The notes under the pieces are model-generated. The model was not told the origin of the DNA. It saw only the letters and a program-made list of their open reading frames with translations, and did not search any database. Shown here piece after piece: positions 1 to 64,000 of a stretch of DNA of 64,000 nt (position 1 is its first letter; every line of letters begins with the position of its first letter). This DNA comes from Owenia fusiformis. Lineage: Eukaryota; Annelida; Polychaeta; Sabellida; Oweniidae. The DNA lies in assembly GCA_903813345.2 (NCBI GenBank), contig CAIIXF020000006.1, forward strand, positions 7,488,989 through 7,552,988, given 5' to 3'. The position numbers and the translations under genes were made by a program.

Positions 1-623
1 AGTTCAAATTGTCAAACTCTGGGATGATTTATATTTCAAACTGTCTATATTATTAATATGATCTGTTTAGATTATAGATACAACATTTTATTACTTTGGA
101 AACGAATTGATCAAAGCTAAGTAAAATGTATATGTGGCGTTCACTATATGCTACGGGCAATCTGCGTGAGGTTCCATTTTTAGGTTTTTCGCGCATGAGC
201 ATTAAATTCAGCGATTTAATTGGTTGAAATTATTATGACGCATGCGCAGTTAATAAATTAATTAGAACTTATAATCTAAGATAGATGTCACTTACATTCA
301 TTATTTCACAGCAGTCTCTACCCATAATGCGCCTTATAGTGCGGGAATATTTTGTTTAGGGCCATATAAAAACAAAATGTATTCTCCCGACAGAAGTATG
401 ACAGAATATGAACTGGCCCCCATTTGTGGACATTTGGTGTGCAAACTTATACCGAACTGATCGCAGAAAAGCAATTTGAATCATAGGAATGAAGTACTTT
501 TAAGTTATTTATGAAAGTATCGATAGTGTACCATGGGAGCCAATCCTTCTTGGAGTAAAAGAAAGAAGCTTGCCTGCAATAATCAAGGTCACAAATTTGT
601 CAAATTCCTTTTAAACACGGTAG

Positions 624-905
624 ATTTCGACAGCAAAAAACGGAGATTTTATGGGAGTTATACCAAGAATACGGGAGATTTTACGGGAGTTATACCAGAA
701 AACTGGAGATTTTACGGGAGTTATACCAAGAATACGGGAGATTTTACGGGAGTTATACCAAGAAAACGGGAGATTTTACGTGAGTTATACCAGAATACGG
801 GAGATTTTATGGGAGATTTCAGCAAAAATATGGGAGATTTTATGGCCATATTTTCTAAAAATAATTACGGGAGATTTTAGTAGAAATACGGTACGGGAGT
901 TTTTA
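624..905 (+). repeat. 33-bp tandem repeat array, degenerating
   Basis: Repeats built from GGGAGATTTTACGGGAGTTA with spacers CCAAGAATAC or CCAGAAAAC, about 33 bp apart, decaying to GGGAGATTTTATGG units at the right. The period is a multiple of three, so frames across it stay open (for example the 533-880 and 651-1004 frames), but codon content simply follows the repeat. Confidence 0.8.
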
Positions 906-1039
906 CGGGAGAAAACGGTACGAGAGAATGGTATTTTTTACAGAAAAACAAAAAATTTATGGGAGATTCCCGGAAAAAATGGGAGGTTGGCAAGTCTGAC
1001 ATAATAGGAAAATTCAAATGAAATAATTTATTTGATGCT

Positions 1040-1515
1040 GAAAAATTATAAAAACTAAGTTGGAAAATCATAGCATTGACTGAAATGAACACACTGATTG
1101 CTGTCACCCCAAAATGTGTGGAAATTTGGAACATTGAATTCAATGATTTGTATGAGGAAAAAATTTGGGAAATGGTGAAGAATATCAAAGATAGGAGAAT
1201 TAAAAGTTTAGTTTATAAAATTACTCATCGTGTATATCCAACTCAAATACATTTATTTAATTGGAAAATAAATGTGGTATCAAGAAACTGTAAAAGATGC
1301 TTAGATGAAAATGACACATATGAACACTTTTTCGTAAAGACATATCTTGTTAATATATGAACACAAAAATAAATATGAAGAAAATTATTGTAACTTAGTC
1401 ATTTAAATAGCGAAACTGTGCATCTCCAAATTTAAATATGGTGAGCATCCCAATTTGCTAGTGCTATTTGAATTTGAAATAAGATTACGAAATGTAATGG
1501 TATGAGAAATGTATG
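1040..1515 (+). pseudogene. LINE (non-LTR retrotransposon) reverse-transcriptase C-terminal fragment
   Basis: The frame 1076-1360 encodes IWEMVKNIKDRRIKSLVYKI..THRVYPTQIHLFNWKI..NCKRCLDENDTYEHFF. This pattern (short basic helix, Trp-Lys-Ile strand, then C-x2-C...H) is typical of the zinc-binding tail after the reverse-transcriptase domain in L1/Tx1-like LINEs. A further in-style block (KYGEHPNLLVLFEFEIRLRN) follows in another frame around 1430-1500. No endonuclease or RT core is present, so this is a 5'-truncated, frameshifted dead copy. Confidence 0.65.
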
Positions 1516-2860
1516 TTGAAATTATATTATGTATGTATGAAATAAGTTGGAATAAAAAAAAATGAAATTTTTGCTGAAGAGTGATTGCATCCATATATGT
1601 TGAAAAACTCAGGTTGATTAATTTGATTGATGTCAGTAACAGAAACCTTAGATTATTAGGGCTGTACCCAGTGATCAAAATAAAACAATTTCAACACCTT
1701 CAAATATGACGGGTGACCAAATTTTTCACCCGTCAAAATAAAATTTCACCCATCAATAATTTTTGGGTGAAGTAATTTTTTCACCCATCAAAAAATCCTG
1801 AATCGACTAGGTTTAACTTGTTGAACTAAATGTGAACTAATGCAAGGAAAATTGTCCCATGATGTAAAAGAAATAAACACCCTCTGTAAAGAAAAAAAGG
1901 TGCATGGTCCTGTATCAAAAAAAAACATTTTCAATATTTTGCATAATTTTACTAAACTCTTTGAGGCATATTGTGTAGATGTTGTAAATAATTGGTGGAA
2001 ATCTTTAGAAATTAGATGAATATTTAAAAAAGTTACCCATGGTTAAAACATTGTCTCGCAAACTCACTAATGTGCCTTTTTCCTTTAAATTACATCATAA
2101 ATTGCAATTTGTGACTATACACTGGAGTACATTTTCCTCTATGGCTAGGTTATCATTTTATATGTTGAATTTTTCATATAATTGTGAAGACAATCTCAAA
2201 CTGTTCATGACTGACAGGTTTGCAAAAAAACATTTACACAGAACACATTTTACATGAAGTTATGGTAGTGCTAAAACCCATCTAAAGCATGATTTTTAAA
2301 TGATTTTACCCCTTAAATAGTAGTGAAATTAAAGATAAGAATATGTAACCATTTTGCTCAATAAACATATTTATATTCTCATCTGACATAATTTTTGGTA
2401 TGAATAATCTAAATAAGGGATGCATAACATATTTATGGGTGATTTAGAAAGACCAAGGGTTGTAATTATCTTACAATTTCAAGTTTTTTGTTATAAATGT
2501 TATCCCTACCCCAGAACCCCTAATTTTGAACTGAAGAGAGACCTCGAATTCTATCACAAGATGGTTCTATTAATCAGACTTTCATTCTATTTAAGATGCA
2601 GTATACCATAGGTTTCTCGCCCAGACAATCAATGATGTTCCATTGTTATTGCTAATATAATATCTCACATACCATGGATACATCTTGAGATTACGCGCCT
2701 TGAACCAGACAGCCAATCAGATTGATGATAAACAAATTCAACGACCAATCAGATAACAGGGGGATTTTCCCGGTATATTCAAACTTCAGATTGAATAATT
2801 TCAGTGAAAATAATTAGATCAGTCAGCACAATCGAAAAATTAACACTTCTTTTTGCTTTG

Positions 2861-3050
2861 TTTCATAAAGGGTATTGGCAGCATTGCTGCTTCCAATGCT
2901 GCTTCCTTGGCATATGTGTCAGCTAGTTCATTGCAGTCAATTCCTAGATGGCTAAGGACTTGGTAGTGGGTTAATACATTACAGCATGCACTCGTACTGT
3001 GGACCAGATACCTAGACTTTTCAATGCATTGGGTTATATCTGGATTTGCT
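2861..3050 (-). pseudogene. retrotransposon RNase H domain remnant
   Basis: The reverse strand reads ANPDITQCIEKSRYLV, then SHLGIDCNELADTYAKEAAL. This matches the C-terminal part of RNase H from non-LTR retrotransposons, where SHxGIxGNExAD includes the last catalytic Asp. Flanking sequence is not coding, so this is a short relic, unrelated in orientation to the LINE tail at 1040-1515. Confidence 0.65.
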
Positions 3051-5258
3051 GCTTCTCAAGGTTCTTAAAATACTAATTTTGCGTTTGAATAATATAAACC
3101 TTTAAAGGTATTTTATTTCTCTTCAATGTTATTTCAATTAGGACAATAGATAGTGTGTCAATATTATATCAATTTAGACAGTGTCACTATTTTCCTTTAT
3201 TTGCTTAATGAAAGATGTCAGGCCAGTCCAACTTGAGAAAATTAATAATCAAGCCAGATACTTATCAGGAATTTATTTACTCAATCAGATTTTTACTGTT
3301 TTTTTATGGTTGAGTTAAATGATGTAGCAATTTTGATCTGACAATGATACGAATTGCTTTAAGAAGCTATAGTCCAGTTTAAACATTGCATGTGTATTTA
3401 GGCTACCAGTCTAAGAATGGATTATGTTATAGTAGCACTAAGTGTCTCAGTTCTCAAACAACAGAATCTGTTCATAAAAATTCACCATCAAAACACCATA
3501 GACAGTGACTGTTTTCAGAATATGTGTGAAGCTGAAAAGGTTCAACTAAAATTTTACCACCTGACATGCTCAAGGATGCTGTTTTATAACATTTGTATTG
3601 AACTTACACATTTTTTAAGTTAGATCCCAGCTTTGGCATTTAAATGACTGAGAAATAGGGATTGAAACTAGTTACTGTTCTAACCATTATTACAGTTGGG
3701 ATATTTGGGTTTTTTTTACTTATGGCTGGTAGCACTTTTTGATGTTTCATTTTCTAAATTATTTTACTATTTGACACTTCTGCATACTCTTTTTTAGACT
3801 CTTGAAGTAGTATTGGTGTTTAATTGATCTCCAACATTTTGATTATTTGAATTTGAGTGTCAGATGTGTCATATGACATCCAATATTTCCTTGAGACACC
3901 AAAAATAAACTGATTTACTTGAAATAAATGATAAGTTACAGAAAGATAGGAAAATGAAACACTCAAAATATATGTTTAAACCAAGATTCAAATCAAAACA
4001 AAGGTGTTGAACCGTCAATCCTGTATAAAAATGTTACCAGGTTATTGGTTAAACCTCTATTAGCTAGATTACTGAGGTAATTCTAAATTTGCTTTGGATT
4101 GATCATTTTTAACACTTAGGTAAATTATTGTTGATCCCTCAGAGTAGAGGATAAGTTCCGCATAGTAACTTCTTGCACTTATTGTCTGCCATTTTTCCAC
4201 TTTATCTTACATTTATGTTAAACAATTATCAGATTATTCTGGTTCTTAATGATTTATATTCACTTTGGGAATATGGTATTGTTACTCTAGATAGATTAGA
4301 TAGATCTAATGAAACAGTTCAGTACTCTGTTACGCAATTATTTCTATTGACCGGAATTATTGTATTAGGTAAATTTTTATGATTTTTATTTATACTTATT
4401 AAGATTTCTAATAGATATTGCAATCCTATAATTATAAAATTTGTACATGGTAATAATTAATATTCCAGAACAATTTGTATCACATATGAATATATCACTG
4501 GAAATATATTGACCACAATATTGTTAATTTCCAATAGAAAATCAGTAAATAGAAACTAATTTTTTCCGTTGTTATAAATCTTTAAAATGACTAACAAAGT
4601 ACAGTCAATGTTTCTATTGAATGCATGAATGGCCAATATTTATATATCTCGACTGATTTGTCAACAAAGGGGTTGATAGTTCTTCACCAGGCAAGCCTAT
4701 GAATGAATCTACTGTAGTTGTTTGAACTAAGTATAAGGTAAAACTTAGTGAGAGAATTCAATCAATACCTATGGAACAGCTAATAACCACGTTAATGTAT
4801 AGATGAAATATCACTTGTCGATTGACTATAAGTCTGCATAGGGCTAAGAGAATCACTTTATCTAAGTACCCAAGTACCTAGGTAAGAGTTCAGATAATTG
4901 ACATAAGAAAAAATGTATGTGTGGATGACGTACTAGTTATAACAATACTTATTAATCAAGATAAATGGGATATGAAGTGACATTTCAAGAAAAGACTTAC
5001 AAGAGAATTTGTAGCTCTACTGCTCTATAACCTTCAGATTGTATGGTACAAACTCTCAAAGACGTTATGAGGAATTACTAAGTATGGAGACATTAGTGAT
5101 ATCCATGAAGATAAAAGTTCATGATATTCTCAAGAATAAATTCATCCATTGGATTAATGCAGGAAGAATTATGGAATTATAATATATGGAATATCCATGG
5201 ATTTCCCTGATAAATTAAGTTATTTTCATGTTGTTCTCCTGATTATTAATTGGTTGCT

Positions 5259-5329
5259 ATGACGACTGCTGCAGTTCCTGTAGCAACCACAACTTGTTGG
5301 GCTTCCATATTTGGTTCTACTAGATGTAG
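5259..5329 (+). CDS. RP2: candidate first coding exon of RP2 (alternative, uncertain)
   Basis: An ATG at 5259 follows an in-frame TAA nine codon-bases upstream and opens 23 codons plus two bases. It ends at a strong donor (TAG|GTAAGA at 5329/5330). The phase-2 end is exactly what exon 6398-6518 needs, and the joined protein would be 346 aa, close to the 350 aa of human RP2. Against it: the encoded start (MTTAAVPVATTTC...) has no Met-Gly-Cys lipidation signal and does not resemble other RP2 N-termini. The real first exon may lie elsewhere or beyond the left edge of the window. Confidence 0.3.
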
Positions 5330-6397
5330 GTAAGAATGTCACTTGAGTGTAATAATCCGATGACATTGACCTTGCCTCTTGTTGCTATTTAGTTATTGAT
5401 AAATCTTTACAAAATATAGCACTGATGATTACCTAAAATGTTTACAATTTGAGCTAAATTACATAGAAAATAAAATTAATATGCTAGGACTAGCTGTTAT
5501 AAGCTTCTTGGATTCTTTAAATTTGAATGAATTTTATCAGACTAGAGAATAGAAATGGCAAATGTTATATTTATTTCTCTCTCATATTACTTTACTTGAT
5601 AGATTACACATAAAGATTGTAAGCAATCTTACATAGGTCTGGGAGATGTTTTTATTATTATGAGTTGAGGAAAGGTAAAATGATAAGAATCAAAGGCCAG
5701 ATATCAATGCAACTTGTAGACGACTTGAGAAAAAACTAGATCAGTTTTAGTCATTTTAAAGTATGGCCTTAAAAAATATTTTAACAGTTTTTGATATCAA
5801 ATGTCACGGAATCTTGTCAAAATCTGTCAAGATGGCAAAAATGCTAACACTAATAGATTACAAATTCTATCTAAGCTTAATAAGGCATAAATTGTATTTT
5901 TTGATTTGAGAACATTAATCATCTTGATTCTCAAGGTATTAGTTGCTCCAACTTCACCTTGATATATGTATAATTCCATTTCTTAAGTAAACAAAACAAA
6001 ATGCTTATGAGCATGGTGTGCTCACAGCAAAGACACGATTACGTAAGACAAACAGATCAGTTCAATAGGTTCTTTCAATAGACATTCATTAAGGGCCATA
6101 AAATTGTCATTTGTAAGTGTGGTTACTTGTGAAATGAATAATTGGACAAATTTGATTGGTACCGTGGTCAAACACACGGGGAATGAGCCACCACACAGTA
6201 ATGGGACAGAAAAATCAGCTATTTGTTCCAAGGGGTGTTATAATCACTTGGAATTCGAAGATGAGAACAAATAGCCAGAGATTCACAACTTGCTGTCGAG
6301 TTTGTTGAGTTACTGTGAGAAGTTGCTGCCCATACTATATATAATATCAGCTGGTACAGGATGGCCAATCTAATGTTGAGTTACTATGTGATTTCAG

Positions 6398-9300
6398 GGA
6401 TAAAAGACGTCAGGAGCTTGACCCTAAGGACTATACGTATGATGGACTGAAGGGAGAGACTGTTGGCAAGACTCCTGGACAATTAAATGGTCAGCAGTTC
6501 ACTATACAAAACTGTGAGGTAATCACTAAATTGTTAAATATATTTTAGTATATTTGATAATATTTAAATTGTCGCCCACTTCTTGGTCAACTCGTTGTCC
6601 TCAAATTGGTCAACTTGTTGTCCTCAAATTGGTCAGCTTGTTGTCTTCTACTTGGTCAACTTGTTGTCCTCAAATTGGTCAACTTGTTGTCCTCAAATTG
6701 GTCAACTGGTTGTCCTCAAATTGGTCAACCTGCTGCCTTCTACTTGGTCAACTTGTTGCTTTCTACTTGGTCAACTTGTTGCTTTCTACTTTGTCAACTT
6801 GTTGTCCCCAAATTGGTCAACTTGTTGTCCTCAAATTGGTCAACTTGTTGTCTTCTACTTGGTCAACTTGTTGTCCTCTACTTGGTCAACTTGTTGCTTT
6901 CTACTTTGTCAACTTGTTGTCCCCAAATTGGTCAACTTGTTGTCCCCAAATTGGTCAACTTGTTGTCTTCTACTTGGTCAACTTGTTGTCTTCTACTTGG
7001 TCAACTTGTTGTCTTCTACGTGGTCAACTTGTTGTCTTCTACTTTGTCAACTTGTTGTCTTCTACTTGGTCAACTGGTTGTCCTCTACTTTGTCAACTGG
7101 TTGTCCTCTACTTTGTCAACTTATTGCTGTCTAATTGGTCAACTTGTTGTCCTCTACTTCGTCAACTTGTTGTCCTCTACTTGGTCAACTTGTTGTCCTC
7201 TACTTGGTCAAAATGTTGTCCTCAAATTGGTCAACTTGTTGCTTTCTATTTGGTCAACTTGTTGTCTTCTACTTGGTCAACTTGTTGTCTTCTACTTGGT
7301 CAACTTGTTGTCCTCTACTTTGTCAACTTATTGCTGTCTACTTGGTCAACTTGTTGTCCTCTACTTGGTCAAAATGTTGTCCTCAAATTGGTCAACTTGT
7401 TGCTTTCTACTTGGTCAACTGGTTGTCCTCTACTTTGTCAACTTATTGCTGTCTACTTGGTCAACTTATTGTCCTCTACTTGACCAACTTTGTGTTTCTA
7501 CTCATTGCCCTCTATTTGATTGACTCATTGGCCTCTTCTGGGCCCTTTACCTGGTCAGAAATGCTCAATTCATTAAATAATGACATGTCTTAAATGAGTG
7601 CAGATTCACTTTAGCTTACCAGTTTGATTTTCAATATGAAAACGTCATACCTTGGTAAGCAAAGATCAAGTGGGTGATAAAAGCAATGAAATAAACTCAG
7701 CTATTATTGCTGAACAATTGTTGGAACATCAGATTTGCCCAATTGCATATCAATAATTGCGTGATACATTTTATTGATCACTATATTGACTGACCCAGAA
7801 TTATAATATCAATGTGGTCATGTGGTTTAAAACATAAATTAGGGGAAGAAATAGAGTAAAAAAATAACTAACTACACTATCATGCAGTCAGTACTTCAAA
7901 TTATATAGAAATTTAGAAAATGGGTTGTTTGATCAAATCCAAAAAAAGTATAAGGAGATGGATATTTCTCACTTTAGAAGGGTAAATACTGTTATTAGGT
8001 GTCTAGAATATTCATGATACTTGACATAATCAGTTCCCTGATTCTCTTGTAATGTCTACATAATAACGGCAATATTGGTTTGCTAATCGCTTCATATCTG
8101 TCTCTTTAATTCACTTTATTTTGGATTTTTAAATTTGACCACAATGAGACTTTTGAGCATTTATTGTTTCTTAGGAGTTTCTGGGTAACATTTCCTGACC
8201 TGACATTGTTACCAAAGAGTAAGCTCTACCCTCACATTTCAGAGATATAGTTTCTCATGTGATTTTGATGAACAAGTCATTTGAACATGTTGCTATGCAG
8301 CCAATGGTTTAAAACCATTTGTTCAATAAATAACAAATACAGCATATTATCCCATTGTTATTTCAGTACCAGAGAAATCAAATCTACATGAATGTTAATA
8401 TTTAGGGTCATATATCTCCATAACAGATTAATATTTTAGTTTATTGGTTATTAGGTGTGGTGATATCAATTTGAAAAATAGATCTTGGATAAAACAAGTG
8501 GATAAATCCAATATCACATGATTTCTATTGTTATTTGACAGTTGTTTGGAATCAATATCAGCAGCCATCCGTTAAGTAATTCTTGCTGATGTAGATAGCA
8601 ACTTGAAAGTAAATATCAACTCAAAACTGTATGTTTTATGGAATAAAAGAATTAATATTTATGTCTATTTTCAATACAGATTTACATTTGTTATATCATT
8701 TATCCTACATCAAATATACACAGTTACAAACAGCTAACCATATCAATTTAAAAAAAAAGATTTTCTTGCGAAAGATGAAGTCATTTGATTTTTTGGGAAT
8801 TAATTATTCACAGTAATTAATATTAGCGCTCAGGCATTATTTTCACTCGTGCTCATTTTTTGTTTTATTTCATTGATAAAATAGACTAAAACCACATGAT
8901 ATTACATCCAAAATTGTTCATTGGTTAGGTATATGATTATTTAGGTTAGGTTAGGCATATGATTATTTTAGTGCCAAATGATATTACTATACATATTTGT
9001 TTATTCCAGGACTGCAACATATACATATTTGACCATGTTTCCACTGTACAAATAGATGATTGTGTCAACTGTAGAATATTTGTAGGTCCAGTCAAACAGA
9101 GGTGAGTGTGCTTAAACAGATTAATTCTAATGTTGATGTTTCAAATGTATGAGAATTGCTAAAATAGCTCAAAGTTAGTGATGAAGAAACTTTCTTTAGT
9201 CCTGATGTGGACCTTTGTCATTTACTTTAAAGTAAATGCCTGTTATAGATTATGAATAAAAAATTAATAATACTTCAGTCATTAGTGCAAGCCAGGGGAG

Positions 9301-12300
9301 TCCAAGTGATTCAATATATATTTCAGTTTGTTCATCCGTGACTGCAAAGACTGCAAATTGATGACTGCGTGTCAACAGTTTAGGACAAGAGACTGTAAAA
9401 AGATTGACATATTCCTGAGTTGCGTCACTCAGCCAATCATAGAGTCATCTACAGGCATGAAGTTTGCCTCCTTTCAGTTCTCATATCCACAGTTAGAAGG
9501 TAATATACAATTGTGCACCTCCTGGGATTTAATGTTTAGAACAATTTTGACATGAATCATGGTTTTATATTCATGAATTCCTGCATATTTTCTTTGTTGA
9601 AGACAATAATGACAATATGCTTTTAATATCAGCACCATAAGTGGGGACATATTGTTATTAGAGAATTTTCGTTATAAGTTGTTTCAAAAACGTATACGTA
9701 TACTTATAGTTTAAAGGGTCTTGTCGAACTAAAATCAATTCAAATTGATTTTCATAATCTGTACCAAGTGGGGCATAACTATTCCCGATATAGTCAAGCT
9801 CCATCATCAACTAGGGACTGCGAATACAATGTCCTTTGCTAGTGTCAATTATGAACACGATAAACTAAACGCTAGTTGACGGGTCCTTGTAGTGTACGAT
9901 AAACAAGACCCTTTAAAGTGAATCACTACATGAACGAGTCGATCATTTCAAAGTTCTCATGAAATTATAAGGTCAATTTTTAAGTTTTTACGTATAAAAG
10001 GGCCTTTATACGCAGATTATAAACTTACAGAGTTGGATCTCCGCATAGTATATGTGTGGACCTACTGACCAGAATGGCTTATTAAAATTAATCGGCTGAA
10101 TAGGCATAGTATCCAATCAAACAGCTCGACTCATTCATTAGCTGAACTAATTCTCCCTTCGTTATTTCTACAAGGTGATTCAAAACGATCATCTACAAAA
10201 AATATATTTGAGAGTAGATAAATCTGTAAAACCTGTGTGCTATATCAGCCTATTTGATTCTAGAAAACACATATGACACAACTAAACATGCTTTACATCA
10301 AGGGGGTACGGATGGTATGCCATTGGCCCTTTTTATTACCGTCCTAGGAGATATTTCCCGACGAATTAGGAAATGATGAAACACCTTGTTTATTGGGTTT
10401 ATAAGTATAAGTATACGTATAAGTTTTTAAAAAACTTATAACGAAAATTCTCTATTGTCTCCAACTTTTTATGGATGCTGTTCGATGTTTGGCATTTGGA
10501 TTTTGACATCTGTAGCAAATTTTAACAACTTCCAATAACTTGTGATTGGTGGTGATTTGATTACCAACTCCAAATTCCTAAATTACCAACTCCCTGTACT
10601 CCCTGTTAATAAGTTGAATAACCCATTTATTTAAGATGTGTTTGTTTTCCATTGTAGATCAATTTAAAAGTTCTCAAATCAGCATATACAATAATAATTG
10701 GAGCTCAATTCATGATTTCACCCCAGTTGATGGTGAAAACAACCACTCATTATTACCAGAAGTAAGAATACGTGTACTATCCATTTTATTGTCACTTTCC
10801 GCAAAAAGATATTTTCCCTCTAGAAATTGAATAAAATCTGTTTATTTATAGTGCACTGTCTTCTCTTTAAAGCAAATCTTCCATGCTTGTGTAGTATGGA
10901 TATTTAATTGCAGGCATTTTTTAACTAAAATGGCATGTTTGAGAACCATCATGGCAAATTAAGATTAGATAAGATTGACTCACAATGTTTCACATGGTGA
11001 TCTTATTGAATTGCCACTTGTCTGTCTATCCATTCGTCCTTCTGTCTGCCTCCTTCCATCCAAATGAAACCTGTCCTAACGATAATTGACACCATTGGGC
11101 TGGGCTCATACTTTTGCCTTGTGTTATTGATAAATAGACTATTTTGTCTAAGGAATTATCATGTGAGCCCATTTATTTCAATTATTTGTACCAATGTTTG
11201 ATTCATTTTGTTGAGTAGAAATGAATAATGGAATCATGAATAAATGATACAATGTGTTAACAAATTGGTCTTGTTGTAGGATGCCAAAGTAGAAGATTAC
11301 ATTCCCATACCAACCATCGAACATTTTCAAAATATGCAGCTGTCCACAGATTCAAATAAAAGTGTTGTGCCAAGAACTTTGGGATCTCGGCGGAAGCCCT
11401 CAGATCAGGTATGTCATGTTTAATGATAAGAAAAGTCAATCCTTAATGCAACAGGGTTACCCATAATGCAATACATTTACCAATAATGCAATTAGTTAAC
11501 CCATAATACAATGGAGGTGATTCAATGTCTGTGGCACTAGATTCCGAGATAATTTGGTTGCTTATTTCTGAGAGGGACACAGTTTTCTTTTACACATTTT
11601 GTATTTAATACATGTCATCTGATAAATTAACTTTAGTTGCTTTGATAAATATTTGTTGTTGTTGTTGGTATTTCAGAGTTGCCTTGTAGTTTTCTTCAAT
11701 GATGGAGGTTCGCAAGACAGGGCTAAGAGATTCATAGAGGCAATGAGGCAATATGTAAGTACAATTTGAATATTACTGTATTGTACTAACAAGAACCGCA
11801 TTGTTTAGTCACTATTTTATGATCAAAGCTGTTAAGTGTTAGCAACTGTAACAGTTGTGACACATTTGTAGGTGGTGACATTTTCAAATAGTTGTCTCCA
11901 GCGGTTAATTCTTATTCTTTCTTTAACTTGCCATCATAAAAATACATATGAAAGCCTAATTGTAGTATATTGCGTTCACTGCATGTGTTACTTCAATCTA
12001 ATTATAGGTAGAGAAATAAAATACTGTACTATACTGTAATTATGTAGGAACCTGCGAATAGCACTTAGTTCTGCAAATAGCTTTAACAATGTAATCACTA
12101 TGATGTTGCAGCAATTCATCATGAAAATTGATCTTGAATTGATGACTTTATGCGATAATTCTGTGGCGTTTTAAAAGGGATTCCTTAATTGCATATCATG
12201 TTTTAATTGTTCAAACAACTTTTTTGCTATGTTATTCCAATCTTAAAGCCCTTGCAGTTTCCCAAATCACTTTATATTTATTCTTACTAGATTGATAAAG

Positions 12301-15300
12301 CAAGGAAAACCTACTGAAAAATATTGTTAATTAAAAACCTACAAAAGAGGACAATTAGCTATGATATGTATAATTTAGCCAAACATATTGAAAATTTGAA
12401 CAAAAGTTTTGCATCCCACTCCACCTAGTAAATTGTATAGAAAATTCAGGAAACTAGGCACTAATTTAAATCAATTTAGAGAGATGAAACCTTGAAACAT
12501 TAAAAATCGGATAAAGAAGAAATCCTTTACCATTGGGAAATAGAAGGGAATTGAATAGTCTTCCGTCTTCTATTTTAGAGATAAAATGTGTATAGTACAT
12601 TGGGATGGGGGGGGGGGGGGGGCTTAAATAGGTATTGGAGCAGGACTAAATGAAATAAAGCATGGAATTCAAATGTTACTGAAATGTTTCAGGACTGTGT
12701 GCTGGTTCAGACCAAAGAGATGTCATTAAAATCAGAAGATGCTGAGAGAGTATTTGGTACTGATGCTTATAATGCAGTTGCATCAACAGGTAAGTTAATG
12801 CCAGGGATTATGAGAATGAAAACACCATTCTTTCATTTATAGTATGCGCCAAATCGCTTCCAAAGTGGCTTAGTTAGTCTAAACCGATGTTGAGGTAGAT
12901 TACTAAGAAGTGGCCCATAGTCATTAAAGATTGGTTCATTGACTTTTCATTTTCACTTGTCTGCAGTTAAAATGGTGACACGAAAGTGCTAAACGGCTTG
13001 CCCCAAGGTGCAACCGTCAAAAATATGAGTTTTAAAAAATTCATGTTTTTCAAATAATAGCAGTGAGTATATGAAATAGGAGGCATATTTGATATTGATA
13101 TGTATGATAGTCTATTTGGGTGTGGTCATTTTTTATTAAAAACAACAATGGTGAAGAATTATACATTACTGACCTTGAAATGCCATTTTAATTCAAAAGT
13201 CACTGTTGCTAATGATAATATTCCTATTTTACTTATTCAATGTTTTCTAAATGTTTCAATTACCATTATGTTAGTTTTTGGCAAAGTAAATAATTATAGG
13301 GGTCACACAAGGATCCACTTTATTTAGAACTTTTTCATATTTAGTGATGATTTCAAAAAATACCAAGTTTAACACAATTTTGTTTGTTAAATATTAAATA
13401 GAATGATGGTATTGTGTTTGTTTTATTGTTTCAACAAAAAAATCGCAATTCATTGCTCTTGCAATTAGAGCTACAGGGCATATACAAGTTCAAAAAGTCT
13501 TCAATAAAGTTGATCCTTGTGTGAGCCCTATGATTATTTACTTTGCCAAAAATGAATATAACGATTATTCAGATATATAAAAATCCTTTAATGTTAAATA
13601 GGAATACAATGATTGACTTTTGAATAAAAAGGCATTACACATGTACACATGTAGTTGTTGCAGTAAAATTACCACACCAAAGTAGACTATCTTTCCATAT
13701 TAATATCAAATGGGCCTTCTATTTGCATTTTACTGAAATTATTTGTAACAAAAGTTTATTGTTTTTGTTCACCGATGTTTGTCAGAGTGATACCTGTAGC
13801 AGCTGCACTCGACTGATATGCAACAAGATATATGTGAGCTTTCATTGCAACATTTACATTTAGAACAGTTACAATTTTACTTAGTCTGATAGAAAATTAA
13901 ATAACTGAATTATATTTCTTTGAGTTTATTCAATTTGAACATTACTTTTACAATACAGATACCTTCGTTTTGAAACATAAGCAGTAATTAAATTTTCAAA
14001 CGGTCAGTTTTCAACTTTGAATGTTTCATTTTTGTTCAAAAGTGTATTCTACAAAAGTCAAGGTCATTTTAAGGTAAAATGTCAATATTTAGGTAGTTGG
14101 CTAAACCAATGATTAGGTGACCTGAAGTCAAGGTCTGAATAGATCAAGGTAATTTTGAGGTCAAAGGTCAATATCTAGCAAGTTGACATGAGAACAATTG
14201 TGACCTTTGGCGACCAATGATAAGGTGATTTCAAGGTAATTTCAAGGTCAAAGGTCAATATCTAGGTCATAGGTAGTTGGCTACTGTGGGTCTTCAGTAA
14301 CATTTGATCACCAAAGATAAAGTGACCTCCGGTCAATGTCACTGTTTTATGGCTCAAGGTCATCTCAAGGTCAGAGGTCAATATCTGAATATTTGGCATT
14401 TTGGGGATGCTGCTTCATGTGAGGACCCATTGATATGTGTTCTGAGGTCAAGGTCATTTAAACAAGGTCAAAATCTCTGTATTTGGCGTTTTGAGGCCCT
14501 GGGGGCTGCTATGACCCTTGGCAACTCATGCTAAGGTGACATGAGGTCAAAGTCAATATCTATGGTTCAAAATTATAATAAAGTCAAAGGTCAATATCTA
14601 GGTTGTTGGCTCGTTTGAGGCTACATTGACATTTGATCACCAATGATAAAGTGACCTGAGATCAGTGTCATTGTTATAGGTCAAGTTCAGAGATCAATAT
14701 CTTAATATTTGGCGTTTTGGGGCGGCTGCTGCACTTGGCTCCATTGAAACGTGACCTAGGGTCAAGGTCAATCTAAGGTCAAATTTCAATATCTTAGTGT
14801 TTGGCGTTTTAAGGCCACAGGGGCTGCTGTCGTGATGTGGCCCTTGGCGACTCATGATAAGGTGACACGAGGCAGTCATCATTTAATGGTTCAATTCAAG
14901 ATCATCTCAAGGTCAATATCTAGGTATTGGTGTTTCAAGGCACTCGGGGGTTGCTGTGACGCTTGGTGACACATAACAATGGTGACACATTTCAATTGAC
15001 ATTTCAAAAGTAATACTCGATCATTTCTGTTTTATCATATTAATTTTAATAAAATTTGCCAATTCGAAGTGAAATTATAACAGAAGAGAGGTTATCCAAA
15101 TATGAGGTCATATTAATGACTGCACTCAGTAATCTTCAGTCAAGCTGACGGAGTTTTTCATGAAAGAGTTACTTTCTGTTGTGGTTTTAAATTGAATAAG
15201 TATAAGCAGGTGCATTTTCAAAAATGCAAATTTAAAGCAAATTTCGCAAAATTTAGTTATTGATATATAGAGATAGTCCATTACTAGGGTTTGTTTATTC

Positions 15301-16984
15301 TCTTAAAAACAATTATGGTACAAATTTGGTACTTCTGACTATATAATGCTTTTTTATTCAGAAGTCAATTATATTATTCTTATTTTGACTATCAAATGAT
15401 TTTCATATATCCGAATAACCGTTATATTAGTTTTTGGCAAAGTAAATAATAGTAGGGATCACACAAGGATCAACTGTATTGAAGGTTGGTCATACTGGTA
15501 TATGCCCTGCCGCTCTAAGATCAAGAGCAATGAATTGTGATTTTTCAGTTGAAACAGGGAAACAAACACATTATCATTAATTTGTTTAACATTTAACAAA
15601 TAATTTTCAGTTAAACGTAGTAATTTTTCAAAATATCACTAAATATGAAAAAGTTGTAAATAAAGTGGATCCTTGTGTGAGCCCCATTATTATTTACTTT
15701 GCCAAAAATGAATATAATGGTAAGTGTAATATATAGAAAACATTGAATAGGTAAAATAGGAATATAATTAATAACAACCGTGACTTTTGCATTAAATGGC
15801 ATTTTAAGGTCAGAAATGTATAATTCTTCAATATTATTGTTTTTAATAAAAATGACCACACCCAAATGGACTATCATACATATCAATATCAAATCTGCCT
15901 CCTATTTCATATATTCGCTGCTATTATTTGAAAAAAAAGATTTTTGTCAAACTCATCTTTTTGCCGGTTGCACCTTGGGGCAAGCCGTTTAGCCCTTTCG
16001 TGTCACTTTTTTGAGTGCAGACAAGTAAAAATGAATAGTCAATGAACCAATCTATAATGACTATGGGTCAAATCATAGTAACCTACCTCAACATCAGTTA
16101 ATGGGATTTTCTGGAGTTTTGGCGCACACTATTAGTACACATTTGTATTTACACAATTTGCATATATTGTATGTTACCATGTTTTATGGATTAATAACCC
16201 ATCTTCTTAAGTGGCAATGGTGAAAAGTGAATTCCAAGCAATATACCAATAATATATGGAACAACATCTCAACTGATAAGATTAAACACGTTTATACTAG
16301 ATTATACTAAGTTAAATTACGCACCGGCGTTCATTAATCAATCTGCTGTATCAATTTTTATGTTCTTCTTTATCTTTGAAAGGCAGTCAACAACATGGAC
16401 CCTGTTTCTTGAAAGTCTTGATGATTATGACTTGTAATTGAAATGTTACTATTGGTAAAATAGTGAAAAAATGTTTCCTTTAAGATGAAAACTAGTACAT
16501 GTAGTGTCAATTACGAGGTGTCTTTTTGGTGTCAAGGAAAAAGCATGAGTTCTCTTATCATTTGACTCTTTTAAGTCCTACTAAGTATACAATGGTGGTA
16601 ATGTTTTAATTCTTCCAGCTCCAGTAATATGGTGAGTACAATTCTCCAATATTAACTCTTTCAGGTCCAGTGATTGGCTTTGAGTACAATTCTCCAATAT
16701 TAACTCTTTCAGGTCCAGTGATTGGCTTTGAGTACAATTCTCCAATATTAACTCTTTCAGGTCCAGTGATTGGCTTTGAGTACAATTCTCCAATCTTAAC
16801 TCTTTCAGGTCCAGTGATTGGCTTTGAGTACAATGGTGATGGTGTGGTAGAGCGGTGCCAGGAACAAGTGGTGACTGTATCACAGGGAACAACAGGGATG
16901 GTTTTCGTCAGCCAGAATCATAAACTTGCTGCTCAGCAGATAGACAACTTTTATAACTTTGCTGAAATGCAGATGGCGGTCTAG
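6398..16984 (+). CDS. RP2: RP2/XRP2 homologue, ARL3 GTPase-activating protein (8 exons; first exon not certain)
   Basis: Spliced exons: 6398-6518, 9010-9101, 9327-9499, 10658-10761, 11280-11408, 11677-11754, 12693-12789, 16809-16984 (stop TAG 16982-16984). All junctions are AG/GT and the phases agree throughout, giving 322 codons plus stop. The product matches vertebrate RP2 along its length: [57 protein letters not shown] and [16 protein letters not shown] form the TBCC-type beta-helix. The end, [12 protein letters not shown] to [13 protein letters not shown], is the NDPK-like domain. The Arg of QQFR corresponds to the known arginine finger and the Glu of TQPIIES to the second catalytic residue of ARL3-GAP activity, so the enzyme looks intact. 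Known role of the family: stimulates GTP hydrolysis on ARL3, which releases lipidated cargo in ciliary trafficking. Exon A starts mid-codon, so an upstream exon ending in phase 2 is required. The usual myristoylated/palmitoylated Met-Gly-Cys start was not found in a suitable place. The last acceptor is multiplied (see 16633-16834). Confidence 0.95.
6583..7485. repeat. 23-bp minisatellite in an RP2 intron
   Basis: About 39 copies of a unit like TTGGTCAACTTGTTGTCCTC plus 3 bp, with two main variants (..CTCAAATT and ..CTTCTACTT). The array begins about 65 bp after the donor of exon 6398-6518. Since 23 is not a multiple of three and the unit lacks stops in every frame, frames of 150-309 aa are open across it; none is a gene. 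Confidence 0.95.
9661..10452. mobile_element. TA-flanked TIR element (MITE) in an RP2 intron
   Basis: Termini GAGAATTTTCGTTATAAGTT and its complement AACTTATAACGAAAATTCTC form inverted repeats flanked by TA on both sides (9659-9660, 10453-10454). This is the hallmark of Tc1/mariner-type insertion. Subterminal GTATACGTATAC-like stretches and an inner inverted pair (AAAGGGTCTTGT at 9713 and ACAAGACCCTTT at about 9904) add secondary structure. There is no transposase, so it is non-autonomous, 792 bp. Confidence 0.8.
12839..16132. mobile_element. 3.3-kb element with long inverted terminal arms in the last RP2 intron
   Basis: The termini ATAGTATGCGCCAAA and TTTGGCGCACACTAT are inverted, and similarity continues inward for about 500 bp (12839-13330 against 15640-16132). 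It passes through shared blocks such as GGCTTGCCCCAAGGTGCAACC and its complement at about 15970. A sub-block containing CACACAAGGATC occurs four times in alternating orientation (near 13305, 13515, 15460, 15670). The centre holds the AGGTCA-rich array. No transposase frame is visible. The left end lies only 50 bp from exon 12693-12789. Confidence 0.75.
14050..14960. repeat. degenerate AGGTCA-rich repeat array
   Basis: Diverged repeats of roughly 150 bp, each containing CAAGGTCAAAGGTCAATATC-like and TATTTGGCGTTTTGGGGC-like blocks. AAGGTCA/AGGTCA hexamers recur many times, including direct repeats with one-base spacing (AGGTCAAAGGTCA near 14158, 14244). It sits in the core of the 12839-16132 element. 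Coding frames in it (for example 14304-14534) are incidental. Confidence 0.7.
16633..16834 (+). repeat. 48-bp tandem repeat multiplying the 3' splice site of the last RP2 exon
   Basis: About four copies of a 48-bp unit. Each has 27 bp of intron (a TATTAAC or TCTTAAC branch-site-like motif, a short pyrimidine tract and CTTTCAG) followed by the first 21 bp of the exon (GTCCAGTGATTGG...). Acceptor AGs precede exon starts at 16665, 16713, 16761 and 16809. Because 48 is a multiple of three and the unit has no stop, the exon stays open from any of the four acceptors. Each extra unit would encode [16 protein letters not shown]. The ten bases TGAGTACAAT occur both in the intron before the first copy (16633) and in the exon after the last copy (16825), which suggests that microhomology seeded the duplication. 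Confidence 0.95.
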
Positions 16985-17498
16985 GCAGATGATAAATAAT
17001 CATGTTAACCCTGTCTAATAGGGGCTAAATGGATCAGTTAATGATGTGTCACAACATGCACATCCTTATAGAGCTGGTTTGACCCGTTTTGACATTGTCT
17101 AAAATGCATTTGTGCACAGAAGGGGCAACTACATACAGCTAAACAAAATTGCAAGATCACATATGAAAGTGCTCCTATATCAGCCCTGATAATTTATTAA
17201 ACTGCATAGAAAGAGAAATTTTACATGTGAGCTACACTGAAATATTATGAAGTTATGCTACATTGAAAAGGAGTCAATATATTCACATGTAGTTGAGCTG
17301 CATTGAGTTAATACTACATTGAAATGTGTGTAGTTATGCTGTATTAAAATATGAAGCTAAGCTGCATTGAAATATTGAGTTATGCCATGTATGCTGCATA
17401 GAGTTCACTGATTATTTATGCCTATAAACTACATTAGAGTTATCCTTGAACTTTCACCTTGGAAGTTTGGCTCACACAGATGGCATTTGCTAAAACCA

Positions 17499-17504
17499 AA
17501 TAAA
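17499..17504 (+). terminator. candidate polyadenylation signal for RP2
   Basis: AATAAA about 515 bp after the RP2 stop codon; a second AATAAA is at 17687-17692, just before a foldback element. Either would give a 3' UTR of 0.5-0.7 kb. Motif only; no transcript evidence. Confidence 0.3.
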
Positions 17505-17705
17505 ACTAAATGCCTTGTGCATTTAAACATAAAATAATGGTCACAACTTAAATTAAAAATATAAAAAGGGGGCAATGTTTAAGATTGAATTTCATATGCT
17601 GTATCTGTGTTTCTCAAGAGATGGTCTTTGTAATACTTAGGCGCCATCTTTTTATGATCAGTGTTATATCTAGAGCTTTCATTTTGAATAAACATTGTAC
17701 ACTAT

Positions 17706-18550
17706 CACGCCCGGTGATCGTGAATATGGGACGGAGGGGGGGGGAGCAGGCAATTTCTGCTAGGAAATTCAACAAATCTGGAAGATTTATTTTTTCAAGA
17801 AAAAGTTTACTATTGAATTGCTAAATGGATAGGCGCATGGTATGGTAGAATATGTTAGGTTTTCTGGGATTTTTTCTGAAACGATACGCATCTAAGGTAT
17901 GAGATCTATTAAAAAAGGCGCAAGGCCATCAACAGGCACAAATCAATGTTTTTGCTATAAATCAAGCAACAATGGACTACACGACCTGTAGTAAATACTT
18001 GTAAGTGATGTTATCATAACTAAATTAATGTCATTGCTGAATTTATAAAATAAGTTTCCATACGTAAAATAAAAAATAATCGAAAACAAGAATTCGTGTG
18101 AAGTTGTTTCACTTTATAGAATTATTACTCCCCCCCTCCGTCCCCTCCCCCCCTCCGTCCCAAATTCATTATTTTCGATTAATTTTTATTTCACATATGG
18201 AAACTTATTTTATAAATTCAGCAATGACATTAATTTAGTTATGATAACATCACTTACAAGTATTTATTACAGGTCGTCCAGACCATTGTTGCTTGATTTA
18301 TAGCAAAAACATTGATTTGTGCCTGTTGATGGCCTTGCGCCTTTTTTAATAGATCTCATACCTTAGATGTGTATCGTTTCAGAAAAAATCCCAGAAAACC
18401 TAACATATTCTACCATACCGTGCGCCTATCCATTTAGCAATTCAATAGTAAACTTTTTCTAGAAAAAATAAATCTTCCAGATTTGTTGAATTTCCTAGCA
18501 GAAATTGCCTGCTCCCCCCCTCCGTCCCATATTCACGATCACCGGGCGTG
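17706..18550. mobile_element. 845-bp foldback transposon with 5-bp target duplication
   Basis: Two arms of roughly 370-385 bp (17706-18090 and 18170-18550) are near-perfect inverted copies separated by a short C-rich spacer. They start CACGCCCGGTGATCGTG and end CACGATCACCGGGCGTG. ACTAT flanks both ends (17701-17705, 18551-18555), which fits a 5-bp target-site duplication. There is no coding content. Arm identity is high, suggesting recent insertion or gene conversion. Confidence 0.85.
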
Positions 18551-20597
18551 ACTATACTAGTGAAACATTACTGTGCAAACCTTTGATGGGCAGTGTACTT
18601 TCATCATCAACTTTAAGATGTAGTATGGCCTATGTACAATAAAAAGAAAAAGAGAATCTCTCAGTTTGATGATCACAAAAATATGTTACTAGATGTGTAT
18701 AAATTTTCATATCAGTAATTTAATATGTAAATTCTGTAATTGTAACTAGAATTGTATTTTTGAAAAAGTCCCAAGTGGTATGGAAACTTAGAATGCAATA
18801 TTCAAGTGCTTTAATTCAACATAATGCAATATGGAGGAGATTGAATAATAAGTACTTTATTGTCATTTGTTGTATGATAAAAGTGTATTGTATTTAATAC
18901 ATGTAGTTGGATGTGTATTGTAATCAGAATTTCTCATAGAATATGAGTATGCCTCTAGAATCAGTTTATGTATAAATATACATGTGCTTTAAAATAAGCC
19001 AATTCAGAACCTGCTCACTCATTTCTGCTAGAAGGTTAGGAGCTTCTGCATTTATTTAAGGAACTAGACATTTTGATGTTGTCTGTATTGCTCATACATA
19101 ATCTCATTTTTGTAAGGAATGAAAGAATAGTAATACAAAAGAAAGGTATGATATATTGGCCTGAATAAATACTGAATGAAAAAATACTATACAGTGGCCT
19201 GAATAAATGATAAATGGAAACCTTATGACTCGGTACTATGTAGATTTTCTATATCGATTCTTTGAATCTATGTGTGCTGTATGAGTACATAGAACAAATG
19301 TGAGTGAGGCTTTAGTATTCTAGAGATTGTACAATCTATGTATTCAAAAGATTGGTATTGATGGAATGTTCAAATTGAGTTGACACATTATGTTTTCGTG
19401 ACTTTTTTCATTCATTCAATATCAATTTTTTAAATGATTTAATCAAGATAAATATTCGCTTTTCCGTCCTTAGCTCAGTATTTGACAGCATTTGTGGATG
19501 AATGAGCCTAAAAGATTTCCGAGTATGTTGAATATGTTTGTTGTTTATTTTTGCCTTGTTTTGTTCTAAAATAGTAGAACAAGGTGTTGGTACACATGAC
19601 AGCTAACTGAGTCTAATACCGAAGCCTCATTATGAATCTAGAACTGTAGAATCTAGAACTGAATATTTGTTCGCAAAAATGTATGTCAAGGAGAATTAGT
19701 AATCTGGCTAACACAGAAAGAGAAGTGCACACTGAAGTCAAATGGGTGATTTGTTCAGAAGATGTTCTACCTAAAGACTCATTCATTCACAAAAACTGCC
19801 CATTACTGACTTAATATTACATTTGTATTGAATGTTGTATATTAAATAGATTTTATTATTTTTATTTAAGTAAATCATGTAAACTTTACACTGATATTCA
19901 GATATTATTTTACACTATTTTGATGTCTGTGGTATTAAATAAGTAATAAGTAAATATACATGGTGTCCCTTGGGGTAAAGTACATTTTGACACCCTGTAG
20001 ATTGTAAGTTATATGTATGTATTGTACGTGATCAATGGTAATATAAAAACAAATAGGGTATGCTTTAACTGTACCCTATTCATACTTTCAACAGTCCAGA
20101 AACACTGTGGGTTCCTCAACCACAACTACAGTAAAACCTGTAAAGTGGAATACCTCTGTTACAAGGTGGAACACCTTCATGAGTCGAACATTTCAAACTC
20201 TTAGATTTTACATTTGAAAGCAAGACTGTGTTACATTTTACCCATTTTGTATTAATATAATCCCACCATGTGGCAATCACAATTATTGATTTTAATGTGA
20301 CAATTGGTATGGATGTACCTATGAATATTTTAAAATAAAACTGAGATGAATGTGCTTGAATGCAGAAGTTTTGTTCATATCATTGAACATTGGCAAAAGT
20401 AATTTGATTTGTTTACTTAATTCAGTAACTCCTAAAACACTTTTCCACACCAATTTGACGCCAGCAGACTAACACTTTGAGGTAAATCATATGATTTTTT
20501 GTCAACTATGTTCACTGTTCCCAACTGGTTATAAAGACATTTAGCTTTATAAAATAATGGATGAATTTTCTGTTGGAAAAAATTTATACGATTTTGT

Positions 20598-22390
20598 ATT
20601 TTCATCACTTTCACCATTAAAGAGATTGATTTGTATCCAAATATGTTACCCGAATGTTAAAAGTAACATCCTGTACTGAAAAGCTAGTCAGTCTCTAGCA
20701 AATATATTCAGCAGCTCGAATAATTGAGTGAGAATTCCGTCACTTCAGCAACCAGGACGTTATCTGTTGAATTTCATTACGTCTTGGTTGCGTTCTGTTA
20801 AATTAATGTCCTATTTGCTAAAGCAAGGGGTTTCTCACTCGATTATTAGAGCCCATGTATATATATATATACTCCTGACTGATTCGCTTTTTCGTAACTG
20901 GATGTTACTAGTAAAGGTACGTTCACACCAACGGCGCTTTGATGGCGCTTTAAAGCGGCTTGTAAAGCGGCACCAAAGCGTAACAAAGCTTAATTAAAGC
21001 GTTGGGGTCGTAATAGGTCGTAGAAAAGCTCGGAAGTAAAGCTGGATATTCGGCAAGAGCGCTAAAAAATTTAAACTGTTTAAGCGTTCGCACCAACGGC
21101 GCTTTGATGGCGCTTTAAAGCGGCTTGTAAAGCGGCACCAAAGCGTAACAAAGCTTGATTAAAGCGTCGGGGTCGTAATAAGTCGTAGAAAAGTTCGGAG
21201 TAAAGCGGAATATTCGGCAAGAGCGCCAAAAAATGTTAAACTGTTTAAAAAATTTGGGCGTTCTGTTACGAATTGCTTAAAGCGCCGTGAGCGTATCAAA
21301 GCTTAAAAAACCATAACAAAGCTCAGCAAAGCTTGACCCAAAGCGTAGGAAAGCTTAACAGAGTTTGGTTTAAAGCGGGGACCCCAGTCTCTTCACGGTC
21401 TGTTATCACTGTACACGCTTCGTTAAGATGCCTCAGGATTTGTTACGATCTGGCATGAAGATCTGACACAAGGTCAGACGCTTTCATCAATATCTGACAC
21501 TCTTTGTTACGCTTTCATGAAGGACTCTCAAGCTTTCCAGCAAATTGAGACGCTTACATCAGGAATTGAAACACTTTGTTAGGCTTTGTTACGCTTGACA
21601 AGCTTCCTCATGCTCTCTCACGCTCTTTCACGCCGTGCGTCAAACGTCATGTCTTATTCAGATAGGTCATGCTCTGGTCCATCTGGAATTTCTGGATCTT
21701 GTTGTTCTGCCATCGTGTTCTCGAGTCAAAGATGCAATGGTTTTATGGATCTACTGCATCTTTATATAGTCATTGGATCAAAAGCGGCATGAAATCGGCG
21801 ATCTCGACATTTTCCAATGCGTGACAGAGCTGAACAGAGCGTAATAACAATGCACAACAGAGCTTGACAATCGTATCAGAGCCTGATTCAAAGCGTCATA
21901 ATCGCATCAAAGCGTAATAATGCTTATCAAAGCATGGTTTCAAGCGTAACAAAGCCTGGTCACAGCGTGAGGAACCTATCAGCGCTATGTTAAGCTTTCC
22001 TACGCTTTGGGTCAAGCTTTTCTGAGCCTTGTTACGGTTTGTTCAAGTTTGATACACTCTCGGCGATTTAATCAATTCGTAGCAGAGCGCCCAAAATTTT
22101 TAAACAGTTCAAATTTTTTTGGCGCTCTTGCCGAATATCCCGCTTTACTCCGAGCTTATCTAAGACCTATTACGACCCCACCGCTTTAATCAAGCTTTGC
22201 TACGCTTTGGTGCCGCTTTACAGGCCGCTTTAAAGCGCCATCAAAGCGCCGTTGTTATGAACAAAAATGACAAAAGTGACGGCGCTTTGTTCGCCGATTT
22301 AAAGCGTGGCATTCGCCGTTGGTGTGAACATAGCTTGGTAAAATATTTGGATACAAATCAACCTCTTTTTGGTGAAAATGATGAAAATAA
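20598..22390. mobile_element. nested foldback complex rich in AAAGCG
   Basis: The outer arms match in inverted orientation (TTTGTATCCAAATAT at 20630 against ATATTTGGATACAAA at 22342). Inside are a smaller foldback (about 20661-20911; AGTAACATCC...GGATGTTACT) and a larger one (20921-22329). The larger one starts GTTCACACCAACGGCG and ends CGCCGTTGGTGTGAAC. It carries a direct duplication of its left part (about 20921 and 21087) and dozens of AAAGCG/CGCTTT hexamers. It is GC-richer than its surroundings. No transposase seen. Confidence 0.8.
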
Positions 22391-24832
22391 AATTTCCTCC
22401 TATGGAAGTTCATCTTCCTATAATCCATGCATTTTGGTCATCCTACCCTTGTACAGCAATCCTGGAGGTATAAAAGTTTAACAGTAGGCCTTTACATACT
22501 ACAGTGAGCTAAGACACTGCAAGCTCACAAAAGGAGCAGGTGGACATGACCTGTGTACTAAAAGAATGAAATGCTCCGTATATGGTACATATACTGGCAA
22601 CTGATTTTACAGTTGATTCAACAGTGATAATATCACACTACAAACAACCAAGAGTTAATAATTATGTTCTCATAGAATTTATTTACAATAATTCCAATCA
22701 GGGATAACCTACAACAATGTCATTTCACTGAAATCATTTTGAAATCTGGATGAATTGACCAGACAGCTCAATGATTTTATTCTGCACTTTTTCTAACTAT
22801 GGTACATGTATGTCCTAAAATACAAAATATTGGCACAAACAATATAAATAAATATTTTATACACTTATAAATGTGTGATACACTCTTAAACTATATTCTA
22901 TATTAGACTGAAATGCATCTAATATTGCTTCATGGTTAACTATGGCTAATAGCATTGATGGCAAATATTCAAATTATCCTACAATGAAGATAATCTGATT
23001 TTGGGGCAGCACATTACTTTCATATACGAGGGTAATTCTGTAAGTTGCATTCAAATGTTCTTGCAAAAATCAAGATGAAATTTTATTTATTGAACATTCC
23101 TCATTTGCTTGGTATAGTGCACATGGAAATCATAAATACATGTCTTCTCAATACTGTTACTGAGTTAGGCCAAACATTCTTACATATTAACTTAATCTTT
23201 ATTCTTAGAACAAAAGTCTTCTACATCAGGTGTGAAGAGGTCATTTTGTGCTATAAATGGAATCCATGGATGGTGTCACTGTTCAGGATAATGCCATTCT
23301 TCCACATATCCAAATGATGCCCATTGCCTCCCAGTGTAGCCTCACATAGCTCTACTAAACAAACTTCATAATTTTATAACTTTTTACAGCAATAACATAC
23401 ATGACTTGCGTGAATACAAATGTATAACAGTAAACAGGAGGATAAAATCAGAAACTTCTTCAACATATTTTTACCTCAATTGCCATGATGAATTCATGGT
23501 TGTACTAATAAAGAAAAGGCCATCTCTTATGACACTGATAATAATGCACATTAGTGACAAATGTGGCAAAATGGTGTGCTGTATATGAATGGACTAAAAG
23601 ATGGCAGATCACGAGGTTGCTTGCCCTTCAAATGCCAAGAGGGGGTGATATCCCAGCATTCATAGAGGTCTATTTGTTTGTGTATAGATCTTGATAAACT
23701 TCAAATATGCAGCAAACGAATCAAAATTCTTTTATTGATGATTTTTAAGTATTATTTACATCTTTACCACCTACAATACTATCCATTGAACTTTACGCCA
23801 TCTACTTGCACTCTTATAACCCAGTGTATTTTGCGCCACCTATAAACGGTCCTTAATAACATTGTATGTTTGTAATTTTGAGGTTTTTTGGGTTACTCAA
23901 GGCTGCAAAAATCAAATTACACCTACAGTAAAGAATATTAAGAAAATGAATGTATTTTTGTGTTTGATCATGTTTTAATATCAAATATCATGACCACAAA
24001 CATTGATTTATTAAAATGTGAAGAAGGCGATCTCCTTCTTCCTGAAGCACACCTTTGATGTGTGCAATTTCATTTGCAAAGAATAACGCATTTTACTTAA
24101 TTGCTCATTTCTGTTTTTGTATGTGGGAGAGAAAGATAATTTGTAGATTAATGTAACTGATTCTTACAGCGTCCTATAGTTGGTTTACATTGAAAATGTT
24201 GATATTGTCCCCTAGAGCCATGTTATTATTTTCTTATTATGCTGAAGACATAAAAAAATTTTTTTTGAAATCATGTAATGATATAAAACATTGCGGCCGA
24301 AGTAACAATAATAAGAACGTAAAGTAATTGAACAAAATGGATATTGTTCTCATTAAGTTATCTTTTCAATTTGGCAGTTATGGTAGATTATTGTAGCCTG
24401 ATAATCTCCTCTGGGTATAACTTAGTATACCAACTTAGGGGAACTGACACCATAGATCTAACTATTAGCTCTAAAATTATATTCTAATTAAATTACATTG
24501 TATATGTACTATCAAACTACATATCTGCTCCAATTGGGTTTATTTGCCTTATTGCAAATTATTGGCTCCGATATATGTAAATAGACCTCACTTCATTATA
24601 TGCTTTATAAACTTCAGTGCCATTTGAAATGTTTCTTCACCATCTAAGCTTATCTGATTGTATCCACCTGAAAACTATTTCACACATTCAAATTTGGCAA
24701 ATCAAAATTGTGAAACTAAGAATTGTACACTCACTTCAAGAACAAATCCTGGAAAGAACCACTGCTATAGAAACCTATAATTTTTTTCTTGAGTTGATGT
24801 GATTAATATATTTTCCAAATAAGATACAGTAT

Positions 24833-24838
24833 TTTATT
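24833..24838 (-). terminator. candidate polyadenylation signal for PPP1R2
   Basis: TTTATT on the + strand, i.e. AATAAA on the transcript strand, about 520 bp after the stop codon. It is the first canonical signal I found downstream. Motif only. Confidence 0.25.
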
Positions 24839-25355
24839 CTGTAATGAACCATACGATAGCATTCTTTATCATACAAATTTGTACCATACCCTCATAGCAT
24901 TCTGTACAATACCATTCTGTGGCATACAGTGCTGTTCATATTGGCTTCAAGAACCTTCCTTCATCAGTATCAGAGTTTAGTTTTACCCATCAACAGTGAC
25001 ACGTTACAAGAGTCTACAATTATGCGTTCTAGGGTTTTGTAATGATTCACCATCTGTGAGTATTCCCAATCACTATTCTGTGGACATCCAAGCCTTAATG
25101 AACTTAATTAGATCTCAGCTTATTCACTAACAACTAAGACCTGAACATGTCTCTATATAGACCAGAGATATAACTAATAGGCCTAACCATTCACTTAAAA
25201 TATGTCAGCATTTTTTCTTTGAAATTTTATGTTGAAAATAAATCAATAAATAATATCATTTAAGTGATGGATGGAAACACCTCTGATGTTTTTTTGATAT
25301 ATAATTTTCATGGCTCTTATCAATAGAGACACGTGGAAGCCTACTATCAACGATA

Positions 25356-28300
25356 TCACACAAGTTCTCCCTGGTTTGAATCATTTCCAACTGTCCCATC
25401 AGCTTCAGTAGTTTTACTTCCCTGATCATCTTTGTTTTCTTGATCATCATCCTCCTCATCATCATTTTCCATTAACTGTCTTGCCATTTTAATGGCATAA
25501 TACTCATTATAATGCATTTTTCTTTTTTCTTTGAATTTTGTCTTGGCAGCTGAAAATGAAGACACTTCAGTAATCATACAGTGAACAGCATAAATATAAT
25601 CTACATATATTTTGGTTGATATAAAACACTCTCAATGCAACAAAATCACCTTTTGGGATCAGCTTGTGGTAATATATGCTAAACATAAATAAACATACAA
25701 CAGATTTTGAATAAAAAGCTCCAAACAGCTAGAAAGTGTTCTCTCAATAAGGAATGATATTAGTTAACAAGGCATTAACATGAAAAAGTGTCACCACCAG
25801 GAATTGGAAGTTTGGAAAACTTTGTCACAGACACAGAATCCTGAACACCAACCACCTATCAACCACTGAATACTGAAACCATCCACAAATGTATGTCATC
25901 ACTTTTGGTGGTGGCATAATAACTGCAACGTTACCTTTTTGATCTTCTGTTAATACTTCTGGTTCTTCATCTGAAGACTCTTCATTCTCTGAAGCATTAC
26001 GTCGAGGACTTTTTTCTTCTAACCTGAAAATATAAGATTATACTTTTAATGGACATGCATGTCTAAATAGACTCTTTTAAGTGAACACCTTCTTTAATGA
26101 AGACACCAGCTTGTGAGCATCTTCTTTATAGGGAACACATTCCAAACTAAGTCTATCTCCTCTGAATACCTTGTCTCGTGAACACCTTCTTCCGTGAGCA
26201 TCTCCTTTAGGGAAAACATTCTCAACTAAAACCTTCTCAAGTTAATACATTCTCTTGAGTACCTTCTCTACAAACACCTCTTTAGTGAGTATCTTTGACT
26301 TTGTTGAGCAAACAACTTCTCAAACAAACACCTTCTCTACTGAAGTGTTTATAACCATAAGCCTTCTTTTTCCTCCAACACAATTTCCTCCAAACAGTGC
26401 TCGTGATATTCACAAATTTTCTTATATTCAGAGTGAATGATCTATTAGAATGTAGACTCAACTTGCACATTAATTAGATTTTCTTTCACAATGTTGTTAT
26501 TAGATAAGAGAAGCTAATTTCCTTATTTACTGCACATCTGGAATAATTAATACTTCAATTTTTAGATTCTACAATGATATTGATGACTGGTAATGTCATG
26601 TCATATTATAATGCCCATCTAAAAATAATACAGTGGCCATGATTTAAAAAAATGAAATGAGTGCATTGAGCTTAGAATACAGACAATTCATTCAAATGTT
26701 AGAGAGAGAGAAATCTCAGAATACTTGTATTAGCAGAACAGTCTTGAAGCAAGCCCATGTGGCTCATATACCCCAATACAAACAAGCAGAATGATATAAA
26801 CTTAAAGGGGATCGAAGCAGAACAAGATACAACTGAAAAATACTTCTCCATTGGTGACTGTCTCTTTCAATGATGTAAAGTTAAATTAATACAAATTGTA
26901 ACATGAGGCAAGCATTCACTGGTCCAGTGAATTTTACAAATGACATTACCACAATTGGTAACACATAAATGACACAACCATTGGTAACACATAAATGACA
27001 CAACCATTGGTAACACATAAATGACAAAACCATTGGTAACACATAAATGACCCAACCATTGGTAACACATAAATGACCCAACCATTGGTAACACATAAAT
27101 GACACAACCATTGGTAACAAATAAATGACAAAACCATTGGTAACACATAAATGACACAACCATTGGTAACACATAAATGACAAAACCATTGGTAACACAT
27201 AAATGACCCAACCATTGGTAACACATAAATGACCCAACCATTGGTAACACTTTAATGACACAACCATTGGTAACACTTTAATGACACAACCATTGGTAAC
27301 TGGAAAATAAGTCAAGTTTGTCTTGCATCAATCTCAAAGGATAGTTGTCTCCGAAACAACAGAATCTCCAAACATAATTGAATCGATTCCTACCAGGGTG
27401 GAGTGTCTTTTTTCACATTAGCCCTTAGCATAGGATTTAATCCTGTTTTCAGTTTAACTATTAGATGCTAAGTAAAAATATGGATAATAAAAATGAACTG
27501 CAGAAATTCCCAACTGTGCAAATCATTCAGACAATATGTCGTATATCATTTTTATGGATGTCGATTAATTTCATAAAGTCACTTCATTTGAGAATAATAT
27601 AAAGTCATTCAGTCTTGTAGTCTGTAGTCAGAGGATGCTCACGGCAAAGCTTATATTTATTTATGACATTACATCGTATGGTAATTTTTCTACTTGTTTG
27701 GTGTGTATGGACTTGTTGTTATATTTTCATGGAAACTGTAAACTTGAGCAAGTTTAAAAGTAATAGATCAGACCAAAGTCAGCTAGAGAGAGATTTTCAA
27801 AATAGATAAACAATAAAAAGTTCATAAATGGATATAATTTACATTATGATTCTCATCACATTTTTATCTTTTCAAATTAACAATCCTTGTGTGATATCTA
27901 GTGATGTAAATTTTTGCAGAATATCAATTGTTAATAATATATTGTTAAAGATTGTTCTGTATATGATACTTTCTCCGAGATTCACCTGTTTTATTTATAT
28001 GCATATAGCACAAAAACACTGATTAATATGCTACTTTTGATCATATCTGTTGGAATTAATGTCACATATTCTGATTTGATATACTGAACATTTATCAGGC
28101 TTTATTTCACAGATGTATTTTTCTCACCATCTCATCAAACAGCTAATTATCATTGCATACAGTTATTAATCTGAATACAGTAAAACCTGTCTTAATGAAC
28201 AACTCTCTCTAGCGAACAACTGTGTCTAGTAAACACCCTTTTTCTGCACATACTCTATTGACTTCTGTATAGATTACCCTCTCTGTAGTGAACACCTAAT

Positions 28301-31300
28301 AACACTGAACTTTTTTTTTCGGCTAAAAATGCTTAATATACACAGGTTCTACTGTTGGTGTTTCAGGCCTTTTAACATTTTCTGTATATTTTCAGAAAAT
28401 TCAGAATGAGTAATATGCCACCACTGACCACTCTTCTTCAAACTTGACATTTAATGAATAAGGGAGCATCTCAAAAGTTTAATATAGGATTATGAACTGT
28501 ATTTGAACATTTAATCTGTTATCTCTCTCAAATTAAAAATGAAATGAATCAAATTAAAGAAAAATAAATCCTAAGATTTTCGACCAGACTTTTTTTCTTT
28601 GTGGATTGATTTACTGATAGACAACTCGTTCGCCGCATTCATAATAAGCGTATAACCGACCAAAAGTGTGAATATCTGATAAGCGCATGACAATACAGTC
28701 TCCTGGGGAGCCTCAAAGTAAAAATGTATATTATGATTGAACTGCGCATGCGCTGTATCAATTAGCCGATGTCTTCCCGTCAAAACTTTTAAACTTTGTT
28801 TATCAAATTAAATGGTGACCTAAACACACGGTAAGTTGCTTGAGAGTTTGTGCTCACCCCAATATCGGCGATTATCGACAATGGATTTCATTGCCGGTAA
28901 TTGAGAGTATCTACTGCCGCTGCCGACAATCCGGCATTACCGTAACGCACTACGACCACTCTTCTTCAAACTTGACATTTAATGAATAAGGGAGCATCTC
29001 AAAAGTTTAAAATAGGATTATGAACTGTATTTGAACATTTAATCTGTTATCTCTCTCCCTCTCCCTCATACCTGTTTAAGAGATGTTGATATGCGTTATT
29101 GAGTTAAGTCAAACCATATCCAGCAACATTTGAGAGTAATATTTCTAAGAACAATGTCAGAAAGGTAACTTTTGAGGCTAATGACCACCTCCCCTATTTA
29201 GTGTTCAAATCGAGTTAATTTTCTGACATTAATCTTTTGAAATGCTCCTTTAGAGTATAAAATTGAATGTAAATACATTACTGTATACTAAAATCTCACC
29301 TATTTAGAAGAGTTTCAGGGTCTAAACTTATTTTTTTGCCATCTGCGCTATCTCGTCTTTTTTGTTTTGTCCCATCTGTGACATCGTCATCTTCTATGAC
29401 ATCATCATCCTCAGGGTCATAATCATTATAGGGTGTAGGGGGTTCATCAATCTTCATGTGGCCATAGTCTTTATCAGGTGGGTGGTGAGTGGCAAGTATA
29501 TTCATCTCATCCCATTTTGCTTCTTTGTTTGTGGGATGGACAACTTTAGCGCTGGAATATACAAGATTTATACATACAGCATTAAATACTTGATTAATCA
29601 CTATGTTCCCTCTTTTCTCTTCCTGCTAATAAATCTTCATGGACTTATTAACTACATGCAAAGGGGACACCTCCATAAAAATAACACTTTTTCAATGTTT
29701 TACCTATTAACTTACAGATTTTAGCTTTCTATATGGAAAACCTTCCTAGTAAAGTGAAATTGCTTTTATAAAGGTCCTGTGAAAGTATATAAATCTTTGC
29801 TGATTGGAACACTATTTTGATATATGAACGGTGTTCTACTTATACAGTTTATACCATAGTTGATCGCACATATTTAGCTATAACAGTTATTAGACCTGGT
29901 CACAGTTTCAAAGCTAAAGCTCAAATTCACATTTATCCCATTCATAATATTCTCATTATTGGTCTTGTTTCTGGGCTGTCCTCCCCTCTTACTCTAAATA
30001 TGCAGCTACAATACTACATGTACACCTCAGACCTAAAAAAGCAGTAGAATGTTGACCATTTTATAATTTGACATTAAGACAAAATGTAAACAATGCAAAA
30101 CTTGACATAACAAGTATGTGCTTAAATTTTACTATTTCAGGAATTACGCCCAAATTGACATCCAAATTACATCCAAATATGAAGTCAGTCTGACATATTG
30201 TATTTGATCGCAACATTAAATATTACAACAGATGCCAGACATTGTGTTGATAACAATAATAGAGCACTTTAGAATGATAGAGAAACAAAATTAAAGCTAG
30301 CAAAACTACGATTTTTACATTATTCTATGACATGATTTCTATTGTGTTAAAATATTTGTCATCTGTGTTATTGTTTAATTCCATTGTTTTTAAAAGTCAA
30401 TGTGTTTTAGTGTGAGATCTAATTACACTGGTATTCAAATGGAAACGGGTAACCCAAATTCTAATTCTTGATCAAAAGATTATATAATTGTGTCAAGCCT
30501 GGGTTGAAAAATAGGCTTTTATGTGAATGTCCCTTCAAACCTGGTAGAAGTGAAATTAAAGGAACTAGAAGGGATAGAGAATGTAAAATATTAAAAGCAA
30601 TATTTTCAAAAATCATGTCAATGTTTTCCTTACAGTTCTAATTTAATTTTCTGAAAAAAAACAATTCAGAGGCTACCTTATGAAATGTAGAAGTTCTTGA
30701 AGATTTAAGATATGTAGAAATGCCCCAATACACTGAGTTAATTTGGACAGATAACTTGAAGGATTAAACAATTTTCATGAAGAAAAGTCAGAATTGTTGG
30801 ACTATGAAAAACACATAACATGAAATAAGAGAAAAATTATATTGTAAAATTGTCACCATTGTTTCAAACTTTAATACCTCTCAACTCATCTCCATTTAAT
30901 TCTTTATATGTTAATTAATAGTCTCACTTCCCAAGCTCTAAGTAAATATTATTTAGCTCACTTAGAGGATCATGTCAGTAATATTTTAGACGAAAAGTAG
31001 GAAGTATTTATATTCGATCATGAAATGTCAATGAGAGGATTACAAGTCATTTCCCTGAATTTAATCTCAGTTACATCATTAGTTCAAAGTAACAACAATT
31101 ATGTGCTTATAATTAATGACTTAATTCTCTGGAGCATGTATAATCTATAGTAATATTTCACACTCTCAATAACTGATACATCATCATCAAATTATTGGCA
31201 TCACTGAACTTTAGCTAAAATACTGATGATATCTGCACACTAGAAGGCTTCATACAATACCCATGTCTGTAATTTCACTATAATGTCTATTTTATTCAAT

Positions 31301-34300
31301 TTCTTGATATATTGTGCTTGAAGCGCCTAATGTTCTTGACTTTCTATATAATTTGGAATATTGACCACATTCCTGTTTACTTCATTCCTTGTTTTTTCCA
31401 CTCTTTTCAACTCTATTTTGCATTTCAATACACCACTATCAGAAGCTTTGTTCAAGGATACTTTGTAACTTGATTAATAGAGCTCATTGGATGTACTGAC
31501 AGCCTCATCTCTATTGGGATTCTCACATAATGACAATATATTGTGAAGAACTGAGAGAATGAGTGAGAAGCAGTTTTTTCAACGAATAAAGGATTTGTGG
31601 CCTCTATACTAACATGGTGAACTACTACCAATAATGACTTTTCATTAGAAATCAGAATCGCTGCTTGGAAACCAAGGTGACTTAGAAAATGGGGATGACA
31701 GGTCAAAAATGGAACAAAAACTACTATCGAAGTGAGCAATATGTCACGTCATAGTGGTGGTCAAGAATGCATTTACCGACCGGTCGAGAATACATTTAAT
31801 GACCGGCAATTTTCCCCGGGAAATTAGAAATGGTTCAGTGCGTAAAATGTTCTTGCTGTTTCAGTCCTGGTCGTTAACGGTGGTAATAATACTAATAACT
31901 TCATTTCTGAGGGCAATATAGTTAAATATTGGACAGAGTGCCGTCAATTGCCCTTCGATATGATGTTATTGTACTATTATAGCAAACTGTACCATACTTT
32001 TGACATATTATTATAAAAAGCATTGAGATTTTTGTTGCAATGTTCATATACAGTAAAACCAGTCTTAGTAAACACCTCTCTCTAGTAGACTTGCTCCGTA
32101 CATTCTCTACTGACTTCTGTATAAATTACCCTCTCTGTAGCATATGGGCGCAGTGCCTGTTACGCACAGTTCGCCTGTGCATACCAAATGAATTTGAAAA
32201 AAATTAAAAATGTGTTAAAATGCATTAATTTGTTTGCATATTTATTGATGATTCTGTATTTGTATATTTAACCATTACATAAAATTTTATCAGAATAGAA
32301 CTATTCAAAGTTGATAAAAATGCTCAGATTGCATCAAATAATGTCTTCAGACCCCCAAGATCAGACATCCCAAAGTGGGCGTACCAACTCAAAGTATAAC
32401 CCATGTGTAGTGAACACCTACAAACACTGAAGCCACTGAACTTTTTTCTCTGCAAAAAATGCTCAGCATACACAGGTATAAAGCAACCCCCTTCATTTCA
32501 TGCCATCCACTGACAGTTCTGAAGATATTGTACCAAGTTTGACCTACGTTAAAAAATTTATGCACCTATGGTAGATCTGCCAAGGTATAGTTAGAAAAGG
32601 ATGGCTGATATTATGGAATCCACAGCCTCTATTATCTCTGGAGATAGATAAATAGACTCTAATATATCAGAATGGATGGCTCATACCCAATATATGTCAT
32701 AGCGATTTGTTTATTCTAACTAATTATCCACAAAGCCATTTATGTCCTCCAATATTACAGAATACTAGAATCAAATTATGCAATTTCTGATAAGTGACAA
32801 TGTTCAATGGTCCTTTTTCCATATAGCTTTGAAATCTCGTTAAGGTCTTTTTTTAATGAGATTTTAGGAGATCTGCATTTTTAACCATTAAAAACTAATG
32901 TTTTCTTCCATCTGATGGCATATTTGAATTCTGTGAGTAATTCTCTATCAAAACAACTTTGATTTGCACTGTAATTTACCATTATTCAAATTCTAATGAT
33001 TTACTGGTTGTCTAAAAAGGGTCGGGCTAAATCCCCATTGACACAATGCTGAAAAACCTTAAAAAGTTCATTTAATCTTCCAAGGATCACAAATATAATG
33101 TGAAATCACAATCCACATGTCAATAAGATCATAAAGTTACATTCCAATGATGTTTTAAGGTGGGGGGGGGGGGGGGTTAGACCTTGAAAAAAGTTAACTT
33201 CTTTTTACTGTTCCTGTCAACAACAAGACACCATCCCAAAGTAGTATAATATGAGTTGGATTTGCCACAAATAACTTGCTTTAATGTATCTCTAGCTGGC
33301 TTCATTCATTAGGGCTGAGGATACACTCATATTAGCACCATAATCCTCTATAATTGAATTGCAGTGACATCCTTTATATGGGTGAATTATTGCATTATTC
33401 TAGTCCTAGTTGGTAATTACAGTATATAGAAGAACAATATATTTCATAAAAGAACAATATTAATCATACAAGAACAATTTATTTCACACTTTAAACCACA
33501 AATTATTTTATACTTGTTTATTAGATGATATGAAGTTATTTTTAAGAACATTTGGCAGATTATCAAGGTATTTACTATTTCACAATCGCAATCATCATAC
33601 ATACCTTTCATTCAAATAAACAATTGTTAAATATTTTAAATGTTTTTGTTTTTGTTCCCCTGTATAAACAAACAACATCACAGTAGCCACTCATAAGTTT
33701 ATGAACAGTAAAACTTAAATCAGAATATTACAAAAGCAAAAAATTAATGCTAGTTAACATGACACGAGGTGATAAATATCACAATTTTTATCAAAAAATT
33801 TAAAAGAGCTGCCAAGTAATTTACCTGGTGTGCCTAAAATCTAATCAAATTTTGGCTATTGGTCTGCTCCTGCATCTTTAAAACTTGTTTGTCTACACTT
33901 TACTTTGAACAAAACAATGTAAAAGATGGGAATCCTGCTGATGAGACTGTTACAGCTTAACAATGTCACCACCTGCCATTTGTTACAGATGCCAATGCTG
34001 ATTGCCGGACACCAAATACAATCACAAAAAAGTTAGTGTAACAATATGTCACCACTTCTAGTGGTGACAAAAAAGGATGGAGACCATAACTATGTTATAG
34101 CCACTTGAGGTGGTGACAACAATAAAAGCCCGGAGGACTAAAAGTACAATATATGCAGCAACCATACTTCATATTTCAACTTCAAACCAGATCCTAAAGT
34201 GAAGATCACAAGAAAAATCAAAGCAGTGTTATCTAATTATCCTATGTTTAACCAAAGATAACTGCAGCACTGATGAATCCAATTTATGATCAACAATATA

Positions 34301-37300
34301 CTTTTACATTGCACAGAAGGTCTAGAATATTTCTCTAAATGTTTTCCCACAAAAAGCAGGTTACCCTAATTGAGAAATTATTCTGCTAAACAAAGGTTAA
34401 ACATTTAATCTAGTAAGGGATAGTTGAACGTGACTTGTTTATTTGTGTAAACATCAATAGCATCACTACACTCCTCCAGTCAAAGTGGTATGTCTCTAAT
34501 GAGATGTTAGGAAGGGACAATGACTTTGTACTGATGGGTCGGCTTGGCAATTGACTTTTCATTATTTGGATTTTGAGCCTAACAATTTATTTTCGACTTT
34601 GGGCCTACCTTTTAGCTATCATATGTGAAAATATGCCATATTTCAAGAATATTAGCCTTTTAAAAAAAATCAGCATCAATTTCTCATATGTAGATAAATT
34701 TTCAAAACATTCATGACGGACTATACATATCAATATGAGAGGAGGAAATTTTAGTATATTATTTTTCTAATTTTCTAAATTAATTTTTGTCTCATCATTT
34801 TTAATATTTGAATCTATAGATTATTGTTCCTCCTTTCTACCATCTACATCCTAGTCTGCTACTATGTCTGCCTACTCCTTCATGTATAATTTACAAGCAA
34901 GTAACGGAACCACTAAACCTGGTTTAAATTATGCAATAAAATGATGGAGTCAGACTGTTCTGAACATCTGAACATCTTGTGAAATGTAATAGTGATTGAG
35001 TCATTCCATGCTGAAATGATCTGAGCTATCAATTCTAGAAAACTGTCATTTTCTACATGTTTTACGATTTCATTTAGTGCATTCTTTCAACAGAAGATCA
35101 TTCAATGACTTTCAGGAGCTTAGAGCCCGTCAGTTCTAATAATTTCCAAGGTACTCTGGCTTTGATTGATGGTCCTATATCTGAAGATAGAGTTAAATTT
35201 GTGAGGCTATATATCCAGTATTTTCACTCCAGGTTTAATTATACCCAAGCAAAGTTGTGTACTGTTGTACATGCAGGGGTTTCATTAAAATTTCTCATTA
35301 CAGACTAAATAAATGAAAACTACAGGCAAAATTATTGGAAATCATGATTTTAACATGAAAAAGTTGTAAAGTCCCTAAAACAACAGGCAATTTTGTGAAA
35401 ACAACTGGTGAAAATCGCCTGTTGCCTGCTGCTAATGAAACTCATGACGTGTATGTATCAGTATTGTTTATTTGCATCTTTAATAAAACAGTTACATGTT
35501 ATACAATTATATGTAAAAAATTGAAATAATAAATTTCCAGTTCCACCAATATTTTATATATTGAACCACACTCCAAGGTCTGAATTAGTGAGATCCTGGT
35601 TTAGGAGCTCATCAATAAGAAAATGGAACATTAAGCAGGTCAATTTTGATTAAGCTTAAAATATATCGAATTACAATAAAAGAAATGCAAGTAGTGATTA
35701 CATTCTAGGTTGACTATCCTCTCCCTCAAAATGTGAGTGATAATATAGCGTCTCATGAAATTATGGTTATTTGTATGGTCACAGTACATGAGGAATCATG
35801 TATGGAAAATTAATCCTTGCATTGAGGTAAATTTCTGACTCAAATTGAATGCAAGTTATATTAGGCTATCTATCACATACATTGTATTATTGCTTATTTT
35901 GACTCCTATACTTTGTTGAAATTAAATTATTCAAAGAAAAAAGTAAGTGACTATTCACCAATCTCCATCTTTCTTTCAAAAATTAGTTTTGTGGATACCA
36001 AAAAATGAATGTCTAATGTGTTTATTCTTAAAGAAGAGGTAAAATTTGCTGATGTCTCTAGCAGAGAATTGAACTAAAATTGGCAACAAAGACTGCAGTA
36101 TAAAATACCTGCTGTAGATGCAATTCTTTTTTTTGGATATGTTTAAATTCAACATACACATAGTTGAAAATTGGAGTTATATTAAGGCAGAACTGTTGGC
36201 CCTTTTAAAAATAAGCAGAATGAGAGCAAAAATATCTATGATAAATTAACAATTTGTATCTTATTCCTCCAACTTCCTTTGGACATATTTTGTGAGTATG
36301 AAATACTTCTCAGAGTGAAATAACAATAGTTGTGTTACCTAGGTTACATAACAAAACATACAATCAAAGTGTCACTGGCAATTGTTTAAAGCCGGAATTT
36401 TATCTCCTATAATTGTAACAAATCACATAAGGTAGCTACAAATTCTGTCATAAATGCAATCCAATAAGGAATTATTTGCAACTTAATGCCTTATGACATC
36501 AAGGGGCTGATGTTTTAGTCATGAGAACAGATTCTGCTTCCATCCAGAGAGAATTGCTATATATGAACAACACTTTTAGGTCTTACATGACAGTGTTTGC
36601 TATGACCTGTGACAGTATCTATTTTATACGAGAAAACATCAGAAATCAATGATGTTTAATTCACCATAGCTCAGCAAGTTGTGTCTGATTCCAGCCAATC
36701 CGAACACAGTATTTCATATTGTTGCAATGCAATATATATCACCTCACCGCACCCAAGGTCACTCTTTATGTTATTATCAAGGTGACAACTTGTCTCTACA
36801 GATTGAAATTGATGCTTTGCTTACTTGACCCTGACAAAAAGTTTCATTGAAACTATGTTTCTTTAAGTGATTTTGTATCTTTTATATGACATGGTAGAGA
36901 ATATTTTGCAATGTGTGAAAAGAATTTAAGCCTAAGACTCAAAACATTTCGGAATAAGAATTCCTTTCAGGCCCTAAATTTAACACTCGATGCAGTGTAT
37001 CTCTTGGAAATTTTGGAAAGCAACACCTTCAAGGAATGGCCATTCCACATTGCACTGATGTTGTGGAGGTAAACCTACATGTAAAAGAATCCCTGGTTCA
37101 TTGGTGCTTCTGCACTCACTTTTATCTCATTTCTACTAGCAAGAGAATATGTTTTTCAAATATCAGTGATGATATAATATGATATATATGTTGTATGTTC
37201 AAGAGCAGGTGTTCCACCAGTAAAATGCAGGTTGTTTAGCAATATGAAAATACCTTTACCACCGTAGCATTTTCTGAACAATTGAAGGTTGAAGTGACTC

Positions 37301-40300
37301 TCAAAATACAACTGCAGATGGGCACGTCAACCCCCCCCCCCTACCTGCTTGAGATATGCCTTGGAAATAATATTTCATATTATGATTTAGATTTTGCCCT
37401 TTGTCAACCCTCTCTCCCCTACATTTTCAAATGTCCTCATATGAGACCATGGTCTTAGAATTTGTCCCTATAGGTTTAACATTGATGACTAACATAATAA
37501 ACAGATATCACTTTTCTACCTTGATATATGGTAAGCTATTAATATTCTAAGCTCGTCTGTCCTGAAGAATATTCTAACGACGCAATAAAACTGTCAATAA
37601 ATGAACAGTATAATATCTTTTTTAGGCTTGATGTCATAAAATGACATTTATTACAAAATATATTATATAATCTGTAACATATTTTGACAAGAAACTGCAA
37701 TTTCAAGGAGGTTAGATGCTTTTTCTTGAAGCATGAAATACAACTCAAATAACCCAGATCCCAGTCAATAGTTACCAGTTTCACCACCAGTTGGATAATT
37801 AGGGTCAGAAAAAATGGCAGAAGAAAATATATTTGACTTTTTGTGATTTTACAATATGTAATGCAGGAATTATTTCTTCCTGCATCAAGTCTATTCTCAT
37901 ATTCTAATCAAAGATATTTTCCCTAAATGGAGAACTCCATGAAAGATTTAACTGCTTCCTCACAAGGAATCTACTTGTTACCACATCATAATATTATATT
38001 ACTTCTGTCACATTGCACATGTCCAATTTTTCTTGATTTTTCTTTATCTATTTTTCTATTATCTATATCAATCTAAAATTGAGCCATCAATTAAACTATG
38101 ATGTGTAACTTTACATACTAATGTCAAAAACTTAATATTGCTGTATCTAAATATCAACAAGGCACAGACGTGAACAATATCGTACCTAAAACACAGCATT
38201 GTGGTCTTGTTGACCAAGAAAGCAAGATGGCCGCAGAAAAGTTAATCAGCTCTAGAACTTATCACTGTGTAACATATGTAAAAATTTGAACGGTTTGGCT
38301 GGAAACCTGTAGACAAGTCTTGAAAGTGAAGATTTTAGGACGGAAAATCCAAAATGGCCACCTTAAAATTTACCCAGAATGCCCAAAAACTAATCAGTTC
38401 TTGACGTTGATATGTAGAAACATCCCTGAAAATTTCAGATGAATCCCTCAAAAGGTTTGGCTAGAAACCTGTAGACAAGTCTTGAAAGTAAAGATTTTAG
38501 GACGGAAAATCCAAAATGGGCACCTTAAAATTTACCCAGAATGCCCAAAAACTAATCAGTTCTTGACGTTGATATGTAGAAACATCCCTGAAAATATCAG
38601 ATGAATCCCTCAAATGGTTTGGCTGAAAACCTGTAGACAAGTCTTGAAAGTGAAGATTTTAGGACGGAAAATCCAAAATGGCCACCTTAAAATTTACCCA
38701 GAATGCCCAAAAACTAATCAGTTCTTGACGTTGATATGTAGAAACATCCCTGAAAATTTCAGATGAATCCCTCAAATGGTTTGGCTGGAAACCTGTAGAC
38801 AAGTCTTGAAAGTGAAGATTTTAGGACGGAAAATCCAAAATGGCCACCTTAAGATTTACCCAGAATGCCCAAAAACTAATCAGTTCTTCACGTTGATATG
38901 TAGAAACATCCCTGAAAATTTCAGATGAATCCCTCAAATGGTTTGGCTAAAAACCTGTAGACAAGTCTTGAAAGTGAAGATTTTAGGACGGAAAATCCAA
39001 AATGGCCACCTTAAGATTTACCCAGAATGCCAAAAAAGTAATCAGTTCTTGAGGTTGATATGTAGAAACATCCCTGAAAATTTCAGATGAATCCCTCAAA
39101 TGGTTTGGCTGGAAACCTGTAGACAAGCTGAAAAGTGAGACGCCGCCCGCCGCCCGCCCGCCACCCACCCGCCGCCCGCCCGTCAAGCTGACTACAATAT
39201 CGTACCTTTTGTTAGGTACGATAAAAACTACAATACTTTGGACAAATAAACTCTATAATTGGTTCATACAAACGTCAACAAACTGCTTTATATTAAATTG
39301 TAAACGAACTCTACATTGTGCCATTTTATTGATTAAGCTAATGCTGCTTGGAATATTGGGTTTACCACAGATATAGATATTTCACAAGATTTCCAATAAA
39401 TCCTTATCCCTGATGAAATACTGAATTCCTTATGATAGATTGTTGATGAATTATATTGACAGGCATAAATAACACAAGTGACTCTTATCAAGAGGTTAAT
39501 GTCATGTACACTCTTTAAATTTGATATTTCTTTGATATATATAGACGTTCTTTCATGGGAGGGATGGAATATGAATTTTATTCAGACGAAAAATATGATA
39601 TTTTCTGGAGGAAAAATGTCATATTCCATCACAACAATCAACAACCCATTTCTGATAATAATTTCTGAGCCTTATTCATTTTCAAGTTTGATTTCTCATC
39701 ACCCAATAATGGTGACATAAAATTATACAACTTGTTTTATTAACAAGTTCGTTAAAAGAACAAAAATATAAAAATCAAGAGAAATCCCCAGGGACTAAGT
39801 TCTGCGATAAGGTTTTATGGCAGATTAAGGATCTGATATGGGATTTTGGGTGACAATGGATCTGATACAGGATTTTTCGAATATCAATTCTATTCCCCGT
39901 TTATTTCCCAGGGAAAACATGTTATTACGGAATAAATACATACAGGGTGTTCCAAAAGTAACAGGACTGGTGCTGTCATTTTGTCAATTTTGCACCAAGT
40001 GTCTTCAAATTTTAACAAATTGTACTTTGATGTATTGCAACTAAAATTGTATAGTTTCAGAAAAAATGATGAAATTCGGGTAGAGTTGTGGTTACTATAG
40101 TAACATGACATCACAATACCCGGGGCAACTTTTTCCTGAAAATGTGATATCTAACATTTTTGTATAACTGAAGATGGTATCTAATTCACCTATTATAATA
40201 CAGCATTTCTTATTAATTTTGTTAGTTGCTTTGTTGTAATGGTGTTGCCATACAACTCAGATTCAAGTATAATTTCATAATAATAATAATATTTATTCAA

Positions 40301-43300
40301 TTTCCTGGAACATCACTATGAATTACAGTCTGAACAATTCATGGTTGCGTTTTTGAAAAGACCCAGTTTGAAGCCAGTCATACACCTTGATAACGCGCCT
40401 GCCCACAGGTCACCATTAAAGACCATGCAGCTATACTCTTCTACTGACCAAAGAGGAGCCTATTTTTCAAAGCAGATATCAGTCTATTGCATGCTATGTC
40501 AATAAGTCTTAGCTCCAATGACAGCCATGGAAGCTACATTTGAGATTATTGAGATCATATAAGCATTAAAACTAAAATCATTTGTAGTGAGGGGGCACTG
40601 TATCTAACTTGAATAGAAATTCTTGGTATGATATTTTTATGGAAGCTTGTGTCATATCTATTAAATTGAGTTGGTAGCTCTTCAGAGTGAAAAAACAAAA
40701 TAATGAGAACTAGGAGCCACATTATTTTAATAAAACATAGCTTAGTGCCCTATGATTATTGATGGTATATAGAATAGATAGTTAAAAACTATTGCAAACT
40801 GATAATTTCTCATTGTGGCTCCCATGGGTGATATTCCACACATGATAAATTATACTTTTAAAAGCCTAATTAATCCAACCTAAAACAACATTTATCATAA
40901 GGATTGTGACTATGAAGCTACAAAGTTGAGTTAATCAATTTATAATTTTCTTACATTGTCATTTCAAATTTGATAAATTATAAATATTGAAAAACAGAAT
41001 TCTTGTTGAATTGATGATGTATTTTAGAGAGATGTTGGATCACTTTTGACTTAGTAGATAGTTGCATTTATCCTGGTTACTAACATGGCAGACAACAGGG
41101 TGGATTTGGAAACCAATAAGGAGGTAAATTGAAACATTTGGGCCATTTTTCAAAAAAGATATCAGAACAAAATTCAAGACAAGTTTGATTTGAAAACTAA
41201 AAATGTCAACAGTTTCTAGAATTCAACCCTGGATAGTTCAGACAAAATCAATTTAGACTTATGAGAACAAAGTCAACTAGCATACTATCGTTGCTATGCT
41301 GATCACATTCTGCGACAATTATATGAGAAAATTGACCAAATATGTCATCAAGATTCCCAGTTGCCTTGCAACATCAGCTACAAAAGTATCTTGACATATC
41401 AAATGAAAGTCAGTATTTTTTGCATGAAATGGCTAAAATGGAGAATTAATAGATTCCAAGATTATTCAAATTGCATGTTGCTGTGCAGTTAGATATAATT
41501 GCTTGTGTGGCTAAGACAATCTAAGATATCATGATCTTTTTATCTATCAGTATAATTTTTATATAAAGTACTACTATTTATACAAATTATACAGTTAATG
41601 TCAAAATATGGCACCTGTCAGTTTCCAGTATATGTGTGATGATTCTCAATTTCTCATGCTTAAAGTGGCTCAACCTTTAACTAACTCCCAAAAGTGTGAA
41701 ATCGGCAACGTAGCCATAGACCTGAAACAAACTTTTTTTCTGAAAATATCAAGAAATTCACTTACTAAATGAGCACTGACATTATTGAAAATAAGGTTTA
41801 GAAAATCAATTGAAGGTTCAAATTGAGGATATTTTTATTTTCTTATTTTTGGGATAACATGATTGAAGATAGAGGATGAGTTACTTTGAAAAATGTGTGA
41901 CAGACTGCTTACACTGAATGAACAAGGATCAATGAATCCCATCAAATGCTTTGAAGTTGATACATGTAATGTATGAAAGCTGGTATAATCAATATCTTGA
42001 AATTCAGCAGAGTTAGACAGAATGACAAACAGAGCACAAACCGAAGGTGAGTGCATTTGTACGGACATTCTGTCCATGAATGAATGAGTGTAGAATTTCA
42101 CCATATTGAATGGTTTTTCATTATTCGTCCAGAATCAAACATAAAAAATGAAAACATTGTTCAGAGAATTGGGGACTGAGGTCCACAAAATACACAAACT
42201 TGCTGTTATTTTCGCCATTCCCATGTGTGACACCACAGTACAACTTAATTACACAGATTCCCGGATGATTGAATAGATGCACGGTTGGTTGTGTATGGAG
42301 AATTATAGCACGGTTATGCTGTATTCTGACTGGTTGAGAAACTCAGTGAGAGAACGATCATGTTTATATTTCTCATATGAGTATACGTGATGATGTACAA
42401 AAATGCTTTGAAAGAAAATACAACGATATTTGAGCTTTAGACACATGTGTTAGAGGAAAATATCACCTAACAATACCTCATCAAAGAATCACACTCTATA
42501 ACATTGCATGTCAGATTATCTATGACAGGTGCAAGAAATCAATCATTTTCTATTTACAGAAGACACCTTAGCATGGATCAGGAAAATAATTCCATATATT
42601 AACATCAATCTATAAAATCCCATAAGGAAGCTTTCTATACAATACAGACACCACCTCAAGAAGGCCTCAATATCAATATTCTATGTAATGTATAGGGTTG
42701 ACTAAACTTACAACACTATGATGCAAAATTTTAAAGAGACCACAAAACAAGAATTGAGGGAAATCCAAAGAAATGTGCTATAAAATCTGGAAACTTCTAT
42801 CATGCCAATATGTCAGATTCACTAGTTTGGTATTCATGTCATTAACAACTACAGTATAAATTACTGCCAAACCTCATCTTCGACTTGGTGAAACCTTGTT
42901 CCAAGTTCAATATTTCAAATTCCAATCGTAAAAACATACATTTCAATATTGTAAATCTGCCAAATTAAGTAGTCCCCAAATGTTCAAAACATCCGCCAAA
43001 ATAAGTAGCACCAAATGAAGAAGTACATGTAAGTATTGGGGGACAACTTCCACTGTCTACCAGCCTGCATAACAACTGGCACAAAATTATTGATTGGCTT
43101 TATTTCACTTAATTAGCTAATGTGTAACAAAATAGACAAATTTCACCTTTTCTGATAAAGCTATCAGGGCAACGTTTGGTTTAACATCTTCTTCCTTTTC
43201 CTATTTTATCAAAATGTATAGATGTGGCCATATTCATCAACCAGAATTGACAAATTGTTTAAAATTCCTAAATCTATACAAGGATCCCATTTATGAGATA

Positions 43301-46300
43301 TTCTAATTTTATGTAAACACACCTATAAGGTGAAATTGAAACAACCTTTTCATTTCATCTTGTCCAATTTTCTAAACGTACGGAGGTCCATTCAAAGTTG
43401 GTTGCAGATCTTAAAAGCAATATTTAGATGAATTATTTGTATGGTTATTAAATCACTTTCAAATCCAGAATCATGCAAATGCAAAAACCTTGAAATGTGA
43501 ACATCTCCTAATCTGAACACTTTTACCAGGTCCCAATGATGTTCCAATTAGACAGGTTTTACTGTACATTTAGACCTGTATTTAAGGTAGAACTTCAATG
43601 TCCACTGCGCAGTCAGTTTGCGCATCCCTAATGCCAAAAACGAAAGGGAATAAAACATTGATACTTCTTTATTTCAAAAATTTCCATTGGTTGTTCAAAT
43701 CCTGCATGTCACAATTGATTAGCGCGCTGGATTTTGAATGGGTTTTATCCTCCGAGAGAGTGGGTTTGAAACACTCATGTTGATTTATGAAGACATTTTT
43801 TGGGCAATGAGACATTCTATTATGTAATAATAATATTTCTCCACTGTTTCATAATATTCAAACTTATTTTATTTTACTTGTTTGTCAAAAGATCTGGATG
43901 TTGAATTTTCAGATATATTTTCCTAAATAATTTGGGTTTCCCAAATAATGATCACAATTATTTTTTAATAGAATCTGAATTGTGCAATTTTTGTATTTGA
44001 AAAAATGCATTTTCTCATTGAAAGCCATGTTAAATTAAAATATGTTTCTAGAAATAACCAGACTGACGATTTTTCTGGTTTTCAATGATTATGTCATTCA
44101 TCTTTCACCTATATTTTTCAAGAAAATCTGAATTGTAGAAAAAATCAATCAAGAGTGAAGTTCTACCTTAATATAACAATTGTATCCAGGAGCAATTAAA
44201 GGAAATACAGTACTTTGATATTCAATTCTATTTCTACCTGAAATGAAGAATATTGACAGCATATTGATTATTGAATCAAGAATCAATCTTATGTGAATAT
44301 TCAAGGGAAATAAACAAACTCAATCAATAATACAACCTTGGGTTCTTACAGATTAAATGCCTGTATTTGATAAACAGGCTTTTTCATTTATATTTTCATA
44401 TATCACACATATAGACAGATAATTATCACATCTTACCATTCCCACTATGTTTGTGGTCGTACGCGTCAATCATTGGTCAGTCAATGTTTTTACAAAGGAG
44501 AAAATACTACGCATTGCATGCTTAAATGACCTACCTTGATGCATTCTTGAGTATTTAAGAATCCTTTTTATGTAGTTGAACGTTTTTGAATCAGAAATAT
44601 TAAGCACTTTCCAATATGGCGGAAGCTAGTCAGAGAGGGATTCCCCTTATGACTGGTGCATGCCGGGACCGGATGTACTACTAAATGGAGGAATTTGACA
44701 GTTGAAATAAGTTCATTATTACATGCAACCAATTGCTATCAAAAACGAAAATCTCTTCATTCTACCGATAAATCCATACAATTGGCAATTCAACTCAATA
44801 AAAAGAATTCTAAAATACTAAGAAATGTAACGAGGTAGGCCATTTAAATGTGCAATGCGTAGTTCATTCTCCGACATTGTAGAAACATTGACTGACCAAT
44901 GGTTCGCATGTATGACCACAATGTAATGTGGTCGTAAGATTCGATAAAGTTATAACTCTTCCCATCTTATGTGTTCATGATCACAGAATATGCCTCATAA
45001 TATCAGAGCATGTTGCAATAACATCCCGGGGGTTTCACTCCAATATACCTCTTAATACCTATGTGCCGCGCCAAAGACCCCCTTATTGAGCATTTTTTCC
45101 ATGTCAATTTCTATTTCTACCTGAAATGAAGAATATTGACAGCATATTGATTATTGAATCAAGAATCAATCTTATGTGAATATTCAAGGGAAATAAACAA
45201 ACTCAATCAATAATACAACCTTGGGTTCTTACAGATTATATGCCTGTATTTGATAAACAGGCTTTTTCATTTATATTTTCATATATCACACATATAGACA
45301 GATAATTATCACATCTTACCATTCCCACTATGTTTGTGGTCGTACGCGTCAATCATTGGTCAGTCAATGTTTTTACAAAGGAGAAAATACTACGCATTGC
45401 ATGCTTAAATGACCTACCTTGATACATTCTTGAGTATTTAAGAATCCTTTTTATGTAGTTGAACGTTTTTGAATCAGAAATATTAAGCACTTTCCAATAT
45501 GGCGGAAGCTAGTCAGAGAGGGATTCCCCTTATGACTGGTGCATGCCGGGACCGGATGTACTACTAAATGGAGGAATTTGACAGTTGAAATAAGTTCATT
45601 ATTACATGCAACCAATAGTCCTATTCGCGTTAGGAAATTACTGGTCATTAACATAAATATTTCCCGCAATGCAACACGATAAAATGGACAATTTTCTATT
45701 GGTCCGCAAAACACAACGTCATAGGCATTATCCCGATCCATCATTAGTACATATGTATAATAATATTCTATAATCCAGACAATAATTAGAAAAGAAGATG
45801 GATATTCAATTTGCTTCGATTATTTTTTCTATGGTGTCTGAGCAAGTTTCGGGAACTGGGCAACTTCCGGGAAATCTGTGACGTCACTTGAATTTTAAAC
45901 TTTGGATTTTGATGATTCTGGTGAATATATTTTAAAAAACTTGTCAAATGTCTTTATAATGATCATATCTATCGTATGTGCAAATATAATTCATGATAAA
46001 CCTCTAATAAAGTCACAATGCGTCATTGAAAAACACAGCCAATGTTATTCCAATGGGAAAGTGCCCGGATGTTGAGAAAGTTGTACCACGTAACTGAACT
46101 CTCCCACGCGGAGATAAGAATATTTTGCACGTTAAAAGTTAGCGCGTATAGGTATATTGCTATCAAAAACGAAAATCTCTTCATTCTACCGATAAATCCA
46201 TACAATTGGCGATTCAACTCAATAAAAAGAATTCTAAAATACTAAGAAATGTAACGAGGTAGGTCATTTAAATGTGCAATGCGTAGTTCATTCTCCGACA

Positions 46301-49300
46301 TTGTAGAAACATTGACTGACCAATGGTTCGCACGTATGACCACAATGTAATGTGGTCGTAAGATTCGATAAAGTTATAACTCTTCCCATCTTATGTGTTC
46401 ATGATCACAGAATATGCCTCATAATATCAGAGCATGTTGCAATAACATCCCGGGGGTTTCACTCCAATATACCTCTTAATACCTATGTGCCGCGCCAAAG
46501 ACCCCCTTATTGAGCATTTTTTCCATGTCAATTTCCTCTCAAGATTGATAATTTCCATGTATACTTCCTCTCAGACTTACAGAAGGTCCAGAGTAAATTT
46601 CCTGAAATATTGGTACATTAACTACAAAATCCACTTTTTGGGTGATTTGTTTCAGACCTTGCCAACTGATTTTACCCATTCAATAGCATTTTTAGTAGAA
46701 AAACTGATTTTTGACTTAAGGTGACATTTAAGTTAATCAAAAGTACAAAAACATGGGAGCCATATTTTTTTTGATAAAGTCAGAAGATTTTGTATACTGT
46801 TTTCCTTGTATGTGAATGCATTTCCTGACTAAAGAGACACATAAAAGAAAACCTCACATTTAAACGCATTTTTCATAACTATGAATTGGAGGTGTATGGC
46901 TCCCAAAAGCTAGCATGAAGAGTGCGAAGTGAGGCTATTTTTTGAAAGTTTCAAGGGGTAGCCTTGCAACAGACACACATTTGTAAGAATTCAAAATTTC
47001 CAGATATAGTCTTACCTTACCAAGGAACAACGAAGGAGCAAAATGTGTACTTCTTGCATTGTTAGAGTATAATAAAGCTCAAACCATTGTGAATTCTAAA
47101 TATTTCATGTCCACCATTTTGTTTCCTGGAACTATTTTTTAGTCCAGAGTTATCTTCATTCATGTTTCCATTGTTTATCATTCATAAAGCCTCTATCATG
47201 TATCTATCATGATAATTACACTGTAATAGATAAAACATACAAGTGATAATCCATGCCACTTGGTGTAGCCACAAAACTTGCATGAGGATTAATCAGGAAG
47301 TCTAGAAGTAGTTCCGGCAAACAAAATGTGGACATGAAATATTTAGAATTTACAATGGTTTGAGCTTTATTATACTCTAACAATGCAAGAAGTGCACATT
47401 TTCATGCTCCTTCATTGTTCCTGGGAAAGGTAAGATGATTTGTGGAAATTTTAGACTCTTGCAAATGTGTGACTGTTGCAAGGCTACTCCTTGAAACTTT
47501 CAAAAATTAGCCTCACTTCGCACTCTTCATGCTAGCTTTGGGGATCCATGCACCTCCAATTCATAGTTTGGAAAAATGCGTTTATGTGTGATGTTAACTT
47601 TGACATGTTTCATTAGTCAAGATACACAATTCATATACAAGGTAAACAGATTTTAAAAACATGTGTCTTTATCAAAAAAATATGGCAGTCATTTTTTGTA
47701 CTTCTTATTTAATATAGCGTCGCCTTAAAAAAGTTCTCTCTTAAATTTTCTCTCAAATTTTCCACGTTTTATTCCTCTCAATTTGCAGTGGAGACGATGG
47801 GCTCGATTGCCGTATCATACTGCATTTGAACGGCGATACGGCAATTGCCGTATAGAACGTCATTATTTGTAATAACGGTTTTCTTTTAAAAATCTAGACA
47901 ATTCCGGACTTCAAATTCATATTAAATCATATAACATCCATAGTAAGTACAATTTTAAAGTATTTTCCATAAATAGGAGGTTTAAATTTAATGACATGAA
48001 ATATTTTGTCCTAGATATCGTTTATTTCTACTCCAGTGCACAAGGGCCGTTTACAGCCTGAAATCCCTGAAATTGTGAAATTGCAACAGACCCTCCTTGT
48101 ACTTAATTTTGGCAATATTAAATAAAGAGATGGCATAAATTTTTTTATTCATATTAGAAGAACATATATAAAATAAACTTTTCCTCGCGTGCATTTAAAT
48201 TCTGCCGTGTGCAATTACTCCCGTGGGTTCTCAAAGTTTCACTTATTTTAGGCAAAAGACAAAAACGTACTGTGGGGGTTAAGGTGCTCTTCAGACATTC
48301 CAGAGGCGAGAATAACATGAAACCAGACAGGTTTTCATTTTAATTTTATCATTTTTATAAATAACATCATCTTCATGCATGCATTTTGGGTTTGATTCAT
48401 CCTTTACACTGACGTTTTAGGTATAAAAGTCTCGGCTTTAAGTCATTACTAGATCGCGTTCAAAGTAATAAGTACCATTCACATTACCACTGTTCTCAGA
48501 CGGACAATGCTGCCTGGATAATTTCGTCCAGCAACCCAGAAACAAAAGCAAGAGACGTATGTAGCAAATGCCATTTCTAGAAACTCAGTTTAGAGGTTTA
48601 GAGTCGGGAAAGTGACTTGAGAATGCAGGAAAACTGACCAATCAGAATGCCCGATTCCTCAGTATTTCTAAAGTGAATCTTCGATTATGGAGAAACTTTT
48701 TCACGCTCGAATTCCACCTATCTATTGCACGTGGATCGCTTCAAAAGTGATACAATCGGGAAGCTGGTTTTGTCAGCTTCACTATGACATTATGCTTTTA
48801 GAAATCGACCGAGAAATGGCGGAGAAAAAGACCGAAAAGTGTCATTTCTAAAACGGCGAGTTTGGAGAGCTAAAGTGGATTGGGACTGCTAGAAAGCCGG
48901 CCAATCAGAACGCATGATTTCTTATGTGAAACTTGGAATTCGAGAAATCGCCTTTACCTTCTATTTCCTCAGTTTTCTGGCAATTTGGTCACTACAAAGT
49001 GGAACCATCAGAAAGCTTTAGTTCCGAGCATAACCATGGTCTTATTTATTTCGAAATCTGTCAACTAATAGCAGAGTTATAGACTAATAAATGCCATTTT
49101 TTAAACAGCCAGTTTAGAGCCAGAAAGTGGATTCAGACTGCAACAACGTTATGCAAATTAGCTAGACGTATCTAGGTTAGTAGCACACGTATGTGGGTTA
49201 GTAGGTTTGCTCTGTCAAGGCCGCGCATGTATCAATATTCAATATATAAGCAGATCTCGGCCGTTTCAGCATACTTCATACAGGTATGAATCGTTACGTG

Positions 49301-51193
49301 TACTTTCAAGGAGTCCACGCAGATTGAAAAATGTTGATACATATTTGATCATTTCCATTTACTAGTATTAAGCCTCAATTCGTAATTATATTACAGCGGA
49401 AATATTACATTTTGCGTCTGAAAACCTATTTACTTCAACCTGAGACGAACATAAACAGATAAAAAGGAATTTTAAACTTTATCCGAGAGTTGTATCTCCC
49501 GTGTCGCGCCACCCGCAATTAGATATGTATAGTCTCAGCTTCAACATAAGAGGAGGAATGACATGTAAGCCTACATCATACAAACTTCATTCAAATACAT
49601 ACAGTAATAAACTCATAATTATAAAGAAATTCTTGAAACCTTTATTGCAATTGCAAATGCGCAAAGAATACTTTATTTCATGTATTTGGTTCCGTAATAC
49701 TTGTCAAACTATATGCCTTCATGCACATTAGACTACCAAGAACGTTTTTATAGCGATCTACCACGGGCAATAGATCTACTACTAAGTTTTGTTTTTTCGT
49801 GGATAATGACAAATATTCTACCATTTCCCTTCCCCTCCCATTTCCCAAGGAAAAATCTTTTTAACTGAATCTTTCACAGATTTCATATCGCAAATAAACA
49901 GTATCGCATAATATAATCGACAATGTTTTGATTAAATATACTGGCCATACTAACTGACTAATAATTGATATATCTTGTTGATACTAGGTTCAGTCTATTT
50001 TCGTAATTTAAAATCAGTGATTTAAATGCTAAACCTAATTTTGAATATTGTTTATCCAAAGTAAAACCGGTTGTCTCAGTGCATTTGAGATATCAAACAT
50101 CATACTAGAAATAAAAATGTATTTCAAAGATCGGTGTTTCAGTGTTAAGCGCAGTATTGATTATATTTAAGTATTGCACTACGCTGGAGCCTAGAAAGTA
50201 TAAAAATGACTTTTTAATTTAAACCAGCGTAAAATTAAATTTCGAATTATAATATTTGCTTGAGTCGTGTTAATAGACCTTCCAGGGCTGTTGTATTTGG
50301 GCGATAATAAAAAATAAATACTCTTAATAAAATTGACGCACGATACGGCAATTGCCGTATTATGCTTTAATCGCACTGAGTTGCTAGACATGCGCGTTTG
50401 GAATTAAAATAAGACGATACGGCAATTGCCGTATCGTCGTTCAATTGCAATGTGATACGGCAATTGAGCCCATCGTCTCCACTGAATTTGGCCAGGTTCC
50501 ATGGTTCATGCCAAGCCAAAATTGCCTGTGCTGCACCTACCTACCCAATTTTTTTACAGTGAACCCCCGGGTGTAACATTCATTCAAAAATCTCTGAAAA
50601 ACGACCGATAAAAAGAAGTCTTGATCGGCCCAGAGTCACCTGAAACTCTGTCGTTTCACATGCAACAGCCACTGATTTTAGGAACATTAGGAGAAAGTAC
50701 ATATAAGCAGCTGAATTCAGTATTTTGGTTACAGGCATTATGAATAAATGTCAAATTAATATATGTGTGTAAAGCCTGTCAATCAGAATCAGTCAGCAGC
50801 CTTTGACATAAGCCTGAGACATGAGTGAAGGAGGGCGATTTTATTTTTTACTATATATTCAAGCTATTGCCATTTTGATTTTCGACGCACCTTTATAATT
50901 TTGTTTGCAGGGCAACCCCCAATCTTATTACCCAGGGAGCACCTGTGGTCTACTATGTCTACGGTCACTCATAAGAAAGGAATTTTTGATTTTATTTTTT
51001 TTAATTTTTCACTTTCAGCAGTCAGATACAGATTTCTTCAAAAGTAAAGACCATTTGAACGTAAAATTTAGGCATTATATAGGCTGATATATCACCTTCA
51101 CAATAAATGTTTTTAAATTAAATGTACTTACTCGGGATGATCAAAACTTGACGAACTCTTCAGAATTCCTCGGAGAGGTTTTTTCTCTGCCAT
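25356..51193 (-). CDS. PPP1R2: protein phosphatase 1 inhibitor-2 (PPP1R2) homologue, complete, 4 exons
   Basis: Exons in transcript order: 51132-51193 (ATG at 51191-51193), 29300-29551, 25935-26023, 25356-25549 (TGA at 25356-25358). Junction phases are 2, 2 and 1 and all close, giving 198 aa (human inhibitor-2 is 205 aa). Motifs: RGILKS at residues 8-13 is the SILK-type PP1-binding site. [20 protein letters not shown] (32-51) is the second PP1 contact and family signature. KIDEPPTPY (54-62) holds the Thr (T60) matching the GSK3-phosphorylated threonine. [18 protein letters not shown] (143-160) is the helix that covers the PP1 active site. Acidic runs lie between these motifs and in the C-terminal tail. 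Family role: binds and inhibits PP1 catalytic subunit in nucleus and cytosol, released on phosphorylation. Odd point: intron 1 is about 21.6 kb and filled with mobile elements. The first exon is short (62 coding bp) but unmistakable, with a consensus donor (GTAAGT). Confidence 0.95.
25768..25920. repeat. dispersed GTCACCACC-family repeat, copy in PPP1R2 intron 3
   Basis: It starts AAGGCATTAACATG, continues GTGTCACCACC, CACCAACCACC, and ends TTTTGGTGGTGGCATAAT. Other copies: 33955-34115, 54458-54605, 55587-55740 (+) and 62880-62980 (inverted). Ends with TGTCACCAC and GTGGTGACA suggest an inverted-repeat MITE of about 150 bp. Confidence 0.6.
26949..27300. repeat. 26-bp minisatellite in PPP1R2 intron 2
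   Basis: About 13 copies of CCATTGGTAACACATAAATG plus ACACAA or ACCCAA, very uniform. All three reverse frames are open across it because the unit is not a multiple of three and lacks stops; these frames are not genes. Confidence 0.95.
28178..28354. mobile_element. pogo/Tigger-like MITE, 177 bp
   Basis: Ends CAGTAAAACCTGT and ACAGGTTCTACTG are inverted; TA precedes the left end. The interior has CTCTCTAGCGAAC/GTGAACACC blocks shared with the copies at 32051-32477 and 59273-59411. CAGT...ACTG termini next to TA fit the pogo branch of Tc1/mariner. Confidence 0.65.
28426..29057. repeat. 104-bp direct repeats flanking a 424-bp segment
   Basis: 28426-28529 and 28954-29057 are identical except for one base (AATATAGG against AAAATAGG). 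The segment between (28530-28953) holds GCGCATGCGC and a small reverse frame 28571-28783. That frame is 70 aa, with one hydrophobic stretch ([16 protein letters not shown]) and a basic end; I do not recognise it. The arrangement fits a partial tandem duplication. Confidence 0.7.
32051..32477. mobile_element. pogo-like MITE interrupted by a second insertion
   Basis: The left end is CAGTAAAACCAGTC after TA; the right end decays after CACAGGT. Against the copy at 28178-28354, a 265-bp block (32141-32405) interrupts it. The block begins CATATGGGCGCAGTG, ends AACCCATG, and TGTAG is repeated on both sides (32136-32140, 32406-32410), which fits a later insertion with a 5-bp target duplication. Confidence 0.65.
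33955..34115. repeat. dispersed GTCACCACC-family repeat, copy in PPP1R2 intron 1
   Basis: Contains ATGTCACCACCTGCCATTTG, TTACAGATGCC and GGACACCAAATACAATC, then GTCACCACTTCTAGTGGTGAC and a second GAGGTGGTGAC. Same family as 25768-25920. Confidence 0.6.
38180..39221. mobile_element. TA-flanked element containing a 162-bp satellite
   Basis: Termini TCGTACCTAA and TTAGGTACGA are inverted and flanked by TA (38178-38179, 39222-39223). Inside, five copies of a 162-bp unit run from about 38292 to 39130 (landmark GGTTTGGCTGGAAACCTGTA recurring exactly every 162 bp). A C/G-rich run (CCGCCCGCC...) follows at 39141-39182. The right end forms a perfect hairpin, TATCGTACC/GGTACGATA, with an 8-nt loop. 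No transposase. Confidence 0.75.
43586..44167. mobile_element. TTAA-flanked TIR element, 582 bp
   Basis: The ends GGTAGAACTTCA and TGAAGTTCTACC are perfectly inverted, and both are bounded by TTAA (43582-43585, 44168-44171). TTAA targets are used by piggyBac and Kolobok-type transposases. No coding content. Confidence 0.8.
44228..46534. repeat. tandem segmental duplication, 883-bp unit
   Basis: Copy 1 is 44228-45110 and copy 2 is 45111-46534. They differ by only about five substitutions that I can see (for example TTAAATGCC/TTATATGCC, GATGCATTC/GATACATTC, CGCATGTATG/CGCACGTATG). Copy 2 also carries a 539-bp insertion. Each unit contains an inverted pair about 95 bp long (GTCGTACGCG...GACCTACCT at 44457 and its partner near 44835-44925), so a small TIR element was duplicated with its flanks. 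Confidence 0.9.
45617..46155. mobile_element. 539-bp insertion present in copy 2 of the duplication only
   Basis: Starts AGTCCTATTCGCGTTA and ends TTAGCGCGTATAGGTAT, an imperfect inverted pair. AT is duplicated at the edges (45615-45616, 46156-46157). Copy 1 shows the intact empty site ACCAATTGCTATC at about 44733. It contains TGACGTCA (about 45880). No coding content. Confidence 0.75.
46720..47724. mobile_element. TTAA-flanked foldback element, 1005 bp
   Basis: Arms of roughly 410 bp (46720-47132 and 47308-47724) are inverted copies at moderate divergence. For example GAAGTGAGGCTATTTTTTGA pairs with its complement near 47510, and TTGCATTGTTAGAGTATAAT with its complement near 47370. TTAA lies at both ends (46716-46719, 47725-47728), with termini GGTGAC/GTCGCC. 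Confidence 0.8.
47786..50484. mobile_element. 2.7-kb TIR transposon, apparently without transposase
   Basis: The left end CAGTGGAGACGATGGGCTC and its complement at the right continue for about 80 bp. AATTTG is repeated outside both ends (47780-47785, 50485-50490). The subterminal regions hold three copies of an 18-bp perfect palindrome, ATACGGCAATTGCCGTAT (near 47834, 50343, 50415), plus half copies. The interior has three diverged repeats near 48566, 48838 and 49090 (ACCAATCAGAA and CCAATCAGAAC in the first two). I find no long frame. Confidence 0.75.
51132..51193 (-). CDS. PPP1R2: PPP1R2 first coding exon
   Basis: Short exon that a gene finder could miss, 21.6 kb from exon 2. It reads [20 protein letters not shown] plus two bases (GA), which join C of exon 2 to make Asp21. 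The start context is GCCATGG. The RGILKS motif and its position near the N-terminus are diagnostic of the inhibitor-2 family. ATGGCGG occurs twice on the + strand nearby (51192-51198 and 51222-51228), a YY1-like core common near start sites, but its use here is inference. Confidence 0.9.
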
Positions 51194-51844
51194 GGCGGAA
51201 GTATGCAATTAAATGTCAAATATGGCGGCATATTTTTGGTGAACGATTTAAGAGACATCTTTATATTTATTTGATAAACAAGCAGGCACAGCTGGTAATG
51301 AAAGCTAACAATAGTATATGGCCTGGGGCTAACCAGCTCAAACCCTCATTGTCAAGATGTAACTGATGTCATGGTTATGTAATATTATGTCATATCTTCA
51401 TCACAACTTATGACGTTGTGTCTGTTGCCTTGATGATTTATCATATACATGTAAGGGAACTTTTGGTCACGTCATGGGCTTTCTAGTTGAAAGGCCATGG
51501 TCGAGTGACTGGTCAAACTCCAGTCCATAGGACGAACGGCTCTGCCCACCTTGTGGGGGCCTTCGTAAAAAAATCCCATAGGCCTAAAGAGAGAGTACAT
51601 GTAGTCTTAAAGATAACTGATGTACAGGGTGTTCCAAAAAATTGGAACATTTGATAATTGAACTCAAAATCGTTATTTACATATAAGATGTTTGGTCAAG
51701 ATGAATTTTTTATTTTTATTGCTTGGACAAAAACAAACTGAATGAATCATTTCAAAACGGAGTCCAGACTTGAACTTGTAAATCAGAATGAGAACCATGA
51801 CTGTGAGATGTCAGTAAGATTGAAAAAATTGATATATATTATAG

Positions 51845-51850
51845 TTTATT
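51845..51850 (-). terminator. candidate polyadenylation signal for M1AP
   Basis: AATAAA on the - strand, about 1.08 kb past the M1AP stop. If used, the 34-bp minisatellite at 52080-52685 would lie in the M1AP 3' UTR. Motif only. Confidence 0.25.
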
Positions 51851-52079
51851 TTATTTATTAATAAATAACCTAACAAAGTGTAATGGTTGAGATAAATTAA
51901 TACAGGATTTATAACATAGTATATACCGTAAACAAATGCAACATTCATAGGTTAACTAAATGGTTGGTTACATCCAACACATAACTGCATAGAATTAGAA
52001 AGTCAGAAAACGTACATACATGTATATCCATTTGGATGTGCATGAAAAAGGTAACATCCTACTATTCAAAGATTCTGTA

Positions 52080-52685
52080 TAAATTGCTCTATTTTAAGGT
52101 AACAAACTCATGTTAAATTGCTCTATTTGAAGGTAACAAACCCATATGTTAAATTGCTTTATTTGAAGGCAACAGCCCAATGTTCAAATGCTCTATTTAA
52201 AGGTAACAACCAAATGTTCAATTGCTGTATTTGAAGGTAGCAGCCCAATGTTGAATTGCTCTACTTAAAGGTAAGAACCCAATGTTCAATTGCTGTATTA
52301 TAAGGTAACAACCCAATGTTCAATTGCTCTATTTAAAGGTAACAGCCCAATGTTGAATTGCTCTACTTAAAGGTAAGAACCAAATGTTCAATTGCTCTAT
52401 TTGAAGGTAACAACCCAATGTTCAATTGCTCTATTTGAAGGTAACAACCAAATGTTCAATTGCTGTATTTGAAGGTAGCAGCCCAATGTTGAATTGCTCT
52501 ACTTAAAGGTAACAACCCAATGTTCAATTGCTCTATTATAAGGTAATAACCCAATGTTCAATTGCTCTATTTGAAGGTAACACCCGAATGTTCAATTGCT
52601 CTATTTGAAGGTAACAATCCAATGTTCAATTGCTCTATTTGAAGGTAGCAACCCAATGTTCAATAGCTCTGTTTGGAGATAACAT
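52080..52685. repeat. 34-bp minisatellite downstream of M1AP
   Basis: About 18 copies of CCCAATGTTCAATTGCTCTA plus TTTGAAGGTAACAA, with point variants. It starts about 250 bp past the M1AP stop on the transcript strand and may be transcribed in its 3' UTR. Confidence 0.9.
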
Positions 52686-52930
52686 ACAACTATATACGTC
52701 AATAGCTCATACAAGCTTCCTTTGGTCAAGCTCTGTTTGAAGGCAAGTACAAGCTAACTCAAGTGGAAGGCAATACCCCTCTGTTCAAGTTCTCACTCAT
52801 TATAAAGCTCTGTTGCATGGTTCCAATTCTCCCTAAAGCTCTATCTGTTTGTTCCAGATCTCACTAAAACTCTAAAAACCTTTTAATTCCAGATCTTACT
52901 TAGGCTAAGCTCTGTTGGCTGCAGATCTCA

Positions 52931-55900
52931 TCAAAGTTCTGTTGGAAAAGAGCTATCAACATCACAGGGTCTTCCATAAATGTCTCTCCCAGAAAATTTC
53001 ACCTTTTTAGATGAATAAAATTTATCATTGTGTTGTGCTGTATATCCCCTACCCTTGGGTTGAGTTGTGCTGGTTGTTCCACCTTGTCCTCTCACTTGGA
53101 TTGTGTTACCCCTACCTGTACCATGGGTTGTTCCAAATGGCTTGTCTGAGAATGCTGAATGATAGCTAGGGACACCAGTGTTTGAAGTTGTACCACCCTG
53201 AAACAGAGACATTTAACAGTTTAATGAGCTATTAATTTTTTGAAAGTATTTTTATGGGACTGCATCAAAATGAACTTTTAGAGCCATAAAAATTATTCTT
53301 CTTGACCAAATTTTCTAAAGCAGACTACAGTTGGCTAGAATGATATATTCTCTACCCAGATTAAGAAAATGTGATGTGGAGAGCTCTAATAGTATATTTC
53401 AATATGACCCAATAATGAAATAATAATGATAAAAAAAACTTGAATTATCTTACTCTTGTAGGTTTCCGCTTCAGAGGTTGTCTTGGCATTCCTTTTGTAA
53501 CCATGGCAACCAAGCTTTTGTTTAATCCAGACTTCACTTTCAGAGGGTTATAAGAGGGCAGGACCTCAACCTAATACACACAATATACTTTGTTAATATC
53601 ATCAATTTAAAGACTTTTTCATAGATTAAAACTGGTTACTCAGGTTTCAGGCTCATCCAGGAAAATAAAGTATATAAAGCTACTGTCTTTATTATGAAAA
53701 TTTAGATGGGAATCAAGAATGACCTGCAAAAGGAAGTGGGGCAGTTGGACCCATTTTCTCCCTACTTGATCTGAACAAGAACTGACAAAAAATAATGCCA
53801 TTTTAAGCGATTCAACATTAGTCAACCTACCTGTGCTAAAGCTGCTTCTACTGTCTCTAAACTCGTCTGACTAGGGCTGTCAGCTAAGATAGAGTTCTCA
53901 CATGGTAGCATTAACTCATTGACAGCCACAGATTTGATTAACATGCTTCCTCCCTCAGATGGTAGGATAATGAAGTGACCACAAGGGGCAAGAGGGACAG
54001 TAGTGCTGTAAGAACCTTTGGATCCCTGACCTTCATTTGGAGAATCAATCCGAGCGAGAATCACCAGCTCCTAAAATGAAAAAATGTGAATATAATTTGT
54101 TTGAAAGATAATTTAGAACAGTTATGCAATCAAAACACAGTGATTTCATGTTCTTAATTATTCTAATTGATATAATGTATCCTGTATTCCACTCAGTTAC
54201 AGATCTAGTTTTCATTTATTGCCCATGTATGTCCTTTTCTAATTTTAATAATAAAAATATCTTTATAATACAAAATCTAATTTATTTCAGCAAAACTAGA
54301 TTCATCAAATATGTACTGATTTAACGTACCTTATTCTTAAGGAGACTTGTTAAGGCATTAAAATGTTGCTGGTTTATCTCTAGCTCATCCCAATCTATCT
54401 TCCAACAAGATGTTGGCCTCATTATATATGGCTGAAAGAGATGAGTAGATAACAGTCAAAAAAGGCATTAACATACAAAATGTTACTACCTGCCATTTGT
54501 TACAGACATCGATCATAAACTGCCAAATGCCAAACACCAACCGCTGAACACCATCCAAGCTAAAGTTGGGGACATGAAGCATATGTCCCCTCTTGTGGTG
54601 TGACATAATAAATTATACATGACAAACAATGGTATATATACCTTAACCACAATTTCAGTGTTTATTTTGGTCACATTCAAAGGTCTACAATAAAACAGAT
54701 TTACACTTAAAGGATATCAGTCCCATTGGACACAAAGTTTCTAATCACATGTTTCACATATGGCCATTGGCCCTGCATGAATACTGATTCAAATATGAAT
54801 TTAAAAATGGTTCCTAATTCTCTAGATGATTTGTCGAATTGTATGCCTCTGAGCCATAAGAATGGAAACTTATTTATGGATGTCTGAAGAATGAAAACAA
54901 CATTTCAAATACAAACCCACAATACAAAATATATGTGAATTCACAATTTAAGAAACTCACAAACCGAATAAAAACTCATCATTCCAAATAAGAGTTCACC
55001 ATTCCAAATAAAAACTCACCATTCCAAAGAGCACAGATTCGCACAAGGAGTCTGAAGAAATGAGATTGATGACCCTCAGCTGGTATACAGGGATATTGAC
55101 CTGGGTAGACTTGACAGCTCCTGATGTTTGAGCCTTGGTGTTCTCTTGGTTTAAGCCCTTTGGTTTAGAAAATACTTTTTATTAATCATTGAGGTCAGTA
55201 CTTATAATAAGGAACTAATTGGTATAACATAATGATTTGAGACAATAAAATATGTCATTAGGTTTAAACTCACATGCACAAAGATGTGTTTTATTCTTTA
55301 CTAGTACATGTCTATAATCAAAATTAGCCATTTTATTAATTATTTATTAACTCATTGTTGTGGTATTCATGCAATGCCATTCTGTTTTTGGGAAATAAGT
55401 CTAGTCTAGTCTAATGTTTATTCTTGGTTTAAATACATACATAAGGACATGAAGGAAGAACTTACAAACTGACTGTTGAATGGTAGTTGTGCTGGATTCA
55501 ATAACCTTTCCTGGATATCACACTTTACTATCAATGAACCCTTTTCTGAAACAGGAAAAGAGGGTCACTGCTATAGGCCCATAAAACAAACAAGGCATAA
55601 ACATGCAAAATGTCACCACCTACCATTTGTTACTGGTGCCAAACACCAACCATCAAACACCAACTAGCAAATACTGAACAACATCCACAAAAAAGTCATT
55701 GATCATAACAATATGTGACATAAAAATTGTAGGTGTCTGCCAGTGTGCATAATATCATGGTGTTGGAATGTATGTCTACTCAAAAGAAAGATCTTTTAGT
55801 TCATGGGCAAATGGACTTTGGAAAAGTGCTCCCCCTACAGATGTGTTCCACTTTACAGGTTTTATATTCGCTGATAAATGTGAAGCTCAAAAATGCTGAG

Positions 55901-58900
55901 TGAGTGAATCTGGAAAATATCTTTCTTTTTGTTGTGAAAGTCCAATTATTTGAAAATCCAATTACTACTGATTTTAAAATCCATATCTTGTTACCTTGTT
56001 GCAAGATAATGTGAACGTGTTCACTATCAGTGCTGGTGTCCAACAGCCAGCCTTTGAAGAAGTTCTCAAGGCACATCTTATCTGCAAAAATGCAAAGTGC
56101 TAGAAATGGTAAGGCAGAGCTAGCGTAGAATTGTCAGAGAAATAAATAAGGAAGAGATGAAAGCTGTAGAGTTAAGTAGCATAACATAAGTATGAATATG
56201 ATAGATAGTAATGGGTTTGAATTTGAGTAGGATTAAATTGAAGAATATTACTGAGTAGAGTAGAATTCAGTAAGTGTCTTGAAATTTTAATTAAATAGTA
56301 CCATGGGTACTGGGCTCACATGGTGGTGCTCTTAAAAAGAAATGGCGGCCATTTTGAAAGAAACTTACAATTTCAAGAAAATTGAGAGAACACTCGAGTT
56401 ATGACCAAAAATGAGCTGAAAGATTGATTTTTCTGCAATAAAAGTGGTTACCATTTTAAATGTTTGTGACTTGTTTTGCCGAAACTTGTAGGAATTATTG
56501 AAAATGTATGAATTAAGGTAGTTAATTTGAAGCAAATTGGTGAAAAACTTGTTGAGTTATAACCAAAACCTGAGCTGAAAACCTGATTTTTGCGCAATAA
56601 AAATGGACACCATTTTGAAAAAAGGTGAGCTTTTGAGACACCACTTATGGGACAATTGAGAACCTCATGTAGACACATTTTAAAAGAAAAATCGTTCCAA
56701 TTGTCATGGAGGATTTCAAATTAGCTACCAATGTGTTGACAGACAGACGGACAGACTTTCCTGGGCTTAAATTCTTTACTAATATCCCATGGATTTTACA
56801 GTAGTGTGTTTTCAATGAACCTACCATGTTCTAGGGAGATGGTATCTACAATGTCACTGCATTGTGCAATCTCCTCTAGCTCTGAGAGGTTCGAGAGACT
56901 CATATCTACAGTCTGGTTACATTCTCCACTCTCCTCTTCCAGGTTCAACCTCCCTGTGTTTGTTACACTTACTACAAGAATTTTCTGAAAAAAAAAATAT
57001 CGTAAAATTATAAATTATTGTTCATTTTGAAGTTCAAATAGTAAAAGTTAATCTAATATCATTGACATGGGAAATGCTACAATTTTTTGTGCTAAACATT
57101 TGCCTAAACCATTCCTGAAACTGGACCAGTATATGTAAATTTATTTCTTCATTCAAAATGATAAATTGATGAAGAATAAAGGGGATAGAAGGGATGGAGA
57201 TGAGTTGAGAGACAAACAAACTAAAAGAACATTTTCCACCTTTTTTTAAAAAAAAGTTCACAAGCACGAAATAAACCATCATTTTCATAATATTTTCAAT
57301 TTTCTATTTTCAAACTGATTTATATTCAATGTTTTCCAAATTGGCTTACCTTCAAGACATCAAGATCAAGGGAGTGACTGATCCTTTGTATGTGCTTACT
57401 CACTGAATCCCCAGATTTTGAAGTGACAAAAATCACCTCGAGTTGATTCCAATACCCGCCTACCTGCACAGACAGAGAGGAAATTATGAATTAATACAAC
57501 TAGTGGCAGATTGAGAAGCACTGGATATGTGCAGTGATACCCTTCAAATTAGAGGAATTTTTACCAAATGTTGTGCGACATACTGTGCTTACTTACCTGA
57601 GCAAAACTTCGGGATTGTCTTCTGTATTGCAAAGCTGCCTCCTTGAGTCCCATACAAAGACAGTCACCAGTGTCAGAATGTGCAGAACTCCCCAATGATA
57701 CATTCTGTAGCTCCTGAAGTGCAGCGTGGAGCTTACCAGTGTTACCCTTAACATGTTGCAATGGGAACAATACCTACAGAAAACAAGAAATTATGATTTG
57801 TCTTAGTTACTTAACCCTTTCCTGACGTGAATATAAGAGGAAAATGTTGGCCTGGTGACTGATAAGTAAGAGAGTTTTTAGAGGAAAACTGCAAATTGCC
57901 TATACCCCGGGACCTATACTTAAAATTTTATCACTGAAATAAAAAATTCATTCCGGAATATCACATTTCAACAACTTGTCAAAATTTGGTGTAGAAATAC
58001 TGAATAGAACTGGAGATATTGTTAAAATTTTTTGAAAATTCAAGGCCCATTTATTGATAATTTGACCCAAAAAGGCTTAAAAAAGACAATTATGCACAAA
58101 AAGGCTCACTTTTGAGGGTCCACAAAATTTTTGGGGCCCTTAAAATTTTTTCTTGGCCTACGAAAGGGGATGCCCCCCCCTGGATCCGCCAGTAAGGTAT
58201 TACATAACAGGGCTCCATATGGAGTTATTGTCATGTTGAAAGGGTTACTACTTATCATTAACATCATTTCTATTTTCTTTTAATCCACTTTTTTGTTCTT
58301 ATTGTATACCAAGTATGTGACCAACTGACCATCACTTAGTCATGAAGCCATAAAGGCCAGGGTGCATGTTCAGAATTTTTCTGCATTCCTCAATTGAGTC
58401 ACATGTTATTTTTCAAACAGGAATCACTCCTTCCCCACATCGTCCAGATCTTCCAGTTTTGCACAAAGAGTGCACTTATGTGCCTAGAAAAGACTGGTGA
58501 GAAGATTTGTTTTGTAAAATGTATAAAAAACAAGAAAATTCAGCCAAAAAAAGTTTCGGAATTTTTTACTGAATTTTCTTGTTTTTATACATTTTATCAA
58601 AACATTCCTCTTCACATTCTTTTCTAGGTACATTTGTATACTGGTTGTTCAAAAGTGAGAGATGTAGACATTGTGGGGAAGGAGTGATTCAAATTTGAAA
58701 TATAACATGTGACTCAATTGAGGAAAGCAGAAAAATTCCGAACATGCACACTCACCTTAAAATATTGGCTCTTATCTGCAAGAAAGGAGGTATTAAGGTA
58801 GCAGTAGCACTTAAGAGCTCCATGTAATGTTGGTGATGTTCAGGTAGGCAGTGTTTAAGGTATAGAGGGTAGTGCTCAGGGTAGTTCTGACAAAGACTTA

Positions 58901-59534
58901 CCTCAGGATAGACACCAAGTACAAGAAGACCAAAAAATGGTGACCTTGATGGACCATTTAGATTAGAAACAACAGCAAACATTTCTCCTAACACAGCAGT
59001 CAGGTTTTGACAGATCTCTTCATCCATAGGAGGACTGGAATCAACCAGGAGAATTCTAACTGCAATTAAAGATAATAAAGGTATACAATTTAGATTTTAA
59101 CATCATCTTATCTAGTTGATGTACCAGATGAGGTATCAATCAAGATACTTATATGCCCCAAAATTTCATGGTTTTCATAATATGTCATTCCTGAAATCTG
59201 AACTTTAAAAATAATCAAAACTGGAAAACAAATATTATCAGAATCAATGTAGAGTCACAGTTATGAAGACTATAGTAACACCTGTGAATACTGAACATCA
59301 TTTTGCCATGAAAAAACAATCAGTGTTGGTAAGTGGTAAGTGTTCACTACAGAGAGAGTATAATATGTGAGACAGGTGTTCACTAGAGAGAGAGGTGTTC
59401 AGGTTTTACTGTATATAGACAAAAGAAAACAAATTAACTTTGCAGAAGAGTTTTTGAAGATGGTCATTTTTAAGTAAATTGCACGTACCTGGTTGTCTTC
59501 CAAACAATGACCTCTTCCTCCCAATTTTGTCCAT
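52931..59534 (-). CDS. M1AP: meiosis 1 arrest protein (M1AP) homologue, complete, 12 coding exons
   Basis: Exons in transcript order: 59489-59534 (ATG 59532-59534), 58902-59059, 57597-57773, 57350-57463, 56825-56984, 55995-56081, 55466-55545, 55020-55157, 54330-54431, 53831-54070, 53454-53570, 52931-53197 (TGA 52931-52933). The total is 1686 bp, 561 aa (human M1AP 530 aa), with every junction in phase. Matches to vertebrate M1AP: VRILLVDSS near the N-terminus, LNGPSRSPFFGL, FPLQHVKGN, FFKGWLLDTSTDSEHVHIIL, VKCDIQERLLNP, RPTSCWKIDWDELEINQQHF (residues 325-344), LIKSVAVNELMLP and LPSYNPLKV. In vertebrates M1AP acts in spermatocytes with the SHOC1-TEX11-SPO16 (ZZS) group to promote crossovers; a conserved role here is inference. 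The last exon encodes a Gly/Thr/Arg-rich tail unlike the human C-terminus. Start choice: first ATG after a plausible acceptor, directly preceding the conserved LLVD block. Confidence 0.95.
54458..54605. repeat. dispersed GTCACCACC-family repeat, copy in M1AP intron
   Basis: Starts AAAGGCATTAACATAC, with ACCTGCCATTTGTTACAGAC and AACACCAACCGCTGAACACC; ends TCTTGTGGTGTGACATAAT. It lies 27 bp upstream (in transcript sense) of exon 54330-54431. Confidence 0.6.
54963..55025 (-). repeat. 20-bp tandem repeat of the M1AP exon 8 donor site
   Basis: The - strand reads TTTGGAATG|GTGAGTTTTT (the real donor), then TTTGGAATGGTGAACTC, then TTTGGAATGATGAGTTTTT, spaced 20 bp apart. The second copy keeps G|GT; the third has lost it (ATG|AT). 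Use of the second would add 20 nt and break the frame. Confidence 0.8.
55587..55740. repeat. dispersed GTCACCACC-family repeat, copy in M1AP intron
   Basis: Starts AACAAGGCATAAACATGC, with GTCACCACCTACCATTTG and AACACCAACCATCAAACACC; ends AATATGTGACAT. It lies about 40 bp from exon 55466-55545. Confidence 0.6.
58355..58756. mobile_element. 402-bp foldback element in M1AP intron 2
   Basis: Two arms of about 190 bp fold back with a loop of under 20 nt: GTGCATGTTCAGAATTTTTC at the left against GAAAAATTCCGAACATGCAC at the right. The centre is AAGAAAATTCAG...CTGAATTTTCTT. The right side abuts TTAA (58757-58760); the left has ATAA, so the TTAA-target family is likely, with one mutated site. Confidence 0.75.
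59273..59411. mobile_element. pogo-like MITE in M1AP intron 1
   Basis: Inverted relative to the 28178 copy: AGTAACACCTGTGAATACTG at the left, GGTGTTCAGGTTTTACTG at the right, with TA on both sides (59271-59272, 59412-59413). Shares the GTTCACTA.AGAGAGAG interior. Confidence 0.65.
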
Positions 59535-60099
59535 TTGAACAGCTTTCTGAAGTATGAAATATTTAGATATTTAGATAGAATATTTATTTCAATGTTTTAT
59601 TTTAAAAAACCTAAAAAGGAATCAAAAGACAACATAGCATGACAGGCCTGTAATATGTGGAAAAACATATTCATATTATGGTTCAAACTCCTTATTAACA
59701 AGAGGTACATTATTGCATAATTAAGTAATCAATCTGAATCAAATTTTTAGTCTAATTTATCAAATGTATTATCTAATCTAGTCTATTTGTGTACAATATT
59801 TATATATTTTTCCTAAAGCCCTTTGGTCTTTTGGTTCCTTATTTTTTAGATTTATTGATGACAATAAAACATTGAAATGGACTTTAAAACTGTAAAAATG
59901 AAGTAATGATCTTTTGTCCCCCTACCCCACAGGCCACATCCCGGCAATGTCCAGAATTGATCAGTAGACGAACATTAGCCTATACAAGAGTTAGGGTCTA
60001 GATTTAGATCTAGACTATCATAGAAAATATGAAACTGAGCCATGAACTGAGTATGATTGGTGATATGAAGAATATAAAGGGATCTATAATTTGACTTAC

Positions 60100-60290
60100 C
60101 ACGCAAAGAACTGTAAACTCAATACAATGACCAAAATTTTGTAATCTCAGTTGTTCAAAACGAGGCAGCAAACTGACCTACTTTTACACGATACTGGCGC
60201 CATATTTGAAAGTTGAAATGTTTAAACCATAACATACCATACCTCGAGCCATACGTTGCGGCATCCGCGACGGACCTCTCCAACTCAGTG
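60100..60290 (-). promoter_or_regulatory. M1AP 5' UTR exon and probable promoter region (approximate)
   Basis: On the - strand a consensus donor (GTG|GTAAGT) ends a possible non-coding exon at 60100. A matching acceptor (CTTCAG) lies at 59547, twelve bases before the M1AP ATG. Upstream there is a TGGCGCCA palindrome (60195-60202), resembling an E2F site, with TTTGAA nearby (60205), resembling a cell-cycle CHR element. The start site itself cannot be placed; the right boundary is a guess. Confidence 0.35.
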
Positions 60291-60443
60291 TCAAATTTTG
60301 TAAATTATGGTTTCTGAATGGTTGTGAAAAACAATGGACCTGTGGAATAGTGTATAGTCTAGTTGTAAGCCCATGATTGCACGCATGTCAATGTTTTATT
60401 GGAGTAGACTATCTCATCATGGATCATAGCCTAGATCCCTGCA

Positions 60444-60516
60444 AGATTATTTTGTAGTAGAATCACTTAGCTCAATAATTATTCGTTGAGCCTATGATCC
60501 TACTACAAAACAATCT
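60444..60516. other. 73-nt inverted repeat (hairpin) upstream of M1AP
   Basis: AGATTATTTTGTAGTAG pairs with CTACTACAAAACAATCT, and the stem continues through TTAGCTCAA/TTGAGCCTA around a loop of about 10 nt. The size and single-stem form resemble a microRNA precursor, but a short MITE remnant is equally possible. Confidence 0.45.
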
Positions 60517-60764
60517 GGCCAACATCTGTGGAGTAAATATCTCATCAAATTAGACCTAACATAATGTGGAAGCATGATTTAATTGTGCAGCAATCTAACA
60601 GCCGAGTCCCCCAAAGGCAATGACGTGCGCTGATAGCCTTCCGTCGAGGTTAAAAAATAGTGCTAACAAGACAACAGCTAGGAATATAGTTCGGAGTAGG
60701 GATAGTAGCGGTTACCGTTGGTTATTTGGTTTCATGTATAAAAAGCCCTTTCTCCTTTTCTGGC

Positions 60765-61264
60765 NNNNNNNNNNNNNNNNNNNNNNNNNNNNNNNNNNNN
60801 NNNNNNNNNNNNNNNNNNNNNNNNNNNNNNNNNNNNNNNNNNNNNNNNNNNNNNNNNNNNNNNNNNNNNNNNNNNNNNNNNNNNNNNNNNNNNNNNNNNN
60901 NNNNNNNNNNNNNNNNNNNNNNNNNNNNNNNNNNNNNNNNNNNNNNNNNNNNNNNNNNNNNNNNNNNNNNNNNNNNNNNNNNNNNNNNNNNNNNNNNNNN
61001 NNNNNNNNNNNNNNNNNNNNNNNNNNNNNNNNNNNNNNNNNNNNNNNNNNNNNNNNNNNNNNNNNNNNNNNNNNNNNNNNNNNNNNNNNNNNNNNNNNNN
61101 NNNNNNNNNNNNNNNNNNNNNNNNNNNNNNNNNNNNNNNNNNNNNNNNNNNNNNNNNNNNNNNNNNNNNNNNNNNNNNNNNNNNNNNNNNNNNNNNNNNN
61201 NNNNNNNNNNNNNNNNNNNNNNNNNNNNNNNNNNNNNNNNNNNNNNNNNNNNNNNNNNNNNNNN
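60765..61264. other. assembly gap, 500 N
   Basis: Exactly 500 undetermined bases, a usual placeholder for a scaffold join of unknown length. Frames drawn across it are meaningless. Linkage of 61265-64000 to M1AP depends on this join. Confidence 0.99.
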
Positions 61265-62081
61265 GAATATGTGCCATGCCGTCAGTATTAGATTCAGACA
61301 TTGTGAAATCTCAACAGAAGCATGCGATTATGCCTGTCTAAAATGAACATGTATGAATGCTATAGGCTAAATTCCATGATATATACTTAAGATGGGGTTA
61401 CTTCACAGTATACTAAGAGACAATGTCAATAGATAGATGGATGGCATTAAATGCTATCATACACTCATATCAAATAATTAGTATTTGGGGGATTGGGGTA
61501 AAATCTAGTTTGTTTTCTTGCATTCATTCAACACTGCTCACCTTAATGTGCTGTTATATAGGGGTATAGGATGCCTATATGTACTATCATTATCATTGAT
61601 AATGATACTTTGGTAGTTTAATAATCACATTATATAAATGTACACCTCCCTGGTATATAATGATAAACATATTTGCAAAGAATGCTGAGATGACGCAATT
61701 GTACACAATTTTACAATAATATAAATGAAAAATAAATGTTAATTGATATTACACCATTTTTTATGTTTATTAAAAGTCTGAAAGTCAAAACTTTGAATTG
61801 GTTTGAGCAAAATATCCTATTTTGATATTTATAATTTACAAATTATCCATGAACATTGAAAGTTGAAACCTTAGATGTGGAGTTTTTCTATTTTATGAGG
61901 TCACCAAGATTTTTAATTCTTTTGGAATTAACTGCCAAGTCTAATAAGGATTAGAGGGATGAAAACATGAAGAACAAAACACCAAAACCATGACTAAATT
62001 GTCTAAATATTGCAAAACTATCTGTTAATGTGCATTTTTTCATGAAAATATAATTTCTGATAACTCAGATACCATTTATTA

Positions 62082-62839
62082 TCCCAACGAACGAAGTTCG
62101 GTAGGGATATAGTGAAGCCCTCCGTCCGTCCGTCCATCCGTCTGTCTGTCCGTCCGGAAGATAACTCAAACATTAGTTGACGGATTTTCTTCATATTTAG
62201 TGGAAAGATGTATATTGGTGAATGGTTTTATGCAAAAAAAATTTTTTCAAGATGGCTGCCTCTTTAAAAATGACGGGACTTTTTCGCAAAAATCATAAAT
62301 TTTTCAATCTAAACCAAAGTAATTAATATTATTATTTGAAATTTTGGTAGTATATTCGCAACATCTATCTTTTTCACATATATTCCGTGTTTTTCATCCT
62401 GACCCCCAGGGGCCGTATATGGGGGGTCAGGAAAACAGAAATTTTTCGCTTATTTTTAGATCTTTCTGAAGTATAGCTTTATTATACTCAAATTAAAGGC
62501 AATTAAGAGTAGATTGCAAATATTGTATCTTTTTCTGATTCGAGCCTCGTAAAATTCAAAATGGCCGTCTAATGTACGATTTCGCAATAATTTTTCGATC
62601 CCTTCAAAGTATGGCTATATTATACTCAAATTGAAGGAATTTTGGAGTAGATCACAATTATGGTATTATTTTTCAGATTTGTACACAGAAAATTCAAAAT
62701 GGCTGCTTCGCAGGAATTCGCAATTCTAAAATCTAAATTTTTCAATTTTAACCAAAGTAATGAGTATAATTGATTGGAATTCGGTAATTGATGTTTTGTT
62801 CGTTGGGATTTGCTACTCCGCGGAGTTGCCGTTATCTAG
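62082..62839 (+). mobile_element. non-autonomous Helitron, 758 bp
   Basis: The 5' end is A|TCCCAACGAACGAAGTTC; the 3' end is CTAG|T, preceded by the 12-bp perfect palindrome ACTCCGCGGAGT and a short TGCCGTTAT spacer. The A|TC...CTAG|T insertion and terminal hairpin are the classic Helitron signature, with no target duplication. CCGTCCGTCCGTCC tracts and repeated ATTCAAAATGGC-like blocks lie inside. No Rep/helicase frame. Additionally CCCAACGAAC near the 5' end is inverted as GTTCGTTGGG near the 3' end. Confidence 0.85.
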
Positions 62840-62879
62840 TTGAATTTAGTCTAAATTTATGTCACTACCAGAAGTTACT

Positions 62880-62980
62880 CTTTAACCTTTTTGTGGATAG
62901 TGTCTGAACAAATGGTGGTTGACATCTATAACAAATGGCAGGTGGTGACATTTTGCATGTTAATGACAAAGGATGAACAA
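62880..62980. repeat. dispersed GTCACCACC-family repeat, inverted partial copy
   Basis: The reverse strand reads GTCATTAACATGCAAAATG, CACCACCTGCCATTTGTTAT and ends near TATCCACAAAAAGG. It lies just right of the Helitron. Confidence 0.55.
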
Positions 62981-64000
62981 ATATATTTGAATAATCTTCA
63001 TTTAATGTATTTTATTCAGCTATATATTAAATAATTCAAAATATACAATTACATAATAATCATACAATAGTTTGGTTGAGATCTAGACACAAAAGTGTCA
63101 TTTCAAATAAATATAATTGTTTTGTATAAAATCAACATTTATTCACATTTCATAATTGCAGTCAATTTGTACAATTCAGACTTCTTTACTTAACTGTATA
63201 ATGCTACAATGGAAATAATATTTTATACAAAATAGACTCCATAATCTAATATAATAATAGTGCTACAATACATTAATAAATAACTTCACAATTTTGGTTA
63301 GATTTCTGGACGGATGGCATTTATACATACAGTAGTAACAATTTACTGGACGGATAATAAGTGATTTAAAATGATAAAATATCAAAGTCTTGAATGACAA
63401 AACACAGCAGTAAACGAAGTAATAGTTTTTGAGTTCCAAGTCAACAAATTGATATCACATCGACTAGTGATCTCAGGATGACTTGTCTGACCAGACAAAG
63501 GGCTTAAAAGACATGTACATGTGTAGCATAGCAGAAGCATAGTATCTTTTTATAACAAATAGTCTTACTACGGGCAGCTATAAACACTTATTTTCTCATG
63601 GTTGTTTATCACAATTCTACATTGGAATCTGGACGGAATAGATTTTACCTGTTACCTAAATATAAGGAAAATAGATATGTACTTTGACAGGAATGATTTC
63701 CTCTAAAAACGAAGGTGAACATTAGAAATTCTTATTGATTTTTTTCTTGTACCAGGGTTCGTACATGACAGAATGACATGACTGCACATGTATTGTACCT
63801 ATGGTTCAAAAATACTCCAGATCAAAGACATGACTGTCTAAAATCACTTGCCATATCATATGCAGTCTCTCCATTTTCTGGACTTTTTAGGACTTTTGAC
63901 ACCTGTGACTGCCAGTGAAAGAGATGACAAGAGACAATGATACAATGTACAGTATCGTAATTTTGATCTCAATTTCAAGTAACAGAGGAAGAACTTCGTG

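Follow-up and report, generated by a model that had tools for sequence, protein, structure and literature searches.

Four in-frame copies of the last splice acceptor in an RP2 gene: a probable mirage-type minisatellite

The 3′ splice site of the last coding exon of an RP2 gene is present in four in-frame copies, carried by a 48-bp tandem array that spans the last intron–exon boundary; the array itself is beyond chance. We read it, with a rough probability of 0.6, as a mirage-type minisatellite—nearly neutral, with mainly one acceptor spliced, more likely the exon-proximal one at 16809. Positions are those of the window, the whole 64-kb stretch of DNA analyzed. A preliminary description had reported a repeated acceptor at the last RP2 exon, and the array returned by Tandem Repeats Finder (TRF), with its four acceptors in place, confirms that observation. 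Of its overall interpretation, the gene, the acceptors, the frame, and a plausible change in copy number hold, whereas use of several acceptors found no support, placement at a first strand looks wrong, and origin by microhomology is doubtful.

Eight exons of the gene were located on the + strand (Table 1), and joined they form a single open frame that ends in a TAG at 16982–16984; the first exon was looked for upstream of 6398 and not located. The joined exons match human XRP2 (2bx6_A) at 399 bits over 320 residues (31–350; E = 1.3e-118), so the identification as RP2 stands. On the joined protein, Pfam reports TBCC (E = 7.3e-47) and no NDPK family at E up to 0.01; because of the latter, the C-terminal NDPK-like domain is named here by collinearity with XRP2. 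The TBCC domain followed by an XRP2-collinear C-terminal NDPK-like domain is the arrangement that defines the RP2 family. The Gly codon at the last junction is split between the donor exon, which supplies one base, and the last exon, which supplies two. Human RP2 probably has an intron at the same codon; a literature passage search for that intron gave nothing, and no argument here draws on it.

Table 1. Coordinates of the RP2 exons, the repeat units, and neighboring sequence elements in the window
Feature	Positions	Strand	Basis
RP2 exon	6398–6518	+	first part matched to XRP2
RP2 exon	9010–9101	+	match to human XRP2
RP2 exon	9327–9499	+	match to human XRP2
RP2 exon	10658–10761	+	match to human XRP2
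RP2 exon	11280–11408	+	match to human XRP2
RP2 exon	11677–11754	+	match to human XRP2
RP2 penultimate exon, phase-1 donor AACAG/GTAAGT	12693–12789	+	sequence, match to human XRP2
RP2 last coding exon, collinear form, TAG end	16809–16984	+	sequence, match to human XRP2
48-bp × 4.2 array across the last RP2 intron–exon boundary (intron 3′ end, exon 5′ end)	16633–16834	+	TRF, units in register
Unit 1, acceptor AG 16663–16664, exon start 16665, 48 extra residues	16633–16680	+	sequence, translation
Unit 2, exon start 16713, 32 extra residues	16681–16728	+	identical to unit 1
Unit 3, exon start 16761, 16 extra residues	16729–16776	+	identical to unit 1
Unit 4, exon start 16809, 0 extra residues, collinear with human XRP2	16777–16824	+	sequence, XRP2 alignment
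Probable decayed fifth unit, acceptor-like TTCTTCCAG, exon-like start 16619	16585–16632	+	alignment to unit, translation
Possible sixth, more decayed unit, weak	16546–16578	+	26/36 alignment columns identical
TACTAAG, branch-point-like, putative branch A 16584	16579–16585	+	read from sequence

TRF describes the array by a period of 48, 4.2 copies, 99% matches, 0 indels, and a score of 397. Each unit runs TGAGTACAAT TCTCCAATATTAACTCTTTCAG up to the intron–exon boundary, which was placed by homology and consensus, and continues with GTCCAGTGATTGGCTT; every unit thus holds an intron end (TTAAC, a short pyrimidine tract, CAG) and then the start of the last exon. Among the four full units the sole base difference is an A>C at 16795 in unit 4, synonymous if coding (ATA>ATC, Ile). 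The array measures exactly 4 × 48 + 10 bp, has the 10-mer TGAGTACAAT at both edges, and overlaps the exon by 26 bp. The exonic part of the unit, previously put at 21 bp, measures 16 bp downstream of each AG; counting the 10-bp TGAGTACAAT as exon brings it to 26 bp.

AG/GT acceptors stand in all four units, with exon starts (16665, 16713, 16761, and 16809) where the preliminary description had placed them. Joined to the donor at 12789, each keeps the frame: The exons found give an uninterrupted RP2 of 322, 338, 354, or 370 residues, every extra unit adding 16, as had been claimed. The count of four holds for AG/GT but not for AGs as such, since every unit carries further ones, a CCAG six bases on (in frame) and a TGAG. 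The exon starts that these second AGs of CCAG would define (16671, 16719, 16767, and 16815) keep the frame and, as tandem acceptors, could drop two residues.

To judge the open frame, we estimated its chance expectation. No stop was met in 276 of 529 27-nt stretches sampled from this RP2 intron, nor in 260 of the 402 frame readings taken on 27-mers that are pyrimidine-rich and end in AG (+ strand, 18000–60000); multiplied by 1/3 for a period divisible by three, these fractions give an open in-frame array by chance in ~17–22% of cases. Frame-keeping alone is therefore not evidence of acceptor use. Only the form without insert, from 16809, is collinear with human XRP2, whose chain 2bx6 has no insertion at this place. 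The insertion point lies immediately N-terminal of GPVIALEFNGDG of human XRP2, at about residue 295 of chain 2bx6_A. SCLVVLF and GFFLVQTKEVS, which look like strands of the C-terminal domain, both come before it in the XRP2 alignment. The earlier placement at the first strand of the NDPK-like domain therefore looks wrong, with strands as they appear from sequence.

The branch-like site reported earlier corresponds to TTAAC, which is present in each unit; only 9 nt separate its A from the unit's own AG downstream, and the next unit's AG is 57 nt away. A spacing of 9 nt is short for a metazoan branch site, so a unit may use a weaker branch site or TTAAC may serve the downstream neighbor. A TTAAT at 16609 lies 55 nt before the first clean AG. 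The best-looking branch sequence is the TACTAAG at 16579, which falls outside a yUnAy listing because its last base is G; its putative branch A is 34 nt upstream of the AG of the decayed unit described below, the acceptor that it would suit best. The GTCCAG at the AGGT of the unit is, by eye, a poor donor. At the left array edge, ATG/GTGAGT (16632–16637) is a good donor-like word that with an acceptor at 16619 would delimit a 13-nt, frame-breaking exon. The branch and donor-like signals yield no prediction of which acceptor is used.

The start of the array at 16633 holds for the clean units but does not mark a clear left edge, because the flank at 16604–16632 is unit-like. These 29 bp (TTTTAATTCTTCCAGCTCCAGTAATATGG) resemble the unit's TATTAACTCTTTCAGGTCCAGTGATTGG, and clear resemblance is confined to them. 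The best local piece has 22/27 columns identical (score 27), reached by 5 of 2000 shuffles under the local scheme; elsewhere on the + strand, three of 2539 windows, overlapping one another near 15800, score 28, and 0 of 2539 windows on the other strand reach 27. By wrap-around alignment, the 100-bp flank 16533–16632 scores 44 against the unit, a value attained by 0 of 2000 dinucleotide shuffles and by 1 of 5076 other 100-bp pieces (at 26201, score 52); six other RP2 acceptor regions score 15–29. The 48-bp piece 16585–16632 scores 34, and none of 2538 other pieces reaches this (best 33). With position fixed, an in-register test found the flank equaled at 2 of 4113 anchor points and by 2 of 400 acceptor-like controls, the controls being the first 400 met from the + strand, each at the best of five offsets. 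The neighborhood of the array was excluded on both strands for the wrap-around controls and on the + strand only for the in-register controls. The region 16585–16632 also figures as copy five of the repeat in a listing, at 61% over a 96-nt stretch of which clean array makes up half.

The one higher-scoring piece falls in 26160–26335, a pyrimidine-rich region with loosely periodic CTTCTC and GAGTA words; its alignment to the unit is gap-rich (117/190 columns identical), and it is probably an unrelated degenerate repeat. A candidate sixth unit farther left (Table 1) is weak, as an equal or higher score was reached by 22 of 2538 other 58-bp pieces. Still farther left, 16433–16532 has no resemblance to the unit (2319 of 2538 pieces score as high).

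These comparisons give moderate support to 16585–16632 as, probably, a decayed fifth unit. Read from the 12789 donor it translates as A-P-V-I-W-stop: The exon-start PVI survives and the frame is lost. The clean four copies would then probably be the recently homogenized core of an older array. Since a decayed fifth unit is probable, the array may be older than it appears, and this makes doubtful the origin put forward previously, in which the TGAGTACAAT microhomology at both edges explained the repeat. The 10-mer is indeed at both edges, and one duplication event between two TGAGTACAAT words already in place, with no older array, would agree with the exact length of 4 × 48 + 10 bp. A chance 10-mer would not, however, predict in-register continuation of the repeat through the 29 bp before 16633, at 22/27 columns and with only 2/4113 anchors as good. 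The 2/400 acceptor-like controls soften this objection, as the likeness of the flank may partly be that of any acceptor, and we keep the single duplication as a tentative account of the origin only, with a real minority chance of being correct.

On the preferred reading, a mirage-type minisatellite, events would have run as follows. A short tandem array would by chance have come to span the last RP2 intron–exon boundary and so multiplied the 3′ splice site, its copies presumably products of slipped replication or unequal exchange. That the clean copies were made or homogenized recently is suggested by their single difference in 192 bp; the outermost 5′ copy, to judge from the flank, probably escaped homogenization and decayed within the intron. 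Since the 48-bp period is divisible by three and the intronic portion of the unit is stop-free, RP2 is readable with any of the four acceptors, and the array would be tolerated for that reason. The spliceosome would most likely use mainly one acceptor, more likely 16809, yielding ordinary RP2; we favor 16809 because of the amphioxus precedent and because it gives the sole XRP2-collinear form. The upstream copies would then be intron and would contribute, at most, low-level in-frame insert isoforms. On this analysis we infer both the dominance of one acceptor and the near-neutrality of the array.

The array has two features by which mirages are recognized: It lies across an exon–intron boundary with splice signals inside the units (CAG/GT in all four), and its 48-bp unit falls within 10–160 bp. 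Mirages also have homogenized inner copies beside a diverged boundary copy; here the clean units are 99% identical, and the 5′ decayed unit, which has moderate support, may be such a boundary copy. Seven distinct TRF arrays in the window score at least 300, and minisatellites are therefore common in this stretch.

Several other repeats were observed in the window. The RP2 intron that begins after exon end 6518 contains, 64 bp on, a 23-bp × 39.5 minisatellite (6582–7490, 86% matches) with long repetitive open frames that are probably not genes. Elsewhere there are a 162-bp × 5.2 array at 38292–39138 (96% matches, period divisible by three), a 34-bp × 17.7 minisatellite at 52082–52684, a 26-bp × 13.3 minisatellite at 26954–27300, and a 165-bp × 2.0 duplication at 20920–21248 (93%) that is rich in AAAGCG words.

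Searches for relatives of other kinds were negative within their scope. Viral contigs contained no relative of the RP2 last-exon protein, nor did a 22-bp piece of the 48-bp unit match any of them exactly, prokaryote genome contigs contained no relative of the TBCC-exon query, RNA-family and tRNA scans of the 64-kb window found nothing, and Pfam reported no family at E up to 0.01 for the open frames at 58752–59093, 45454–45819, and 2843–3055 (minus strand). For the read-through ORF 16628–16981, AlphaFold2 run with no alignment gave a mean pLDDT of 56.5, with regular strands predicted through the repeat part; Foldseek of this model against the PDB returned 0 matches at E up to 0.001 and, at E up to 10, 48 with a best value of 2.8. 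We draw no conclusion from these models, since spurious beta arrays are a common outcome when perfect repeats are folded alone.

Two other uses of the acceptors would turn the repeats into protein. Were the 5′-most clean acceptor, 16665, constitutive, the array would be exonic and RP2 would always carry 48 additional residues as three 16-residue repeats. The first acceptor after an intron is often preferred among equal copies, classic duplicated-acceptor constructs often favor the 5′-most one, the read-through frame is open from 16628, and the sole substitution among units is synonymous (ATA>ATC, n = 1). Human XRP2, however, has no insertion at this place, and 48 residues would probably split conserved strands, so that we regard constitutive use of 16665 as unlikely. 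If instead all four acceptors were used, RP2 isoforms with 0, 16, 32, or 48 extra residues before GPVIGFEYN would result, the ladder of protein lengths that had been proposed earlier. Four near-identical acceptors, all in frame and stop-free, would allow it, and the passages of PMC2812944 on human boundary repeats report that 66% of the novel introns formed by them also have transcripts with the repeat in an exon. Set against this are the ~17–22% prior chance of an open in-frame array, the likely cost of an insert immediately before a conserved strand of a folded domain, and statements in PMC3087553 and PMC3902484 that amphioxus mirage arrays leave regular mRNA undisturbed. The ladder is thus possible but unsupported, the closest published cases being said to keep regular splicing, and we consider it rather unlikely; the birth of a protein repeat, as the array had been described, is one possible outcome and not an observed state.

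The fuller proposition, that all four acceptors are used appreciably, that the GPVIGFEYN strand is repeated one to four times, and that copy number varies between individuals, is quite improbable in our estimate. Variation in copy number, which had also been suggested, is by itself plausible, given that a published amphioxus array, BflGb6, is described with 6 vs. 3 units between haplotypes (PMC3087553, mirage section). Nor do we attach much weight to an assembly artefact concealing a true copy number of one or two. A 500-N run at 60765–61264 is a scaffold gap, so the assembly is scaffolded, and near-perfect short arrays can be mis-sized; yet 202 bp lies within the span of ordinary reads, unit 4 has a base difference of its own, the flanks on both sides are distinct from the clean unit, and the probable decayed unit speaks for the array being genuine and older. 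Such an artefact appears very improbable.

Four near-identical, frame-neutral acceptors in RP2 form a clean native counterpart of the classic duplicated-splice-site experiment. Should the units appear in transcripts, a protein repeat would be caught in the act of its birth from an intron, and if the ladder is true, the gene would offer a natural system for the change from intron to protein repeat and for the choice of the spliceosome among near-identical acceptors. If transcripts exclude them, mirage-type minisatellites would extend to another gene and probably to another animal group. The array is also a warning for gene prediction, in which three spurious coding repeats could be called.

Repeated splice boundaries have already been named, in several published cases, and the RP2 array is a further example rather than a new phenomenon. 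No RP2 gene with a repeated acceptor appears in the titles or abstract starts among the matches listed, in searches that mostly did not name RP2 and covered few subscription papers. The 37-bp VNTR of human factor VII intron 7 lies at an exon–intron border and repeats the splice site, on the donor side, whereas the RP2 array repeats the acceptor side; a literature search for this VNTR gave no paper. Amphioxus GC is ~41%. Compared with amphioxus mirages the RP2 array concerns a different gene and, with the window's GC at 32–35%, probably a different animal.

In potato RdRp, a tandem duplication across an intron–exon boundary made a new intron, supported by 106 RNA-seq reads according to passages of PMC4974935. 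As in the RP2 array, the duplicated segment there comprises branch site, pyrimidine tract, AG, and exon start; in potato a cryptic exonic donor was recruited (PMC4974935, same passages), whereas the clean RP2 units have no good donor by eye. Set beside the Rogers model of intron gain by tandem duplication, the RP2 units have an AGGT each, with GTCCAG a poor donor by eye; the GTGAGT at 16632 beside the decayed unit could act as a donor, but the 13-nt exon would shift the frame. In human segmental-duplication genes, variable tandem repeats at exon–intron boundaries are described as altering splicing or lengthening proteins (PMC2812944); those are recent primate paralogues with transcripts, whereas the RP2 array belongs to a single gene.

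Amphioxus supplies the mirages themselves, described in PMC3087553 as minisatellites over exon–intron boundaries with units of 10–160 bp. The cases given there and in passages of PMC3902484 are Adh3, the globins BflGb6 and BflGb9, and TnC, with PGBD5 likened to them; in these texts the name has so far been applied to cephalochordates. In PMC3087553 the authors take their RT-PCR and the Adh3 data to suggest that regular splicing is left undisturbed, and it is likewise said to be unaffected in Adh and TnC (PMC3902484). In lancelet PGBD5, imperfect repeats lie over splice sites and normal splicing was inferred, the transcript across the repeats being described as unconfirmed (PMC3902484). The RP2 array keeps every one of its four clean units in frame and free of stops, a property that the mirage section of PMC3087553 does not raise. 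In BflGb6, minisatellite-like units run from the 3′ end of an intron into the start of the following exon, haplotypes carry 6 and 3 units, and inner units are homogenized while boundary units are not (PMC3087553, same section). The RP2 array shares with BflGb6 the repetition of intron 3′ end and exon start, and with amphioxus mirages at large the tandem repeats across an exon–intron boundary that multiply splice signals.
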